Assembly (NCBI RefSeq): GCF_023703795.1
Contig: NZ_CP098518.1
Coordinates: 2,604,001 to 2,668,000 of the forward strand
DNA: 64,000 bases
Origin: Haloplanus sp. HW8-1
GTDB lineage: Archaea; Halobacteriota; Halobacteria; Halobacteriales; Haloferacaceae
Direction of reading: 5' to 3'
The notes under the pieces were generated by a model. It made no database searches. It was not told where the DNA came from and worked only from the letters and a program-made list of their open reading frames with translations. The position numbers were made by a program, and so were the translations under genes. Position 1 is the stretch's first letter, and each line of letters begins with the position of its first letter. Of this stretch, positions 1 through 64,000 are shown one piece after another.

Positions 1-30
1 GGCGTCGCCGACCGGCGAGCTATCGTTCAT
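1..30 (-). CDS. start of a CDS running off the left edge
   Basis: Only ten codons, MNDSSPVGDA, are inside the window, so the product cannot be named. The ATG was chosen because a TATA-like box (positions 54-60 on the same strand) lies about 25 bases upstream, the usual spacing for leaderless haloarchaeal transcripts. Confidence 0.45.
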   Translation of the reverse strand, partial: MNDSSPVGDA

Positions 31-53
31 GCCTCATCGTATGGACGTGATCC

Positions 54-60
54 GTATATA
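54..60 (-). promoter_or_regulatory. TATA-like box
   Basis: TATATAC on the minus strand, about 25 bases before the ATG at position 30; probable promoter of the gene that leaves the window on the left. Confidence 0.45.
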
Positions 61-117
61 CTGCCCGCCCCCGAGTCCGGGAGTGATCGCCCGCCTGCGC
101 CGCGTCCGAGGCGTCGG

Positions 118-1539
118 TCAGCCATCCAATCGGCCGTTGACGACCTTGGCGGCGACGAGCACCGGATCCCAGACCGGGCTGAACGGCGGTGCGTACGCCA
201 GGTCCTGGCGTTCGAGTTTCCCGACGGTCAGATCGCCGCCGATGGCGGTCGCCAGCGTGTCGATACGGACCGCCGCTCGGTCGCGGCCGGCGATGGCGCC
301 ACCGAGCACCCGGCCGCTCGTCCGGTCGGCCAGAAGCGTCACCGTCGTCTCGTCGCCGCCGGGGTAGTACCCCGAGCGCGACCCCGCGGTGATGGTCGCG
401 CTCACGGGGTCGAAGCCGGCCGCCCGCGCCGCCGCCTCGTCCGTGAGGCCGACCCGGCCACACTCCATGTCGAAGGCCTTTACCACCGCCGTGCCGGCCA
501 CGTCGCCGACGGGGGTGGGATCGCCGGCGACCGTCGCCCCCACGGCCCGGCCGGTCCGGTTCGCCGTCAGTCCCAGCGGGACCCACGTCTCCTCGCCCGT
601 CACCGCGTGGCGCGCGGTCGCCACGTCGCCGGCGGCGTAGACGGCCGGCAGACTCGTCCGCCCGTAGCCGTCGGTGTGGACGGCGCCTCCCGGTCCCCGA
701 TCCACGCCGGTCCCGTCGAGGATGGCCGCGTTCGGTTCTACGCCGATGCCGACGACCGCCATGTCGACCGCGAGGCGGTCGCCGTCGTACGCGACCGCCT
801 CGATCCGTCCGTCACCGATCAGCCCTTCGACCGAACGCCCGGTGTGAACCGTCACGCCCCGGTCGGCGAGGTGGGATTCGACGCGTTCGCCGACCGACGT
901 ACCGAACGGGGGGAGGACGTGCTCGGAGCGTTGGAACAGGTGGACGTCGACTCCACGGGCGGTGAGCGCCTCGGTCATCTCGACGCCGACGTATCCGCCG
1001 CCGACGATGGCCGCCCGCTCCGGTGGGTCGAGCGCGGCGTTGTGGTCGACCCGCGCCTCGTCGACCGGACCGTCTCCGAGGCGGCCTCGATCGTACTCCC
1101 CGGCCGGCGTAAGGAAGGCGTCGACGGCTGCCGCCGAGTCGAGGCCGTGGATCGTGAAGACTCCGTCGAGGGTCGTATCGAACGGGTCGGTCGTCGCGCT
1201 CGCACCCGTCGCCACCAGCAACTCGCTGTAGGGTTGTTCGACGGTCCCGTCGTGGGTACGGACCGTCACGGTCCGGTCCCCGGGCGCGACCGAAACGACC
1301 TCGTGTTCGCGGCGCAGGTCGATCCCACGCTCCGCGACGTCGGCGGGGGACAGCGAGAGGAGGTCGGTGAGGCGTTCGACGGAGCCTTCGACGAAGTAAG
1401 GCTCCCCGCAGTGGGCGTAGGAGATCCACCGTCCCCGCTCGAAGACGACGACGTCGCGGTCAGTCTCGCGTCGGAACTTGCTGGCCGCACTCAGTCCGGC
1501 GGCGTCGCCGCCGACGACGACGAAGGGGTCGCGTGCCAT
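118..1539 (-). CDS. FAD-dependent pyridine nucleotide-disulfide oxidoreductase (CoA-disulfide reductase / NADH oxidase type)
   Basis: A 473-residue cytoplasmic flavoprotein. The N-terminus has the FAD-binding dinucleotide fold (VVVGGDAAGLSAA), followed by the family motif SYAHCGEPYFVEG near residue 40-50, whose cysteine is the redox residue of CoA-disulfide reductases and NADH oxidases. A second nucleotide fold (AAIVGGGYVGVEM, around residue 175) binds NAD(P)H, and the AGDVA motif near residue 300 contacts FAD. The C-terminal third is the usual dimerisation domain. The probable role is NAD(P)H-dependent reduction of a disulfide, polysulfide or oxygen; the substrate cannot be read from sequence. 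It is apparently monocistronic. Confidence 0.88.
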   Translation of the reverse strand: MARDPFVVVGGDAAGLSAASKFRRETDRDVVVFERGRWISYAHCGEPYFVEGSVERLTDLLSLSPADVAERGIDLRREHEVVSVAPGDRTVTVRTHDGTVEQPYSELLVATGASATTDPFDTTLDGVFTIHGLDSAAAVDAFLTPAGEYDRGRLGDGPVDEARVDHNAALDPPERAAIVGGGYVGVEMTEALTARGVDVHLFQRSEHVLPPFGTSVGERVESHLADRGVTVHTGRSVEGLIGDGRIEAVAYDGDRLAVDMAVVGIGVEPNAAILDGTGVDRGPGGAVHTDGYGRTSLPAVYAAGDVATARHAVTGEETWVPLGLTANRTGRAVGATVAGDPTPVGDVAGTAVVKAFDMECGRVGLTDEAAARAAGFDPVSATITAGSRSGYYPGGDETTVTLLADRTSGRVLGGAIAGRDRAAVRIDTLATAIGGDLTVGKLERQDLAYAPPFSPVWDPVLVAAKVVNGRLDG

Positions 1540-1611
1540 ATCTCCCGTTCGGCGACGGTGGTCAAAAGCGTGTGTCGTGGTGGTGATGAAAGCGCGGAAC
1601 CGCAGACGGTG

Positions 1612-1755
1612 TCAGAACCGGCCGCGACGGCGGAAGAGTCGGGTCAGGAACCGCTCGACGGGACCGGACGTGTTCGATAGGCGGGGCATCCCGGGTAGGT
1701 AGGGGGCATCCTCGGACGACTGCTGGCCGCTCCCCGTTTCGGGTACTTTGCTCAT
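1612..1755 (-). CDS. small basic-tailed protein, unknown function
   Basis: A 47-codon reading frame starting MSKVPETGSG and ending in an arginine-rich tail (RLFRRRGRF). No family is recognised. It is called because an AT-rich TATA-like box (ATTTTTAAAT, 1781-1790) lies about 26-35 bases before its ATG and the frame fills the gap between two divergent genes. The N-terminus is polar with Ser/Gly/Gln and a proline-rich middle, and the tail could bind nucleic acid or membrane (inference only). Confidence 0.45.
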   Translation of the reverse strand: MSKVPETGSGQQSSEDAPYLPGMPRLSNTSGPVERFLTRLFRRRGRF

Positions 1756-1780
1756 GTGTTCTTTCGTCGGTCTCTGATGG

Positions 1781-1790
1781 ATTTAAAAAT
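1781..1790 (-). promoter_or_regulatory. TATA-like box for the small ORF at 1612-1755
   Basis: ATTTTTAAAT on the minus strand, about 30 bases from the ATG at 1755, in an otherwise GC-rich surrounding. Confidence 0.5.
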
Positions 1791-1901
1791 TCTGAAGTTG
1801 ATTTGGCAGATGGAAAACTACCTCCCGTTGTTGGAAAACGATCACGTCCCTCGCACGGTAACTGTCCGCACATTCATGTCCGTACCGTCCGATCGGCGAC
1901 C

Positions 1902-2588
1902 ATGGACGGAACGAGCGCGGTGGTCACGGGTGCGAGTCGAGGGATCGGTGCCAGCGTCGCGAAACGACTCGCCGCCGAGGGCGCACACGTCACGTGCTGT
2001 GCGCGGCGACGGGAGGTAGTCGAGTCGGTCGTCGCGGACATCACCGACGCGGGCGGCGTCGCGCGGGCCGTCCGTGCCGACGTACGCGACGAGTTCGACG
2101 TCGAGCGCCTGATGGAGACGGCCGCGCGGGAGGGAGACGGCATCGACCTGGTGGTAGCCAACGCCGCGGTCAACCACGGTGATCCGGGATCGAGCCCCCT
2201 CGACGAGGAGTCGTACTCCCGGTTCGACGACACGATACGGACGAACCTCCGTGGTGTCTTCACGACGGTTCGCGAGGCCCTACCCCACCTCGCCGGCGAC
2301 GGCCGGATCCTCGTTCCGTCGGGGGCCGTCGCCCGCGAGTCGACGCCGGGTATGGGGGCCTACGCCGTCTCGAAAGCGGGCGCCGAAGCGCTCGTTCGGG
2401 GCTTTGCGGCCGACGTGGAGCAGTCGGTGGCGGCCGTCGATCCCGGCTACGTGGCCACGGATCTGAGCGGCGACAGGGGTCGCGATCCGGCGGATGTGGC
2501 CCCCATGTTCGTGTGGGCGGCCCGCGACGCCGAGGACGTCGACGGGGAGATCCTCGACCTCCGGACCTGGAAGTCGGCGACACGGTAG
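1902..2588 (+). CDS. SDR-family NAD(P)-dependent oxidoreductase
   Basis: A 228-residue short-chain dehydrogenase/reductase. The cofactor-binding glycine motif TGASRGIG is at residues 8-15, the NAA motif (VVANAAVN) is around residue 85, and the catalytic Ser and YAVSK (Tyr-x-x-x-Lys) follow around residues 140-155. The start at 1902 was chosen because the glycine motif then sits at the usual distance from the N-terminus; the frame is open further upstream but that part has no family character. The substrate is unknown; 3-oxoacyl reductase-like and sugar-reducing members look alike. Confidence 0.85.
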   Translation: MDGTSAVVTGASRGIGASVAKRLAAEGAHVTCCARRREVVESVVADITDAGGVARAVRADVRDEFDVERLMETAAREGDGIDLVVANAAVNHGDPGSSPLDEESYSRFDDTIRTNLRGVFTTVREALPHLAGDGRILVPSGAVARESTPGMGAYAVSKAGAEALVRGFAADVEQSVAAVDPGYVATDLSGDRGRDPADVAPMFVWAARDAEDVDGEILDLRTWKSATR

Positions 2589-2606
2589 CGGGCGTCGAAC
2601 CGAACG

Positions 2607-2618
2607 TATTATTAATAT
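2607..2618 (+). promoter_or_regulatory. TATA box for the ZIP-like gene
   Basis: TATTATTAATAT, centred about 26 bases before the GTG at 2638, which points to a leaderless message and supports that start. Confidence 0.6.
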
Positions 2619-2637
2619 CCTCGTTTTGGTTGTTAAC

Positions 2638-3459
2638 GTGACCCGCCGATCACTCGTCGGTCCCGTCGCCACCGCGACTCTCGTGGGGTTGTCCTGGTTC
2701 GCGGCGACCGAGGAGACCTGGAAACTGCTTGGAATCTCGTGGGTCGCCTTCGCCGCGATGGCGCTCGGGATTCCGCTCGGGCGGCGGTCGCTCGGTGGCC
2801 GCCCGTGGACGCTCGTCTGGGGATACGGCCTCGCGAGCGGCGCGATGGTGACGAGCGCCGCCGTCTTTCTCGTTCCCCAGGCCATCGCTCACGACTCGAC
2901 GTTCGGTGGCTTCGGCGTCGCCTTCGGCCTGCTGGTCGGCTTTGCCAGCCACACCGTCGGTCACCGTCTCGCCCACCTCGACCTCCCCTTCGATCGCACC
3001 GCGACGGAACTCACGGCTCACGCCTTCTCCGCGGGCGTCATCATCGGCGTCGTCTACGGCAACATGCCGGATCTCGGCCCGATCCTGGGGCTCGCCATCG
3101 TCTCGCACAAGGGGCCGGCGGGCTACGCCGCCGCCCGCCGACTGGTGACGAACGACCGCGACCCGACCGTGTTGCTCCTGCCCGCGGCCGGCGTCGGCAT
3201 CGCAGCCATCCTCGCCAGTCTGATCGCCCTGCCCGCCGCGCCGACGGTGCGGGGCGTCGTCTTCGGGTTCGCCGCCGGCATCTTCCTCCACGTGGCGATG
3301 GACTTCCTGCCGCGATGCGAACTCGGGAGCGACGTTCACGAGCTACTGACGGTGAGCGGCGACGCCCACGCTCTGCTTGATCGCCTCCGCGTCCACGCCG
3401 TCCTCAGCACGGGGCTCGGCGGCGTCGCGGTGTTCGGTGCGTGGCTCCTCGTCTCGTAG
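2638..3459 (+). CDS. ZIP-like metal transporter family membrane protein
   Basis: A 273-residue integral membrane protein with about eight hydrophobic segments. The layout resembles ZIP metal transporters, but the usual metal-site motifs are altered: HAFSAG stands where many ZIPs have HNFPEG, and SHKGPAG where they have HEIPEG. The last helices (FAAGIFLHVAMDFLP) fit the ZIP C-terminal pattern. The start is a GTG at 2638, set by the TATA box. Because the acidic ligands are missing, the substrate may differ from zinc or iron. It directly follows the SDR gene but has its own promoter. Confidence 0.65.
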   Translation: MTRRSLVGPVATATLVGLSWFAATEETWKLLGISWVAFAAMALGIPLGRRSLGGRPWTLVWGYGLASGAMVTSAAVFLVPQAIAHDSTFGGFGVAFGLLVGFASHTVGHRLAHLDLPFDRTATELTAHAFSAGVIIGVVYGNMPDLGPILGLAIVSHKGPAGYAAARRLVTNDRDPTVLLLPAAGVGIAAILASLIALPAAPTVRGVVFGFAAGIFLHVAMDFLPRCELGSDVHELLTVSGDAHALLDRLRVHAVLSTGLGGVAVFGAWLLVS

Positions 3460-3460
3460 C

Positions 3461-3754
3461 TTACGAACCGTAGAGGCGTCGGAGCTGATAGGAGATGCCG
3501 ATTCCCGCCGCCAGCAACACGACGAGGTTGAATGCGGCCTGGAACATCGAGCGGTACTCGTCGGTGACCCACGTCGCGATCACGTTCGAGACGCTGAGAT
3601 ATAGCCGCACGACTGCGACGAAGGCGAGCAAGCCGAGAACCAACAGGATCGCGTAGTTGGCGTACCGCCGGATTCGGACGCCGGTGTCGTCGGCGTCCGC
3701 GTCGGTACCGGTGTCGTCGATACTCGTCTCGGTGTCGGTGTTGCTCTCGCTCAT
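3461..3754 (-). CDS. small two-helix membrane protein, unknown function
   Basis: 97 residues: a Ser/Thr/Asp-rich acidic N-terminus of about 28 residues, then two hydrophobic segments (YAILLVLGLLAFVAVV and FNLVVLLAAGIGISY) separated by a short loop. It overlaps the upstream PGF-CTERM gene by 4 bases (ATGA), so the two are probably translationally coupled and may work together at the cell surface. No known family is recognised with certainty. Confidence 0.7.
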   Translation of the reverse strand: MSESNTDTETSIDDTGTDADADDTGVRIRRYANYAILLVLGLLAFVAVVRLYLSVSNVIATWVTDEYRSMFQAAFNLVVLLAAGIGISYQLRRLYGS

Positions 3755-4764
3755 TGGCGTTTCCTCCGTGCGAGTAGGGCAGCGGCGACGACGGCGACGA
3801 CGGCGACGGCGACGCCGAAGCCGGGGCCGCCGCTGGCAGTCGGTTGTCCCGTCGCCTCGGGTACGGGCCGGTCGCCGCCCTCGCCGTCACCACGGGTGAA
3901 GTCCCCGACTTCCAGTTCCACCTCGCGGCGGGTCTCGTTGACGCTGATCGTCTCCGAGGGGTTGAGGTTCGCGGCCCCGCGGGCGCTGTCGATGACGACC
4001 CCGTCTCTCCAGAGGACGGCGTCGATGTAGTAGTTGTACCCCGCGGGGACGGCCAGTCGCGTCTCGACCGTCTCCGTCCGTCCGGGACGGATCGACTCGA
4101 CCGTCACCGACGTGCGGTTGGCGACGATGTTGGAGTCGGCCTGCCGGAGCGTCACCGTGACCCGGAGGTCAGCCGGTCGCTCGTCGCCGCCGTTGGTCAA
4201 CCCCATCTGCAGGGCGAGCGTGGTCCGCTCCTCGCCCGCCTCGGCGACCGAGAAGGAGACTGGCGGGAGGGCGTCGGCGGACGCGAACCGGACGTCGCTC
4301 CGGGCGTACGGCGGCTGGAGGGCTTCGAGGCCGCGGAGTTCCCGCGCCCCGCTGTCGATCCGCTGGCCGTCTCGGTAGACGACCGTGCGAATCCGGTAGC
4401 CGCCTTCCCGCTCGACGGTCAGGTTCGTCGGAACCGCCACCTCGCGTTCCCCGGAGAGATTCCCGACGCGAACGGTTCGGGTGGTCTCAACCAGTCCCGA
4501 CTCGGTATCGACGGCCTGTACTCGCAGGCTGACGTTCCGGGCCGGCGGACCGCGGTGTGAGAGGCGGGTTGTCACGTTCAGGGTAACCGTGTCGCCGGTC
4601 ACGTCGCCCGCCGCAATCTCCATGTCGGCGATGGTGACCGGGCCGGGCCGTACCGGTCGCTCCTCGCTGGGGTCGGCGAGGGCACCGGGGACCAGGACCG
4701 CCGCGACGACGGTCAGGAGGACGACACCGACCGTCCCCGCGGCCAGCGCTGTTTCGCGACGCAT
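3751..4764 (-). CDS. secreted PGF-CTERM-anchored surface protein
   Basis: A 337-residue exported protein. A hydrophobic signal segment (residues about 8-30) ends at ALADP. The mature part is made of beta-rich repeats of the DUF11/CARDB-like adhesin style, with several N-x-S/T sites. The C-terminus has a Gly/Pro linker, a PGF motif (GGPGFGVAVAV), a hydrophobic helix and the basic end RRKRQ, the tripartite signal processed by archaeosortase A with lipid attachment. The ATG at 4764 was preferred to a TTG nine codons upstream because it gives a standard signal peptide. It is the first gene of a two-gene unit with the small membrane protein. Confidence 0.8.
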   Translation of the reverse strand: MRRETALAAGTVGVVLLTVVAAVLVPGALADPSEERPVRPGPVTIADMEIAAGDVTGDTVTLNVTTRLSHRGPPARNVSLRVQAVDTESGLVETTRTVRVGNLSGEREVAVPTNLTVEREGGYRIRTVVYRDGQRIDSGARELRGLEALQPPYARSDVRFASADALPPVSFSVAEAGEERTTLALQMGLTNGGDERPADLRVTVTLRQADSNIVANRTSVTVESIRPGRTETVETRLAVPAGYNYYIDAVLWRDGVVIDSARGAANLNPSETISVNETRREVELEVGDFTRGDGEGGDRPVPEATGQPTASGGPGFGVAVAVVAVVAAALLARRKRQ

Positions 4765-4846
4765 AGCCCCGAGAACTCCCGGCCGCCGCAAATGCTTTGC
4801 GGAGGGTGAAACCCGAATTTATGTCTCCCGCGACGGTAGCTCACCC

Positions 4847-5248
4847 ATGCGAACCTACGTACTGGGCACCGACACGGTCGATACGAGCGCGGCGCTGTGT
4901 GACTATCTCGACGGTCGGCTCGACGCCGCGGACACGGTCCACGCCGTCAACTCCCTGAGAGGTGGATCGCGGACGGACGCGGAGACGGTCCGCGACGGCG
5001 AGGACGCCCTCAACGTGGTCCAGTCCCGACTCGGCGCCCTGGCGTCGGTCGAAACCCACCAACTCGTCCGCGGCAACGCTCCCGACGAGGACCTCCTCGC
5101 ATACGCCGTCGACGTCGACGCGGACGAACTCGTCGTCGGCGTTCGAAAGCGAAACCCCACGGGGAAGGCCCTTTTCGGGAGTACGACCCAGTCGGTCCTG
5201 TTGGAGTCGTCGCGTCCCGTCGCCGTCGTCCCCCTCGACGCCGAGTGA
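4847..5248 (+). CDS. UspA-like universal stress protein
   Basis: 133 residues with a Usp fold: an N-terminal strand MRTYVLGTDT, a DELVVGVRKR strand, and the phosphate-loop-like end KALFGSTTQSVLLESSRPVAVVPL, matching the G-x-x-G-(9x)-G-S/T region of ATP-binding universal stress proteins. The loop has S-T-T in the usual G-S/T position, so nucleotide binding is likely but not certain. The start at 4847 is supported by an AT-rich box (CGAATTTATG) about 27 bases upstream. It is divergent from the PGF-CTERM gene. Confidence 0.8.
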   Translation: MRTYVLGTDTVDTSAALCDYLDGRLDAADTVHAVNSLRGGSRTDAETVRDGEDALNVVQSRLGALASVETHQLVRGNAPDEDLLAYAVDVDADELVVGVRKRNPTGKALFGSTTQSVLLESSRPVAVVPLDAE

Positions 5249-5296
5249 TCGCGCCGCGGCCGGACACCGGGGACCGACCCACGGGCCTCGGGAAGG

Positions 5297-6247
5297 CTAC
5301 CGGCCGCCGACTGCATCGTCGAGGAAGGCGATCTGGTGGGCGGCGGCCGCCTCGAAGGCGTCGCCGAGGGGGTCGACGTGACCGACGGGCAAGCGGAGGT
5401 AGGTCGCGTCGTCGATGTGGTCCGCGGTCGCCGCGACCGTCTCGGGCGGGACGAGGCCGTCCCTGCCGGCCGCGAGTAGGAAGGTCGGACAGGTGACGTC
5501 CGCGGCGTCGGTACACGGTCGGTACCGAAACAGCGAGAGCACACCGCGTGCAGGCGTCTCGTTGTGCCAGTCGCTCCCTCGGGGAACGAGATCGAGATAC
5601 GCTTTGCCGGCCGGCTCCCGCGGGAGGACGCCGAACTCGCCGGGACCGCCGACGACGGGGATCGACCGCGAGCGGCCGAGCGGGGCCCCGAGGCGGTCGC
5701 GCACGCCGGCGGCGACCGCCCGGGCGAGATACCGCGGCGTGCGCGAGCGAGCGAACGCACGCCCGTCGAGCATCGGCGAGACGGCGAGCGCCGCGGCGAC
5801 CCGCCGTTCGGCGGCCACGCGGACGACGTGCCCGCCGCCGAGACCGAATCCCCACAGGACGACCCGGCGGCGGTCCCCGTCGAGGGTCCGGACGTGGTCG
5901 ATCGCCGCGTTCCAGTCGGCCACCTGTGCGGCCGGGTCGACGAGATTTCGAGGGTCGCCGGTCTCCGTCCGGCGTCCCGTGACGCCCCGTGCTACGCTCT
6001 TTTCGACTCCTCCGTGCTCGAAGACGAAGGCGGCGTAGCCCGCGCCGGCGAACCGCTCCGCGTACCGCGGGTAGCCGAAGGTGGCTTCGGCGGCGACCGT
6101 CGGCCCGAGTACGATCACCGGCGGCGTCGACGGCCGATCCGGGCGGTAGAGCCGGCCGTGGCGTGTCCCGCCCTCGCTCTCGAACTCGACGGTAGTCGTC
6201 GCGAACGCGAATCGATCCGTGGCCGGCCGCGCACCCGTCGTCGTCAT
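5297..6247 (-). CDS. alpha/beta-hydrolase fold protein lacking the nucleophile serine
   Basis: 316 residues of the alpha/beta-hydrolase fold (dienelactone hydrolase / YcjY-like): PPVIVLGPTVAAE (oxyanion strand), the nucleophile elbow around residue 135, a lid region, the acid-bearing strand FLLAAGRDGLVPPE and the catalytic-histidine region VGHVDPL. The elbow reads W-G-F-G-L-G-G-G-H, so the expected Ser of G-x-S-x-G is Gly135 (codon 5843-5845). Hydrolysis by the usual mechanism is therefore unlikely; the protein may be a binding or scaffold homologue. It starts one base after the stop of the 113-residue gene upstream, so the two form an operon. Confidence 0.8.
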   Translation of the reverse strand: MTTTGARPATDRFAFATTTVEFESEGGTRHGRLYRPDRPSTPPVIVLGPTVAAEATFGYPRYAERFAGAGYAAFVFEHGGVEKSVARGVTGRRTETGDPRNLVDPAAQVADWNAAIDHVRTLDGDRRRVVLWGFGLGGGHVVRVAAERRVAAALAVSPMLDGRAFARSRTPRYLARAVAAGVRDRLGAPLGRSRSIPVVGGPGEFGVLPREPAGKAYLDLVPRGSDWHNETPARGVLSLFRYRPCTDAADVTCPTFLLAAGRDGLVPPETVAATADHIDDATYLRLPVGHVDPLGDAFEAAAAHQIAFLDDAVGGR

Positions 6248-6248
6248 C

Positions 6249-6590
6249 TCAGTCGAGATCCTCGTCGAGCGTTTCGAGGACGTTCGTCGAGAACTCGGTT
6301 TCGGAGATACGATACTGGAGTAGCCCCTCGAACCACTCGGCTTTCGCGTACCACCGGTTCATGACCTCGTCCTCGAACCGAAGGACAGTCGCCTCGACGC
6401 GCTTTGGGTCCCACTCGTCTTCTCTCGCCAGGTCGAGCAGGGCGTTCAGCAGCCGCCCCATCTCCATGTGGTTGACCTCTTCGCCGGGGTACGCCGTCAC
6501 GTACGACAGTTCGACGGGGCTGAGTGCGTCCACGTCGTACACGTCGATCCCGGAGTTTCGGAGTTCCTCCTCCAGTTCTGATTCGTCCAT
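6249..6590 (-). CDS. conserved acidic haloarchaeal protein, unknown function
   Basis: 113 residues, mostly helical and strongly acidic, beginning MDESELEEEL and ending LETLDEDLD. The frame is open for 230 codons further upstream, but that extension is basic and of low complexity; the ATG at 6590 has a good ribosome-binding sequence (GAGGAGAG) just upstream. It precedes the hydrolase gene by one base. I do not recognise a named family. Confidence 0.7.
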   Translation of the reverse strand: MDESELEEELRNSGIDVYDVDALSPVELSYVTAYPGEEVNHMEMGRLLNALLDLAREDEWDPKRVEATVLRFEDEVMNRWYAKAEWFEGLLQYRISETEFSTNVLETLDEDLD

Positions 6591-6691
6591 GGGACTCTCC
6601 TCGTACTCTGCGATCAAAACCCTTGTCGGATCCGGGAACGCGTCGCTCGCCGGTCGAAAGACGAAAGGGAGGGGCCGTGATCGATGGCCGG

Positions 6692-6892
6692 TCAGTCCCC
6701 GCCGGGCTTTGGACCGAGACCGTTGCCGTCGATCATCGGGATCCTCGTCGCCTCGGACCCACGTTCGGGGTGGGACCGGTCCCGCCGACCGTCGGTCGTC
6801 GGGCCGGTTCCGGATCGCGGCTGAAGCGGGATGATCGGCTCGATGGTGGTCGTCGAACGGTTCTTCAGGGTCGTGCGTCGGGACGTGCTCAT
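6692..6892 (-). CDS. possible small basic protein
   Basis: A 66-codon frame starting MSTSRRTTLK and ending GPKPGGD, rich in Arg, Thr, Pro and Gly and thus unlike the acidic neighbours. Third codon positions are mostly G or C, as in real genes here, and an AT-rich box lies around 7002-7012 on the same strand. No homologue is recognised. It could equally be chance in a decayed region between the Tm-1-like pseudogene and the 113-residue gene. Confidence 0.25.
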   Translation of the reverse strand: MSTSRRTTLKNRSTTTIEPIIPLQPRSGTGPTTDGRRDRSHPERGSEATRIPMIDGNGLGPKPGGD

Positions 6893-7020
6893 TGGGTGGG
6901 TCGTATGCTGGGTCGGTTGCCGGGCTGGGCTGGCTCGTGGGACCGAGGTCAGCATACGAGTGCGACGCGTTGCATCGTGAACTCACCATTGCGCCCATCC
7001 ATAATAAACCTTCATGACTG

Positions 7021-7546
7021 TCACCCGGGAATGGATGCGTCACACGATGACGACTCACACGGTGTCGGCAGGCGGGCGTTACGACGGTCCCGCTCCGACC
7101 GACCGCAGATATCCGTCGACCTTCGGGCGATCCGACGTGCGAACGCCGGGTCGTTGACGTGTCTCGCCATCTCGAACCACTCAACGCCGTCGCCGATGCC
7201 GTCGCGCAGCGCCTCGAACAGGGCGGCGTCGGCCGCCGGATCGCGGAACGGCCCGTCGGCCACGGCGAGTTCGGAGGTCCCCTCAAGCGGGAGTGCGAGC
7301 GCCGTCGGCCCCGTCGCCGCGGTGAGCTTTTCGGCGATGTCGGCGCCGATGGCGCTGGCCTCCGCGGCCGTCGTGCGGACCATCGTCACCACCGTCGCGG
7401 CCGGACGTGTCCGGGTCGAACGCCGCCTCGCCCAAGACGCCGGTATCGGCGTCGTGTGGCTCGCCCCTCGCGTCCGCGACGACGTCCCTAGCGAACGCGA
7501 TTTCCTCCCCTTTCGTGTCCAGCGTGCCGACGATGACGATACTCAT
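7021..7546 (-). pseudogene. Tm-1-like ATP-binding / UPF0261 family gene, internally deleted and frameshifted
   Basis: The first frame starts with the family N-terminus (MSIVIVGTLDTKGEEIAFA, then DTGVLGEAAFDPDTS) at 7546. It then jumps, out of frame near 7395, to the family C-terminal part (TMVRTTAAEASAIGADIAEKL, LPLEGTSELA, GPFRDPAADAALFEA, HVNDPAFA). Intact members have about 400 residues; about 250-300 residues of the centre are missing and the reading frame changes, so the gene is dead. The end after NDPAFA is an unrelated arginine-rich read-through. The family members are linked to PEP-mutase-like enzymes in other genomes; nothing of that is seen here. Confidence 0.8.
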
Positions 7547-7640
7547 TGGTCGGTTCGGCTACGACCGACTCGGTGCCCCGGGAGTAACAGACGGTGGGGC
7601 TCGTTCCCCGAATTTCAGATCCGAAGTTCGGGTGCCAAGG

Positions 7641-7649
7641 CTTATTTAA
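7641..7649 (+). promoter_or_regulatory. TATA box of the PAS-GAF kinase gene
   Basis: CTTATTTAA, about 28 bases before the ATG at 7673, supporting this start over the very long upstream open frame. Confidence 0.6.
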
Positions 7650-7672
7650 CGACCCGCGCCACTGAGGGACGA

Positions 7673-9385
7673 ATGAATTCGATCGACTCGGCGCGAGCGG
7701 ATGGTGGTGTGAGCGATGTGGTCAAGCGCCGTGCCCTCGCCGCCGGGCCGGTCGGCATCGCCATCACCGACTCGACAGCCGGGGACGCCCCTATCGTCTA
7801 CGCCAACGACGCGTTCTACCGTCTCACCGGTTACGGGCCGGAGACGGTCCTTGGCAACGACTATCGGTTCCTCAGGGGACCCGAGACCGACCCCGACCGG
7901 GTCGCGGACCTTCGCGCCGCCGTCGAGGCGGAAGAGGCCGTTTCGGTGGTGCTCCGACACTACCGACGTGACGGAACGCCCTTCTGGGACCACGTCGAAC
8001 TCACGCCCATCACCGACGACGACGGCTCGGTCACCCACTTCGTCTCGTTCCACCACGACGAGACCGACCTGAAGGAGCGCGAGCGGGCGCTCGCGGAACG
8101 GCAGCAACGGTTCGAAACGCTCCACGACGCGAGCCGCAGGCTCATGGACGCCACGTCGAAGGGCGAGGCGGCCCGGATCACGGCCGACGCGGCGAAACAC
8201 ACGCTCGGCTACCCGATCACCACGTTACGGTTCGCCGACGAGGCCGACGGGATGTTGCGTACCGCCGTCGCCACCGAGGAATCGGTCTCCGAGGCTGGCC
8301 AACGGCCGAACTACGACATCGATGGCGACACGCCCGCTGCGACGGCCTACCGGACTGGCGACGCCCTCCTGTGTCCCGAACTCGACGAGAGAGACGACGG
8401 ATACGACCGCGGCGACGTCCGGACTGGAATGTACCTCCCGATCGGCCAGTACGGCGTCATGAGCATCGGCGACACCGAACCCGCCGCGTTCGACGACACC
8501 GATCTCGAAATCGCGGGCGTCCTCGCCAAACTCGTCGCCGGCGCGGTGTCCCGACTGGAGTCCGAGCGGGCGATCCAGCACCGGAACGATCGACTGGAGC
8601 GGTTCGCGAACATCGTCGCTCACGACCTGCGAAACCCGCTCGGTATCGCCCGCGGGCGCCTCGAACTAGCCCGGGAGAGCCACGACAGCGACGACCTCGC
8701 CGCCGTCGCTCGGGCCCACGAACGGATGTCGGCGCTGATCGACGACCTCCTCACCCTGGCACGGGAGGGCGGCACGGTGACCGCCGACGCCACCGACCCG
8801 ATCGATCTGGCGGGGCTCGTCCGCGAGTGCTGGAAACACGTCGAGACGCCCGCCGCAACTCTCCGTGTCGAGGGCACTCGGACCATCCGGGCCGACGAAG
8901 GGCGGCTGCGACGCCTGCTGGAGAACCTGTTTCGGAACAGTGTCGAACACGGTTCGACGAGCCCTCGGTCGCAGGCTCCCGAGGACAGCGTGGAGCATGG
9001 CTCCACGAACAATCGGACGGAGTCCGATGACAGCGTCGAACACGGCCTCACGGACGACCGGGCCGACGACGTGACCGTCACCGTCGGCGTCCTCGACGAC
9101 TTCGTCCGAAGCGCGTCCGCGGACACGACGGCGGGCGCGTCTCGGAGCGGGTTCTACGTCGAGGACGACGGCGTCGGCATCCCGGTGGAACGCCGCGATC
9201 GGGTGTTCGACGACGGTTACTCGACGCAACCCTCGGGAACGGGCTTCGGACTCTCGATCGTCCGCGAGATCGCCGAGGCCCACGACTGGACGGTCGAGGT
9301 CGTCGACGGTTCGGACGGCGGAGCGCGCTTCGAGTTCAGGGGCATCGAAGGCCCCCGACAGGGGTCGAACGCGCCCGAGCACTGA
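7673..9385 (+). CDS. PAS-GAF sensor histidine kinase (LOV-like PAS without the photoactive cysteine)
   Basis: 570 residues, soluble. Residues about 15-135 are a PAS domain of LOV type (VYANDAFYRLTGYGPE, GNDYRFLRG, YRRDGTPFWDHVELTPI); the photoactive Cys of GRNCRFLQG is Tyr here. Residues about 150-300 are a GAF-like domain. HisKA follows with the H-box ANIVAHDLRNPLG, then HATPase with N-box (ENLFRNSVEHG, residues 417-427), G1 (EDDGVGIP) and G2 (GTGFGLSIV). The N-box is followed by two imperfect in-frame repeats of itself (SVEHG at 423, 439 and 454), lengthening the loop by about 32 residues. No receiver gene is adjacent. It probably signals by autophosphorylation to an unlinked regulator; the stimulus is unknown. 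Confidence 0.88.
   Translation: MNSIDSARADGGVSDVVKRRALAAGPVGIAITDSTAGDAPIVYANDAFYRLTGYGPETVLGNDYRFLRGPETDPDRVADLRAAVEAEEAVSVVLRHYRRDGTPFWDHVELTPITDDDGSVTHFVSFHHDETDLKERERALAERQQRFETLHDASRRLMDATSKGEAARITADAAKHTLGYPITTLRFADEADGMLRTAVATEESVSEAGQRPNYDIDGDTPAATAYRTGDALLCPELDERDDGYDRGDVRTGMYLPIGQYGVMSIGDTEPAAFDDTDLEIAGVLAKLVAGAVSRLESERAIQHRNDRLERFANIVAHDLRNPLGIARGRLELARESHDSDDLAAVARAHERMSALIDDLLTLAREGGTVTADATDPIDLAGLVRECWKHVETPAATLRVEGTRTIRADEGRLRRLLENLFRNSVEHGSTSPRSQAPEDSVEHGSTNNRTESDDSVEHGLTDDRADDVTVTVGVLDDFVRSASADTTAGASRSGFYVEDDGVGIPVERRDRVFDDGYSTQPSGTGFGLSIVREIAEAHDWTVEVVDGSDGGARFEFRGIEGPRQGSNAPEH
8939..9061 (+). repeat. three in-frame copies of the kinase N-box segment
   Basis: Three copies of a segment encoding SVEHG(S/L)T begin at 8939, 8987 and 9032 (spacing 48 and 45 bases). 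They lie inside the ATP-binding domain of the histidine kinase and keep the reading frame. Confidence 0.75.
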
Positions 9386-9425
9386 CACCTGGCTTCGACA
9401 TCTTGAAATCCGTCGCAGCCCTCGA

Positions 9426-11459
9426 ATGCTCGCAGACGTGAGCCTCCTCGATCCCCTCGCCTCGGTCGGCTCACCCGACGGCAGTACCCTCGTGTCTCTC
9501 GCCGACGCCGGTGTCGGGATCCCGGTCACGACCGACATGCTCGTGGTGTTCGGTATCGTCGTGCTTGCGCTCGTGTTGTTCGTGACGGAACTGCTCCCGG
9601 TCGACGTGACGGCCATCTTCGTGATGGTGCTGTTGATGCTGCTCGGCCCCGATGGCTTGGTGAACCTCACCCACATCTCCGCCGCGGAGGGCATCTCCGG
9701 CTTCTCGAATCCCGCGACCATCACCGTCCTCGCGATGCTCATACTCAGTTCCGGCATCAGCCGGACGGGACTGGTGCAGATCCTCGGCCGGAAGATGGCT
9801 GCCTTTGCCGGGACGGACCGGGACCGGCAACTGCTCGCGACCATCGGCGTCGCCGGCCCCGTCTCGGGGTTCATCAACAACACGCCCGTCGTTGCCATCC
9901 TCGTCCCCGTGATCACGGATCTCGCACACGCGGGCAAGACCTCGCCCTCGAAACTCCTCATTCCGCTCTCCTACGCTTCGATGTTCGGCGGCATGCTCAC
10001 CCTCATCGGCACCTCGACCAACATCCTCGCGAGCGACGTGTCCGCACGGTTGCTGGGCCGGCCCTTTGGCATGTTCGAGTTCACCCACCTCGGTGTGATC
10101 GTCCTCCTCGTCGGCAGCGTCTACCTGCTCACCGTCGGCCACCGCCTCCTCCCCGAACGCGTTCCAGTCGAGGAGGACTACGTTCGAGAGTACGCCATCG
10201 AGGAGTATCTGACGGAGGTGATCGTCGATCCCAGTTCCCCACTCGTCGGGCAGACGGTGGCACAGGCGATCGACTGCGCGACCCGTCGCCCCCGCGACGG
10301 TCGGACGGGGACCGACGGCGACGGCGAGGCCGAACTCGACGCGGACATCCTCCAGGTCGTCCGCGACGGTGAGGAGTTCATCGAACCGCTCGGTCGCAAG
10401 ACGATTCGGGCGGGTGATGTCCTCCGACTCCGCGCCGACCGCGACACGGTCCGGCGGTTGATCGAGCGGGACACCCTCACGCTCACGGGCCACCCACCGC
10501 GGACGGAGGCGGAACTGGAACCCGACGCCGAGACGGCCCAGACGCTCGTCGAAGTGGTCATCCCGCGGGGCTCCTCCCTGGCCGGCAAGTCGCTCGCGAG
10601 TTCGACGTTCCGCCAGCGATACGACGCCAACGTCCTCGCCTTTCGCAGTCGGGGCGAGACGGTCCGTGATGACATGGATCGCCGACGCATTCGAGTCGGT
10701 GACACGCTCCTCGTTCAGGCCGCGCCGGACAGCATCGACCGCCTCGCCGACACCGACGACTTCATCGTCGCTCACGAGCCGTCACAACCCCACTACCGCA
10801 CCGAGAAGATCCCCCACGCCATCGCCATCATGGTCGGCGTGGTGGCGCTGGCGGCCGCCCCCTGGGGTGCCGTCGGCAGCGCGCTCGCCGGCGTCACCGG
10901 CGTCGGCGCCCTCGCTGCGCTCTCCGCGCTCTCCATGCCCATCCTCGTCACCGCGCTCGCTGGCGTCGTCGCCATGGTCGCCAGCGGCGTCCTCGAACCG
11001 ACCGAGATGTACGAGGCCGTCGAGTGGGACGTGATCTTCCTGCTCGCCGGGATCATCCCCCTCGGCATCGCGCTCGAACAGACCGGCGGGGCCGACCTCC
11101 TCGGCGGCCTGGTCGCTACGACTGGCGCCTATCTCCCCGCCATCGGCGTCCTCTGGGTGTTCTACATGACGACTGGCCTGTTCACCGGCGTCATCTCCAA
11201 CAACGCGAGCGTGGTGTTGATGCTACCGGTCGCCATCGAGACAGCACACGGCGTCGGCGCCAACCCCTTCGCGTTCGTCCTCGCGGTGACCTTCGCGGCG
11301 TCGACGGCGTTTCTCACCCCCGTCGGCTACCAGACCAACCTCTTCGTCTACGGCCCCGGCGGCTACAAGTTCTCCGACTACCTCCGCGTCGGCGCGCCGC
11401 TCCAACTGCTCCTGTCGGTGGTCACCGTCCTCGGTATCGCCGCCTTCTGGGGACTCTGA
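9426..11459 (+). CDS. SLC13-type permease with two RCK_C (TrkA-C) domains
   Basis: 677 residues in the plasma membrane. The N-terminal half has about six helices with the SLC13/CitMHS hallmark FINNTPVVAILVP and the loop IGTSTNILASDV. Two TrkA-C/RCK_C domains (residues about 255-345 and 365-445, e.g. VIPRGSSLAGKSL) sit between the membrane halves; these soluble domains bind regulatory ligands in related transporters. The second half repeats the pattern (GVISNNASVVLMLPVA, FLTPVGYQTNLFVYGPGGY). The family moves dicarboxylates, sulfate or other anions with sodium; the substrate here is not known. The ATG at 9426 is used; an internal ATG at 9537 is possible. Confidence 0.85.
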   Translation: MLADVSLLDPLASVGSPDGSTLVSLADAGVGIPVTTDMLVVFGIVVLALVLFVTELLPVDVTAIFVMVLLMLLGPDGLVNLTHISAAEGISGFSNPATITVLAMLILSSGISRTGLVQILGRKMAAFAGTDRDRQLLATIGVAGPVSGFINNTPVVAILVPVITDLAHAGKTSPSKLLIPLSYASMFGGMLTLIGTSTNILASDVSARLLGRPFGMFEFTHLGVIVLLVGSVYLLTVGHRLLPERVPVEEDYVREYAIEEYLTEVIVDPSSPLVGQTVAQAIDCATRRPRDGRTGTDGDGEAELDADILQVVRDGEEFIEPLGRKTIRAGDVLRLRADRDTVRRLIERDTLTLTGHPPRTEAELEPDAETAQTLVEVVIPRGSSLAGKSLASSTFRQRYDANVLAFRSRGETVRDDMDRRRIRVGDTLLVQAAPDSIDRLADTDDFIVAHEPSQPHYRTEKIPHAIAIMVGVVALAAAPWGAVGSALAGVTGVGALAALSALSMPILVTALAGVVAMVASGVLEPTEMYEAVEWDVIFLLAGIIPLGIALEQTGGADLLGGLVATTGAYLPAIGVLWVFYMTTGLFTGVISNNASVVLMLPVAIETAHGVGANPFAFVLAVTFAASTAFLTPVGYQTNLFVYGPGGYKFSDYLRVGAPLQLLLSVVTVLGIAAFWGL

Positions 11460-11491
11460 CCGCCCCGACTGTTTGTCGCGTGCAGCGTAGG

Positions 11492-11812
11492 ATGCCCGTG
11501 GAGTTCACCACCGTCCAGGGAGATATCGCCGAACGGTCCGCCGACGCGCTGGTGAACACCGCCGGGACCAGCCTCCGGATGGGCAGCGGCGTCGCCGGCG
11601 CGCTCCACCGCGGTGCCGACGGCTCGATCGGGGAGGCAGCCGTCGCAGAGGGGGCCGAACTCATCTGCGAGGAAATTCACGACTACGCGGCGACGACACT
11701 CGACGACATGCGGGTGATCGCGTACTCCCCGGCCGACCACGAGACGCTCCGGCGGGTCGCCACAGACGTCGGGTCCTACGGTGGCTCGGCGTCGAGAACC
11801 TCCCACTCGTGA
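11492..11812 (+). pseudogene. macro-domain protein with internal deletion
   Basis: 106 residues. The N-terminus is the ADP-ribose-binding macro fold (TTVQGDIAERSADALVNTAG, then LRMGSGVAGALHRGA). After EAAVAEG the frame goes straight to the last helix of the family (AELICEEIHDYA, MRVIAYSPADHETLRRVA). About 60-70 residues of the centre, including the second ligand loop, are absent without loss of frame. Intact members have about 170-180 residues. The 3' end runs into the convergent MBL gene. It probably cannot bind ADP-ribose; I call it a decayed gene, though a short protein could still be made. Confidence 0.7.
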
Positions 11813-12507
11813 CCCGGGAGAAGTTCGTCCGCCCGGTCGAGCACCTCGATCGCGCTCTCCCACCAGTCGAACTCGTCCATCGACAGCCCCCGGACTGGCG
11901 GGCCGTCGTCGGGGGCGTTCTCGAAGGTGGGCACCGCGTCGACGGCGACGACCGTCGTTCCGGCCGCCGTCTCGACGGACACCGACTGGTGGCCGACCGT
12001 GTGTCCCGGCGTCGGGAACGCCGTGACGCCCGGACAGAGCTCCGTCTCGCCGTCGAGGGGCGTCACGTCCACCGTCAGCCACGGCGGCTCCCGACCCAGC
12101 GACTTGGCGTCGTAGCGGTCCGCGTGCATCGGATACGGTGCGATGGCGTACTCGAGTTCGCGTCGCTGGACGTAGACGTCCGTCACGCCGTCGAATCGAT
12201 CCAGGTTGTAACAGTGATCCCAGTCGAGGTGGCTGAGCACCACCCCGTCGAGGTCGGCCGGCGCGTACCCCTCGTCGTCGAGGATCGCTTCGAGTGACTG
12301 TCCGGGATCGCGACGACAGTCGAAGGAAGGGTGGCGTTCGGCCATCAGGTCGACCGGACCGAACCCCGTATCGACCAGTATCGTCTCCTCGGCCTCGATC
12401 AGGTAGACGATTGATGGCGCCCGGACGACCCCCTCAGCTCCCTCGACGAGCACGCTCGCGGCCGTCTCGAAGGAGCCACAGCACCGTGGCGTGACGGTCG
12501 GCGTCAT
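11776..12507 (-). CDS. MBL-fold metallo-hydrolase (N-acyl-homoserine-lactonase-like)
   Basis: 243 residues of the metallo-beta-lactamase fold, closest in layout to the AHL-lactonase group: ETILVDTGFG, then the metal motif SHLDWDHCYNL (His93, Asp97, His98), later the metal His in TPGHTVGHQS and the C-terminal LPGHEWEVL. The second metal histidine of H-x-H-x-D-H is Asp95, so the metal site is changed. It could hydrolyse a lactone or another ester; haloarchaeal substrates are not established. It is convergent with the macro-domain remnant, with a 37-base overlap. Confidence 0.8.
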   Translation of the reverse strand: MTPTVTPRCCGSFETAASVLVEGAEGVVRAPSIVYLIEAEETILVDTGFGPVDLMAERHPSFDCRRDPGQSLEAILDDEGYAPADLDGVVLSHLDWDHCYNLDRFDGVTDVYVQRRELEYAIAPYPMHADRYDAKSLGREPPWLTVDVTPLDGETELCPGVTAFPTPGHTVGHQSVSVETAAGTTVVAVDAVPTFENAPDDGPPVRGLSMDEFDWWESAIEVLDRADELLPGHEWEVLDAEPP

Positions 12508-12575
12508 GCCTCGCCCCTAACGCGCGGGAGGGATAAACGTACGACTCCCGACCGGGCTCCGGGTCGCCCCGGCCA

Positions 12576-12812
12576 TCACTCGCGCATCGGCGCCTGCGAC
12601 AGCGCGACGGTGTCGCCGTCCGACAGTGACTCGTCGCGGTCGACGTGTCGCCCGTCCCGCATCACGACCAGGCCTCCAGAGAACGTCGCCTCGTCGACGC
12701 CGAGTGCGGCGACGGCGTCGCCGACCGTCGCTCCGGCTCCGAGCGATAGCGAGCGGGTGCGCTCGCCGACCGCCGCCGCCACTTCGCCGTAACAGCGAAC
12801 CTCGATCCGCAC
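12576..12812 (-). CDS. MoaD/ThiS-like beta-grasp protein without C-terminal Gly-Gly
   Basis: 78 residues starting from a GTG (VRIEVRCYGE). The beta-grasp pattern is visible (AAAVGERTRSLSLGAGATVGDAV, and SDGDTVALSQAP). The end is APMRE instead of the Gly-Gly that MoaD, ThiS and SAMP proteins need for adenylation and thiocarboxylation or conjugation. It is therefore probably not a sulfur carrier or modifier in the classical sense. It is divergent from a second MoaD-like gene that does end in GG. The start is set by similarity; the open frame continues far upstream without meaning. Confidence 0.65.
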   Translation of the reverse strand: MRIEVRCYGEVAAAVGERTRSLSLGAGATVGDAVAALGVDEATFSGGLVVMRDGRHVDRDESLSDGDTVALSQAPMRE

Positions 12813-12893
12813 GGTCGTGGCTCGACGGCCGTCGGGGATAAATCGCCCGCTCGTGGGGACAGCTACAAGACCGTCCGGGCGCCTCCTCCCTCC

Positions 12894-13172
12894 ATGGAGG
12901 TCCACTTCGACTTCTTCGGTCCGATGCGGGACGTCGTCGGCGAAAAGCGCGTCTCCCGGACGCTCGACGAGGGGGCGACCGTCGACGCCGCGCTCGAATC
13001 CCTCTGTGTCGCCTTCGCGGGACTGGAGGATCATCTCCGAGACGATCAGGAATGGGCCCGACGGGTGACCGTGACCGTCGACGGGACGAACGTCCAACAG
13101 CTCTCGGGATACGACACGACGCTGCAAGACGGTGCCGTCGTCCGGCTTGCCCCGCCGATCGTCGGCGGGTGA
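12894..13172 (+). CDS. MoaD family / SAMP-type ubiquitin-like protein
   Basis: 92 residues with a beta-grasp fold (VHFDFFGPMRDVVGEK, then EGATVDAALESLC, and LQDGAVVRLAPPIVGG). The C-terminus ends in Gly-Gly, as needed for activation by an E1-like enzyme (UbaA), either as a sulfur donor in molybdopterin synthesis or as a protein modifier. It is convergent with the tungsten-type aldehyde oxidoreductase gene next door, so a role in making its pterin cofactor is likely (inference). Confidence 0.85.
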   Translation: MEVHFDFFGPMRDVVGEKRVSRTLDEGATVDAALESLCVAFAGLEDHLRDDQEWARRVTVTVDGTNVQQLSGYDTTLQDGAVVRLAPPIVGG

Positions 13173-13194
13173 GGACGGATCGCCGCGGTGCCGA

Positions 13195-14868
13195 TCAGTC
13201 GTCGGCGACGGCCGCTCCGTCGACCGACCCCTCGGGGACCGTCCCGTCCGCGTTCCAGCCACGAAGTTCGTAGTACTCGTCGAGGGCATCCTCGATGCCG
13301 GGGAGGTCGTATGGCAGCGTGTCCGCCTCACGGTCCATCCCCCGCTGGTTGTTGAAATGCCGTTCGAGTTCGACCGTTCTGGCGCCGACTCGCTGGAGAT
13401 CTTCGTAGTCACACTCGAAGAGTCGTTCCAGGGTCTCCTCGGTCACGTGATCGGTGCCGCCGGCGAAGGCACAGACGATGCCCGAATCGCGGAAGGCGGC
13501 GTGGTTTTCGCGCCGCATCACGAGTTCCGGTTTCCCCTCCAGGGTCTCGGGATCGACCTCGCCGCTGTACTCCACCCGGAGCGTCGTGGAGTACATGTGA
13601 TCGCCGCCGCGGTTGGCGACGGCGTAACTGAGTCCCTGCCCGTGGAGGACCCGGCCGTCGTGGGCGGCGAACTCCATGTCCTTGACCGTGTAGTTCCGGA
13701 CGCCCAGTTCGTCCGCGGCGCGGGAGACACCCTCCGCGAGGAGGTCGCCGATGCCCTCGCGGGCCGCGATCTTCTCGACGGTCTCGTGGATCAACTCGGC
13801 GTTGCCGAACTCGTCTTGGGCTTTCAGATAGGCCGCCACCGCGTTGCCACAGGAGATGGTGTCTAGCCCGTAGACGTCACAGAGTTCGTTCGACTTCATC
13901 ACGTCGACGACGTCGTCGACCTCACAGTTGCTCCCGAAGGAGAACACCGTCTCGAACTCCGGTCCCTCCGTCTCCAGCCCCGTCTCCTCGTCGCGGGTCG
14001 GGAGTTTGCAGGCGAAGGCACACATCGAACACGACCCCTTCTTGTACTTTTTCTCCTCGACGGCGTCGCCGCCGATCCGGTCGGCGTGCTCGAAGTGATA
14101 CTTCTCGAAGTAGCGTGTCGGTAGCGAGAAGTTGTCGTTGATGAACTCCGTCCCGCCGGTGGTCCCCTGCCGTCGCATCAGGTCGTCCGAGGTGGCCGCG
14201 GCGCCGTGGACCTCCCGTTGGACGTCTTCGGGAAGGTTGACCGCCGGCGCGGCGTCACCCTCGAAGGTGATGGCTTTCACGTTCTTCGAGCCGAGGACGG
14301 CCCCCATGCCGCCCCGCCCGAACGCCCGGCTCTCGTAAGTCATCACGCAGGCAAACCGGACGAGGTTCTCGCCCGCGGGACCGATACAGAGGACGTTCTC
14401 CGCGTCCAGGTCACGCTCTCGCTGTACGTACTCCGTCACCTCGGGAACCGTCGCCGATCGAAGTTCGGGCGCCTCGACGAACTCGACGCCGTCGTCGGTC
14501 ACGTGGATCACGAGCAACTCGTCGGACGCACCGACGACTTCCACCGCCGAGTGGCCAGTCTCGACGAAGTTCCGTGAGAGATAGCCGCCGGCGTTCGTCG
14601 AGAGGAGCCCGTCGGTCAGCGGCGAGAGCCCCGTACAGTTCATCCGCCCGGTGAAGGACATCTCCGACTGCTGGAGCGGACCCGTAGCGAAGTAGACGCG
14701 GTTCTCGGCGCCCAGCGGGTCCGCGTCGAACGGGATCCGGTCGTGGGCGAGTTTCGTACAGAGCCCCCGTCCGCCGACGAACGCCTCCCGTTCGGCAGTC
14801 ACGTCGTCGATGTCCGCCTCGCGGTTCCCGACGTCGATGGTGAGCAACGATCCCTTTGCGTGGTGCAT
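13195..14868 (-). CDS. aldehyde ferredoxin oxidoreductase family protein (tungstopterin)
   Basis: 557 residues, cytoplasmic. N-terminal AOR domain: LLTIDVGNREADIDD, GGRGLCTKLAHD, the pterin region TGRMNCTGLSPLTDGLL, and GRGGMGAVLGSKNVKAI. The [4Fe-4S] ligands are C-x-x-C-x-x-x-C in GSCSMCAFAC, and the fourth is in DSGIVCAF. Family members oxidise aldehydes to acids with ferredoxin, using a tungsten bis-pterin; the substrate is unknown. The start is the ATG at 14868, with a T-rich box about 30 bases upstream; the longer upstream open frame has no family similarity. The neighbouring MoaD-type gene fits cofactor supply. Confidence 0.9.
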   Translation of the reverse strand: MHHAKGSLLTIDVGNREADIDDVTAEREAFVGGRGLCTKLAHDRIPFDADPLGAENRVYFATGPLQQSEMSFTGRMNCTGLSPLTDGLLSTNAGGYLSRNFVETGHSAVEVVGASDELLVIHVTDDGVEFVEAPELRSATVPEVTEYVQRERDLDAENVLCIGPAGENLVRFACVMTYESRAFGRGGMGAVLGSKNVKAITFEGDAAPAVNLPEDVQREVHGAAATSDDLMRRQGTTGGTEFINDNFSLPTRYFEKYHFEHADRIGGDAVEEKKYKKGSCSMCAFACKLPTRDEETGLETEGPEFETVFSFGSNCEVDDVVDVMKSNELCDVYGLDTISCGNAVAAYLKAQDEFGNAELIHETVEKIAAREGIGDLLAEGVSRAADELGVRNYTVKDMEFAAHDGRVLHGQGLSYAVANRGGDHMYSTTLRVEYSGEVDPETLEGKPELVMRRENHAAFRDSGIVCAFAGGTDHVTEETLERLFECDYEDLQRVGARTVELERHFNNQRGMDREADTLPYDLPGIEDALDEYYELRGWNADGTVPEGSVDGAAVADD

Positions 14869-15303
14869 GGTTGGCCCCTTCTGGCGCCTCGGTAAAAAGG
14901 TTGTACGACGGCTGGCCGGTGCCCGTCGTGACGTTCCGGTGATCGGGGACGCCCCGACCGCCGGCCGAAGGAGTGGAAACGCTACTCCGAGCCGAACATC
15001 CGGCGCTTGGTGGGCCGAAACCGATCGATGTCTGCCCCTCTTTGGGAAGTTCGTGGCCAACGCCGACGGGTTCCCCCCGTCGGTCATGGGGACCCTCCGT
15101 TCGGTCGACCGGTCCTCGCGTATCGGACGGCCGGTGGTGTCCGTGTACAGTCCAGTAAACCATTCGTCTTGGGAATCCAATGTATCTGTATGCTCGGAGG
15201 CTCCCCCCGCCGATCAAGGTCCACCCCGCGAATGCTCCTGTCGCAAAAGCAGTTCGTCCCCGAATGCCAAAGGCCAACCGTCCCTCTCTCGTACCGGGAG
15301 GTA
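14869..15303. other. intergenic region, no supported gene
   Basis: 435 bases with the promoter of the AOR gene at its left end. No convincing coding or RNA signal was seen. A GGGAGG sequence sits just before the ATG at 15304, unusually close to it. Confidence 0.4.
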
Positions 15304-15504
15304 ATGAGCGAGTCAGAAGATACGGCCACGAAGCCACAGATATCCGTCGCAGTCGTAGACGAGTCACACACGAACGAAATCCCCGACAATATCGACTCTG
15401 AACTATATACGACGACGAGACCGGAGTCGTCGATGGTTGAGTTCACGGCTGATCCTGACGGTGAGTTGGTAGCGGCGCTCAGGCGGAACGGGTTCGACGT
15501 GTGA
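15304..15504 (+). CDS. small acidic protein, unknown function
   Basis: 66 residues beginning MSESEDTATK and ending RRNGFDV, acidic as expected for a haloarchaeal cytosolic protein. The first 45 residues are polar and probably disordered; the end (VEFTADPDGELVAALRR) could form a strand and helix. No family is recognised. Confidence 0.45.
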   Translation: MSESEDTATKPQISVAVVDESHTNEIPDNIDSELYTTTRPESSMVEFTADPDGELVAALRRNGFDV

Positions 15505-15666
15505 CCTAATCAATCGGGGTCGCTCGGTCTGTCGAGTTGACTCCGCTATCACTCTCAGTGGAGGCCATATTTCGGCGGTCGTCCTGAATACAGCGTGCTC
15601 ATGTCGTACACGCTACGCTCGGCAGTTGAGGCCGCACTTTCCGATGCACAGATCTCGTCTAAACAC

Positions 15667-17103
15667 TCACGCGAACTCTCCCTGTTCCGCCATCTCGAAC
15701 TCAAATCGCGCCCCACCATCAGTTCCATCGGTTACGGACAGCTCCCAGCCATGTGCTTCCACGATTCGTTTTACGATGGTCAACCCGAAACCAGTACCAC
15801 CCTGTGCCGACGAATGCCCCGGTTCGAACACTTCGTCACGCTGTTCGACTGGAATTCCTGGTCCATCGTCTTCGACGTAGATTCCCGTTTCATCGTGAGA
15901 TCCGACACGGACGGCCACGTCTGGCCCACCGTGTTCAACGCCGTTCCGGAACAGGTTCTCGAAAACGTGCCGTAACCGCCCTGGATCGCCTTGGAAGGTC
16001 ATTTCGTCGACGATCTCGATGGTTGCGTCGTCCGTGTCTACTGTTGCCCAGCACTTCCCAACGAGGTCGGTCAAACTGATCGACTCGGTTTCACTTATCG
16101 TGTCGCCTTGGCGAGCAAGCGTCAACGTGTCCTCAACGATTGCCTCCATCCGGTCGATCGCCTGCAGGAGTGGATCGAGATGATCGCTTTCCGTTTGCTC
16201 TGCGAGGAGCGTTGCACGACCCTGTGCGACGTTGAGTGGGTTGCGCAAATCGTGAGAAATAACACTCGCAAACTCTTCGAGACGCTCGTTCTGCTGACGT
16301 AATTGTCGCTCCCGTTCGACACGTTCAGTCACGTTCCGGGTACTCCCAACGAGGCGAGTTACCTCACCATCGGAGACTACCGGCGCAAGCTTCGTTTGCC
16401 AGAAGTGTGCTCCTTCACCGACCCTGAGTTCCTCTTGGTACGAGATAGGTTGACCAGCGTTGACACAGCGGTGGTAGTTCGCTTCTAACTCGGTTCCTTG
16501 CTCCTCACCGAATATCTCTCGTGGTGTCTGGCCCTGCACTTCCTCGGTCGTAATGCCGGTTTGGTGCTCGTAAGAGGGACTGAGCCGTTCGAATTCGAAT
16601 CGGACAGTATCCTCTCCTTCTTCCACATTGATGAGAAAGATGGCATCCTCCACGTTGTTCAGGAGGGCCTCGTACTCTTCGGCCAGGACTTGGGATTCGA
16701 GCTCGTACTCCTTCCGTTCGGTGATATCCCGACTGCTAAGCAGAATCCCATCGATGATGTCGTCGTCGAGTCGATTCCGCATCGTGGCTTCGATCCAGCG
16801 CCACGAGCCGTCGGCGTGGCGGAAGCGGACTTCGACAGTCTCGGATTCGGATGGGTCCGAGAGAACGGTCTCCAGCGCGTCGGCGTTTCGTTCCTGATCC
16901 TCGGGATGGACGAACTCGTATCCTTCGTGACCGATCAATTCGTCGGGATCGTAGCCGAGAATCCGAGTGACGGCCGGACTGACGTAGGTTATCGTCCCGT
17001 CGGTATCGATAACTGTCGCGAGATCATTCACCCCCTCAACGAGCGTCCGATACCAGCCAGCCCCGCGTTTATGATTCTCTCGGAGAGTCGTATCGTCTTC
17101 CAT
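15667..17103 (-). CDS. PAS-PAS sensor histidine kinase
   Basis: 478 residues, no membrane segments. PAS1 is at about residues 18-140 (YRTLVEGVNDLATVIDTDG, ending ITERKEYE) and PAS2 at about 150-275 (LLNNVEDAIFLINVEE, ending NVTERVERE). Then HisKA with the H-box SVISHDLRNPLN, and HATPase with ENLFRNGVEHGG, EDDGPGIP and GTGFGLTIV. Both PAS domains look like cytosolic redox or small-molecule sensors of unknown ligand. PAS1 is clearly paralogous to the broken gene at 29512. The ATG at 17103 was chosen because PAS1 begins directly after it. Confidence 0.87.
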   Translation of the reverse strand: MEDDTTLRENHKRGAGWYRTLVEGVNDLATVIDTDGTITYVSPAVTRILGYDPDELIGHEGYEFVHPEDQERNADALETVLSDPSESETVEVRFRHADGSWRWIEATMRNRLDDDIIDGILLSSRDITERKEYELESQVLAEEYEALLNNVEDAIFLINVEEGEDTVRFEFERLSPSYEHQTGITTEEVQGQTPREIFGEEQGTELEANYHRCVNAGQPISYQEELRVGEGAHFWQTKLAPVVSDGEVTRLVGSTRNVTERVERERQLRQQNERLEEFASVISHDLRNPLNVAQGRATLLAEQTESDHLDPLLQAIDRMEAIVEDTLTLARQGDTISETESISLTDLVGKCWATVDTDDATIEIVDEMTFQGDPGRLRHVFENLFRNGVEHGGPDVAVRVGSHDETGIYVEDDGPGIPVEQRDEVFEPGHSSAQGGTGFGLTIVKRIVEAHGWELSVTDGTDGGARFEFEMAEQGEFA

Positions 17104-17362
17104 TGGTCGTAATGTGTCCACCACGCGTGTATGTATTTTGAACTCGTGCTCTCTCTCTCCCGTGCAAGCGGTACTGTGTCTGGCAGATGATTGTTCGTCC
17201 GGGGTATCCCCCGGATTGAGGACCGCCTCCCCCGCGCTCACTAACCGGATCTGGCAGAGACGACAGCCTCAGCCACTCGAGAGTCGGGAACACTAGACAG
17301 CAAGCGCTGTACAGAGGGTATCGTAGAGGCGTGGCAACTGTCCACATCCCGCTTCGAACCGT

Positions 17363-17383
17363 CCGTCTCTAGAGGAGAGACGG
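17363..17383 (-). terminator. hairpin after the Bat-type gene
   Basis: Perfect 8-bp stem (CCGTCTCT / AGAGACGG) with a 5-base loop, 7 bases downstream of the stop codon at 17391. It could end transcription of the 17391-19838 gene or stabilise the 3' end; archaeal termination does not require hairpins, so the role is uncertain. Confidence 0.4.
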
Positions 17384-17390
17384 GCACGAA

Positions 17391-19838
17391 TTATCGCTGT
17401 AATCGGTCGAACAATCGCTCAAAAAGCGTTTGCTGCGCGTTTCGCAGGTGATATGAGAACGTCGATTGAGTCAGCAAGAGTGCGTCAGCGATTTCCGTGG
17501 CCGTGCTTTCTCGGGGCGATTTAAAGTACCCGCCGTACATCGCGGCTCGCAGGATCTGTTGTTGACGATCCGTAAGCTCGGTTTCGAAGATGTCTCCCAG
17601 CACCTGACCGAGTGCGTGTGCGTCTGACTTCGCAGGGGTAGTGTATTCACGTTTTGAGACCAACGTCGTTTCCGGGAACGACTCCTGCACGTGCGTCACA
17701 AGCGAACGAATGTCGCTACTGAGTGGCACTTCACAGACGATCTCAGCCCGACCGTCGGTTACCGTATCCGTCGTGACGACGGCACCGTCTGTAACGAGTG
17801 CTTGTGCCAAGGACTGCCGGGACAGCCCAATTTCGACGTCCCCGCCGGGAGGATCCTCAGTCTGTCGGAGCTGCCGCAACTGGGCAGCCCAGTCTGCACT
17901 CTCCGTGAAGTCCCTGAAGGCATCCAACGAAGCACCCCGGATAGACGCATAGTGGACGAGCATCTCATCGGAGGCCGGAATCGTGTCCCTGATGTCGATC
18001 GTACAATCGAGTCGTTCGGACGCCGAGACGAAAAACGACGCCGAGTCGGTGCTCTCGAACGTAAGCTCGGCCACTTCGTCGGCATGGAGAATGCGCTCCG
18101 TCGCAAGTGAGTGAAGCACTTGCCCAACCCTCTTACCGAACGTTGACAGGAGTGCCCGCTCGCGGTCCCGGAACGCCTTTCCACGGTCCGTATACAAGAC
18201 GAGCAGCCCGTAGACGCGGCCTCTGTGCGCGAGCGGAACGATAGCTCCACCCTGGAACCCTTGCTCCAGTGTGTATGTTCGCCATCGCTCGAACCGCGAG
18301 TCCGACTGATTCCTCCGAACTGCCTGTACCTCGGCCGTTTCAACAGCGACCGCTGCCGGAGCGACCTCAGTCCGCGATTGTATCGGACGAGTTACGGACT
18401 CGTTGGCAGCGACAGCCCCCGACTCCTCCTCGAGATCCGATTCGGTCAGTTCCGTTTCCAGGGTGTACTCGTTAATCCGTGCGTACTGGTATTCGCGCGT
18501 GTCCGTCAGTAACTCACAGATGGGTCGTTCGATCTCCTCGTCAGCAGTTGCGCTATTGAGTAGCTCGCTGACCGGCTGGAACGTCTCGGTGAGTTGTTCG
18601 AGCCGTTTGGGGACGGTCACGTCTTCCAGTGCGACGATGATTTGTTCGATCGATCCGTCTTCACGCTTGACGGGAGCAACGTTGCTCGATAGCCAGCGTT
18701 CGGAGCCGTCCGGACCTGTGATCCCGTGGATGAACCCCTGGATAGCCTCGCCGGTTCTGCGGACATGCGTGACGGGATGGTTTTCGCGTGGAATCGGATT
18801 ACCCGCCTCGTCCCAGATATCCCAGTCCGGGTGATCGTACGCCACGCCCTCTATCCTGCTTCGGGACAGGCCAAGCAACGCTTCTGCACGGGCGTTTGCG
18901 CGAGCAATCTCTCCCTCGCCGGTCAGGAAAACGATGCCGATGGGCGCCGTTTCCAAGATGTGATCCAGGTCCCGTTCGGCTACCTTCGAGTCGGTGATTT
19001 CGGTGAAGACGATGATGACGCCATCGTCGCTTGGGTGGACGCTAGCTTCGACCCACTGTTCCTTTTCCGTGTTGTATCGCTCGAAGGATGTCGATGACCC
19101 CGTGTCGAGAGTCGTCCGGATTTTCTCTTCGGCAATGGTGTCAGCCGCTTCGGGAAAGACGTCCCAGACGTACTCACCACGCAGTTCCTCGTTGTCCCGT
19201 CCGAGAAGCTGCTCGGCCTGCTGATTCACGTATCTATACGTGAGGTCGCAATCAAGCACGGCAACGCCGTCCGACACGCGCTTCAGACTGTCTATCTCCC
19301 GTCGATCGACTGCGGATGTGATGAGTGAGATGGTCGTTTCGGCCAGTTCTCGTTCGCTCGGGAGCCACGCCTCCCGGCCCGTGCCCGGTCGCCGGTCCGT
19401 GGAGACGACTGTCATCGAGACGGTTGTTCCGACGTGTGTGTGAGCCTTCGCTGTCAGGGCGTCGGGTGTCGGGTGGAACCCGTCGGTTTCGAACACGTCG
19501 TCTCCCACCCGAATCTTGGCCTCGATCGCTTGCGAGTCCCGGAACCACTGGGGGAGCTCCGAGACGTACGTCCGAACACTGTCGTCGATATCCTTATCGA
19601 GGGCAACGAAGAGTTCACTCGCCCGTTCGAGCGCGTCGAACGCATCCGTCCACTCATGGAGTTTTCTTTCGGCCGCCTCTCCGAACTCGGGGTTCTCGTC
19701 CGCCCCGTTGTCTCCGTCCGGTGTGTGCGCGTCTGACTCGGAAACGTCGCGGGACGCATCGGAATCGGCTTCGACGGAGTCGGCGCGTTTCGGCCGCTCA
19801 CCTCCCCCACCGTCCTCCTGCCGATCCTGTCTGTCCAT
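17391..19838 (-). CDS. bacterio-opsin-activator-type regulator (PAS-PAS-GAF-HTH_10)
   Basis: 815 residues. An acidic N-terminus and a GAF-like part (residues about 65-190) are followed by two PAS domains (KRVSDGVAVLDCDLTYRYVN at about 200 and the one containing ETAPIGIVFLTGEGE at about 300), a GAF domain (about 440-600), a Bat-type middle domain (about 610-745) and the C-terminal HTH_10 (LTDRQQQILRAAMYGGYF, then STATEIADALLLTQSTFSYHL). It is a one-component transcription regulator resembling Bat, which controls bacterio-opsin and light or oxygen responses in Halobacterium. The targets are not known. A TATA box at 19861-19871 fixes the start; a GTG directly before this ATG is an alternative. 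Confidence 0.85.
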   Translation of the reverse strand: MDRQDRQEDGGGGERPKRADSVEADSDASRDVSESDAHTPDGDNGADENPEFGEAAERKLHEWTDAFDALERASELFVALDKDIDDSVRTYVSELPQWFRDSQAIEAKIRVGDDVFETDGFHPTPDALTAKAHTHVGTTVSMTVVSTDRRPGTGREAWLPSERELAETTISLITSAVDRREIDSLKRVSDGVAVLDCDLTYRYVNQQAEQLLGRDNEELRGEYVWDVFPEAADTIAEEKIRTTLDTGSSTSFERYNTEKEQWVEASVHPSDDGVIIVFTEITDSKVAERDLDHILETAPIGIVFLTGEGEIARANARAEALLGLSRSRIEGVAYDHPDWDIWDEAGNPIPRENHPVTHVRRTGEAIQGFIHGITGPDGSERWLSSNVAPVKREDGSIEQIIVALEDVTVPKRLEQLTETFQPVSELLNSATADEEIERPICELLTDTREYQYARINEYTLETELTESDLEEESGAVAANESVTRPIQSRTEVAPAAVAVETAEVQAVRRNQSDSRFERWRTYTLEQGFQGGAIVPLAHRGRVYGLLVLYTDRGKAFRDRERALLSTFGKRVGQVLHSLATERILHADEVAELTFESTDSASFFVSASERLDCTIDIRDTIPASDEMLVHYASIRGASLDAFRDFTESADWAAQLRQLRQTEDPPGGDVEIGLSRQSLAQALVTDGAVVTTDTVTDGRAEIVCEVPLSSDIRSLVTHVQESFPETTLVSKREYTTPAKSDAHALGQVLGDIFETELTDRQQQILRAAMYGGYFKSPRESTATEIADALLLTQSTFSYHLRNAQQTLFERLFDRLQR

Positions 19839-19860
19839 CACACATCAAACGTCTTCACCC

Positions 19861-19871
19861 ATATATAAATA
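19861..19871 (-). promoter_or_regulatory. TATA box of the Bat-type gene
   Basis: TTATTTATATAT-like sequence on the minus strand, about 23-33 bases before the ATG at 19838. Confidence 0.6.
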
Positions 19872-19972
19872 ACACGTTGCCGATCGCTGTATTTCGGGAC
19901 GCTCGCGCCGGTCTACACTCTCTATGAGTTTCGTGACTTCTTCAGAGACGTTCGTCCGTTCCGATCATCCAG

Positions 19973-20344
19973 TTATTCCGTATTCCCCGCACGCGGAAGG
20001 CCAACTTCGACCACACCGCTGCTCGAGAGTTGGATCGTGAGCCCCTCATAAGTGAACTCGACGAGCCGGTCGTTACGGGATGGTCCGGACGGACGGTGTC
20101 TCACGATTCGGTCGAGAGCGTCCGGGTCGACGACGTGGTGCAGTGGTTGGAGATCAGCTACCGACTGTCCGGTTATTTTTGTAACCACCGAAATAACTGC
20201 GACACTCGGGGACACGTCACCACCGTCGAACTCCGCAGCGTACGTTTCTTCATCGGCGTCGAACGTTAGCGACCGAATGGGGGGATCGCCGTCGATTTCT
20301 CCCTGTTGGAAACGATTTCGGTCGCGCTGGGTCGAATCGGGCAT
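19973..20344 (-). CDS. HalOD1 output domain protein
   Basis: 123 residues. After a polar N-terminus the HalOD1 pattern appears: SPSVAVISVVTKITGQ, LQPLHHVVDPDALDRIV and a final strand region (VEFTYEGLTIQLSSSGVVEV). HalOD1 is a haloarchaeal output domain often found alone or after receiver domains in signalling genes. It is divergent from the chemotaxis transducer gene, consistent with a signalling neighbourhood. The molecular role of the family is not established. Confidence 0.8.
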   Translation of the reverse strand: MPDSTQRDRNRFQQGEIDGDPPIRSLTFDADEETYAAEFDGGDVSPSVAVISVVTKITGQSVADLQPLHHVVDPDALDRIVRHRPSGPSRNDRLVEFTYEGLTIQLSSSGVVEVGLPRAGNTE

Positions 20345-20539
20345 AGACGTGCAAACACCGACGGAGAAGGTAAGTCACCCATCTAGATAACGGGAGACGC
20401 CCGGAAGCGTACCTCGGATAGCGTCCCTCAGAACGGTTCGAACAGCGAAGCGAGCGAGACGGCCGCCGGTTCTCAGCTGCGATACTCATACTGGTATCTA
20501 GAATGGTCAGTTATTGGGTTTGCTGCGGGAGAATAGCTC

Positions 20540-22762
20540 ATGTTAGAACAGGTGAAACTCGATCGGTTCGACTTGCGGCCGAAACTCATCCTGGCGTTCG
20601 TGCTCGTGGCGTTGCTGGTTGGTGCAACGGGGCTGGTGGGATACCAAGCGGTCGGTGCCGTCGACGGCGAGGCCCACGTCATCTCCGAGGACGCCGACAA
20701 GATCGACGCGTCGATGGAGATGTTGGTCGCCGTCGAGGAACAGCAGGTGGCGGTTCAAGCGGCCCTACTCGGTGAAGACGGTGCCAGAGCCGACTTCGAG
20801 GAGGCCAATTCCCACTTCGAAGAGTGGGCAGGGCGGATGGAGGGTAGCGACCTGAGCGAGGACGAACAGCAGGCATTCGCCGATTTGCAGTCCAGACACC
20901 GGGAGTACACGGGCGTCGCTCAGGAGGTGTTCGACGCGGCAGAGGCCGGTGAGATGACGAGTGCTAGGCAGAACCTGGCGGAACTGGATCCGATACTGAC
21001 CGACATGCGCGAGGACGCACACACGCTCGAAGAGCTCGCTGCCGAGGATAAAGACGCAGCAGTCGCGTCGGCAGACAGCACCACGGTGACGGTCCAGCGG
21101 TTGCTTCTCGGACTGACCGCCGGGGCGTTCGTCCTGGCTATCGCTGTCGGGCTGTTCGTCGCGGGACGAATCATCCCTCCGATCACCAGGTTGGAAGAGA
21201 CGGCACAGGCCGTCAGTGCAGGTAACCTCGACAACGACCTCGACGGCCACGTCGAAGACGACGAACTCGGCCGCATGATCGAGGCGTTCACCGAGATGCA
21301 GACGAACCTCCGGGGCGTATTCTCGCAGATCGGAACCGCCAGCCGTGGCTTGCGACAGGGCGACCTCGGGTGGGAGTTCGAGTCCAGCTATCCCGGTCGG
21401 TACGGCGAAACCGTCGCCGATCTCGAAGCGGGTGCCGACGAACTCGCGGAGAGTTTCGACGAGATTCGAGGTGTGAGTGACGATCTCCAGCAGGGAGTTC
21501 TGGACGGAGACGTTGATGCGAACCGCCCCGGCCAGTACGGCGAAGTGCTCACCGATCTCGCGACCGGGACGACCCAGTTATCGGAGAGCTTCGCACAGAT
21601 ATCGGCCGTGAGTCGGGGTCTGAACGACGGGCAGCTCGATCAGGACGTCGACACGGACTACCCTGGAACGTTTGGATCGACATTGAGTGACCTCGAGAAC
21701 GGGATCGAGCAGTTGGATACGAGCGTCGCACGTGTCCAGTCCATCGCGGACGACGTCGCAACGTCGAGTCAGAGCGTGGCGAGCAGTTCGGAAGAGATCG
21801 AGCAGGCCAGCAAGCAGGTCGCGGAGTCCGTCGAAGAAATCTCGCGCGGTGCGGACACACAGAGCGAGAACCTCGACGAGGTGGCCGGCGAAATGAACGA
21901 CATGTCGGCGACCGTCGAGGAGATCGCCTCATCGGCCGAGGAGGTGGCTGCAACCGCCAGCACGGCCGTCGAGCGCGGCGAGACAGGCCGACAGTACGCC
22001 TCGGAGGCGACCGAGGAGATCCAGTCGATCGAAACGCGGGCCGACGAAGCGGCCACACAGGTCGAGGCGCTCGACGAGAAGATGGACCGGATCGGCGAGG
22101 TCGTCGAGATGATCGCCGACATCGCCGAACAGACGAACATGCTGGCATTGAACGCCTCGATCGAGGCCGCGAGGGCTGGAGAAGCGGGTGAAGGGTTCGG
22201 TGTCGTGGCAGACGAAATAAAGTCCCTGGCAGGGGAGGCGGCCGAGGCGACTACCGACATCGAACAGCGCATCGAAGAAGTCCAGGCGACGACGGACGAG
22301 ACCGTCGAGGGCATACAACAGATGAGCGACCGCGTCGAACGCGGGTCCGACACGATCGAGGACGCCATCGAGATGTTCGACGAAATCGCCAACACCGTCC
22401 AGGAGGCCGAAAGCGGCATCCGGGAAATCAGCGACGCCACCGACGACCAGGCGGCCTCGTCGGAGGAGGTGGTTTCGATGGTCGACCAAGTCTCCAGCGT
22501 CAGCCAGCAGACGGCGGCCGAGGCGAGCAACGTCTCCGCCGCAACCGAAGAGCAGACCGCCTCCCTGTCCGAGGCCTCGGAGAACGTTCAACGACTGTCC
22601 ACGCTCGCTGAGGAACTGCACGATCAAGTGTCGGATTTCGACACCGGATCAGGCGTCGGTGCAGGAGCCGAGGCGACAGCGGGATCGGCGGCCGCAGCCG
22701 ACGGCGGACACCACATCGACGAGACCGATGGTCGATCGACGGAGTACGATGGAGAAACGTGA
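20540..22762 (+). CDS. methyl-accepting chemotaxis transducer (Htr)
   Basis: 740 residues. TM1 is at about 17-38; the extracytoplasmic sensor domain of about 130 residues is helical (four-helix-bundle type). TM2 ([22 protein letters not shown], about 190-212) is followed by a HAMP domain. Next come three imperfect repeats of about 54 residues ([72 protein letters not shown]), then the signalling coiled coil with the hairpin tip [19 protein letters not shown]. It directs CheA activity through CheW. The CheW-like remnant directly downstream is in keeping with this. The ligand is unknown. Confidence 0.9.
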
Positions 22763-22766
22763 CCCA

Positions 22767-23090
22767 ATGAGCACACAGCACGTTCCCGTGTCCACACTCG
22801 TGGGAGAGCAGTACGCTATCGGCATCGGGTCCGTCTCCGAAATTGTCGGCTGTTCGGAGGACTGGGACGTTGGTTCCGGATTCCTCCCCTCACGTTGGAG
22901 CGGGGATGATGAGCATCCTCGATTGCGAAACGGGCTGACGTTCCGGCTGGTAACGGACGGACTTCGAATCTCGGGAGTCGACGCCGAATCCGTCGAGGCG
23001 GCCGGTGAGCGGATAGGAAACGGGGTCCGCACCGGGGACGGGTACCCGTCTGGATGGATCCGGACCCGACCTCGGCTGAAACATGAGTGA
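22767..23090 (+). pseudogene. probable CheW remnant, internally altered and truncated
   Basis: 107 codons. The start (TLVGEQYAIGIGSVSEIV) resembles the first CheW strands (LGGEEYGIDIxxVxEIV). A later stretch (LVTDGLRISGVDAESVEAA, then IGNGV) resembles the CheW segment with VxEVLRI. The middle and the end (GYPSGWIRTRPRLKHE) do not fit, so the CheW fold cannot be complete. It starts 4 bases after the transducer stop and overlaps the next gene by 8 bases. The identification rests on two short stretches and on position next to a transducer; it could also be an unrelated small gene. Confidence 0.4.
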
Positions 23091-25677
23091 GGCGAACGTC
23101 CTGATCGAGACCGGAGAGGGGGTAGAGGTTCTCCTCGTCGATGACGAATCCGATTTCGCTGATCTCGCTGCGACGTTCCTCGAGCGAGCGGACGACCAGT
23201 TCACCGTCGAGACGGCGAGTAGCGCCGACGCCGGGTTGGCGAGGATCGACGATCGGCGGCCCGACTGTATCGTCTCGGACTACAATATGCCCGGCATGAA
23301 CGGGTTCGAGTTCTTGGAAGCGATCCGAGAAAGGTACCCCGACCTTCCGTTCATCCTGTTTACTGGCAAGGGCAGCGAGGCCATCGCCAGCGACGCCATC
23401 TCGGCTGGCGTTACCGACTATCTCCAGAAGAGTCCCGGTACCGAACAGTACGAACTCCTGGCCAACCGGATCCGCAATGCCGTCCGAACGCGATGCGAGG
23501 CACAGCGGGCCGACAGACAGCAACAACTGATGCGGCTGACGGAGTTCGCCGGCGATACCGGTGGGTGGGAACTGGATAGAGGGAGTGACAGGATCCTGCT
23601 GACGGCTGCTACCCGGCGAGCAATCGGCCGTCCCGACCAAGCCGAGATTCCTCTGGAGGAAGCGATTGCACTATTCCACCCGGATGACCGCGAAGACGTC
23701 CGGCAGACGCTCTCCAAGGCCTTCGAAGCGGGCGAGAAACTGGAACGAAGGTGGCGACTGCAGCCAAGTGACCGCGACGAGCGTCTCATAGACATGACGA
23801 TTACTCCGGTCGTCGAATCGGGGGGAAGGGTAACGAAGCTCCGTGGTGCTGGCCACGATATCACCGACCGCGAGGAGCGGCGACAGGAACTCGAAACGTA
23901 CGAGACGATCATCGAGGCGCTGACCGATGCGGTGTACGTGCTCGACGAGGAGGGACGATTCACCTACGTCAACGACGAGTTCGTCGAGTTGGTTGGCTAC
24001 GACCGGGAAACGATTCTCGAAAGCACGCCGTCGCTCATCAAGGACGCAGATGCCATCGAACGGGGCGAAAACCACCTGCGACGGTTGTTATCGAGTGATG
24101 GCCCGGAGACGATTCCTTTCGAGGTGACATTGCAACCGCGCGAGGGTGACCCAATCGTCTGTAAGGATCTCATGGGCGTTCTTCCCTACGAGGGCGACCA
24201 GTTCCGAGGATCGGTCGGCACGCTTCGGGACGTTACCTCGGCCAAAGAGCGCGAGCAACGGCTGGAACAACAAAACGACCTGTTCAAAAAGGCCCAAGAT
24301 GTCGCCGATGTCGGCGCCTGGAGTTACGACGTACAGACCGGCGAGGCGTTTTTGACGGACAAAGCGTACGAGATTCACGGCCTTTCGCCGGACGAAGAAC
24401 TGAATCCCGCGACGAGCCTCGGTTTCTACCACCCCGACGATCGACCGGCAATCCGCGACGCATTCGACCGAGCAGTAGAGACGGGCGAATCCTACGACCT
24501 CGAACTCCGACTGATCGACACAGCGGACGACCTCCGCTGGGTGCGCACCCGTGGCGATGCCGAACTCGAAGATGGCAACGTCGTTTGCGTTCGCGGCACC
24601 CTGCAAGATATTACCGAACGCAAACGACGGGAACGGGCGCTCGAAGAACAGACCGAGGAACTGGACACACTGACCACCGAACTCGAGGAACAGTACCGGT
24701 ATCTGTTCGAGGAAGCACCGCTCATGGCGGTCGTTACGCGTGCCGAGGACGGGAGGCCGATCATCGAGGACTGTAACGACCTGTTCGTCGATACGCTGGA
24801 CTACGAGAGGTCAGAACTCGTCGGAGCGGAACTCGAACGGTTCTACACCGCCGAGTCCCAGCGCGAACTGCTGGACGAAGGCGGCTACGAGCGTGCACTG
24901 GGTGGCGAGTTCGTCCGCGAGAACAGAGGCTTGGTGGCCGCTGACGGGGAGACAGTCGAGACACTCTTCCGGGCGGTTCCTCGGAAAAATACACCGGAGG
25001 GGTCGCGCGGGACGCTCGCGTTCTACATTGATATCAGTGAGCGTAAACGATTGGAACGGGAACGGGACCGTCTGGAGGAGTTCACGAGCATCGTCAGCCA
25101 CGACCTCCGGAATCCGCTCACAGTGGCGGAGGGATACACCGAACTCGCACGAGAAGATTGCGATAGCGACCATCTGGCTCGGGTAGACGACGCAATCGAC
25201 CGGAGCCAAGCACTCATCGACGACCTGCTGACACTGGCGCGTGAGGGGAAAAAAGTGACCGGAAGCGAACCGGTGGAACTTAGCGACGTGGCCAAGCGCA
25301 GTTGGGAAACCGTCGATACGGACCAGGCGACGCTGGAAACTGACGCGACACACGTCATCGAAGCCGACAAGAGTCGACTCCAGCAACTCCTTGAGAACTT
25401 CTATCGGAACGCGGTCGAACACGGGGGCGATGAGGTAACCGTTCACGTCGGTGACCTGGACGGTGGCTTCTACATCGCGGATACGGGGTCTGGGATTCCC
25501 GAGAGCGACCGGGACGAGATTTTCGAAGCCGGCTATTCGACCGCAGACCACGGAACCGGGTTTGGCCTGCGGATCGTAGAGCAGATAGCTGAGGCGCACG
25601 GTTGGGACATCCGCGTCGTCGACGGCGAGCGGTGTGGCGCACGCTTCGAGATTACCGGCATCGTGACCGCACGCTGA
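23083..25677 (+). CDS. receiver-PAS(x4) hybrid histidine kinase
   Basis: 864 residues, soluble. The N-terminal receiver domain (EVLLVDDESDF; phosphoacceptor Asp66 in VSDYNMPG; Lys in YLQKSPG) is followed by four PAS/PAC-type domains (about 145-265, 268-385, 400-520, 535-650). Then HisKA (SIVSHDLRNPLT) and HATPase (ENFYRNAVEHGG, ADTGSGIP, GTGFGLRIV). It receives a phosphoryl group and is also a kinase, so it may act as a relay node; it probably lies in one unit with the transducer upstream. The stimulus is unknown. Confidence 0.88.
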   Translation: MSEANVLIETGEGVEVLLVDDESDFADLAATFLERADDQFTVETASSADAGLARIDDRRPDCIVSDYNMPGMNGFEFLEAIRERYPDLPFILFTGKGSEAIASDAISAGVTDYLQKSPGTEQYELLANRIRNAVRTRCEAQRADRQQQLMRLTEFAGDTGGWELDRGSDRILLTAATRRAIGRPDQAEIPLEEAIALFHPDDREDVRQTLSKAFEAGEKLERRWRLQPSDRDERLIDMTITPVVESGGRVTKLRGAGHDITDREERRQELETYETIIEALTDAVYVLDEEGRFTYVNDEFVELVGYDRETILESTPSLIKDADAIERGENHLRRLLSSDGPETIPFEVTLQPREGDPIVCKDLMGVLPYEGDQFRGSVGTLRDVTSAKEREQRLEQQNDLFKKAQDVADVGAWSYDVQTGEAFLTDKAYEIHGLSPDEELNPATSLGFYHPDDRPAIRDAFDRAVETGESYDLELRLIDTADDLRWVRTRGDAELEDGNVVCVRGTLQDITERKRRERALEEQTEELDTLTTELEEQYRYLFEEAPLMAVVTRAEDGRPIIEDCNDLFVDTLDYERSELVGAELERFYTAESQRELLDEGGYERALGGEFVRENRGLVAADGETVETLFRAVPRKNTPEGSRGTLAFYIDISERKRLERERDRLEEFTSIVSHDLRNPLTVAEGYTELAREDCDSDHLARVDDAIDRSQALIDDLLTLAREGKKVTGSEPVELSDVAKRSWETVDTDQATLETDATHVIEADKSRLQQLLENFYRNAVEHGGDEVTVHVGDLDGGFYIADTGSGIPESDRDEIFEAGYSTADHGTGFGLRIVEQIAEAHGWDIRVVDGERCGARFEITGIVTAR

Positions 25678-25770
25678 GCGAAACCAGCGTCAACAGACCG
25701 CTTCCGGTATCTCGTTATCTAGACCTTCGACTTATCTTTTCGAAGGCCCGCTTTAGTAACACGATATTCG

Positions 25771-27288
25771 ATGTCCGACGATTCCGGCAGTACGACGACC
25801 GAGGAAATCGAGCTGGTAGCGTCGGGTATCCCCGAGTTGGACGGACTACTCAACGGCGGGTTGGTCCGGGGCCGGACGTATCTCGTCCAGGGCGTCTCGG
25901 GAACGGGAAAGTCACTGCTCGGCCAGCACTTCCTGCGGGCAGGACTCGATCGAGACGAGACAGTCGTCTACATTCACGGCGAAGAGTCCAGACACGATAT
26001 TCTCGTTAACGCCGCACGGTTGGGGGTCGATATCCAGGATGCCGAGTTCCTCGACATCGGGCCCGGAACGGACTTTTTCGCCGAGGACAAGTCGTACAAC
26101 TTGGTCGAGGCGACCGAGGTCGAATCCGAGCGGTTCACGCAGGATATCAAACAGGTGATCGAGGACGTCGACCCGACCCGGATTCTCATCGATCCGATCA
26201 CACAGCTCCAGTACGTGGAACGGGACGAATACCAGTACCGGAAGCGGCTGCAATCGCTCATACGATTCCTCCGGGATCGGCAGGTGACGACAGTTGCAAC
26301 GCGAACACTCAACAGGCAAAGTACTCCCGAGACCACGCACGACGATTTCGAATCGCTCAGTGACGGCGTCATCAACCTGTATCTCGACGAGCACGAACGC
26401 CGGGTCGCGGTTCCGAAACACCGTGGTCTCGGACAGGTAGACGGCACTCATGGGCTCGAAATCCGCGAAGACGGGATCGAAGTCTACCCACAAACCATCC
26501 CGGAACACGACAACCGAACGTTCGATCTGGAACTCATCCCAACCGGACACGATGCCCTCAACGATATCCTCGGTGGTGGGATCGAACGCGGAACCGTCTC
26601 GTTTATCAGCGGTCCGACCGGGATCGGCAAATCGACCACTGGCGCACAGATCCTCTCGGGTATCGTCGAACAGGGCGGTACGGCACTCGGATACCTGTTC
26701 GAAGAGTCTACCGACCAGTTCGTCCACCGCTCGGAAACTCTCGGACTCCCGATCTCGGAGATGCAAGCGCAGGGATCGATGCAGCTGACAGAAACCGAAC
26801 CACTCGTGCGTTCGGCCGAGGAACTCAGTCAGCATATCCTTGACCAGGCCGACGAGCACGCACCGGATGCGGTGTTCATTGACGGGCTTTCGGGCTACAA
26901 GATCTCGCTTCAAGGCGACGACCAGCGACTCGTTCGCCGGCTGCACGGTCTCACCCGAGTACTCAAGAACCGCGGGATTGCAGTCATCATCACGGACGAG
27001 GCGGACCGGCTCACCGGCATCCCGGAAGCGACAAGTACGAACACCAGCTACATCGCCGATAACATCGTCTTTCTCTCGTACGTGGAAGTCGACGGCGAGC
27101 TGGACCGTGCGATCGGAGTCGTCAAAAAGCGACTCGGGGATTTCGACAGCCGGTTCCACCGGTTCTCCATCGAATCCGACACAGGACTCGTGATCGAAGG
27201 ACCGTTCGATAACGTACGGGGGATCATGCAGGGACGTTCAACGCACCGTGTTTCAGACGGCCGCCACCAGCCAACCGATCACTCATGA
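25771..27288 (+). CDS. double-domain KaiC/RAD55-like ATPase
   Basis: 505 residues with two KaiC (RecA-type) domains. Domain 1 (about 10-240) has Walker A GVSGTGKS, an acidic pair in HGEES and Walker B-like RILIDPI. Domain 2 (about 250-490) has Walker A GPTGIGKST, FEES and AVFIDGL. The order and spacing match KaiC CI-CII, but no KaiA or KaiB is present, as is usual in archaea. The acidic Glu pair needed for catalysis is present in both domains. It overlaps the LOV kinase gene by 4 bases (ATGA), so the two are made together; a phosphorylation- or ATP-state switch read by or feeding the kinase is possible (inference). Confidence 0.88.
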   Translation: MSDDSGSTTTEEIELVASGIPELDGLLNGGLVRGRTYLVQGVSGTGKSLLGQHFLRAGLDRDETVVYIHGEESRHDILVNAARLGVDIQDAEFLDIGPGTDFFAEDKSYNLVEATEVESERFTQDIKQVIEDVDPTRILIDPITQLQYVERDEYQYRKRLQSLIRFLRDRQVTTVATRTLNRQSTPETTHDDFESLSDGVINLYLDEHERRVAVPKHRGLGQVDGTHGLEIREDGIEVYPQTIPEHDNRTFDLELIPTGHDALNDILGGGIERGTVSFISGPTGIGKSTTGAQILSGIVEQGGTALGYLFEESTDQFVHRSETLGLPISEMQAQGSMQLTETEPLVRSAEELSQHILDQADEHAPDAVFIDGLSGYKISLQGDDQRLVRRLHGLTRVLKNRGIAVIITDEADRLTGIPEATSTNTSYIADNIVFLSYVEVDGELDRAIGVVKKRLGDFDSRFHRFSIESDTGLVIEGPFDNVRGIMQGRSTHRVSDGRHQPTDHS

Positions 27289-29507
27289 CCGGCCGGTCGA
27301 GCCACGAAGCGACTGAGCGACCCACGATACAACTCCTCGTACACGGAGACAACGACCGGGACGCCCTCGAAGTATCGCTCCGCGAACGGTACGACGTTAT
27401 CGACGGCGAGACGCTCCACCCTGCCGATTGTTATGTCGTTGATGAGCAGATGGTGCCAACGTATCGAGACGTATTGCGAGCACACAAAACGGAGGTCCAC
27501 CCCACCTTCATCCCAGTACTGTTGATTCAGAAGGAAGGGTCGCGGGGAACTGTCCCACTGCCGTCCGAGCAGAACGGCGACGGCCCACCGCTTATCGACG
27601 AAGTGGTGCCAGCTCCCGTCAACCGGAAGACCCTGTTTCGCCGGGTGGGGAATTTGTTGGCCCGGCGAGAGCAGTCGGTGGAGTTGTCCGAACGTTACGA
27701 AGACGTCCAGATTCGATTTCAGCGGCTGTTCGAATCGACGAACGACGCTCTCTTCGTGGTTACCCCAACCGGTGATGAGATCATCGAGTGTAATCCGGCC
27801 GCGTGTGATCTCGTGGGATATCCGCGCGATGAGTTGCTCTCGTGCTCCCCGACTGAGACGATCTACGCCAACGACCGCGAACGGTTCCAGTCCTTTCTTC
27901 GAGACGTACAGGAGACGGGTCAGGGGTCGACCGACGACCTCACGTGTCAAACAAACGAAGGCCAAAAACGACAGTTGGAGGTGTCGGCTGCGGCACTCGA
28001 GGACTCCGAACCGTCCTCGATAATCCTCTCCGCACGCGACGTTACGGAACGAACGGAGTACGCACGCGAGCTCGAACTGAAGTCCCGGGCGATGGACGAA
28101 GCCCCGGTCGGGATCTCGATTACCGATCCCGATAAAGAGGACAACCCGATGATCTACGTGAACGAGGGGTTCGAGACGCTAACAGGGTACTCCGACTCGG
28201 AAGCGATCGGTCGCAACTGTCGGATGCTTCAGGGGGAGGCGACGCGGGAGCACCCCGTTGCCAAGATGCGGCAGGCGATTGATGCAGCCGAACCGGTCTC
28301 CGTGGAACTCCGGAACTACCGTAAGGACGGGAGCCAGTTCTGGGACCGTGTCAGTATCGCCCCGGTGAGAGACCAGGACGGAAACGTAACGAACTACGTC
28401 GGATTCCAGGAGGATATCACCGAACGCAAAGAGCGCGAGATGGACTTGCAGCTGTTCAAAAACGCTGTCGAGAACGCGGGACAGTCGATATTCATCACCG
28501 ACAGCGACGGGATTATTGAGTACGTGAATCCGAAATTCGAGGCCCGGTCAGGCTATACTCGTGAGGAAGCCGTCGGTCGAACGCCCCGTATTCTCAAGTC
28601 AGGCAAACAGGAGGGCGAGTTCTACGATCGGATGTGGCAGACGATTCTCGCAGGCGACCAGTGGGATGCCCATCTCATCAATCGCCGCAAAAATGGAGAG
28701 TTATACCACGTCGACCAGACGATTTCGCCCATAGCGAACGACGAAGGAGAGGTCACGCACTTCGTCGCGATCGAAGCCGACGTGACGAACCGGCGGTTGC
28801 GCAAACAGAAACTCGAGGTCCTCAATCGTGTGTTGCGCCACAACCTCCGGAATGGAATGAACGTAATCGAAGGCCATGCGGCAATGCTTCGGAAGGCGCT
28901 ACACGACGAAGAACTCCGAGCAGACGTGAGAGCGATCGAAGATCGATCGGCGGCACTGTCGAGTCTGGGTGACAAAAGCGCGACGGTGCGCTCCCTGTTC
29001 GACAACGAAGCAGCTACTCAGACGGCCTGCGACGTGACTCGGCTGCTGACCGAGGTCGTCGACGAACTTTCCGACGAGTACCCCGATGCGATGCTCACGG
29101 TCAGTACGCCCGATTCCCTCCACGCACGGGCCGACGACCGGCTGAAAACAGCACTTGCAGAGCTCATAGAAAACGCAATCGTCCACAACGACCAGTCCAC
29201 GCCGGAGGTTACGGTTACGACCGGATCACCGAGCGAAGATCGAACCGGCGAGTGGATCGAACTCGTAGTCGCCGATAACGGACCCGGAATTCCGGATCAG
29301 GAACAGGAAACGATCGAAAGCGGAGAGGAAACATCCCTGCAACACGGTACCGGAATCGGACTGTGGATCGTCTACTGGACAATCTCTTTGTACGGGGGTG
29401 AGATCTCGATCGAAGAAAACGCACCGCGTGGAACGCACGTTGTACTGAGTCTCCCACAGGGGTCGGTCGACTCCTCGCCCCGGATCGCGCCCGCCGATAC
29501 TCACTGA
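27285..29507 (+). CDS. PAS-LOV-PAS sensor histidine kinase
   Basis: 740 residues. Residues 14-128 look like a receiver-like domain without a clear phosphoacceptor. PAS1 is at about 143-262. The second PAS (about 268-385) is a LOV domain with the photoactive motif GRNCRMLQG, Cys312, the flavin-contact patterns NYRKDG and FWDRVSIAP, and YVGFQED. PAS3 is at about 388-505. The H-box is VLRHNLRNG with His519, and HATPase follows (ENAIVHND, DNGPGIP, GTGIGLWIV). A flavin-cysteinyl photoadduct is expected from these residues, so blue-light control of the kinase is likely but untested. It is coupled to the KaiC-like gene. Confidence 0.88.
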   Translation: MTGRSSHEATERPTIQLLVHGDNDRDALEVSLRERYDVIDGETLHPADCYVVDEQMVPTYRDVLRAHKTEVHPTFIPVLLIQKEGSRGTVPLPSEQNGDGPPLIDEVVPAPVNRKTLFRRVGNLLARREQSVELSERYEDVQIRFQRLFESTNDALFVVTPTGDEIIECNPAACDLVGYPRDELLSCSPTETIYANDRERFQSFLRDVQETGQGSTDDLTCQTNEGQKRQLEVSAAALEDSEPSSIILSARDVTERTEYARELELKSRAMDEAPVGISITDPDKEDNPMIYVNEGFETLTGYSDSEAIGRNCRMLQGEATREHPVAKMRQAIDAAEPVSVELRNYRKDGSQFWDRVSIAPVRDQDGNVTNYVGFQEDITERKEREMDLQLFKNAVENAGQSIFITDSDGIIEYVNPKFEARSGYTREEAVGRTPRILKSGKQEGEFYDRMWQTILAGDQWDAHLINRRKNGELYHVDQTISPIANDEGEVTHFVAIEADVTNRRLRKQKLEVLNRVLRHNLRNGMNVIEGHAAMLRKALHDEELRADVRAIEDRSAALSSLGDKSATVRSLFDNEAATQTACDVTRLLTEVVDELSDEYPDAMLTVSTPDSLHARADDRLKTALAELIENAIVHNDQSTPEVTVTTGSPSEDRTGEWIELVVADNGPGIPDQEQETIESGEETSLQHGTGIGLWIVYWTISLYGGEISIEENAPRGTHVVLSLPQGSVDSSPRIAPADTH

Positions 29508-29511
29508 GCCA

Positions 29512-29871
29512 ATGACGGAACGAAGGACTTCGGAAAAGGAGAGCGAGAAACGAACCCACCGGTATCGGGCGCTCGTTGAAGCGTCGCACGACGTCACCAC
29601 CACCATCGACACGGACGGAACGATGACGTACGTGAGCCCCCCGCCGTCACACGAGTTCTCGACGACGACTCCGAGGAATTAGTCGGGCACACTGGATACG
29701 GATACGTCCATCCCGACGACCGAGAGCGAAACGAAGACGTGGTCGAAGCCGTGCTGTCGGCCCAGGACGAACCCCAGACCGTCGAAGTCAGATTCGAACA
29801 CGCCGACGGGTCGTGGTGCTGGATCGAAGCCACGATGCGGAATCGACTCGAAGACGATGTCATCTTTCTAC
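29512..29871 (+). pseudogene. PAS sensor gene fragment, frameshifted and truncated by an insertion element
   Basis: Starts MTERRTSEKE, then PAS1 (YRALVEASHDVTTTIDTDG). At a C6 run (29637-29642) the frame breaks; adding one C (or removing two) restores VTRVLDDDSEELVGHTGYG and ADGSWCWIEATMRNRLEDDVI. This is a close paralogue of PAS1 of the kinase at 15667-17103. It ends where the IS1341-type element begins. The sequence right of the element does not continue the gene, so the rest was lost. It is 4 bases downstream of the LOV kinase stop. Confidence 0.85.
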
Positions 29872-29999
29872 AAGCGGGAAACCCCGCCGTTTACCGCGGG
29901 GAGGAACGCGACACGGTGAGAAACAACCGCCGTTCGGTGGCCGACCGACTCCCCACACCAAACGCAACCTATATGAATGTAAGGTTCTACATATGAAGT

Positions 30000-31213
30000 A
30001 TGGCGGAGGTACGTCGCACGGTCGTCGTCAAACTCGATATGGACGACAGCGACGCGACTCTCCTCCACGGAACCGTCAAGCAGTACCTGTGGGCGTGCAA
30101 CTACGTCGTCCAAGACGCGTGGCAGGACGACTACAAGCCCACCTCGAAAACCAAACTCCACGACCGGACGTACTCCGACGTTCGCGAACAGACACGGCTT
30201 CAAGCCAACCTCGTTCAATCCGCACGCAACAAAGCCGCCGAAGCCATCAAGGGCGTCGTCGCCCGCTGGCAGAACGGCAAGAAGGCGTCACAACCACACT
30301 TCACGACCCCATCCGTCAGATACGACAAACGGAGCGCGACGTTCTACGACGACCGCGTATCCCTCTCCACGGTGAACGGACGTATCGAAGCCGAATACGT
30401 CTTTCCACCAGAGGGAGACAACCCGCACACGAAGTTCCTCCACGACGACGACTACAAGGTCACGGGTGCGACGCTCCAGTACCGCGACGCGACGGACACC
30501 TTTTTCTCCACATCGGAACAAAGGCCGATGTGGAGTCCGAGATACCGGACGAAGGCGACGCCGAGAACAGCACAGTCCTCGGCGTGGACCTCGGTATCGA
30601 ACAGATTGCCGTCACGTCAACCGGAATGTTCTGGAGCGGCGACTACCTCAATCACCGCCGTCGGGAGTACGAGCGGGTGCGTGGCGACCTGCAACGGACA
30701 GGTACGGAATCAGCCCATCGAACTATCGAACGGATGGGCGACCGAGAAACACGGTGGGTCGAAGATTACCTGCACCGGATCTCGAAAGCCATCGTCAAAG
30801 AAGCCGTCGCGCACGACTGCGACCGGATAGCCTTCGAGGAGTTGACCGACATCCGCGACCGGATGCCGGGCGCCAAGAAGTTCCATACGTGGGCATTCCA
30901 CCGTCTGTACGACTACACGGCGTACAAGGCCGAAGCGGAGGGCATCAAAGCCATGCAGGTAGACCCAGCGTACACGTCAAAACGTTGCTCGAAGTGCGGG
31001 ACGACGCTGGACGAGAATCGTCCGTCACAAGCGAGGTTCTGTTGCCAGAAGTGCGGGTACGAGGTTAACGCGGACTACAACGCGGCGAAGAATATCGGAT
31101 TTCGGCTACTCCGTGCGGAGCAAAAGTCTCCGCATGGAGGGGCGACACGTCACCTCGCCCTGAAGTCGGGGACGCTGAACGTGAATGGCGGCTACTCGCC
31201 TGCCACCCAGTAG
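30000..31213 (+). pseudogene. IS1341-type TnpB with a one-base frameshift
   Basis: RNA-guided DNA nuclease family (TnpB). Frame 1 runs from MAEVRRTVVVK to about residue 168 (ATDTFF). At a T5 run (30501-30505) one missing T puts the rest in another frame; with T6 the protein continues LHIGTKADVESE and has 404 residues, the normal length. RuvC residues are intact in the repaired frame (GVDLGIEQ, IAFEELTDI, NADYNAAKN), as is the zinc finger (CSKCG and CCQKCG). It may be inactive, be rescued by slippage, or reflect a base-calling error. Confidence 0.8.
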
Positions 31214-31243
31214 GGTCGGCCAGAACGGGAGTTCACCGACAAG

Positions 31244-31263
31244 CTCCGCCCTTTAGGGCGGAG
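31244..31263 (+). repeat. right-end palindrome of the TnpB element
   Basis: CTCCGCCC/GGGCGGAG around a TTTA loop. IS200/IS605-type ends use such hairpins for strand recognition; in TnpB elements this region also forms the 3' part of the guide (omega) RNA. Confidence 0.7.
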
Positions 31264-31384
31264 AAGGTGACTTTGTGTATCTCACCAAGATGTACGAGTA
31301 TGTGAGTAACAGCGTTTTTCAACAGTCTGTCGAGGAACGGCCGTTCGTGGACGAGGAGGGGGAAGGCTTACGTCATTCCCAGCG

Positions 31385-31398
31385 ATTAATATTATTAA
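31385..31398 (+). promoter_or_regulatory. AT-rich promoter of the HicBA pair
   Basis: ATTAATATTATTAA, immediately upstream of the ATG at 31405. HicB-type antitoxins often repress their own promoter; this AT-rich palindrome-like element could be part of an operator. Confidence 0.45.
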
Positions 31399-31404
31399 CT
31401 GAGC

Positions 31405-31659
31405 ATGGCCACCGCTACAGAGCCGCCGGCCGGCGTCGAGTTCGTCCACGAGGAGGACGGGCGAGTGACGGCCCGGCACGTCGAATCCGGCGTTGCATCG
31501 TTCGGCGACAGCGAGACCGATGCACTCCGCCAGCTCGCCGACGCTCTTGACAGTCACTTCGGCGCTGGGGAGTCCATCGACGATCCCGAGACTTGGCTCG
31601 CCGAGGAAGGGATCGACGCCGAGATCGGCGAGGCCGGCTCGCCACCTTGGCTCGAATAG
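31405..31659 (+). CDS. hicB: HicB-family antitoxin
   Basis: 84 residues with the HicB partial RNase H-like fold: VEFVHEEDGRVTARHVESGVASFGDSETDALRQLADAL. It is acidic and has a C-terminal GSPPWLE. HicB binds and blocks HicA and usually regulates the operon. It precedes hicA by one base, so the pair is cotranscribed. No separate DNA-binding domain is visible in this short form. Confidence 0.8.
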   Translation: MATATEPPAGVEFVHEEDGRVTARHVESGVASFGDSETDALRQLADALDSHFGAGESIDDPETWLAEEGIDAEIGEAGSPPWLE

Positions 31660-31660
31660 C

Positions 31661-31906
31661 GTGGTTCGGACGACGTTCTCCTCGCGGGAAATTATCAAAG
31701 CGCTCACCAAGCACGGCTTCGTTCCGGTCGGCGGGAAGGGGAGCCACACAACGCTCCGCTACGAGAACGCCGACACCGGCGAGGTTCGGACGGTGACGGT
31801 TCCGAAAGGTGACCCAATTCCGGTCGGGACGCTTCAGGACATCGCCGATCAGGCCGGCGCAAACGACTTCCATGAGTTTTGCCGGTGGGTTGACCGGACA
31901 TGTTGA
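31661..31906 (+). CDS. hicA: HicA-family toxin
   Basis: 81 residues from a GTG. The dsRBD-like HicA fold is visible: FSSREIIKALTKHGFVPVGGKGSHTTLRY, where the catalytic His of GSH is present, followed by VTVPKGDPIPVGTLQDIADQAG. HicA cleaves mRNA during stress when HicB is degraded. It sits one base after hicB. It may help keep the neighbouring mobile DNA in the genome (inference). Confidence 0.85.
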   Translation: MVRTTFSSREIIKALTKHGFVPVGGKGSHTTLRYENADTGEVRTVTVPKGDPIPVGTLQDIADQAGANDFHEFCRWVDRTC

Positions 31907-32103
31907 ACGCGGCAGTAGAGCGCCATGACAGTGACCCGGGGCGAACGTCGGGATTTCGATCGCCTCGCAGCTGACGTTACTCCGGGGTCCAGCCGTCTAT
32001 GCGTGTCCAGGTGGCGGGAGTTACGCACTCGCTCCCTGCCGATCCGGCGTGTCCACGTTCGATGCCCTATGAATCCCGACAAACCACGTATAGTATTCTT
32101 CAA
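31907..32103. other. intergenic region left of the 7.6-kb element
   Basis: A 63-codon frame (31925-32116, MTVTRGERRD) crosses the element border and is not recognised; I see no other signal. It ends with the possible target duplication TCAA at 32100-32103. Confidence 0.3.
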
Positions 32104-32140
32104 CAGTCCTCGGTAATTGAGACTCGATTCTCAAATTCAG
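32104..32140 (+). repeat. left terminal inverted repeat (37 bp)
   Basis: Inverted copy of 39650-39686 with three mismatches. It also matches the last codons of the transposase read on the other strand. Confidence 0.75.
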
Positions 32141-32355
32141 ATTCGTAATTCCGGGATTCATTTCGACTTGTCTATTACGCGTAACTTAGTCGGAGTTCTT
32201 CCCGTCCCCTCATGATCCTGAACATTGTTACAGATGATCTCTCGCAACTCGTAGCCAATTCTGTGATGCTAGGTCTCCACTGGTGGGTATCCCTCTTCAC
32301 GACGTTATGATCCGTCAATGAAAACATCTATGATGAATTCGTGGAAAGTTCATTC

Positions 32356-34389
32356 ATGGACACAGGCCCCCATAACGATGCTTTGGGGGATAACGGAGAG
32401 AGTACCAGCCGCTATAGATCCATCATCGAAGCTGTTCGAGACGGCGTTTTCGTCGTCAATCTGGACGGGACTATCATCTACGTCAACGACTCGCTTTGCT
32501 CATTGACTGGACGTGAGCGGAACGAACTGGTTGGCAACACGTTCGACACGCTGGTTGAATCAGGACTGGTTGAATCAGCCGAGTTTGATCGATTCGTTAC
32601 AACCATCAACTCCATTGCCGACGGAGAAATCCAGGATGAAATTCTGACCTTCGAGATTGACCAGGAAACCGAACAGATGGTAGACGTTCGCGTCTCGAAA
32701 CATATCCGGGACGACGGCACTGACGATATCGTCGGCGTGGTCCGGGATGTGACAGAGCGCGAACGAAGGGCCCGAGCGGCAGAACAAAAACAGGAGGTGC
32801 TGGCAAAACTGTATCAAGTTGGTGCAGAGGACGCTCTCACGTTCGAACAAAAAGCCGAGCGTATCCTCTCCATCGGGTGTGAGTACCTGTATCTGCCGTT
32901 TGGGTTCCTGTCGAGAATAAAGGAAGACACACAAGAGATTGTACACGCTGTTGGCGATCATACACTGCTCCAGCCAGACGAAACCGCACCGCTGGAGCAG
33001 TCGTACTGTCGGAAAACCATCCAAAGCGACGACCTGGTCGGTATGCAGGACGCACAAGCGGAGTTAGGCGAAGACGACCCGGCGTACGAACTGTTCGACT
33101 TGGGCTGTTATATCGGAACGAAGGTCATGGTCGGAGAGAACCTCTATGGGACGTTCTGCTTTGCGGCCCCACACGACCGTGACCGGGAATTCACCGCCGG
33201 CGAACGGGAGGTGATCAAGCTCCTTGGACAGTGGGCCGGGTACGAACTCGAACGGCAACGGTTCGAAGAACGCTTGGAAGGTCTGCATCAAATATCACAG
33301 CAGTTGCTGGCGGCTGAAACGACGACGGACATCGCAACCATCACGATCGAGATGATTGTGGACCTGTTCGATCTCCCGGTGAGCGCGTTTTGGGAGTACG
33401 ACGCCAGTGACGACATGTTACGCCCGGTGGCTGAAACCGACGAGGCAGTACGGATCGTCGGGGAGGCTCCGACGTTCGAGCGAGGTGACGCACTCTTGTG
33501 GGAGAGTTTCGACAGTGGTGAGATCCGGAACTACGAGGACCTGGCCGAACAACCAGGAGCGTACAACCCGGAGACACCATTGCGGTCAGAGGTCCACGTT
33601 CCCTGCGGGAATCATGGAATTATCACGAGTTCTGCGACCGAGCCACGTGCGTTCGACGAGATCGATATCGAGAGCCTCCGACTGCTTGAAGCACTGGTCA
33701 CGGAGGCAATGACCGCAGTCAAGCGCGAAGAACAACTGGCCGAGCGTGGTGAAGCACTCCAGCGACAGAACGACCGCCTCGAAGAGTTTGCCGATGTCGT
33801 GGCACACGACCTTCGAAACCCAATGACGGGGGCGATCGGCTTTCTCGAAATCGCTCGCAAAACGAACGAGTCACAGCATTTCGAGCGCGTCGAACAGTCC
33901 CTGGACCGGATGGAGGAACTCATCGACGAGTTGTTGATGATCGCACGCGGTGATCGCCAGGCAGTCAACATACGCACACTTTCGTTGCAACCAATCGTCG
34001 AGGAAGCGTGGTCGTATACCGACGCCCCTGAAGCGACGCTGTCCGTAGACGACCCGCTCGGTGAGATACAGGCCGACGAGACACGACTGTTGCAACTGTT
34101 CGGTAATCTCTTTCGCAACAGTGTCGAACACGGCGGCGACGACGTTACCGTGGAAGTTGGCCCCCTCGCTGACGGGGGGGGGTTCTACGTCGCCGATGAC
34201 GGGCCAGGGTTTTCCGACAAGCAACGGACGGAGATCGAAGCACTCGGAGACACGGACGAGATGTCGGGATTTGGAATCGGACTCATGAGCGTTATCGATA
34301 TCGTGGAAGCACACGGGTGGGACCTCTTAGTCCCCGCCACAGATCAGGGAGCACGCATCGAAATCCGAACTGGTGAACGGAGCGAATGA
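32356..34389 (+). CDS. PAS-GAF-GAF sensor histidine kinase
   Basis: 677 residues, soluble. PAS at about 20-135 (YRSIIEAVRDGVFVVNLDG), GAF1 at about 155-305 (KLYQVGAEDALTFEQKAERI; CYIGTKVMVGENLYGTFCF), GAF2 at about 315-460, HisKA with DVVAHDLRNPMTG, and HATPase (GNLFRNSVEHGG, ADDGPGF, GFGIGLMSV). The ATG at 32356 was chosen; a GTG five codons upstream is possible. The response-regulator gene follows after 48 bases, so this is a cognate pair, and the capC/capB-like genes follow that. Base composition is visibly poorer in GC than in the core genes. Confidence 0.85.
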   Translation: MDTGPHNDALGDNGESTSRYRSIIEAVRDGVFVVNLDGTIIYVNDSLCSLTGRERNELVGNTFDTLVESGLVESAEFDRFVTTINSIADGEIQDEILTFEIDQETEQMVDVRVSKHIRDDGTDDIVGVVRDVTERERRARAAEQKQEVLAKLYQVGAEDALTFEQKAERILSIGCEYLYLPFGFLSRIKEDTQEIVHAVGDHTLLQPDETAPLEQSYCRKTIQSDDLVGMQDAQAELGEDDPAYELFDLGCYIGTKVMVGENLYGTFCFAAPHDRDREFTAGEREVIKLLGQWAGYELERQRFEERLEGLHQISQQLLAAETTTDIATITIEMIVDLFDLPVSAFWEYDASDDMLRPVAETDEAVRIVGEAPTFERGDALLWESFDSGEIRNYEDLAEQPGAYNPETPLRSEVHVPCGNHGIITSSATEPRAFDEIDIESLRLLEALVTEAMTAVKREEQLAERGEALQRQNDRLEEFADVVAHDLRNPMTGAIGFLEIARKTNESQHFERVEQSLDRMEELIDELLMIARGDRQAVNIRTLSLQPIVEEAWSYTDAPEATLSVDDPLGEIQADETRLLQLFGNLFRNSVEHGGDDVTVEVGPLADGGGFYVADDGPGFSDKQRTEIEALGDTDEMSGFGIGLMSVIDIVEAHGWDLLVPATDQGARIEIRTGERSE

Positions 34390-34437
34390 CCCGTGGAACC
34401 AAGCGTCGCCGTAATAAAGTGTGGATAGGAGACTCAC

Positions 34438-34818
34438 ATGACCACCGAAATAGTCATTGCTGAGGACGATGAGACGACCCGGGAAGTCGTCGAGTTCAAC
34501 CTGACTGACAACGGATGGGACGTGGTGGCGTTCACAGATGGTGATGCGTGTTGGGAGCATCTCGGATCACGGACCAGCGATCCACCAGATCTCGTGGTGT
34601 TAGACGTGATGATGCCCGAACTCGATGGCCTTTCGGTCCTCGAACGTATCCGGGATCACGACGCACTCGTGGATCTGCCAGTCGTCATGTTGACGTCCCG
34701 CAACCGGGAGGAAGATATCGTGCAAGCACTCGACGCCGGTGCTGACGATTTTGTGGCCAAGCCTTTCTCGGAAGCCGAACTTGTGGGGCGAATTGAGGTC
34801 GTTCTCGACGCAGTCTGA
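34438..34818 (+). CDS. response regulator (receiver domain only)
   Basis: 126 residues, a single CheY-like receiver: IVIAEDDETT (acidic pocket), phosphoacceptor Asp56 in VVLDVMMPELDG, Thr in VMLTSRN and Lys in DDFVAKPFS. There is no output domain, so it must act by protein contact. Its partner is probably the kinase just upstream. The next gene (PgsC-like) starts 22 bases after its stop, which suggests that the phosphorylated receiver acts on the polyglutamate machinery or that the genes are simply coexpressed. Confidence 0.88.
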   Translation: MTTEIVIAEDDETTREVVEFNLTDNGWDVVAFTDGDACWEHLGSRTSDPPDLVVLDVMMPELDGLSVLERIRDHDALVDLPVVMLTSRNREEDIVQALDAGADDFVAKPFSEAELVGRIEVVLDAV

Positions 34819-34840
34819 GTGTCGAGTAGTAGTCGTTCAT

Positions 34841-36043
34841 ATGCGTAGACCTTTAACTATCAGTCTCGTTTCTTTTTTAATGTGGGTTGCTACGTTGTTG
34901 GCCGTCGTAGGGTTACTTGGCGTAGCAGTGACGACACAGTTTACTGGCTACCGACTCGGTGGAACGATCACCGTCCCGGTACTCGCAGTGTACACCCTCA
35001 AGAACGTCCTGATGGTGCCGGTGTTCGTCCTCAGTACTATCGCAGCGTACATCGGCCTCTGGTATCTTCGAGAGCGAACTCTGATCTACGGTCGAGACCA
35101 ATTTGTCGCCGCGTTGGTCATCGGAACGTCAGTCCCGTTGGTAACGCTTCTTGGGCTGATTCAGGTCGGGTTTGATGCAGATCTCATCGTGTTTATCGGC
35201 AGTATTCTCCCCGGTCTCGCGGCCTACAACTTCCACAGCATCAAGCCGGAGTTTCGCCGGAACGATTTGCTCGCAACGATAGGACTGTTTACAGGACTGG
35301 TCATCATCGGTTGGGCACTGGTCACGCCGGGGATAGCTGCCCGATTCGGGACGGTAACGCCACCGGTGTTGTTCGCAGAAACCGCCGACGTTGCGTTGTT
35401 TAATAATGCAGTCGTTGATATTTCAACAGGAACAGTCGTCATTCCGAGGGAAATCGTGGCTGGCCTATTTGTTCTCGGTCTTCTGTTATCTGAGCGTATC
35501 CGGGGGAGATTCGGCGTCCGGGTGGGCGTCATTACGGCTGTCCTGTTGGCAGTCTACGCACTCACGAACGTCTGGCTGATCGCCATGTATCTGGTTTTAT
35601 TGGTTCTTGCATTCGGCTTCGTTCAGGCGATGAACTCCGCAACACTGCGGTATGGCCGGGTACTGCTCGGGACCACCACCGCGTTTGCACTTCTCGTGGC
35701 AGTGCCACTCACGCTCTCGCTCCCGATTAGTCGTGGGCTGTCTGCGTTTTTTATTGCCTTCCTCGCGGGCATCACAGCATATAACGCTCACGTGACAGGC
35801 TCGTTTGATCGGCGTCTGGTACTACCTCTCCAGGCAGTCGTATTCGTTCCAGCGTTGCTCGTGGCGCGACTGTTCGCTACACCGGAACCGAAGGGAATCC
35901 CAAAGGAACTCACGCTTCCAGTGATACTGATAGGCGTGTTCGTCGTGTTGGTCGGCTTGGGTATCGGGCGCTGGTATGCGGTTGACAAGCCTGACGAGTC
36001 CGAGGTCCTGTCGGCATCCGTTCTTTCAGGGGGTAACTCATGA
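34841..36043 (+). CDS. tandem PgsC/CapC-like poly-gamma-glutamate membrane protein
   Basis: 400 residues, about 11-12 hydrophobic segments. Bacterial PgsC/CapC has about 150 residues. Here the first half contains a PgsC-like unit (TLIYGRDQFVAALVIG, then FIGSILPGLAAYNFHSI) and the second half a weaker second unit (TLRYGRVLLGTTTAF, then FFIAFLAGITAYNAH). It is thus a duplicated and fused CapC. It probably forms the membrane part of the polyglutamate synthase with the CapB-like ligase, whose gene overlaps by 4 bases (ATGA). Poly-gamma-glutamate is known from some haloarchaea, where it helps water retention. Confidence 0.75.
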   Translation: MRRPLTISLVSFLMWVATLLAVVGLLGVAVTTQFTGYRLGGTITVPVLAVYTLKNVLMVPVFVLSTIAAYIGLWYLRERTLIYGRDQFVAALVIGTSVPLVTLLGLIQVGFDADLIVFIGSILPGLAAYNFHSIKPEFRRNDLLATIGLFTGLVIIGWALVTPGIAARFGTVTPPVLFAETADVALFNNAVVDISTGTVVIPREIVAGLFVLGLLLSERIRGRFGVRVGVITAVLLAVYALTNVWLIAMYLVLLVLAFGFVQAMNSATLRYGRVLLGTTTAFALLVAVPLTLSLPISRGLSAFFIAFLAGITAYNAHVTGSFDRRLVLPLQAVVFVPALLVARLFATPEPKGIPKELTLPVILIGVFVVLVGLGIGRWYAVDKPDESEVLSASVLSGGNS

Positions 36044-37623
36044 GTACGAATGCATACGAGATATACGGGCGAGGGTTCGGCTGGTCGTGGCGACTTCGGA
36101 CTCAGGAACGCGTGGTAGCGACCGGCGGCCATCACTACGATACATCACGCGAGGCCCGACAGGCTGTAGACCGAGTTCGAGGAGCAGTTGCTTCGCTCAC
36201 TGGTGATGACGAGGCGTTCGAAAGCGAGGATATCAGCGACCCGCGAACGATTGTCAGAGAGGACCCGACGCCGTCCGGCGAGCTTCCACAAGATCGGAAC
36301 AATTGGGTGTGGCAATTACAGATACCCGAGCGCACCCTCGCCAACAGCGCAGACCGGTTCCCTACCGAGAGCGATGCCAGGCATGCGTTGGATCGGTTCC
36401 TAGAGCGGGCCGCGGGTGCCCTCCCCATGTTCATGGTCGGTGCCGAATACGAGTGGCGGGACGGACCACGATCTATCGAGGTCGGAAAGCCGAGCCTGAC
36501 CGGTATCATTAAAGAGTTAACACGAGGGTTCCGTCACCGCAAGGCACTCCGACGCCTGGACACTCGCATCGCCGTGGCGGGGAGCCGTGGCAAGACATCG
36601 ACGACCCGCCGCCTCGACGACGTGTTCAATCGCCGGGGCTACGATACGCTGACAAAGATCACCGGGAACCACCCGACACTCATCCACAACGGCGAGGTTC
36701 ACCCCATCGACCGACGCGGGCCTCGGACGACGCTGTACGAGAACATCAGCGTCATCGGGGAGTTCGCTCCGGAACTCGATGCCTATGCCGCCGAGGATAT
36801 CGGCATCTTCGAAAACCAGGGCATCACCGAGTACACCACCCGGCTCATTAATCAACAACTCATCGATCCGGACATCGTCATTCTCACCAACGTCCGCCAG
36901 GATCACAACGACACGCTTGGCAAGACGCGGACCAATATCGCCCGATCATTCGCACGGTCGGTCTCCGCCGGGACACACGTTATTAGTGGGGAACAACACC
37001 CTGTTCTCCACGAGTATATGCGAGAGGAGATCGAACGGCGGGGCGGTACCATCGAACAGGTCGAGATTCCAGAACGACACGAGGGGATGATCGGGGCAGA
37101 GACTGCGCACGCGATTGACGCGGTCCTGTCGTTTCTCGGCGAATCGCCTCTGCCCGACGGTGAACTCGAAGCGTTTTTAGATGCGATCCAGCCGGAGTGG
37201 ACCCGACTTCCTGACGGTCGTGTGTTCAACGCAGCACAAGTGAACGACGTCGAGAGTACGGAAATGGTCCGTCAGGCACTCGTTTCGGAAGATGAACAGA
37301 TACTGCCGTTCGTCTATCTCCGGCGAGACCGGCGCGGTCGAACCGCCTCGTTCGCAGAGTACGTTGACCTCCTCCACGATCAAGGCCACGTCAATGAAGC
37401 CCACGTTGGTGGGGCCAATACGCGTGCGTTCGCTGAGAATACCGAGCTGCCGGTCATCCGACACGACAAAGGAAGCGACGCCGAGACTGTGCTGACCGAT
37501 CTTCTTGCAGAGGGCGAGCCTGTCGTCATCATGGGAAACACCGTCGATGAGTTCATGCGTGAGTTCGAGGAGGTTGTACGTACTCAGGAACAGGAAGCAA
37601 CCGAATCTATCAAACCGACGTAG
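36040..37623 (+). CDS. CapB/PgsB-like poly-gamma-glutamate ligase with two N-terminal DUF1508-like domains
   Basis: 527 residues. Residues 1-45 (YEIYGRGFGWSWRLRTQERVV, then SREARQAVDRVRGAV) and about 85-125 (NNWVWQLQIPERTLANS, then SDARHALDRFLERA) are two DUF1508/HVO_2922-like units. After a linker the Mur-ligase-type domain begins: Walker A AVAGSRGKTSTTR, later GEFAPELDAYAAEDIGIFE, TNVRQDHNDTLGKT and a C-terminal domain (VFNAAQVNDVEST). PgsB/CapB adenylates or phosphorylates the growing chain and adds glutamate at the membrane with PgsC. The DUF1508 fusion is not one I know from other CapB proteins. No CapA-like gene follows. Confidence 0.78.
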   Translation: MSTNAYEIYGRGFGWSWRLRTQERVVATGGHHYDTSREARQAVDRVRGAVASLTGDDEAFESEDISDPRTIVREDPTPSGELPQDRNNWVWQLQIPERTLANSADRFPTESDARHALDRFLERAAGALPMFMVGAEYEWRDGPRSIEVGKPSLTGIIKELTRGFRHRKALRRLDTRIAVAGSRGKTSTTRRLDDVFNRRGYDTLTKITGNHPTLIHNGEVHPIDRRGPRTTLYENISVIGEFAPELDAYAAEDIGIFENQGITEYTTRLINQQLIDPDIVILTNVRQDHNDTLGKTRTNIARSFARSVSAGTHVISGEQHPVLHEYMREEIERRGGTIEQVEIPERHEGMIGAETAHAIDAVLSFLGESPLPDGELEAFLDAIQPEWTRLPDGRVFNAAQVNDVESTEMVRQALVSEDEQILPFVYLRRDRRGRTASFAEYVDLLHDQGHVNEAHVGGANTRAFAENTELPVIRHDKGSDAETVLTDLLAEGEPVVIMGNTVDEFMREFEEVVRTQEQEATESIKPT

Positions 37624-37803
37624 AACTCTATTACTGCTCATTGACTGAATAGGTTGTGCCGACGAGTACGATGCCAGCAACGACCGGGAAGAAGCCCAAT
37701 ACCGGAGCCCGTCGCAGTACTACGGTGCGGAGGATGAAGTCAAGATGGATGATAGGTGACACCTGCTAATTTATAACCTATACAGCAGTAACGTCCCGGA
37801 AGC
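37624..37803. other. intergenic region before the transposase
   Basis: 180 bases. A short frame (37671-37784, MPATTGKKPN) is not convincing. An AT-rich stretch (CTAATTTATAACC, around 37764-37776) is the likely promoter of the transposase. No copy of the 37-bp terminal repeat is present here. Confidence 0.45.
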
Positions 37804-39666
37804 GTGCCGAATCCTCCACAGGAGTTTGGATCTATCGATCTCGACTTTTCGTCGAATCCCGAGCTGGCGGCAGAGTTCCCTGATAACTCGAAGGCACTCC
37901 TGATGCTTGGTTTCGAGCTGCTACACGCAAAGAGGTGGCCGATGGCATCCATCTCGGAGCAACTTCAGGCCTACCTGAACCAGGGCTTCGATCCAGCCGA
38001 AGCCGTTGGCGAGCTTGACCTCGTCACCGACACCCTCCCGTTCTGGAAGCTGGAGAAGAACTGGTACAAACTCGACAGGGAGGACGCCGCACGGCTCTAT
38101 CTCTACCGGTCCCTCACCGCCTCGAAGGACTACGCCATCGAAGAGGAGTTGAAGGACGGCGTTGCGGAACATCTCGGCCTGAACGACACCGTCACGGAAA
38201 ATACCATCGAGCGCATCAGCGAGGAAGTCGAGAAACAACTTGGCGGTGAGGTACGTACCGAGGTTCGGGAGGTCCTAGAGGAACTGGAGGACAACGACGA
38301 GGTCGTCACGCTGCCGGAATCCTCAGCCGACGGGCGCGGAGAGCCGCCGCTCGTGCTCATCTCGCGCGAGATGCGGAAGAGAGCGTACCAGTATTTCCAG
38401 CTTGACCGGGACGAGTCACGGGTCACGTACCCCAAGTGGCAGTTGTTCAAGCTGATGGAGATCGCCGGGCTATGCAACATCCACCCCAACGACGCCGAGG
38501 AACCACTCCGGTTTCTCCCGTACTTTTACTACCGAGACGTGCCCGGATTCAAAGCGCTCTGGAACCAGCTCCGCGAGTATGACATGCTCAAACTGCGGAA
38601 GATGTACCTCGCCGCCTTGGAGTCAATCATTACCGTAATCGACGAGTACGGCTACCTGCCCGAGACGACCGATATCGCCGTGGACCTCACGAATATCATG
38701 TGGTACGGTCGGCACTCGAACCAGAAAAACAAGAACGGGGAGCCGCTCGACCGGGATGAGATTCCGCACGAAGACCAGCCCATCGGCGTCGAGGGTGTGA
38801 ATGAGAAGGCGGGAAGCGCCTACGCGTTCCAGATCGCGTCCGTGAGCCTCGCCAACGTCGAGATACCCGTGACGCTGGCCGCGAAGAGCATCCAGCGCCG
38901 CGGGAACATCGAGCACCAGATAGACGAACTGCTCACCTACGCCGATCAGTACGTTGATCCCGATGTCGTCTGTATGGACGGGGGATTCTACGGTCGCGGA
39001 ATGCACGAGTGTCTCGAAAATCACAGTCTCGACTTCATTTCCCGTCTGCGAGGGCGTATGCCCTCTATCGTGAGGGAACTCAAGCAAGGGGCGATTTACA
39101 ACGACTTGGACTACAATGCAGCGGGATACGACGTTCGCATCGGTGAGGAAGTCCCGGAAAGCGAGGCCGAGTCGTGGCTCATCACGATGCCGTCGGAGAA
39201 ACGTATCTCCAGGGCTGACACCGGAACCGAGGACCAGGGGAATTGGGAGATCTACTACACCAACCTCAATCCCAAGCAGTTCGGCGGGTTGGAGATCGGG
39301 CGGCGATATCGGCAGCGTTGGGCAGTGGAGACATCCTATCGACTGATGAAACACGATTTTACCGCGAAGTCGGCAAGCGAACTCCGGAGCCAGCGAGAAT
39401 TTATCGCCAGCATGGCGTTCATCTACAACGCGATGTGGATGGCGTCGAACGTGAAGTACGCTGTGGAGAACGACCGCCCGGTGAAAGATGACCAGGGGCG
39501 TTACCCCTTCACCGCCAACCAGTTGATGGTCGCCATGCTGCTTGACATGGAGGATATTGATATCGGAGAAGTGCGAGATCTATCAGTTCGAAGTAACATT
39601 GTTCGGGAGGTGTTCGGAGATGGCTATCCGTTCCGTCTCGAAGGCCATCCTGAATTTGAGAACTGA
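37804..39666 (+). CDS. DDE transposase (IS4-like, Y-R-E-K signature)
   Basis: 620 residues, from a GTG. The first 180 residues are an acidic, helical N-terminal part; the catalytic core contains AVDLTNIMWYG (first Asp), VVCMDGGFYGRG (second Asp) and the Y-x2-R-x3-E-x6-K block RYRQRWAVETSYRLMK with the catalytic Glu. The frame is intact, unlike the other transposase genes in the window, so this element may still be mobile. The last codons lie inside the right terminal repeat. The IS group cannot be named safely. Confidence 0.85.
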   Translation: MPNPPQEFGSIDLDFSSNPELAAEFPDNSKALLMLGFELLHAKRWPMASISEQLQAYLNQGFDPAEAVGELDLVTDTLPFWKLEKNWYKLDREDAARLYLYRSLTASKDYAIEEELKDGVAEHLGLNDTVTENTIERISEEVEKQLGGEVRTEVREVLEELEDNDEVVTLPESSADGRGEPPLVLISREMRKRAYQYFQLDRDESRVTYPKWQLFKLMEIAGLCNIHPNDAEEPLRFLPYFYYRDVPGFKALWNQLREYDMLKLRKMYLAALESIITVIDEYGYLPETTDIAVDLTNIMWYGRHSNQKNKNGEPLDRDEIPHEDQPIGVEGVNEKAGSAYAFQIASVSLANVEIPVTLAAKSIQRRGNIEHQIDELLTYADQYVDPDVVCMDGGFYGRGMHECLENHSLDFISRLRGRMPSIVRELKQGAIYNDLDYNAAGYDVRIGEEVPESEAESWLITMPSEKRISRADTGTEDQGNWEIYYTNLNPKQFGGLEIGRRYRQRWAVETSYRLMKHDFTAKSASELRSQREFIASMAFIYNAMWMASNVKYAVENDRPVKDDQGRYPFTANQLMVAMLLDMEDIDIGEVRDLSVRSNIVREVFGDGYPFRLEGHPEFEN

Positions 39667-39686
39667 GGCTCAATTACCGAGGACTG
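39650..39686 (-). repeat. right terminal inverted repeat (37 bp)
   Basis: Pairs with 32104-32140. It includes the stop region of the transposase gene, and TCAA follows directly outside. Confidence 0.75.
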
Positions 39687-39773
39687 TCAAGCAAACCTTC
39701 GCGGTCCTCGCCACCACCCACACCGTGGACCGCCATGTCGGAGAGGTCGGCGGTCCCTGGAGACAGGCCGTCC

Positions 39774-39989
39774 TCAACCCAGCACGAGTTCCCGCTTTGT
39801 ACCATCGTCGCGCCGGTCCAGGTGGCCGAGTTCGGCTAACTCCTTGAGCGCCCGCTGGACCGTGCGCCAGGACACGTCAACGTCGTCCGAGAGATTATCG
39901 ACGGTGAACCGTTGGCCGACGTAGCCAGTTGCCGCCTTGGTCACTTCCCGCGTCCCGACAGAGAACGCTCGTTGTCGTCCAAGATTTAG
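39774..39989 (-). pseudogene. winged-helix DNA-binding protein fragment
   Basis: About 71 codons without a clear start: LNLGRQRAFSVGTREVTKAA, then YVGQRFTVDNLSDDVDVSWRTVQRALKELAELGHLDRRDDGTKRELVLG and stop. The helix-turn-helix (VSWRTVQRALKEL) and the wing are recognisable. An in-frame stop stands directly before the fragment. A GTG at its middle could start a 58-residue protein, but a truncated gene is more likely, given the elements on both sides. Confidence 0.6.
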
Positions 39990-40138
39990 TCATCTGAGGA
40001 GGCAGATCAGTCACTACAGATATTCTCGTAGCTGTTGATGTCATTCAAATATGTGAAATGCAAAAGATCATAACCCTTCGAATTGACCTGCTTGTAGTGG
40101 CGGCCTGCGGCGGATATTGAGTCGGCCTATCTTTCTAC

Positions 40139-41578
40139 GAGGAGAGAATCCCGGCGTTTACGCCGAGAGTGAATCCGACAACGCTGACCCAATCCATCAC
40201 GGACGGCAGGTTGGATATTCCACGCACATCCACACCATTAAGTTAGTTTGTCTACATAGTCTATGTATGGCGATTAAGGCCACACGTACCTACGTTGGGT
40301 CCATCCAGAACCACCAACAGGTCTGTGATGGTCTTGATTCGCTCGGAGACTCCGCCTCGAAAATCTGGAACGTCGCACGATGGACAGCCGACCGTATCTG
40401 GGACGCAACCGGCGAGATCCCAAACGGGAGTGTGCTGAAATCGTATATGAAAAACCAGTCGTGCTGGAAAGATTTGAACGCACAATCCAGTCAGAAAGTC
40501 ATCGAAGAACTTTCTGACGCTTTCCAGTCATGGTTCGATCTGCGACACAACTCCAAAGAGGCGAATCCCCCCGGCTACCGCAAACACGGCGACAACCGAC
40601 CCAAGAGTACGGTGACGTTCAAAGAAGACGGGTTCAAACACGACCCTGAGAACAACCGGGTCCGGCTCTCGAAGGGCTCGAATCTGAAAGAACACTTCTC
40701 GGATTTCCTGCTCTGTGAGTACCAGACTCGACCTGATGTTGATCTCTCGGAAGTCAACAGCGTCCAGAATGTTCGTACCGTCTGGAACGGTGACGAATGG
40801 GAAATCCACTTCGTCTGTAACGTCGAGCTCGAATCTGCTGACACAGCAGACGACGGTGTTGCGGGGATCGACCTCGGAATTACAAATATTTCCACGGTCG
40901 CGTTCCCGGACGAATACGTCCTGTACCCCGGCAACTCGCTCAAAGAAGACAAACACTACTTCACCAGAGCTGAGTACGACACCGAGGGAGAGAACGGCCC
41001 GTCAGAGAAGTCGATGTGGGCGCGTCGGAAACTCTCCGAACTTGAGACACACTTCTACCACACGCTGACGGACGCCATCATCACGGAGTGTGTCGAACGC
41101 GGTGTCGGTACGCTCGCGGTGAGTTGGCCTGAAGACGTGCGAGCGTCAGACTGGGGTAAAACCGGCAACAAGAAGTTACACTCGTGGGCATTCGACCGCA
41201 TCTACCAGTACCTCGAATACAAAGGCGAGATGCGGGGTGTTGAGGTACTGAAAGAGAACGAGTGGAACACCTCGAAAACGTGTTCACGCTGTGGAGACGA
41301 CACGAAATCGAACCGTGTCGAGCGTGGCTTGTACGTCTGCTCGTCGTGTGAGTTGGTAGCCAACGCGGATTGTAACGGGGCGGAGAATATGCGTCAGAAG
41401 ATAACTCCGAGTCCTCACGGTGAGGATAGGAGTAACGGCTGTGTGGCACAGCCATCGACATACCTGTTCGACCGCGAGAGCGGGACGTTTCACACGAGAG
41501 AACAGGTCGTGTCGTAGACCAGCAAATATCCCACCTGCGGCACGGGAAGCCTCGCCGTTTACGGCGAGGAGGATGTCA
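40139..41578 (+). mobile_element. second IS1341-type element (TnpB only)
   Basis: 1440 bases. The left border follows TTTCTAC, as in the first element, and a CGGCG TTTA CGCCG hairpin lies at 40152-40165, followed by GTGAATCCGACAAC. The right end has a perfect hairpin CCTCGCCG TTTA CGGCGAGG (41550-41569), then AGGATGTCA at the border. It lacks TnpA. Joining the flanks gives a short open membrane-protein segment (see 41579), which supports these borders. Confidence 0.75.
40267..41517 (+). CDS. IS1341-type TnpB protein lacking the RuvC-II glutamate
   Basis: 416 residues, frame intact. N-terminal helical part, RuvC-I AGIDLGITNIS (Asp present), a long insert, then the RuvC-II region GTLAVSWPEDVR, where the first element has RIAFEELTDIR, so the catalytic Glu aligns with Ser. 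The zinc finger (CSRCG and CSSC) and RuvC-III (NADCNGAEN, Asp present) follow. One of three catalytic acids is thus missing in this alignment, so the protein may be a nuclease-dead TnpB or use a shifted acid (the Glu two residues on). A guide RNA could still be made from the 3' end. Confidence 0.8.
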   Translation: MAIKATRTYVGSIQNHQQVCDGLDSLGDSASKIWNVARWTADRIWDATGEIPNGSVLKSYMKNQSCWKDLNAQSSQKVIEELSDAFQSWFDLRHNSKEANPPGYRKHGDNRPKSTVTFKEDGFKHDPENNRVRLSKGSNLKEHFSDFLLCEYQTRPDVDLSEVNSVQNVRTVWNGDEWEIHFVCNVELESADTADDGVAGIDLGITNISTVAFPDEYVLYPGNSLKEDKHYFTRAEYDTEGENGPSEKSMWARRKLSELETHFYHTLTDAIITECVERGVGTLAVSWPEDVRASDWGKTGNKKLHSWAFDRIYQYLEYKGEMRGVEVLKENEWNTSKTCSRCGDDTKSNRVERGLYVCSSCELVANADCNGAENMRQKITPSPHGEDRSNGCVAQPSTYLFDRESGTFHTREQVVS

Positions 41579-41725
41579 CTGCTGTTCTTGCACACCACCA
41601 ATCAGTACCACTCGGCCATTCAAGATATTGATTCGATAGCGTTGGGGTACCTTGGTCTCATTCTCTTCGGGGTGTCAGTATCGGTCACTGGCGTCGCCCT
41701 ACTGCTGAGGACGAACGGTGAGTGA
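41579..41725 (+). pseudogene. C-terminal remnant of a small membrane protein
   Basis: Begins at the right border of the TnpB element: LLFLHTTNQYHSAIQDIDSI, then the hydrophobic helix ALGYLGLILFGVSVSVTGVALLL and the tail RTNGE. When the left flank (ending GLSFY) is joined in frame, the hydrophobic segment is extended. No start codon is seen. The element therefore seems to have entered a small membrane-protein gene. Confidence 0.45.
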
Positions 41726-42018
41726 CGAGGCCATCGGACTGGCAAGGTAGTCAAATCGACGACCAGGTGATCGATATGCACCCTGTATTCAGCACAGTCA
41801 GTGAGGCCTAGACAGGTCTTTGCAGAAAGTACGCACCTGCATAGAGGGTGTCTTCGGCACGATTCTTGAAACAGGGATTTGTATGGTGTGACTGCCTGTT
41901 GATCGGACCGTTCCGGATGATATTCGCTGAGTATCTCGAACGTTTTGGCGGGACCGCTCGCGGGCGTAGGCCGCAAATCCAACTTGGCCCCCCGGACGCG
42001 TGGCACGGAGGTGTCTAC
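41726..42018. other. intergenic region, no supported gene
   Basis: 293 bases between the membrane-protein remnant and the convergent recombinase gene. Short frames on both strands show no recognisable domain. Confidence 0.4.
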
Positions 42019-43158
42019 CTACCGATTCTCTGAGACCCCGGCAAGACCGAAGTCGTAAATCCCGGTTCGGTACGCATCCACGATGTCCTCGTAGTACGTA
42101 TGCACGTAGCTGTCGATCGTCTCGCGGCTCATCTCGACGCCTTCGATCCGGTCGCCACGCATGTACTTGACCAACTCGCGGTTCCAGTTCTTCGTGACCA
42201 GCCAGTGCGTCGTGAATCGATGCCGCCCGAAGTGGCTCGTCACCGCGCGGTGCGTCTCAGTCTCGGGATAGTCGTCTTGGAAATGCTCCGCCCAGATGCG
42301 CCGTACGTCCTCGGTACCCAGAGGATTGTGTGTGGATGTTGTGTAGAACACCTCCTCAGCGCCCGTGTCAGGCCGTGTGAACAGAAGGCTGACCAGCGTC
42401 GCGCGCAGCTCGTCGTCGAGCGGTAAGACGCGTGGCCGCCCCGATTTGTTCCCCGACCGCTCGTACCGTGAGGGGATACATACGGCGTTGGGTCGACCAT
42501 CAAGCAGTGGATGTGATCCCAACGCAGGATAGCCGGCCTTGAGTTCCGGGTGATCGATCGCGATATCCGAGAGCCGGAGGTTGCACAGTTCGCCCGCTCG
42601 CACCCCGAGTTTGAGTTGCGTCATGACGACGGCGCGATCACGGATGTGCGATAGCGCCGCCACATAGTCAGCGAGGTCTGCGACCGAGAGATGTGGCGGG
42701 TCCTTCTGTGGTGGCCGTGTCAGATCGAGCTTCGAGAGAACGATGTCGAATGGGTCGTACGTCCGTGGATGGGGAAAGGCGGGATCGCGCTGCCAGAAGT
42801 GGTAGATCGCGTCAAGGCGATGCAGTTTCGATCGGATCGTATCGGGTTGATTATCCCGATCCTCACGACAGTGCTGAACGAAGCACCGCACGTGTGTTTC
42901 GTGCGGACAGGCCGGATGGCGACCCGCCCGGCGCATGTGGGTCGTCCACTGGTCGATGACATGCCGGTACTCACGCTGTGTTTTTGCCGTCAGGTTTCGC
43001 GGAGCGGCCACCTCGTCGAAAAACAGTGCGAAGGGATCCACGTCGAGGTCGTCGAACGTCGGCGCATGCGCCGCAAGCGGATCCGCCGTCCGATCGAACG
43101 CCTCGGCGATGGCTTCGTGGTCGTCACTCATCGCCACGTCGCACGCCGTGTCACGCAT
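42019..43158 (-). CDS. tyrosine recombinase / integrase
   Basis: 379 residues. An N-terminal SAM-like core-binding domain (residues about 40-130: FFDEVAAPRNLTAKTQREYRHVIDQW) precedes the catalytic domain with the first Arg in LGVRAGELCNLRL, H-x-x-R in SHFGRHRFTTHW and the nucleophile Tyr in SYVHTYYEDI. All main residues are present, so it should be active. The ATG at 43158 is used; a TTG nine codons upstream is possible. It overlaps the end of a second recombinase-like gene by 8 bases, so the two form a pair, as in two-component integrases. No attachment site in a tRNA is seen. Confidence 0.85.
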   Translation of the reverse strand: MRDTACDVAMSDDHEAIAEAFDRTADPLAAHAPTFDDLDVDPFALFFDEVAAPRNLTAKTQREYRHVIDQWTTHMRRAGRHPACPHETHVRCFVQHCREDRDNQPDTIRSKLHRLDAIYHFWQRDPAFPHPRTYDPFDIVLSKLDLTRPPQKDPPHLSVADLADYVAALSHIRDRAVVMTQLKLGVRAGELCNLRLSDIAIDHPELKAGYPALGSHPLLDGRPNAVCIPSRYERSGNKSGRPRVLPLDDELRATLVSLLFTRPDTGAEEVFYTTSTHNPLGTEDVRRIWAEHFQDDYPETETHRAVTSHFGRHRFTTHWLVTKNWNRELVKYMRGDRIEGVEMSRETIDSYVHTYYEDIVDAYRTGIYDFGLAGVSENR

Positions 43159-43841
43159 CCGTCTCACCGCCGCCTGTCGTGTCAAGCCGTCCCAGCTTCG
43201 TCTCCCAGATTCGACCGGCCGTGTCCGTTGTCGCCGCCGCCATCAACACCGGCTGATACCGATGCGGATGGTCCGCGTGGAATCGCAGCCACGTGTAGAA
43301 CTCCTCAAGGCGCACCCAGTACTGGGAGTAGACCGTTCGTCTCGTCCGCGATGCGGCAAGGGCCGCACACCACGTCTCGACGTCCGCTGGCTGCGCCAGC
43401 GCGTGATGCCGTCCGCGCTCGCGCAGGTGTGCCTTCCACGACCGCGCGGTCTTCGTGAACGTCCGTTCGTACCCCTGTGAGTCGAACTCGTTCGACCGAC
43501 TCGCGCGGAAGTCTGCCCAGACGTCCCATCCATCGTACCGCTCGGCGTAGGTGGCGAAGCGATCACCGGGCGGAACGTCGCTGAGTCGTTTCTGACATCC
43601 TCCCACGACTGAAGTCGTGGGGTTCCACGGTCACAGACCGTGCCCACGACGGAGAGGTTCCCCACTCGCGTCGTTCGGTGGGGTTGTGGGCCGTGCCAGT
43701 CCGGCCCCCGACTCGGATAGCGGGCTTCATCTACCGCCGCGCTGGCGTGCATATCCTTACCCAAGACTCGGTAGCACAACCGACGATACGAACCGTGGTA
43801 GTTGTTTCGGCTGTTGTCGGATTCATCCCACGGCTGAAGCC

Positions 43842-45329
43842 CTGTCTCTTACCCACAAATCCTATCGCCGTAGTTCGTGGAACCTGTGGCCAAGATGCAG
43901 AGCGGTTCACGAAGCCGGCGAGCTGATGTAGAAGAGGCTGAACTGTGTCAAACGGACGTCTCTGGCACAGTTCGCAAGGAGTTCAAGTCTGCTGAGTTTG
44001 GTGACGAACGGCTCACTGACCGATTGATGCAGGTCGGAGATCGGCTCGGCAGGGCACCTGCCGAGTCGATCCCTAACGCCTGCGAGGACTGGGCCTCCAC
44101 AAAGGCTACGTACCGATTTTGTGATAACGAGCGTGTGGATCCGAACGAGATTCTTGATGCGCACAAGCGAGAACAACGCTCACGCGTCCGTGATACGGAG
44201 GAGCTTCTAGTTATCTCTGACACGACCGAGCTTGTGTTTCCGAGACATCCGTCAAAGGAAGGACTCGGTGACATCGGCAACTCCACCACGGATCTCGAAG
44301 GTGTCAAGGTTCACTCGACGATCGGAGTCGATCCACAGACACATCGTATGACTGGGGTCATCGATCAGCAGTCGCTGATCGAGGACCAACAGGCCAGCAC
44401 CAAACACGACGCGAATGGGAAGGGTGAGCCGATCGAATTAGAAAGCGAACAGAAAAATGGATTCGAGGGGACAGGCAAGCCAGCGACTGGCTTGCCGAGG
44501 AGATTCGACCGATATTCATCCACGACCGAGGAGCCGATGCATTTGCGTTCTACCGCGAAGTTACAGACGAGCTAGACGCTGGATTCGTCATCCGTGCAAA
44601 TCAGAACCGCTGTATTCAGACGCCGTCCGGAACGGACGGGCGTCTGATTGACTGGAGTGAAGACCTCCCCGAACAAGGTCGCACGTCTATCGAGATCGAA
44701 CAAGGAAGTGGAAGAGAAGCTAGAGAGGCTGAGCTCATCGTCAAAGCCGGCTCGTGTGAGTTACTCCCTCCAAAGAACGATCCAACTCACACCGAGCCAG
44801 TCGAGGTAAACGTCGTACGAATCGACGAACTTGGAGAACAAGATGACCCGATTCAGTGGGTGTTACTCACCACTGAATCGGTCGCTACGTTCAATGACTC
44901 GCTGAGTGTGGTAGAGTCCTATCGCGCCCGATGGACGATCGAAGACTGGCACAGGGTGCTGAAAACTGGATGCCGAATCGAGGAACGTCGGCTAGAAACG
45001 TGGGAACGTATGGAGGTCTTGTTGAGTGTCTACTCGGTGATTGCGTGGAAGGTGCTGGAGTTGCGGGAACTTGCTCGGGGAGAGACATACTACTCACCTG
45101 ATGTCCTTCTGAGCGAGACTGAACGGTCAATTCTGGAAACGAAATTTCCAGAATTGACCGACAACGAGGCTCAAGCGTACGCAATTGCAGTTGCGAAGAT
45201 CGGCGGCTACCTTGACCGAAATTCCGATCCACCGCCCGGTTGGGAGACGATGTGGAAAGGCCTCAAGAAACTTCAGACCTGGGCGGAGGGATACGAACTG
45301 CACTCCTGAGACTTATGGGTAAGAGACAG
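43842..45329 (+). mobile_element. Tn5/IS50-like insertion sequence
   Basis: 1488 bases. The 19-bp terminal inverted repeats (CTGTCTCTTACCCACAAAT at the left; two mismatches at the right) closely resemble Tn5 ends. GGCTGAAGCC occurs directly outside both ends (43832-43841 and 45330-45339), a 9-10-bp target duplication as expected for this group. The target is the loop side of the mini-element palindrome. It codes for one transposase with a frameshift. Confidence 0.88.
43895..45309 (+). pseudogene. Tn5/IS50-like transposase with a one-base frameshift
   Basis: The first frame shows the Tn5 N-terminal pattern (EFKSAEFGDERLTDRLMQVG, then STKATYRFCDNERVDP, and the first Asp in LVISDTTELVF). It breaks at an A5 run (44453-44457). 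With six A the frame continues (KWIRGDRQASDWLAEEI, second Asp in FIHDRGADAFAFY) to the Y-x2-R-x3-E-x6-K block YRARWTIEDWHRVLK and the stop at 45309. The repaired protein has 471 residues, close to the 476 of Tn5 transposase. As it stands only fragments are made. Confidence 0.85.
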
Positions 45330-45430
45330 GGCTGAAGCCGTGGGCTTTCTCCTTGAACCGCTGTAAATGCCCATGCGTCGATCCGGATCGCCTGCTTTCT
45401 GTCGTGTCATGCGTTGGCGTCGGCTCCCTG

Positions 45431-45461
45431 TGGGCAGCCGGCACTCGTTGCCGGCTGCCCA
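45431..45461. repeat. 13-bp perfect inverted repeat with 5-base spacer
   Basis: TGGGCAGCCGGCA and its complement, separated by CTCGT, 21 bases upstream of the first codon of the recombinase-partner gene. The architecture is like a tyrosine-recombinase core site (two arms around a short spacer); an operator or a hairpin are alternatives. Confidence 0.6.
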
Positions 45462-46301
45462 TATCCGGGCCGTGCGATGGCTGGGTGGGTCTCCCATACT
45501 GCGGTGTCCCCGGAGCGTGTGTAACTGCGAAACGGGGTGGGCGACGGGCTGTCCGTGGGCGAGCGCCGAGTTCGGTGGGTCTCGTGGAGTCCATCATCGG
45601 GGTGACGCACCGGTAGGACGTGGGTGGCGACCGGGAGTGGGTGGTGGCTGGTGGGACCAGTCGCAACTCCGGCTGTCGCGCGGTCGCTGTGCGCGGCGTT
45701 CGGACGAGAGAGGTTCCTGAAGTGGCGCGGGAGGTGCGCTGCTGAATCGGCCGCGTCTCGACGTCTCGCCAGCGTTCTTCGGGGAATGGCGAGCAGAGTG
45801 ATGAGACGACCGCCGTGGGCACGGCCGTACCCACGCGTCGTGTGGGCCGCGGTGGGTGTCGTCTGGACGCCGCTCTGTGTGGGCACGGTGCGGTCTTCAT
45901 ACTCAACCGAATCGGCAGACGGCAACCGTGTATGAACGATCCATCGTCCAGCGTGACGCGTGTTCCCCCTGCCGTGCGCTCACCAGACAGCAGGCGCGGC
46001 CACATCGAGACTCCCTGTTCGTGACCGCGTTGCGCGCTTGATCGGCCAGCCTCGCCACGCAAGCGTTCGCATCCCTGCGGTCCACAGCTCCATCAGACAC
46101 GCCCGCAATGGCTCGTGACACAGCCGCCTTGCGGGGAGCGATACCGATTATGAAACACCTCACAACCACCGAGACGTCCCAAAACCGCCGCACGCCACGT
46201 TAGTCGCCCCGACCCAATTTCCACACATACGTCCGGAGACCTCGTCGATGGTGTCGAGGTGAGCTGCCGCTCGCGCCAGTTCGTGCGTCAGAACGGCCGA
46301 C
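45462..46301. other. 840-bp region without a supported gene
   Basis: GC-rich, with many GTGGGC / GTGGGT motifs and local dyads, for example GTGGGCACGG near 45815 and again near 45880. Open frames exist on both strands but none has a recognisable domain or the acidic composition of real genes here. It could be a non-coding control region of the integrated element or decayed DNA. Confidence 0.4.
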
Positions 46302-49300
46302 CTACACCACCTTGTACTGATCCGTCGTCGGACTGTACACGTCGCCTTTCCGTCGCAGTCCCTCGATCTGGTCCATCACTTTCTCCTCCTCGATACCCTC
46401 GGCCTGGGCGCGCTCGACGATGGCGTCGATCGGCGCGCCGGCCTCGCCCTCGTACTCGGCGTCGACCGTCTCGATCACGTCCTTGATGCTCTTGATGCGG
46501 TCGCGCTGGCTCTTGGAGGTCCCCGTCTCGATCACGTCGGCGTCGAACTCGCCCGTCTCGGGGTCGACACCGATGTCCTGCAGACAGGAGCGGACGATGT
46601 CGATGACGCGTTCGGCGTCCTCGTGTTCGACGGTATCGGAGAGGCGCACCCGGGCGCTGGCCTCCGCGAGACGGACCAGCGCTTCGAGTTTCCGGGCGGT
46701 GACGGGCACGGGCGCGTCCTCGTCGGCCCCCTTCGCGCGGAGGTCGACGTAGAAATCGCGGATGGCCGCCTTCGCCTCGTCGCTCATCGTCGGGAAACAG
46801 GAGCGCTTGGCGTAGGCGATGTACTTCCGCAGCAGTTCGGGGTCGATGGCCGGTTCCACGGTGTCCGTCACCTCCTCGACCTCCGCCTGGCTGTGGTTGG
46901 CGTTGGCCACCTTCGTTCGCTGGGTGTTCAACTCCCCCGCGTAGTTCGTCCGCAGGATGTGTTCGGCCAGGGCAGCGTCCTCCTCCGGATCGGGCTGGTC
47001 GGTGACCGTGAAGATCAGGTCGAACCGCGAGATCAGCGCGGGTTCGAGGTCGATCTGTTCGCCGATGGGTTCGTACTGGTCGAACCGACCGTACTTCGGG
47101 TTGGCCGCCCCGAGGAGGGAACACCGGGATTTGAGGGTGGCGTTTATTCCGGCCTTACTTATGCTAATTTCTTGCTGTTCCAATGCTTGATGCATTGCAG
47201 ATCGATCCTCGGAATTATGTACCACCATCCCGTTGGCGACGAAGTTGTGGGTGCCCTCGACGGTCAGGTCGTACACGTACGGGCCGCCGTTGGTAGACGT
47301 TACTGACACGACCTGACGTAACGCCACGTCTTCGGTAGTCCGTTCATCGTACGCCTCGGATCGATACTTCCCTAATGAATCGACGGTACCGCCGTCCGTC
47401 GCCGGTTGTGGCCTCTCCCGCGGCACGTACACCCAGTCTCCGGACGATAGATCACTGGCCGCCCGTTCGACCCGTTCTCCGTCCTCGAAGACGAAGAATG
47501 GGTGGTCCGCCGTCGAGGTGAGTCGTTCGCCCGTCTCCAGACGCACCTCGGTGAGCTGTTCCGGTGCCTCGTACTCGTGGATAGCCGTCACGGGGCGGGA
47601 GACGATCCGGCCGTCGTCGGTCATCGTCCACGCGTCGACGTCGACGTCCCTGATGGTCCGGCCGTTGTCGAGTTCCTCGATCGTTCCCGTGGCAGCGGCG
47701 TCGCGTGTGAGTTCCTCGATACGCTGGACCGTGCCATCGGCGAGATGGACGAGCGTGTCGCCGGTTACACACCGCATCTTGTCGAGTTCGTCGACTGCAG
47801 CGATCCCCTGATCGGCCAACACGAGCGCCCCGGCTTCCAGACTCCACTGTTGGCCCTCGCCGAAGTCGTCGCGGACGGCGGCGGCAGTGTTGTGGGTTAC
47901 GATTCCGTTGCCGACGAAGTTGTTCGTCTCGGGAACCGTGAGATCGAAAAGTTCTTTCTCGCCGGTGTCGACAGCGGCGACGACCTCGTCCCACACTAGA
48001 TCTGCGTCGACTGCCTCGCTGATGATCGGCTCGACGGGGCCGAGATCCCGGTCTTCGAGCATTGCGCGAGCACGTTTTCGTTCGGGATTGTCGCCGCGGT
48101 GTATGTTCTGATAGTAGGCTCCAGCGGGCCCCGTTGCGGCTGCCAGTGCCCCCCCGACCGGGATGCGTTCGCCCCGGCGTCTCGCGTCGCCGACGATCCG
48201 TTCGAGCGCCGCCGTCTTCGACGATGATTCGAAGCCGATTCGATCGGCGAAGTCGTCGACGTGGCGGCCGTAGATGGCCAGGTGCGTCTGGATCGCTTTC
48301 GATTCGATCTCGTAGCCGCTCTCCAGCTCGTACGTCCCACGCCGATCGCGTTCGCGTCGACGCGAACGAACGCCGTACGTATCTAGCATCAACTGTACCT
48401 GTCGGCCGAGATCGTCGCTGATGGTCGAGAACTGGACGCTGGAGCCGCCATCGTCGCGGGCGCACACCGATCCGTCGGCGTCGAACAGCCCGCGTAAGAA
48501 CGCGTCCGAGTGGTCGGCGGTCGTCAGCCGCGAATCGAGCGAGAGGTCGTCTTTCGGCGATTCCATCCCGAGATTGCGGAAGAACCGCGCGAGCGTCGCG
48601 CTGTGGATCCGGACACACGGCACACGCTCATCTTGGTATTCGATGTCGATCGACTTGTCGAACTTCTCTTCGACGATGCGGGCAGCCCTCCGCAGCAGTT
48701 CCTCGTCCGCGTTGGAGACTCGGACGTGGCCGCGATTCCCACCCCGACGGGACACCATGATGTCGCCGTCGCCGAACACGAGACCGACGAGATACATGAG
48801 ATCTGCGTCGAACGCGTCGGGAATCTCGACGCTGTTGCCGTGGCCGAGCATCGCCCGTGCGACATCGATGTCCGAACGGTCGGCGCCGATCCCGTCGAGA
48901 ATTCGGTCGAGACGTGAAAGTGGGAGATGCCGGTTCGACAGCGAGTCGTAAATGAAATCCTCGGATAGGCCGAGTTCGGACGCGGCATCTCTGAGCGTCC
49001 CGAACTCCTCGCGGAGGCGACGTCGAAGGAAGTCGACGGACTGGTCGGTCGGTTTCAACTTCTCTTCGGTAAACTCGAAAAACGTGCGTGGCGTCGGGCT
49101 TGTCCGCTCGATGTCGTCGTAGTTCGGTACAGCGACAAAGTCGCCGGCCTCGATAGCGTGCATCTCGCGCCATTCGATACCGTTATCGCCACAGACGAGA
49201 ACGGTCGTGTTCGCCGACGTTTCGAGTTTCTTCCCGTGGGCTGTCTCGATGCGTCGACACGGCTTCTCTGGCATCCGCCAGACGTGCGAACTGGACCGCT

Positions 49301-51083
49301 GGACCAGTTCGCCGTCCGTTCGATCGAACGTATAGATATCGTGGTCGGCCGGCGCACTGGTCGCCATGTCGACCGGATCGGGATGATGTGGTTCGGCGAG
49401 GTCACGGATCGGCTCGAATCCCTCCTCCGTGTGAACGAGCGTTTCACCCGTGACACAGAGGCCGGCCGAACTGGATCCCTTCCCCGACGTGTAGACGGAT
49501 CGGGGCGCGATGTTGCGGATGTAGGACAGCAACTGCGAGTTGTGCGAGACGACGCCGTTGGCGAGGTACGTGTGTATGCCGGCGACTTCGAGGTCGTACA
49601 CCCAGTCGTCGTCCGGTTCGACGGTGTCGATGGATTCGATGCGGTCCCACACGACATCGTTCAAACGGCCGTTGCTCGCCGATTCGACCGTCACCGTCCC
49701 GCCGTCGGATGCGATCTGACTCCGTTCGGTACTCTCCGGGAGGCGAGCCACCGCGTCACCGACGCTGAGGTGTGTCGCTTCGACGGGGGTCAGATGGCCG
49801 TCTTCGGAAACGAACAGCGGATGCGACGGCGTCGCCTCGATTTCCCGACCGCTCGCGGTCCGAATCCGATACATCCGCTCGGGGGCCTCCCGTTTCCACA
49901 CCTTCGTCGCTTGCCGTGTCGTAACCGTTCCGTCCTCCGTGACCGAGACCAGATCGATGTCCGTCTCGTCGTAGACGCCGTCGTCCACGGCTGTCGGGTC
50001 GTCGAGGTGGCGTTCTACGAGGTCGCGAATCGGCACCTCGCGCCCGTCCTCGATCGCCACTTTCGTATCACCTTTCAAACATTTTCCAGTACCGGGATCC
50101 CCGATCAACAGCATATGCAGATCCCCCCGAATCCGCGAGCCGTCCGGCAGATGCTTCGTCACACCCGAGAACAACTGGAGGATCATGGCGAGTTTCTCCT
50201 CGTCGTAGCCGTAGATGGAGGGCGCGACGGAGGCGACCATCTCCTCGTAGATGTCGGGGTGGTTCGACAGTTCGACGATGTCGGTCTTGTCCGCCTCGCT
50301 GATCTCCATCTCCTCGAACTGTTCGTCCTCGATCTGGACGCTCAGCCCGTCCATGTAGAGGTCGAACAGTTGGGACTTCTCGTTGCCCTCGGTCACCTGG
50401 TCGATGTGGAGGACGCCGGTGACGGTGACGTGGTCGCCGGCGGTCACCTCGCCGGTGATGTCGTCCTCGATGTCGATGTCGATGCTCTGGGGCGTTTCGC
50501 CGCCGCGCAACCCTTCGGGGCTCTCCTGGACCCGGAGTTTCTGCGAGTCGACGAACTCGGACTGGTCGTAGTTGACCCGGAAGGGCCCCTGTCGCTCACA
50601 GCCCTGACACTCGTGGGGTTCCTGGAACCCGCCGTCGGTCTGAGGGATGTAGGTCATCGTGCCACAGCGCTGGCACTCGAAGGCGGCCTCGGTGATCTTC
50701 GGGCGCACGTCGGTCGCCTTGCGGATGATCCCGGAGACGGCGATCAGGCGACCGACGTGGTTGTCGTGGACACGGATCGAGCGGATGTCGACCGTATCGG
50801 GGAGGTTCCGCAGGCGGACGTGGGCCTGCCCGAGCGACACGTCCGCGGGCAGGTCGTACACGCGCAGGGCCTCCTCCGCGAACTCGCCGATCTGGTCGGG
50901 CTGTGAGAGGAAGTCGTCGGCGAGGTCCTGATCGAACTGGTAGAGGTCGTCGTAGTCGACGTGGAGGGACCGCTGCTCGTTCGGGTAGCGCTGTGCGAGG
51001 CGACTGATCTCGTCGCGATAGTAGTTTCGATAGAAGCGAACGAACCGATCGATCAGCTCCTGGTTTTGCGACGACTGCGCCAT
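46302..51083 (-). CDS. mcm: replicative DNA helicase MCM containing three inteins
   Basis: The precursor has 1593 residues; after splicing of 181, 523 and 186 residues about 703 remain, the normal MCM length. N-terminal domain with a zinc motif (CQRCG and CQGCERQG, around residue 140-165), AAA+ domain with Walker A GDPGTGKSQ (split by intein a), sensor region GSSSAGLTAA (split by intein b), Walker B AAVDELDKMRSEDRSAM (split by intein c), the arginine finger in ISRFDLIF and the C-terminal winged helix. It forms the hexamer that unwinds DNA at replication forks. The ATG at 51083 is preferred to a GTG two codons upstream. Confidence 0.96.
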   Translation of the reverse strand: MAQSSQNQELIDRFVRFYRNYYRDEISRLAQRYPNEQRSLHVDYDDLYQFDQDLADDFLSQPDQIGEFAEEALRVYDLPADVSLGQAHVRLRNLPDTVDIRSIRVHDNHVGRLIAVSGIIRKATDVRPKITEAAFECQRCGTMTYIPQTDGGFQEPHECQGCERQGPFRVNYDQSEFVDSQKLRVQESPEGLRGGETPQSIDIDIEDDITGEVTAGDHVTVTGVLHIDQVTEGNEKSQLFDLYMDGLSVQIEDEQFEEMEISEADKTDIVELSNHPDIYEEMVASVAPSIYGYDEEKLAMILQLFSGVTKHLPDGSRIRGDLHMLLIGDPGTGKCLKGDTKVAIEDGREVPIRDLVERHLDDPTAVDDGVYDETDIDLVSVTEDGTVTTRQATKVWKREAPERMYRIRTASGREIEATPSHPLFVSEDGHLTPVEATHLSVGDAVARLPESTERSQIASDGGTVTVESASNGRLNDVVWDRIESIDTVEPDDDWVYDLEVAGIHTYLANGVVSHNSQLLSYIRNIAPRSVYTSGKGSSSAGLCVTGETLVHTEEGFEPIRDLAEPHHPDPVDMATSAPADHDIYTFDRTDGELVQRSSSHVWRMPEKPCRRIETAHGKKLETSANTTVLVCGDNGIEWREMHAIEAGDFVAVPNYDDIERTSPTPRTFFEFTEEKLKPTDQSVDFLRRRLREEFGTLRDAASELGLSEDFIYDSLSNRHLPLSRLDRILDGIGADRSDIDVARAMLGHGNSVEIPDAFDADLMYLVGLVFGDGDIMVSRRGGNRGHVRVSNADEELLRRAARIVEEKFDKSIDIEYQDERVPCVRIHSATLARFFRNLGMESPKDDLSLDSRLTTADHSDAFLRGLFDADGSVCARDDGGSSVQFSTISDDLGRQVQLMLDTYGVRSRRRERDRRGTYELESGYEIESKAIQTHLAIYGRHVDDFADRIGFESSSKTAALERIVGDARRRGERIPVGGALAAATGPAGAYYQNIHRGDNPERKRARAMLEDRDLGPVEPIISEAVDADLVWDEVVAAVDTGEKELFDLTVPETNNFVGNGIVTHNTAAAVRDDFGEGQQWSLEAGALVLADQGIAAVDELDKMRCVTGDTLVHLADGTVQRIEELTRDAAATGTIEELDNGRTIRDVDVDAWTMTDDGRIVSRPVTAIHEYEAPEQLTEVRLETGERLTSTADHPFFVFEDGERVERAASDLSSGDWVYVPRERPQPATDGGTVDSLGKYRSEAYDERTTEDVALRQVVSVTSTNGGPYVYDLTVEGTHNFVANGMVVHNSEDRSAMHQALEQQEISISKAGINATLKSRCSLLGAANPKYGRFDQYEPIGEQIDLEPALISRFDLIFTVTDQPDPEEDAALAEHILRTNYAGELNTQRTKVANANHSQAEVEEVTDTVEPAIDPELLRKYIAYAKRSCFPTMSDEAKAAIRDFYVDLRAKGADEDAPVPVTARKLEALVRLAEASARVRLSDTVEHEDAERVIDIVRSCLQDIGVDPETGEFDADVIETGTSKSQRDRIKSIKDVIETVDAEYEGEAGAPIDAIVERAQAEGIEEEKVMDQIEGLRRKGDVYSPTTDQYKVV
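47214..47771 (-). other. mini-intein next to the MCM Walker B motif (MCM-c)
   Basis: 186 residues between VDELDKMR and SEDRSAM. It begins CVTGDTLVHLADG, has TADHPFFV (B-block) and ends MVVHN before Ser. No endonuclease domain. Confidence 0.9.
47889..49457 (-). other. large MCM intein with LAGLIDADG homing endonuclease (MCM-b)
   Basis: 523 residues between GSSSAGL and TAAAVRDD. It begins CVTGETLVHTEEG and ends GIVTHN before Thr. The centre has the two endonuclease motifs LMYLVGLVFGDGDI and AFLRGLFDADGSV, whose acidic residues are present, so homing activity is possible. Confidence 0.92.
49539..50081 (-). other. mini-intein in the MCM Walker A motif (MCM-a)
   Basis: 181 residues between GDPGTGK and SQLLSY. 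It begins with Cys (CLKGDTKVAIEDG), has a TPSHPLFV B-block and ends VVSHN before Ser. There is no endonuclease domain, so it splices but does not home by itself. Confidence 0.9.
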
Positions 51084-51132
51084 TGACACTCCCTGGTTCC
51101 GGATCGCCTAAGAGTCTTCGCAAGGACGGCGG

Positions 51133-51648
51133 TCAGAAGGACACGTCGGTTTCGATGTCCTCGGTCGCCTCCCGCAGTCCGTCCTCCCGGGAGTCGCTCG
51201 CGAGGCGGTCGCCGAGGTCCGCATCCGTCAGGAGTTCCGCGAACGCGTCCCGAAAGCGGTCGTTGGCGCGGGTGGCCTCGCGGTCGGCGGCGAGGGCGCG
51301 CTCCCGGATCGACCCGTCGTCGTGGTCGGCCTCGCGCACGAGGTGGCAGTCGAGACGGGCCCCGAGAACCGTCTCGGCGTCGACGCCCAGCGCCTCGGCG
51401 AGCGTCGCGTCGTCCTCGCCGTCGTGGAACCCGTACACGAGGCGGACGTACGCGTCGGGATCGAGGTCCGTCTCGAACTCGTAGCGGTCACGCATGGTCG
51501 CGACGAGGTCGCGCAAGCGCGTGTCGACCCGCTCCGGGTCGGCGGCGTCGACGAGCGAACCGCGGCCCTCGGCCTGTCGCTCCGTGACCGTCTCCTCGCC
51601 CGTCGCGTCGAGGAAGATGTCCCGTAGCTCCGCGGTCTTGTCGTCCAT
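51133..51648 (-). CDS. conserved haloarchaeal protein (resembles conditioned-medium-induced protein 4)
   Basis: 171 residues, soluble and acidic, mostly helical. MDDKTAELRDIFLDATGEETVTE and YVRLVYGFHDGEDDATLAEALG, with a helix-turn-helix-like stretch (DATLAEALGVDAETVLGARL). From memory it resembles the haloarchaeal 'conditioned medium-induced protein 4' group, which is found near mcm; I cannot check this. It is 49 bases upstream of mcm on the same strand, so the two may be cotranscribed. Confidence 0.7.
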   Translation of the reverse strand: MDDKTAELRDIFLDATGEETVTERQAEGRGSLVDAADPERVDTRLRDLVATMRDRYEFETDLDPDAYVRLVYGFHDGEDDATLAEALGVDAETVLGARLDCHLVREADHDDGSIRERALAADREATRANDRFRDAFAELLTDADLGDRLASDSREDGLREATEDIETDVSF

Positions 51649-51750
51649 GCTTCAGAAAGTCCACTCGGCGACAAAAACCCACCGGCGCCCCGCCCGCCAC
51701 ATCTCTCGTCAACCATCAGGTACTAAGTGGTTTACGCGAGTCGTGGCGGT

Positions 51751-52335
51751 ATGGCAACCACGACGGACTCGGTCGAACTGGTCGGCGAGGAGGTGACCGG
51801 CAACGTCGCCCGCGCGGTGCTGTTCGCGGCGGCGACGAGTGCGACGGCGCCGGTGGATATGGTCCATCCGCTCGCGCCGAACGTTCCGATCACGCTCCAG
51901 ACGCTGTGGGTGTATCTCGCGGGAATCGTCCTCGGTCCCCTGTGGGCGGGCGTCGCGTTCACGCTCTACTTGCTCGCCGGCGTGATCGGCCTACCGGTCT
52001 TCGCCGGCGGCAACGCCGGCCTCGGCGTCATTCTCGGGCCCACCGGCGGCTTCCTGATCGGCTTTCCCCTCGCCGCGATGACCACCGGTGCCGTCGCCCA
52101 CGGCGTCGACGGCCTCGACGCCCCCGGCGACATCCCCGTGCCACGGCTCCTCGCCGCACTGATCGCCGGCACGGCCGTCGTCTACGCCGCCGGGGCGGTC
52201 GGCTACGCCCTCGTGCAGGCCATCGGCCTCGTCGCCGCCGTCTCGGCGGTCGTCGTCCCCTTCCTGCCCGTGGCGGGGCTGAAGGTCGCCGCGACGGTCG
52301 CCATCGTCCGCAGCGACGGCTTGATCGCCCGATGA
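51751..52335 (+). CDS. bioY: biotin ECF transporter S component BioY
   Basis: 194 residues, about six helices. The BioY pattern is clear: VPITLQTLWVYLAGIVLGPLWAG, then LAGVIGLPVFAGGNAGLGVILGPTGGFLIGF. It binds biotin and works with the ATPase and EcfT encoded directly after it (4-base overlaps, ATGA, at both joints). It probably imports biotin for carboxylases. Confidence 0.92.
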   Translation: MATTTDSVELVGEEVTGNVARAVLFAAATSATAPVDMVHPLAPNVPITLQTLWVYLAGIVLGPLWAGVAFTLYLLAGVIGLPVFAGGNAGLGVILGPTGGFLIGFPLAAMTTGAVAHGVDGLDAPGDIPVPRLLAALIAGTAVVYAAGAVGYALVQAIGLVAAVSAVVVPFLPVAGLKVAATVAIVRSDGLIAR

Positions 52336-53054
52336 CGATCACCGTCGAGGACTACACCTACCGCTACGGCGGCGACGACCGGGACGACGGGACCGGCGTC
52401 CCCGCCGTCGACGGCGTCTCGCTCACCGTCGACGACGGCGAGTTCCTCGTCCTCGCCGGCCCCAACGGCTCGGGGAAGACCACGCTGGTTCGCGGGTTCA
52501 ACGGCCTGTTCACTCCCGACAGCGGCACCGTCCGGGTGAACGGCACGCCGATCGACGAGGACCCGGTCGCCGCCCGGTCGAGCGTCGGCATGGTGTTCCA
52601 GAACCCACGCGACGGCTTCGTCGCCGCCACCGTCGGTGCCGACGTGGCGTTCGGCCCCGAGAACCTCGGGCTGGACCGCGAGGTGATCGACCGCCGGGTG
52701 ACCGACGCCCTCGACGCCGTCCGGATGGCGGGGCGTCGGGCGGAACGCATCGACGAACTCTCCGGGGGTGAGCGCGAACGCGTCGCCATCGCCGGCGCGC
52801 TGGCGATGGACCCCGACCACCTCGTCCTCGACGAACCCTTCACCGGCCTGGACTGGGCGGCCCGCCGGTCAGTGCTGGCGCGTCTGGAGGCGTTGCGCGA
52901 CGACGGCGTGAGCGTCGTGGTCGTCACCCACGACCTGCGGGACGTGGCGGCGCTGGCACACCGGATCGTCGCCCTCGCCGACGGGGCGGTCGCGCTCGAC
53001 GCCGCCGATCCCGCTCCCGACACCCTGCGCGACCTCGGCGTCCGCCCCCCATGA
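52332..53054 (+). CDS. bioM: ECF transporter ATPase (BioM-type)
   Basis: 240 residues, ABC ATPase: Walker A GPNGSGKTT, Q-loop VFQNPRDGFV, signature LSGGERERVAIAGAL, Walker B HLVLDEPF and H-loop VVTHD. It overlaps bioY (52335) and the EcfT gene (53051), so it is the energy-coupling subunit of this biotin uptake unit. Confidence 0.9.
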   Translation: MTITVEDYTYRYGGDDRDDGTGVPAVDGVSLTVDDGEFLVLAGPNGSGKTTLVRGFNGLFTPDSGTVRVNGTPIDEDPVAARSSVGMVFQNPRDGFVAATVGADVAFGPENLGLDREVIDRRVTDALDAVRMAGRRAERIDELSGGERERVAIAGALAMDPDHLVLDEPFTGLDWAARRSVLARLEALRDDGVSVVVVTHDLRDVAALAHRIVALADGAVALDAADPAPDTLRDLGVRPP

Positions 53055-53758
53055 GCCTCCGGTACGTGGCGGGCGACACTCCCGTCCACCGCCTCGATCC
53101 GCGGACCAAACTGTTCGTCCAGGCGAGCGTCGCCGTCGCGGCCTTCGCACACACGACGCCCCGGGGGCTCGCCGCGCTGACCACGTTCGTCGGCGGCGTC
53201 TGCTGGCTGGCGGCGACGCCCGTCCTCGCCAGCCTGCGCACCTATCGCGCGTTCCTCCCCTTCCTCGTCGCCGGGCCGCTGGTCGAAGGGGCGACCCTCG
53301 GCGCGCCGTGGTTCGTCCCCGGCGACGCCGTCACGCCGGCGCTGGCGAGCTACCGGGTGCTCCTCCTGCTTCTCGTCTCGACGGCGTACATCCGCACGAC
53401 CCGGGTCCGCGAGTCGCGGGTCGCCCTCCAGTGGCTCCTGCCGGGACGGGCCGGCGTCGTCCTCGGCGCCGGCGTCGGCTTCGTCCTCCGCTTTCTGCCC
53501 GTCCTCCGCGACGACCTCGCGACGATCCGGGCGGCGATGGACGCCCGCCTCGGCGGCGAGCGCTCGCTCCGCGAGCGGATCCGGCTGATCGGCGTGACGG
53601 GGCTCCGGCGCGTGTTCCGCCGCGCCGACCGGTTCGCGCTCGCCCTCCGGGCCCGGTGTTTCGCCTGGAACCCGACGCTGCCCGCCCTCGACCCGACGTG
53701 GCGGGACGTGCCCGCGGCGGTCGTGGGGGTGGCCTTGCTCGCCTGGGCGGTCGCGTGA
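53051..53758 (+). CDS. bioN: ECF transporter transmembrane component EcfT (BioN-type)
   Basis: 235 residues with about five helices. The EcfT pattern starts with HRLDPRTKLFVQ and includes two Ala-Arg coupling motifs (AAMDARLGGE and ALRARCFAW) that dock to the ATPases. It is the last gene of the bioY-ATPase-EcfT unit. Confidence 0.88.
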   Translation: MSLRYVAGDTPVHRLDPRTKLFVQASVAVAAFAHTTPRGLAALTTFVGGVCWLAATPVLASLRTYRAFLPFLVAGPLVEGATLGAPWFVPGDAVTPALASYRVLLLLLVSTAYIRTTRVRESRVALQWLLPGRAGVVLGAGVGFVLRFLPVLRDDLATIRAAMDARLGGERSLRERIRLIGVTGLRRVFRRADRFALALRARCFAWNPTLPALDPTWRDVPAAVVGVALLAWAVA

Positions 53759-53774
53759 CCGGGCGCCGTGACAA

Positions 53775-53783
53775 TCTTTAATT
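53775..53783 (+). promoter_or_regulatory. TATA-like box of the FeS membrane gene
   Basis: TCTTTAATT, about 28 bases before the ATG at 53807. Confidence 0.55.
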
Positions 53784-53806
53784 CCCCTCTCTGCCGCCAA
53801 CTACGT

Positions 53807-55885
53807 ATGCCCGTCCTCCAGACCGGCGCCGTCACGCGGGAGACGTTCTGGACCATCGGACCCGTCGGCGAGGCCGCCTTCTACTACCTCGCGGCCGTCG
53901 CCATCCTCGTCTTCTGTTACGGCGTCTACGCACGAATCCGCACCTACACCGCGGCGACGGCCGACCCCATCGACCGCCTCGACGACCTCGGTGGCCGGAT
54001 CGCCCGCGCGACCCGCCTCCTCCTGACCAACGAGGCGCAGTTCGACCGCGACACCTACGCCGGCGTCATGCACACGTTCATCGTGTGGGGGTTTCTCACG
54101 CTGCTCATCGGGACGACCATCCTCGCGATCGACATGGACGTCTGGACGAAACTGCTGGGCCAGCCCTCCTTTTTCGTCGGCGACTTCTATCTGTCGTACT
54201 CGCTGGTGATGGACGCCTTCGGCCTGCTGTTCGTCGTCGGCGTGGGGATGGCGTGCTGGCGGCGCTACGGGGTCCGCGACCCACGGCTGTGGGGGAAACA
54301 CACCGACCTGGAGGACGACGCCTTCGTTCTCACCCTCTTTGCCCTCGGCGTCGGCGGCTACGTGGTGGAGGCGCTTCGCATCCTCGGAACCGGATTCCCC
54401 GCCTTCGAGACGGTCAGTTTCGTCGGGTACGGACTCGCGCTCGCCGGGCGGGCGGCCGGCGTCTCCCCCGCGGCCGCCGAAGCGGCCTACGCCGCCGTCT
54501 GGTGGAGCCACTCCCTGCTCGCGCTGGGCTTCGTCGCGCTGCTCCCCTACGCCAAACCCGTTCACATGCTCACCTCGATGGCGAACGTGGTGACGCGGGA
54601 CGAGAAGGCGGGCAAGCGACTTCCGGGGGTCCCCGCCGACGCCAGTCCGGAGGAGATCGGGACCGGCTCCGTCGACGACTTCACCTGGCGCGAACTCCTC
54701 GATCAGGACGCCTGTACCACCTGTGGGCGGTGTTCCTCGGTCTGTCCGGCCAACGAGGTCGGCCGCAATCTGGATCCACGCGACGTCATCCTCGATCTGA
54801 AGGCCTACCGTGAGGACCGGGCGGCCGGCGAACGCGGGGAGGTTCCCATCGTCGCCGACGGCGGCGAGAGCGTGATCGCCGCCGAGTCGATGAACGCCTG
54901 TCTCTCCTGTATGGCCTGCATGGACGCCTGCCCGGTCGACATCGAACACGTCCGACAGTTCACGGGCATGAATCGCCGACTCACCGAGTCGGGGGAGATG
55001 GACGGCCACGTCCAGGACGCGATGATGAACGTCTTCCAACAGGGCAACGTCTTCGGCGACCCCGCCCGCAAACGGCCCGACTGGACCGACGACCTGGACT
55101 TCGAGGTGCCCGACGCCCGCGAGGAATCGGTCGATCTGCTCTGGTACGTCGGCGACTACCCCTCCTACGACGACCGAAACAAGCGGGTCGCCCGCTCGCT
55201 CGCCCGCATCTTCGAGGCCGCGGACGTCTCCTACGGCATCCTCTACGACGACGAGGCCCACGACGGCAACGACGTGCGCCGCGTCGGCGAGGAGGGCCTC
55301 TACGAGATGCTCGTCGAGGACAACGCCGCCGCCTTTTCGGACGCCGAGTTCGACGAAATCGTCTGTACCGATCCGCACAGCTACAACACCTTCACCCACG
55401 AGTACCCCGAGATGAGCGAGGATTTCGACTACCCCGTCTCTCACTACACGGAGGTGGTCGAACGCCTCGTTCGCGAGGGTCGCCTCCCCCTCTCGCCGAC
55501 CCTCGACTCGACCGTCACGTACCACGACCCCTGCCACCTCGGCCGCATGAACGACGTCTACGAGGCACCCCGCGAGTTGGTGCGGGCGACCGGCGCCACG
55601 CTCGCGGAGATGCCGCGCAACCGGGCCGACTCCTTCTGTTGTGGCGGTGGCGGCGGCGGCGTCTGGACCGAAGTCGACGAGGAGATGAAGCCGAGCGAGG
55701 AGCGTCTCCGCGAGGCCGTCGAGGACACCGACGGCGGTGTCGAACAGTTCGTCGTCGCCTGTCCGATGTGTACGACCATGTTCGAGGACGGGCGCAAGAC
55801 CGGCGACTTCGAGGACGACCTCGAGATCGTCGACCTGACGGAACTGCTGGTGGAGGCGATCGACGACGGCGTGACCGCGGCCTGA
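53807..55885 (+). CDS. membrane-bound HdrD/GlpC-like iron-sulfur protein (ETF:quinone oxidoreductase candidate)
   Basis: 692 residues. The N-terminal half is a nitrate-reductase-gamma-like heme b domain with five to six helices (MHTFIVWGFLTLLIG, WWSHSLLALGFVALLPYAKPVH). Then two [4Fe-4S] ferredoxin motifs (CTTCGRCSSVCP and CLSCMACMDACP) and two cysteine-rich CCG-type domains (YHDPCHLGRMN, FCCGGGGGG; the first CCG half is poor in cysteine). This layout matches the membrane-bound ETF:menaquinone oxidoreductases (EMO/EtfD type). An acyl-CoA dehydrogenase gene 1 kb away fits transfer of electrons from beta-oxidation to menaquinone (inference). Confidence 0.8.
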   Translation: MPVLQTGAVTRETFWTIGPVGEAAFYYLAAVAILVFCYGVYARIRTYTAATADPIDRLDDLGGRIARATRLLLTNEAQFDRDTYAGVMHTFIVWGFLTLLIGTTILAIDMDVWTKLLGQPSFFVGDFYLSYSLVMDAFGLLFVVGVGMACWRRYGVRDPRLWGKHTDLEDDAFVLTLFALGVGGYVVEALRILGTGFPAFETVSFVGYGLALAGRAAGVSPAAAEAAYAAVWWSHSLLALGFVALLPYAKPVHMLTSMANVVTRDEKAGKRLPGVPADASPEEIGTGSVDDFTWRELLDQDACTTCGRCSSVCPANEVGRNLDPRDVILDLKAYREDRAAGERGEVPIVADGGESVIAAESMNACLSCMACMDACPVDIEHVRQFTGMNRRLTESGEMDGHVQDAMMNVFQQGNVFGDPARKRPDWTDDLDFEVPDAREESVDLLWYVGDYPSYDDRNKRVARSLARIFEAADVSYGILYDDEAHDGNDVRRVGEEGLYEMLVEDNAAAFSDAEFDEIVCTDPHSYNTFTHEYPEMSEDFDYPVSHYTEVVERLVREGRLPLSPTLDSTVTYHDPCHLGRMNDVYEAPRELVRATGATLAEMPRNRADSFCCGGGGGGVWTEVDEEMKPSEERLREAVEDTDGGVEQFVVACPMCTTMFEDGRKTGDFEDDLEIVDLTELLVEAIDDGVTAA

Positions 55886-55993
55886 GGCGGGGGCCGGTGA
55901 CCCAACGATCGGCGGGCCGAAGCGTCGGCGAGATGGACCGTCCTGAAGAGCCCGACCCCCACCATCTTTGCCACCGGCCGTCGAACCCCCGCC

Positions 55994-56473
55994 ATGCGCG
56001 TCAACGAGGCCGACCTCGACTGGGACGCGGTCGAACGCGAAGAGACGTCCTTTCGCCGGAAGCGACTCGCGACGGCGGCGGGTGGCGAGGAACTCGGCTG
56101 CTCGCTCTACGAACTCCCGCCGGGCAAGAAGTCCTGGCCCTTCCACTTCCACACCGGCAACGAGGAGGCCATCTACGTCCTCGCCGGGGCGGGACAGCTC
56201 CGCACCGCCGACGGCGTCGAATCGCTCGACGCCGGCGATTACGTGGCCTTCCCCACCGGCGCCGAGGGGGCCCACCGCGTCGTCAACGACGGCGACGACC
56301 CCTTGCGATATCTGGCGCTGTCGACGATGAACGATCCGGACCTGACGGTCTATCCCGACTCCGAGAAGATCGGCGTCTACGCGGGGGCGGCACCCGGCGG
56401 CGACGATCCGCGGACGGTCGACGGCTACTACCGCCGCGACGACGACGTGGACTACTGGCTCGACGAGACCTGA
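55994..56473 (+). CDS. cupin-domain protein
   Basis: 159 residues. One cupin barrel: motif 1 HFHTGNEEAIYVLAGAG, with two His and a Glu as metal ligands, and motif 2 AGDYVAFPTGAEGAHRVVN with the third His. The C-terminus (GYYRRDDDVDYW) is typical of the haloarchaeal/proteobacterial 'cupin with Y-W tail' proteins. The substrate is unknown; sugar isomerase- or dioxygenase-like roles are possible. It is convergent with the following gene, with a 22-base overlap. Confidence 0.85.
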   Translation: MRVNEADLDWDAVEREETSFRRKRLATAAGGEELGCSLYELPPGKKSWPFHFHTGNEEAIYVLAGAGQLRTADGVESLDAGDYVAFPTGAEGAHRVVNDGDDPLRYLALSTMNDPDLTVYPDSEKIGVYAGAAPGGDDPRTVDGYYRRDDDVDYWLDET

Positions 56474-56748
56474 CCGTCGAGCGCCGTCAGAATCGCGCGC
56501 GCCGGCTTCCGGTCGCGTGCCGGCGCGTCCGTCAGGTAGGTCGTGAGCGCGTCACGGACGAGCGCCCGGTCCGCGGGGTCGAGGGGCTCGCACGTCTCGG
56601 TGCGCTCCAGGATCGCGACCGCTCGGTCCGGCGAACGACCCGCGTCGACGGTTCGTTCGACGTGATCGAGCAAGGCGGCGTGGAGCACCCACGCCTGCTC
56701 CCGGGAGAGGTCGACGCCGTCGGGGCCGTGACAGGTGGCGGGGGACAT
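56452..56748 (-). CDS. small conserved haloarchaeal protein, unknown function
   Basis: 98 residues, soluble and helical (LSREQAWVLHAALLDHVERTV, then LDPADRALVRDALTTYLTDA). No catalytic motif is seen. It overlaps the cupin gene at the 3' end. Confidence 0.7.
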   Translation of the reverse strand: MSPATCHGPDGVDLSREQAWVLHAALLDHVERTVDAGRSPDRAVAILERTETCEPLDPADRALVRDALTTYLTDAPARDRKPARAILTALDGQVSSSQ

Positions 56749-56825
56749 GGTTCGTCACCTCGTTCGGGCGTTCGCCCACGAGACTCTTGTGGCTACGCCA
56801 CCTGTGCGCCGGTGGCACACGACCC

Positions 56826-57986
56826 CTACGAGAACGCCGACAGCCCCGTCAGGTCCTCGCCGAGGATCAGCGAGTGGATGTCGTGGGTTCCCTCGTAGGT
56901 GTACACCGTCTCCATGTTCGCGAGGTGGCGCATCGGCGGGTAGTCGGCGGTGATACCGTTGCCGCCGAGCATCTCCCGGGCGACGCGGGACTGCTCGCGG
57001 GCCATCCGGACGTTGTTGCGCTTGGCCATCGACACCTGCTGGGGCCGGAGGTCACCCCGCGCTTTCAGGTCCGTGAGACGGTGAGCGAGCAACTGGGCGG
57101 TCGTGATCTGCGTCGCCATCTCCGCGAGCTTCTCCTGTTGTAACTGGAAGCCACCGACCGGGCGGCCGAACTGTTCGCGGTCCGTGGCGTACTCACGGGC
57201 CGTCTCGAAACAGTTCCGAGCGGCGCCGACCGCCCCCCACGCGATGCCGAATCGCGCCTGCGTGAGACAGGAGAGCGGCCCCTTCATCCCCTCGACGTCG
57301 AGGACGGCCTCCTCGGGCACCCACGCGTTCGAGAGGCTGATCTCGCCGGTGATCGACGCCCGCAGGGAGAGCTTCTCGTGGATCGCCGGCGTCGTCACGC
57401 CGTCGCGATCGGTTTCCACGAGGAACCCCCGGACCGGCGACCCCTCGGCGCTCCGATCCCGCGCCCACACCACCGCCACGTCGGCGATGGGCGCGTTCGT
57501 GATCCACGTCTTCGATCCCGAGAGCCGGTAGCCGTCGCCGTCGCGCTCGGCCGTCGTCGCCATCGACGACGGGTCGGAGCCGTGCTCGGGCTCCGTCAGG
57601 CCGAAACACCCCACCGCCTCGCCGGTCCCCAGGTCGGGGAGCCACCGCTCTTTCTGTGCCTCGGTCCCGAAGGCGTGGATGGGGTACATCACCAGCGCCC
57701 CCTGGACGCTCGCCATCGAGCGGATACCGGAGTCGCCGGCCTCCAGTTCCTGCATCAGGAGGCCGTAGGCCCGCTCGCTCACGTTCGGCAGGCCGTAGCC
57801 GTCGAGGTTCGAGCCGTAGAATCCCATCTCCCCCATCTCGGGGATGAGGTCGGTCGGAAAGGTCCCCTCCAGAAAGTGCTCGCCGATGTCCGGGCGGACT
57901 TCCTCGTCGACGAACTCGCGGGCGGTGTCACGGATCAGGCGCTCCTCCTGATCGAGGTCGGCTTCCAGGTCGACGTAATCGAGCAT
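56826..57986 (-). CDS. acyl-CoA dehydrogenase (glutaryl-CoA dehydrogenase type)
   Basis: 386 residues. The acyl-CoA dehydrogenase fold is complete: GCFGLTEPEHGSDPSSM (FAD and substrate), KTWITNA, VEGMKGPLSCLTQARFGIAWG, DREQFGRPVGGFQLQQEKLA, and the catalytic Glu in TVYTYEGTHDIHSLILGE, which is the arrangement of glutaryl-CoA dehydrogenases. It may oxidise glutaryl-CoA (with decarboxylation) or another acyl-CoA and pass electrons to ETF. The ATG at 57986 was chosen because the family begins just after it. Confidence 0.9.
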   Translation of the reverse strand: MLDYVDLEADLDQEERLIRDTAREFVDEEVRPDIGEHFLEGTFPTDLIPEMGEMGFYGSNLDGYGLPNVSERAYGLLMQELEAGDSGIRSMASVQGALVMYPIHAFGTEAQKERWLPDLGTGEAVGCFGLTEPEHGSDPSSMATTAERDGDGYRLSGSKTWITNAPIADVAVVWARDRSAEGSPVRGFLVETDRDGVTTPAIHEKLSLRASITGEISLSNAWVPEEAVLDVEGMKGPLSCLTQARFGIAWGAVGAARNCFETAREYATDREQFGRPVGGFQLQQEKLAEMATQITTAQLLAHRLTDLKARGDLRPQQVSMAKRNNVRMAREQSRVAREMLGGNGITADYPPMRHLANMETVYTYEGTHDIHSLILGEDLTGLSAFS

Positions 57987-58070
57987 GGCGGTGGTCGGCA
58001 CTGCCCCGTGAAAATCCTTCCTACCGCACGCGGCCACCGGGACGGGGATCGGGAGCGAACCCCGGGCGGG

Positions 58071-58418
58071 TCAGAGGAACTCCCGCACCTCGGAGTACCA
58101 CATGTCGTGGTGGTCGACGGCGCCGACGCGTTCGGCCACCTCGACGGCGAGGGCGTGCCAGCACCGCTGGCTCGGATCGCTCGTATCGAGGTTGTACGCC
58201 GCGTCCTTGCAGGTACAGCCGCCGTCCTCGACCATGTACTCGTCGTCGTGGCCGACGACGACCGTGAAGTCGCGATACTGCTTGACACGCTCCTCGGAGA
58301 CGGCCTCGATGGCGCGCCGCCCCCGGTCGCCGTGGGCCGAGAGGATGGCGTCGACGATCGGTCCGGATAGCTCTCCGGCCGTCGAGAGCGCCTCGCGCCA
58401 GTCCTCCACCTCGCTCAC
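58071..58418 (-). CDS. SWIM zinc-finger protein
   Basis: 115 residues from a GTG ([11 protein letters not shown]). The SWIM metal motif C-x-C-xn-C-x-H is in [32 protein letters not shown] proteins bind DNA or proteins and are often linked to recombination. The start is less certain; upstream codons (Arg-rich) look non-coding. Confidence 0.75.
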
Positions 58419-58542
58419 GACCCGACACCTCGGGCCTCGCCGTCTAAAGGGGTTCGGTCGGTGCGACGACCGCGTGACGGACGTCGGACGGCGACGCCGG
58501 CCGAACCACGTCGCTTTTCGGCACGCACCGCGCAGGTCACCC

Positions 58543-59658
58543 ATGCGCGTCACCGAGGGAAAGGTGGAGTTCGAGGTGCCCGACGCCCGCGACGGCGCGA
58601 GCGAGGGCCGCGGCGACGACGTCTTCTACAACCCGACACAGGAGTTGAACCGCGACGTTACCGTCGCCGTCCTCCGGGCCTACGCCGACCGCGAACCCCG
58701 CGCCGAGTCGTACCTCGATGCGACGACCGCCAGCGGCGTCCGTGCGCTCCGTGCAGCCAGCGAGGGGTGGGCCGTGACCGCCGCAGACACCGATCCCGAC
58801 GCCGTTTCCCTCGCCCGGGAGAACTTCGACCGTGCCGACCTGCCCGGCGAGGTGGTCGAGCGAAACGCCAACGCCCTCATGCACGAGTCGACGTTCGACG
58901 TGATCGACGTCGATCCCTTCGGGACGCCCGTCCCCTTCGCGGACGCGGCGTTCGTCGGCGCCCGCGACCTGGTCGCTGTCACCGCCACCGACACCGCGCC
59001 GCTCTGTGGCGCCCACTTCGAGAGTGGCGTTCGCTCGTACGGAGCGGTCCCGCGCAACACCGACTACCACCCCGAGATGGGACTGCGCGTCCTGCTCTCG
59101 GCGATGGTGCGGACCGCCGCCCGCTACGACATCGCCGCGCGTCCCGTCTGCTCGCACGTCTCCCGTCACTACGCCCGGACCTACCTCGAACTCGACGGCC
59201 GGGCGACGAAAGCCGACGACTGCATCGACGAACTCGGCTACGTCCACCACTGCGAGGACTGTCTCACCCGCGAACACGAGTTCGGCCTGATCGCTCACCC
59301 GCCCGACGACTGCCCCGCCTGTGGCGGGAATCGCGTCGTCACCGCCGGCCCCCTCTGGCTCGGCGCGATCCGCGACCGCGAGTTCGTCGCCGCCGTCCGC
59401 GACGCCGTCGACGACGGCATGGGCGAGGCCGCCCGCGCCCGTCGGATGCTCGACACGGTCGCGGCGGAACTCGACGAACCAACTCACTACGACCAGCACC
59501 GCCTCTGCAAGCAGTGGGGCCGCTCGGCCAACGCGATGGACGAGTTCCTGTCCGACCTCCGAGCCGCCGGGTACGAGGCCTCCCGCGCCCACTACGGCGG
59601 GACGACGTTCAAGACCGACGCCGACGTGGCCGCCATCCGGTCGGCGACGGCCGAGTGA
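58543..59658 (+). CDS. trm1: tRNA (guanine26-N2)-dimethyltransferase
   Basis: 371 residues. The Trm1 fold is clear: [21 protein letters not shown] motif [27 protein letters not shown], then [15 protein letters not shown] and a zinc ribbon (HHCEDCL and [18 protein letters not shown]). It makes N2,N2-dimethylguanosine at position 26 of tRNAs. The ATG at 58543 gives the usual start. Confidence 0.93.
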
Positions 59659-59868
59659 GCCCCGTGGTACCCATCCAGACAGGTCGTACCCTTATCCACC
59701 TGTGTGCCAACGTTACACGTGGCCGGATGACATACGGGTCACGGCACGGATTCGTGCCGTCGTGGACGTTCCCCTCGCCGAACCCATCCGGCCCACACAC
59801 GTCGGGCGATCGCAACGACGTCGGGTCCTCCCCCTTCCCCCCGCCGTCGTTTCGCTCGCCACAACCCC

Positions 59869-59878
59869 CATATACACC
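59869..59878 (+). promoter_or_regulatory. TATA box of the secreted-protein gene
   Basis: CATATACACC, about 24 bases before the ATG at 59897. Confidence 0.5.
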
Positions 59879-59896
59879 GGCCGCGTTGGAACGGGT

Positions 59897-60430
59897 ATGT
59901 CAATTTCTGCCGGACGTATCGTCGCTGCACTCCTCGTGACCGTCGCGCTGGCCGGCGGAGCTCTTCCCGCCGCCGCGCAGTCGAGCGACCAGCCACAGTG
60001 GGCCGACGACCTCTTTGCCGACCTGCAGGACATGCAGCCGCGGTTCAACGCCAACGTCACCGAAACCGACATGAACTTCGCCGAGCGGCAGGTGTTCAAC
60101 CAGCTCGCCGGCAACACGGTCAACGTCTACTTCGTCGGGACCGACGTGGTCTTCTCCTTCCGGATGCGTCCCGACGGGACCATCACCGACCTCCGCCAGT
60201 CGCCGCGCGACGACGCGGGCCTGAAGATGCAGATGACCCGCGACACCGCCGAGACGCTGGTCGCCCAGTCGGATCCGGTGCCGCAGTTCGTCGACGCCGT
60301 CCGGAACGGGAAGACCGTCACCCGCGACGGGGAGCGAACCGTCCGCGGCATCGTCATCAACGGCGAGGACGGCAAACCGGTGAAACAGGCGACGTGGACG
60401 GTCATCAACACCGTCAAGGGCCTGCTGTAG
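59897..60430 (+). CDS. secreted protein, unknown function
   Basis: 177 residues with a signal peptide (VAALLVTVALAGGALPAAAQ). The mature part (ADDLFADLQDMQPRFNANVTE, then VNVYFVGTDVVFSFRMRPDGTITD, then VRGIVINGEDGKPVK) has no named family I can identify. There is no lipobox or PGF-CTERM. It is probably exported and periplasm-like or free. Confidence 0.75.
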   Translation: MSISAGRIVAALLVTVALAGGALPAAAQSSDQPQWADDLFADLQDMQPRFNANVTETDMNFAERQVFNQLAGNTVNVYFVGTDVVFSFRMRPDGTITDLRQSPRDDAGLKMQMTRDTAETLVAQSDPVPQFVDAVRNGKTVTRDGERTVRGIVINGEDGKPVKQATWTVINTVKGLL

Positions 60431-60487
60431 CCAGACGCTCGGAACGACCACCCCGATTTTTCCCGTCTCGTACTGAGGGTGGGCGTG

Positions 60488-62875
60488 ATGGTCGAGCACA
60501 GACGGACGCTTGATTTCAAAATCGCCTTCGCCATCGGGCTGGGGACGATGATCGCCGCGGGGATCTTCTCGCTCTCGGGAACCGCGGTCGCCGAAATCGG
60601 CAGTAGCGCCATCGTCGCGTTCGTCCTCGCGGCCCTCGTCGCCGGTCTGACCGCCGCCTCTTACTCCGAATTCGCCTCCATCTACGCGGAAAACGGCGGC
60701 GGATACCTCTTCTCGGCGCGCACGCTCGAACACGAGACGCTGATCTACGCCGTCGGCGCGATGCTCTTTCTCGGCTACACCGGCACGACCGCATTCTACC
60801 TCGCGACCATGGACGAGTGGTTCTTCAGGTTCGTTCTCCCCGAATCCTTGCACTTTCTCCCCCACGGAACGACCGGGGTCGTCGCCGCCCTGTTGCTCGG
60901 GACGCTCAACGCCCGCGGCACCGAGGAGAGCGGCACCTTCCAGTTGGTCGTCACCGGCGCGAAGGTGGCCGTCCTCGTCGCCTTCGTCGCCGGTGCGTTC
61001 AGTTTCCGCGGCCCGTCCGCCGCCGTCGGGACCTTCACCGCGCGGTTCTCGGCCGATTTCGTCGGTATCGTCACCATCGCCGCCCTCGCGTTCATCACTT
61101 TCTTTGGCTTCTCCGCCATCGCGGCGAGTGCCGGTGAGATCGTCGAACCCCGCAAGACGGTGCCGCGGGCCATCGCGGCCAGCATCGTCACCGTGACCGT
61201 CCTCTACGCGCTGGTGATCGTCGCGATGGTCAACTCGCCCGTCCCCGCCGAGATCATCGCCGAGGAGGGTGAGACGGCGATGGGCCGCGTCGCCGCCGGG
61301 TTCCTCGGCCCCGCCGGTCGGTCGCTGATCGTCGCCGGCGCCGTCTTCAGCATGGTCAGCGCCTCCAATGCGAGTATTCTCGCCGCCAGCGGCATCGGAT
61401 CGCTCATGGGACGACAGGGACAGGCCCCACGTCCCTTCTCCCGCATCCACACCCGGTACGGCACGCCCTTCTGGAGCGTCGTGGCCACGACGGCCACCAT
61501 CGTCACCCTCATCGTCGTCTTCATCGGCCTGTTCCCCGCCGAGGGCGGACTCCTCCCCGTCGAACTCACCCTGGCGCTCCCGGCGCTCGGTCCGCTCACG
61601 CTGACCGAACTCGGCCTCACGACGCTCACCGGGTTCGCGACGCTCAACCTCCTGCTTCCCCTCTCGGTCGTCAACGTCGCACTCATCTACTCCAGACGCC
61701 GCTTCCCGGATCTGGAACGGGGTTTCCGGGTGCCCGGCGTCCCCGTCGTCCCAGTCCTCGGTGTCCTCGCCAACCTCGCACTCATCTCGAACCTGCCGGT
61801 CAAGGGCGTCCTCGTGGGCCTGCTCCTCGTCGCTCTCCTCCTCGCGGGCTACCTCGCCTGGGGTGGCGCCCCCGGCGTCGAGGAACTGTTCGAACGGGTG
61901 GTGCCCCCCTCCCGGTCCGGGACGGCCGCGGGGACCGGCGCCGCGCCCGAGACCACCGAGGAAGCGACCGGCCGCCACCGCATTCTCGTCGCCGTCGCCC
62001 GCCCGGAGCGGGCGGCCCGGTACGCCTCGCTCGCGGCGACGCTCGGTCGTCTCCGGGACGACGACCCGTTCGTGCAGGTCGTCAACGTCACTCACATCCC
62101 GGATCAAACCCCGTGGGAAACCGTCGAGGACACCGCGCGCCGGCGGACGGCCCGCATCGAGGAGCACCTCGCCGACGCCGACGTCGACGCCGACTACACC
62201 GTCGAGGGCCACGTCTGTCAGGACGTCGCCTTCGACATCGTCCAGACCGCCCGCGACGACGACGCCGACCTGATCATCATGGGCTACCCCGAGGAGCACA
62301 CGCGCATCGCGGAGCAAGTGGAGTACACCGCTCCCTGTGGCGTCCTCTTTGCCAGCGGCGTCTCCGACCCCGACACGAGCGTCGTCAACGTCGGTGCCGG
62401 CGGCGGCCCTCACCACCTCGGCCTCCTGCCCCTGGTCGAGCGGATGGGCCAGGAGGGCTCCGAACTCCACGTCATCAACGTCGACCCCGAGGGTGGCAAC
62501 GGCCGCCGGGAGAACACCGAGGCGACCATCGCCGGTCTCTCCGGGGCACCTTCGGTGCAGGTCCAGAACGTCCGCGCCGCGACCGTCGCGGAGGGCCTGG
62601 TCCGGACGGCCACGGAGAACGGCGGCATCCTCGTCATCGGCGCTACCCGCACCCGTCGGCTCCGGCGCTGGGTGTTCGGCAGCACCCCGGATGGCGTCAT
62701 CGACCTCGCGGACGGCACGGACCTTCCAGTCCTCGTTTACGCCAGCCCGCGGGGCGTCCACGGTCCCATCGAGGACTACATCTACCCAATCTATCGCGCC
62801 CTCACGGGACGGCGGCGCGGCCCCGCGAACGGCTCCGATGGGTCGGCGTCACGGGCCGACGGTCGGTCTCGCTGA
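60488..62875 (+). CDS. APC-family amino acid permease with C-terminal UspA domains
   Basis: 795 residues. About twelve helices (residues 10-450) with the APC start (FKIAFAIGLGTMIAAGIFSLSG) and NARGTEESG in the loop. A soluble C-terminal part has two UspA-like domains (about 495-620: RILVAVARPERAARYASLAATL, IIMGYPEEH; and about 630-770: VVNVGAGGGPHHLGLLPLV, ILVIGATRTRRLRRWVFGS). The second has a nucleotide-loop-like sequence. Usp domains on such transporters are thought to sense ATP or adenosine. The ATG at 60488 was chosen over a GTG three codons upstream. Confidence 0.88.
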   Translation: MVEHRRTLDFKIAFAIGLGTMIAAGIFSLSGTAVAEIGSSAIVAFVLAALVAGLTAASYSEFASIYAENGGGYLFSARTLEHETLIYAVGAMLFLGYTGTTAFYLATMDEWFFRFVLPESLHFLPHGTTGVVAALLLGTLNARGTEESGTFQLVVTGAKVAVLVAFVAGAFSFRGPSAAVGTFTARFSADFVGIVTIAALAFITFFGFSAIAASAGEIVEPRKTVPRAIAASIVTVTVLYALVIVAMVNSPVPAEIIAEEGETAMGRVAAGFLGPAGRSLIVAGAVFSMVSASNASILAASGIGSLMGRQGQAPRPFSRIHTRYGTPFWSVVATTATIVTLIVVFIGLFPAEGGLLPVELTLALPALGPLTLTELGLTTLTGFATLNLLLPLSVVNVALIYSRRRFPDLERGFRVPGVPVVPVLGVLANLALISNLPVKGVLVGLLLVALLLAGYLAWGGAPGVEELFERVVPPSRSGTAAGTGAAPETTEEATGRHRILVAVARPERAARYASLAATLGRLRDDDPFVQVVNVTHIPDQTPWETVEDTARRRTARIEEHLADADVDADYTVEGHVCQDVAFDIVQTARDDDADLIIMGYPEEHTRIAEQVEYTAPCGVLFASGVSDPDTSVVNVGAGGGPHHLGLLPLVERMGQEGSELHVINVDPEGGNGRRENTEATIAGLSGAPSVQVQNVRAATVAEGLVRTATENGGILVIGATRTRRLRRWVFGSTPDGVIDLADGTDLPVLVYASPRGVHGPIEDYIYPIYRALTGRRRGPANGSDGSASRADGRSR

Positions 62876-62930
62876 CCGATCCCTCCCCTTTCAGTAGCGA
62901 TTTGTGCCCCGACGCCCTCGTAGGCATCCA

Positions 62931-63611
62931 ATGAGCGTACAGGCAGAGTTCGACGCGTGGGCGGAAGCGGGCAAGGACAGGGGGATGGAGGAGCGCCACT
63001 GGCACACGGCGAAGGAGGCCCTCGCCCGGATGCCCGTCGAGGCCGGCGAGACGGTCCTGGATCTGGGAACCGGCTCGGGGTACGCCCTCCGGGCGCTGCG
63101 CGAGACGCGGGACGTGGGGCGAAGCGTCGGGGTGGACGCGTCGACCGAGATGGTGCGGAACGCCCGCGAGTACACCGACGACGCGGCGCTCGAATTCCTG
63201 GCGGGGGACTTCCAGCACCTCCCCCTCGGGGACGGGAGCGTCGACCACGTGTGGTCGATGGAGGCGTTCTACTACGCACGGGATCCGGAGGCCGTCCTCC
63301 GGGAGATCCGGCGGGTGCTCCGCCCCGGCGGTACCGTCTACTGTGCCGTGAACTTCTTCGAGGAGAGCGAACACACCCACGTCTGGCAGGAGAAGGTGGG
63401 CGTCGAGATGCAACTCTGGGACCGCGAGCGGTACCGCGAGGCGTTCCGGTCGGCCGGACTCCACGTGGTCGCCCAAGACACCATTCCGGATCGCGAGATC
63501 GACATCCCGCCGGCGTCGGCGTTCCCGACGGAGGGCTGGGAGCGCCGCGAGGCGATGGTCGATCGCTACCGGACGTGGGGGACGCTCCTCACCGTCGGCG
63601 TCGCGCCGTAG
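62931..63611 (+). CDS. SAM-dependent class I methyltransferase
   Basis: 226 residues with the class I fold: VLDLGTGSGYALRAL (SAM-binding), VGVDASTEMVRNA, AGDFQHLPLGDGSVDHVWSMEAFYYARD and LRPGGTVYC. The C-terminus varies (EKVGVEMQLWDRERYREAF). It is a Methyltransf_11-type enzyme; substrate unknown. Confidence 0.88.
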   Translation: MSVQAEFDAWAEAGKDRGMEERHWHTAKEALARMPVEAGETVLDLGTGSGYALRALRETRDVGRSVGVDASTEMVRNAREYTDDAALEFLAGDFQHLPLGDGSVDHVWSMEAFYYARDPEAVLREIRRVLRPGGTVYCAVNFFEESEHTHVWQEKVGVEMQLWDRERYREAFRSAGLHVVAQDTIPDREIDIPPASAFPTEGWERREAMVDRYRTWGTLLTVGVAP

Positions 63612-63626
63612 CCTCCGCCGCCGTCC

Positions 63627-64000
63627 TCACGCGTCAGTGAGCAGTCCCACGAGCACAAGCACGCCGAGCATCAGCCCCGCCAGGACGAGATATCCCTCGT
63701 CGAAGTAGCCACGATCGGCGACGGCCCCGAAGAGGACGGGGCCGGCCGCCCCGGTCGTCGCGGTGGCGGTGCGGACGACGCCGAGTCCGGTGCCCCGCGT
63801 CTCCCCGGCGAAGGCGTCCGAGAGGAACGACTGGGTGATCGCACCGGATCCGAGCATGGTGCTGATACACGCGGTGACCGCGACGAGGGCCGGAAGACCA
63901 TGGACGAAAGGGAGCGAAACGAACCCGACGACGGGCGCGACGAGCACCATCACGAGCGAGCCACGGACCCCGATTCGATCGTAGGCCGCCCCCGCGAGCG
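63627..64000 (-). CDS. MFS transporter, C-terminal part (continues beyond the right edge)
   Basis: About 124 residues of the C-terminal half: LAGAAYDRIGVRG (a loop with Asp-Arg typical of MFS), then three to four helices ending in GLMLGVLVLVGLLTDA. The start lies outside the window. The DNA upstream (to 64000) is open in the same frame. Confidence 0.8.
   Translation of the reverse strand, partial: LAGAAYDRIGVRGSLVMVLVAPVVGFVSLPFVHGLPALVAVTACISTMLGSGAITQSFLSDAFAGETRGTGLGVVRTATATTGAAGPVLFGAVADRGYFDEGYLVLAGLMLGVLVLVGLLTDA

Follow-up and report, generated by a model that had tools for sequence, protein, structure and literature searches.

A KaiC-like ATPase gene overlapping a LOV histidine kinase gene in Haloplanus sp. 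HW8-1: a possible blue-light input to an archaeal KaiC-kinase module

Archaeal KaiC-like ATPases were reportedly presented as signal-transduction hubs by Makarova, Galperin and Koonin in 2017. As described in the papers that cite it, that work tied archaeal KaiC-family ATPases to sensor and two-component genes; set against those descriptions, the locus reported here differs in having PSR (the name given here to a ~130-aa receiver-fold domain that opens KaiC-adjacent genes), a near one-to-one linkage with double KaiCs, repeated LOV insertion and a taxis cassette. In Haloferax volcanii, the KaiC homologue encoded by cirC is of double-domain size (52.7 kDa) and its gene adjoins a sensor-kinase gene, 'fixL', a likeness of size and neighbour only, as 'fixL' is annotated as an oxygen sensor and no PSR or LOV is described in it (PMC3941300). 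The kaiBC operon of Rhodobacter sphaeroides also brings KaiC and a PAS-type histidine kinase together in the absence of KaiA, but it has KaiB, and a PSR-LOV kinase is undescribed there (PMC5520375, PMC6627678).

Receiver-fold domains are known within the partners of KaiC systems, as in the pseudo-receivers (PsR) of KaiA and CikA and in KaiA3, and the KaiA PsR lacks helix alpha4, as the PSR model appears to (PMC12632262, PMC11372060). In contrast to these, PSR keeps its Asp, forms the N-terminus of a kinase and comes without a KaiA-type helical domain, and whereas the CikA PsR binds KaiB, the present system has no KaiB (PMC12632262, PMC11372060). The first archaeal LOV domain proven photoactive, ALovD-1 from Halonotius, uses FMN, shifts from 446 to 390 nm and cycles slowly; like the LOV described here it is the middle one of three PAS domains, its parent kinase having 726 aa, but KaiC goes unmentioned in that paper (PMC12202551).

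The overlapping genes and their products

All features given here lie on the forward (+) strand of the window, the 64,000-nucleotide stretch of the Haloplanus sp. HW8-1 genome that was analysed. The ORFs of a 505-aa KaiC-like ATPase (25771..27288) and a 740-aa histidine kinase (27285..29507) are both intact and share four bases, ATGA (27285..27288), in which the KaiC stop meets the kinase start. The same overlap is present in the plasmid copies of Halorientalis marina and Haloarcula halophila, despite differing annotated kinase starts. An earlier note on this DNA had described this overlap, and also two complete KaiC domains with both Glu pairs, and both descriptions were borne out. Two PF06745 domains (E 1.9e-66) place the protein in the KaiC ATPase family in its double-domain form, with CI at about residues 16-242 and CII at about residues 247-480, Walker A motifs at 41-48 and 281-288, and catalytic Glu pairs at 71-72 and 311-312. 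Columns 71, 72, 311 and 312 hold Glu in 112, 121, 109 and 123 of 123 aligned KaiC relatives, respectively.

After the N-terminal PSR, the kinase contains a PAS domain, a LOV domain (residues 275-381; 28107..28427), a second PAS domain and a kinase core (28800..29474) with the features of a histidine kinase: an H-box of the RHNLRN type carrying His519, the N, G1 and G2 boxes, and HATPase_c (E 8e-19). The LOV domain matches B. subtilis YtvA with an E of about 1e-31. The earlier note had credited it with the photoactive Cys and the flavin contacts, of which the first part stands: Cys312 (codon 28218..28220) lies in GRNCRMLQG, in agreement with the GXNCRXLQ motif, with NCRM in place of NCRF. The second part holds only partially, as Asn344 and Gln375 are kept at the positions of YtvA N94 and Q123, but Asp354 (codon 28344..28346) occupies that of Asn104, where nearly all other KaiC-linked LOVs retain Asn. 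YtvA N104D is still photoactive, with a recovery about twofold faster (PMC4161478). The window kinase is a credible blue-light sensor made together with a KaiC-type protein.

The Tyr30/Tyr36/Arg44/Tyr48 set of ALovD-1 is found in L060, an orthologue of the window kinase that is 726 aa long from its Met, matching the length of the Halonotius parent protein. ALovD-1 therefore very probably sits in an orthologue of the window kinase, in the same gene family as L060.

PSR and its linkage to KaiC

The receiver-fold domain at residues 1-140 of the kinase (27285..27704) had been overlooked in the earlier note; it is this domain whose linkage with KaiC proved conserved. These residues matched no Pfam family at E<=1, the PF00072 receiver profile included. 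The AlphaFold2 model (pLDDT 89.6) nevertheless predicts a receiver fold, with similarity to PleD and NtrX (VIA Z up to 14.9; rmsd about 2.1 across 116-119 residues), in which helices alpha2 and alpha4 are not visible. Asp53 is nearly invariant, but with catalytic positions assigned by where the strands end in the model, the window PSR does not have the full receiver catalytic set of acidic pair, Asp, Thr/Ser and Lys, as His20/Gly21 replace the acidic pair and Ala110 replaces the Lys. The pseudo-receivers of KaiA and CikA are absent among the top structural matches listed, an absence that is not diagnostic.

A PSR-bearing gene, usually with PSR fused to a histidine kinase, adjoins KaiC at 115 of 122 haloarchaeal double-KaiC loci, leaving seven at which KaiC has no PSR nearby. 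The neighbour lies directly downstream of KaiC in 103 cases, is divergent in 11 and upstream in one, and for 83 of the 103 the KaiC stop falls within 25 bp of the start of the PSR gene. In a set of 59 whole genomes, the presence of PSR goes with that of double KaiC (25/1/4/29; Fisher p 2e-11), with a PSR within 250 bp of 28 of 34 double KaiCs and a double KaiC near 34 of 44 PSR matches; in G024 and G047, PSR is present with no KaiC nearby. The domain is found with several kinase types, by itself, or as part of a Bat-type HTH_10 regulator, and bacterial relatives also show the KaiC-PSR linkage. The gene pair, on whose conservation the earlier note had staked its reading, is kept across genera, on four megaplasmids and in paralogues within this genome; the linkage of KaiC and kinase is conserved well beyond chance.

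Distances between KaiC sequences correlate with those of PSR at 0.65-0.80, compared with 0.10-0.15 for the kinase core, even though PSR and core are equally diverged. Inside the two KaiC clades, the corresponding values are 0.53-0.55 and 0.22-0.25. A low core correlation is not a general rule, however, as within the RHNLRN kinase type alone the core also tracks KaiC (0.64, vs 0.75 for PSR), and part of the contrast therefore stems from exchange of kinase type. Co-evolution of PSR specifically with CI is likewise not claimed: the difference between 0.75-0.80 for CI and 0.31-0.36 for CII mostly vanishes within clades, and so rests on one deep split. The KaiC-PSR correlation could also reflect co-inheritance without contact.

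Exchangeable sensors and the wider cassette

A LOV domain is present in 16 of 95 KaiC-linked kinases, compared with 73 LOV motifs per 1397 HATPases, and most KaiC partners have other PAS domains or none, and no LOV. With at least 7-9 changes of LOV state on the KaiC tree, the idea that LOV is the conserved KaiC partner was rejected; LOV is a variable insert and the PSR-kinase the conserved partner. The sensor is interchangeable, making light one among several possible inputs to archaeal KaiC. In the source genome there are six distinct LOV-motif loci (seven sites, one an exact plasmid duplicate), half of them (3/6) in KaiC-linked kinases, and all three distinct intact double KaiCs have such a kinase. 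The only PSR gene of this genome without an intact KaiC adjoins the remains of a KaiC gene, and the LOV it encodes reads GRNWGF, the Cys having been lost.

Orthologues of the pair occur on Haloarcula and Halorientalis megaplasmids, where four plasmids share one gene order: DICT, globin-coupled MCP, MCP, CheW, REC-PAS-kinase, KaiC, LOV-kinase and PAS-kinase. The window retains part of this cassette. It begins with an MCP (HAMP and MCPsignal domains; 20540..22762), followed, at the position of the intact plasmid CheW, by a probable decayed CheW gene (22659..23090), which gave no Pfam match and a weak tblastn match to the plasmid CheW (E 0.004). The third gene, with plasmid counterparts, encodes a REC-PAS-PAS-PAS-HisKA-HATPase kinase (23083..25677), and beyond the pair lies what is left (29512..29864) of the cassette's closing PAS-kinase, which is intact on the plasmids but here has a frame change near 29640 and is cut short beside an IS605-type element. 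As CheW and the last kinase are decayed, function may be eroding in this chromosomal copy. G215/L059, which carries another family code, retains the globin sensor, MCP, KaiC, LOV-kinase and last kinase but has a decayed CheW and middle kinase; in the close orthologues L058 and L060, the pair occurs with neither MCP nor CheW. Given these cassette partners, among them a globin-coupled transducer, an MCP, CheW and two further kinases, taxis control is a likely use of the pair, and the position of its orthologues beside taxis receptors favours behaviour over timekeeping.

Proposed signalling and its alternatives

The sequences themselves establish that the genes are adjacent, that PSR exists as a domain and is inherited together with KaiC, and that the sensor can be exchanged. 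The best reading is that a general archaeal KaiC-kinase module has here acquired a blue-light input, and we put at roughly 60% the probability that KaiC and the PSR-LOV-kinase are translated together and work as a single signalling unit, with light as one of several inputs. PSR would dock on the KaiC hexamer, and blue light would form the Cys312-FMN adduct, which a PAS-LOV-PAS relay may convert into a shift in how His519 autokinase and phosphatase activities are balanced. PSR would couple the kinase with KaiC's ATP or phosphorylation state, in either direction, with Ser426/Tyr427 as candidate sites, and the output may pass to a response regulator encoded elsewhere and also, judging by the plasmid cassettes, reach the MCP/CheW taxis apparatus. 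Different lineages would plug different inputs, light among them, into the same KaiC-PSR module. A bolder and rather speculative version, which we would not expect to hold in full, makes PSR a dedicated receiver-like KaiC-docking domain of a KaiA/KaiB-free system in which exchangeable sensors, LOV included, directly set the KaiC ring's state, here light-gated and steering swimming. The pair addresses the question of the inputs to archaeal KaiC proteins, offering a defined partner domain (PSR), a defined stimulus (blue light) and a probable orthologue whose LOV has already been characterised photochemically; with cultured hosts in Haloarcula and Halorientalis, this makes the question testable with purified proteins and gene deletions.

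The pair may instead be subordinate to the MCP-CheW-globin cluster, tuning swimming to light and oxygen, a reading compatible with the signalling unit and a rival only over the main job. It draws on the gene order common to four plasmids and mostly kept in G215/L059, and on the KaiC-family protein ArlH being part of the archaellum motor and CirA affecting motility (PMC13286277); set against the pairs without MCP or CheW in L058 and L060, and the loss of a recognisable CheW from the window, it is possible but somewhat against the odds. The earlier note had proposed a light/time module suited to daily or light-dependent signalling, of which the light part is supported and the time part is not. 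No KaiB was found in the source genome, and none exceeded the family cut-off across 195 genomes, where only one control genome did so (Synechococcus elongatus was listed first among those giving a signal); the window KaiC scored 161.8 bits with the clock-KaiC equivalog TIGR02655, far below its cut-off of 546.25. For these two reasons, a clock is not supported. An oscillating KaiC whose phase is set by the LOV kinase, as a light-entrained circadian or diurnal timer, would find some encouragement in the conserved autokinase-type residues, with Ser in 121 and Tyr in 117 of 123 aligned relatives at the S431/T432 positions (in the window, Ser426 is kept and Tyr427 replaces Thr). Tyr as the second site also occurs in some KaiC3, archaeal KaiC3 proteins autophosphorylate (PMC5520375), and expression of the H. 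volcanii cir genes, cirC beside 'fixL' included, is light-dependent (PMC3941300). With orthologues carried on plasmids alongside taxis genes and LOV missing from most KaiC partners, such a timer is nonetheless very improbable.

Under mere co-regulation, the LOV kinase would be an ordinary two-component sensor serving a distant regulator and KaiC a hub acting elsewhere, with no contact between them. Kinases are numerous (64 HATPase matches in the source genome), and in haloarchaea their regulators are often encoded apart from them, both of which suit this account, but the near-confinement of PSR to KaiC neighbours and its tracking of KaiC across kinase types are left without explanation by it, and we regard it as unlikely. 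Genes on haloarchaeal plasmids are frequently shuffled, as chance or hitch-hiking neighbours would need; the recurrence of the arrangement at 115 of 122 loci, in several families, in paralogues within one genome and in bacterial relatives makes that account close to negligible, and the locus and whole-genome linkage counts already contradict it. Separately, plasmid contig C3 was found to hold an exact internal duplication; it is not a plain concatemer, since its opening segment and those located at 97453 and 194905 do not match one another.

KaiC, its partner kinase and the PSR domain

Both genes lie where the earlier note had placed them, the KaiC-like ORF at 25771–27288 and the LOV kinase ORF at 27285–29507, with an ATGA common to the end of the first and the start of the second. 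The KaiC-like protein has two KaiC domains (Pfam, E 1.9e-66) and aligns with its nearest solved KaiC relatives over residues 13–498, near full length (E 3e-50). The clock Ser-Thr pair (S431/T432 positions) is represented in the window KaiC by Ser-Tyr at residues 426–427. Among haloarchaeal double KaiCs, Ser (121/123) and Tyr (117/123) are nearly universal at these positions, and members of this family may therefore autophosphorylate.

The kinase has three PAS domains and HATPase_c (Pfam), as well as an N-terminal receiver-fold domain, here termed PSR, that the earlier note had overlooked. With a cut-off as loose as E 1, Pfam gave no match for residues 1–140, but a confident AlphaFold2 model (pLDDT 89.6), built from an alignment of 78 relatives, predicts a receiver fold, with VIA Z of 14.9 to PleD and 14.8 to NtrX; the model shows neither helix alpha2 nor helix alpha4. 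Asp53, the phospho-acceptor, varies very little among PSR relatives, but the window PSR has both the acidic pair and the Lys substituted.

Conservation of the KaiC-kinase linkage, a point raised by the earlier note, was borne out in the surroundings of most of the double-KaiC genes listed order-wide by one sequence search, neighbours being ignored in choosing. A PSR gene adjoins double KaiC in 115 of 122 such loci; it directly follows KaiC in 103, is divergent from it in 11 and precedes it in 1, and 95 of these partners are kinases. Taking the start nearest to the KaiC stop, 83 of the 103 downstream PSR genes start within 25 bp of it, with a 4-bp overlap in 19. When 59 whole genomes were tested independently, double KaiC/PSR co-occurrence was 25/1/4/29 (Fisher p 2e-11, uncorrected for relatedness), with PSR ≤250 bp from KaiC for 28 of 34 KaiCs and KaiC near 34 of 44 PSR hits.

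Pairwise distances of PSR and KaiC are rank-correlated at 0.65–0.80, versus 0.10–0.15 for the kinase core of the same proteins, and PSR and core are equally divergent. Inside two KaiC clades, in both of which PSR is found with kinases of several H-box types, the values are 0.53–0.55 and 0.22–0.25, respectively; in RHNLRN-type kinases the core also tracks KaiC. A preference of PSR for CI over CII, seen at first, was dropped, as the signal depends on one deep split.

Among partners that are not kinases are PSR on its own and PSR-GAF-BAT-HTH_10 regulators. Loci L136, L137, L123, L141 and L145 belong to one KaiC clade whose PSR partner is no kinase; that of L136, a PSR-GAF-BAT-HTH_10 protein of bacterio-opsin activator type, may provide direct transcription output. 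Receiver-type or PSR genes also follow KaiC in bacterial relatives, from cyanobacteria, Halanaerobium, Aliifodinibius, Massilia and Halothiobacillus. In the cyanobacterial relatives L189, L190 and L201 (37–38% identical), KaiC, one receiver-like gene and a receiver-type kinase stand in succession. Immediately upstream of KaiC are HalX (response-regulator type) and HalOD1 genes in a Haloplanus plasmid locus (L208, 2424–4886), and in L125 the gene ahead of KaiC encodes a receiver-like protein (4254–4910).

LOV as an interchangeable input

The middle PAS domain is a LOV domain matching B. subtilis YtvA (E about 1e-31), with Cys312 present. Of the flavin contacts described as kept, Asn344 and Gln375 are retained, but the YtvA Asn104 position, Asn in nearly all other KaiC-linked LOVs, is Asp354. 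A photocycle is still expected, since the N104D variant of YtvA is stable, with recovery speeded about twofold (PMC4161478). ALovD-1 binds FMN, bleaches at 446 nm, forms a 390-nm adduct and has an unusual Tyr30/Tyr36/Arg44/Tyr48 set; its homologue is a Halonotius kinase of 726 aa in which LOV comes second among three PAS domains (PMC12202551). Orthologue L060 (726 aa counted from Met) has the same LOV placement and Tyr/Tyr/Arg/Tyr set, suggesting that it matches the Halonotius protein.

Mapped onto the KaiC tree, LOV presence (17 rows, with second-gene case L052 among them) requires 9 changes, of which well supported branches force at least 7, against an average of 16 for shuffled labels; the window KaiC groups with its four nearest relatives in a single LOV clade. 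KaiC-linked kinases carry LOV more often (16/95) than LOV motifs occur per HATPase genome-wide (73/1397; binomial p 3e-5, relatedness ignored). Judged from these comparisons, light appears to be a plug-in input to the KaiC-kinase module.

Mechanism and the clock question

The gene pairing, co-inheritance, modular LOV and active-site residues are established at sequence level, and the PSR receiver fold through a predicted model. Mechanistically, PSR may dock on KaiC, light would control His519, the kinase would be coupled to KaiC state in one direction or the other, and output may pass to taxis. The daily module proposed earlier lacks support, because no KaiB exceeded the cut-off in 195 genomes and the window KaiC scores low as a clock KaiC. 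Earlier work has already outlined KaiC hubs and KaiC-kinase operons (PMC5847659, PMC5520375, PMC3941300). In the literature searched, which excluded one key 2017 paper, PSR, its near-obligate link to double KaiC, repeated LOV insertion and the taxis cassette were unreported.

Genomic copies and the taxis cassette

All three distinct intact double KaiCs of this genome have a PSR-LOV kinase beside them. That on contig C3 is 89% identical to the window's and occurs in two exact copies; that at C1:1131813–1133249 is 34% identical, and a decayed PSR gene stands before its kinase. The only other PSR kinase (C1:2566138–2567655), a PSR-LOV kinase with the LOV Cys replaced (GRNWGF), is divergent to what a large internal deletion has left of a KaiC gene. 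This decaying pair (L212, G000:C1:2562000–2571000, at 4139–6291) has lost most of the KaiC middle; a divergent pair in the same genus (L147) is intact. In this one case, the loss of KaiC and that of the photoactive Cys apparently went together. On the 200-kb C3, a stretch of no less than 12,170 bp that holds the KaiC/LOV-kinase cassette is 100% identical from 32831 and from 130283, 97,452 bp apart, either through recent duplication or as an assembly effect.

Four plasmids (Haloarcula pelagica, Haloarcula sp. GH36, H. halophila and Halorientalis marina) share a cassette order. DICT and globin-coupled MCP lie on one strand; after them come MCP, CheW, a PAS kinase (of REC-PAS type in the window), KaiC, the PSR-LOV kinase and a further PAS kinase. 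Between the C3 copy and that of H. pelagica, identity is 97% for KaiC and 96% for the kinase. The block recurs in G215 (L059), under another family code, where CheW and the middle kinase are decayed; in L058 and L060 neither MCP nor CheW accompanies the pair. The window copy, which is chromosomal, retains MCP, REC-PAS kinase, KaiC and LOV kinase; its CheW is probably a remnant, and its last kinase, which is broken, borders an IS605-type element (TnpB transposase, OrfB_IS605, Cas12f1-like TNB; 29813–31213). Upstream of the cassette lies a 73% identical relative of its last PAS kinase (15685–17103, minus strand). A PAS-PAS-GAF-BAT-HTH_10 regulator (17391–19844, minus strand) adjoins the MCP, at the site where plasmid cassettes instead have the DICT and globin-sensor genes. 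Genes for a DUF7387 protein and then a HicA-type toxin (31405–31906) are probably a HicAB-like pair.
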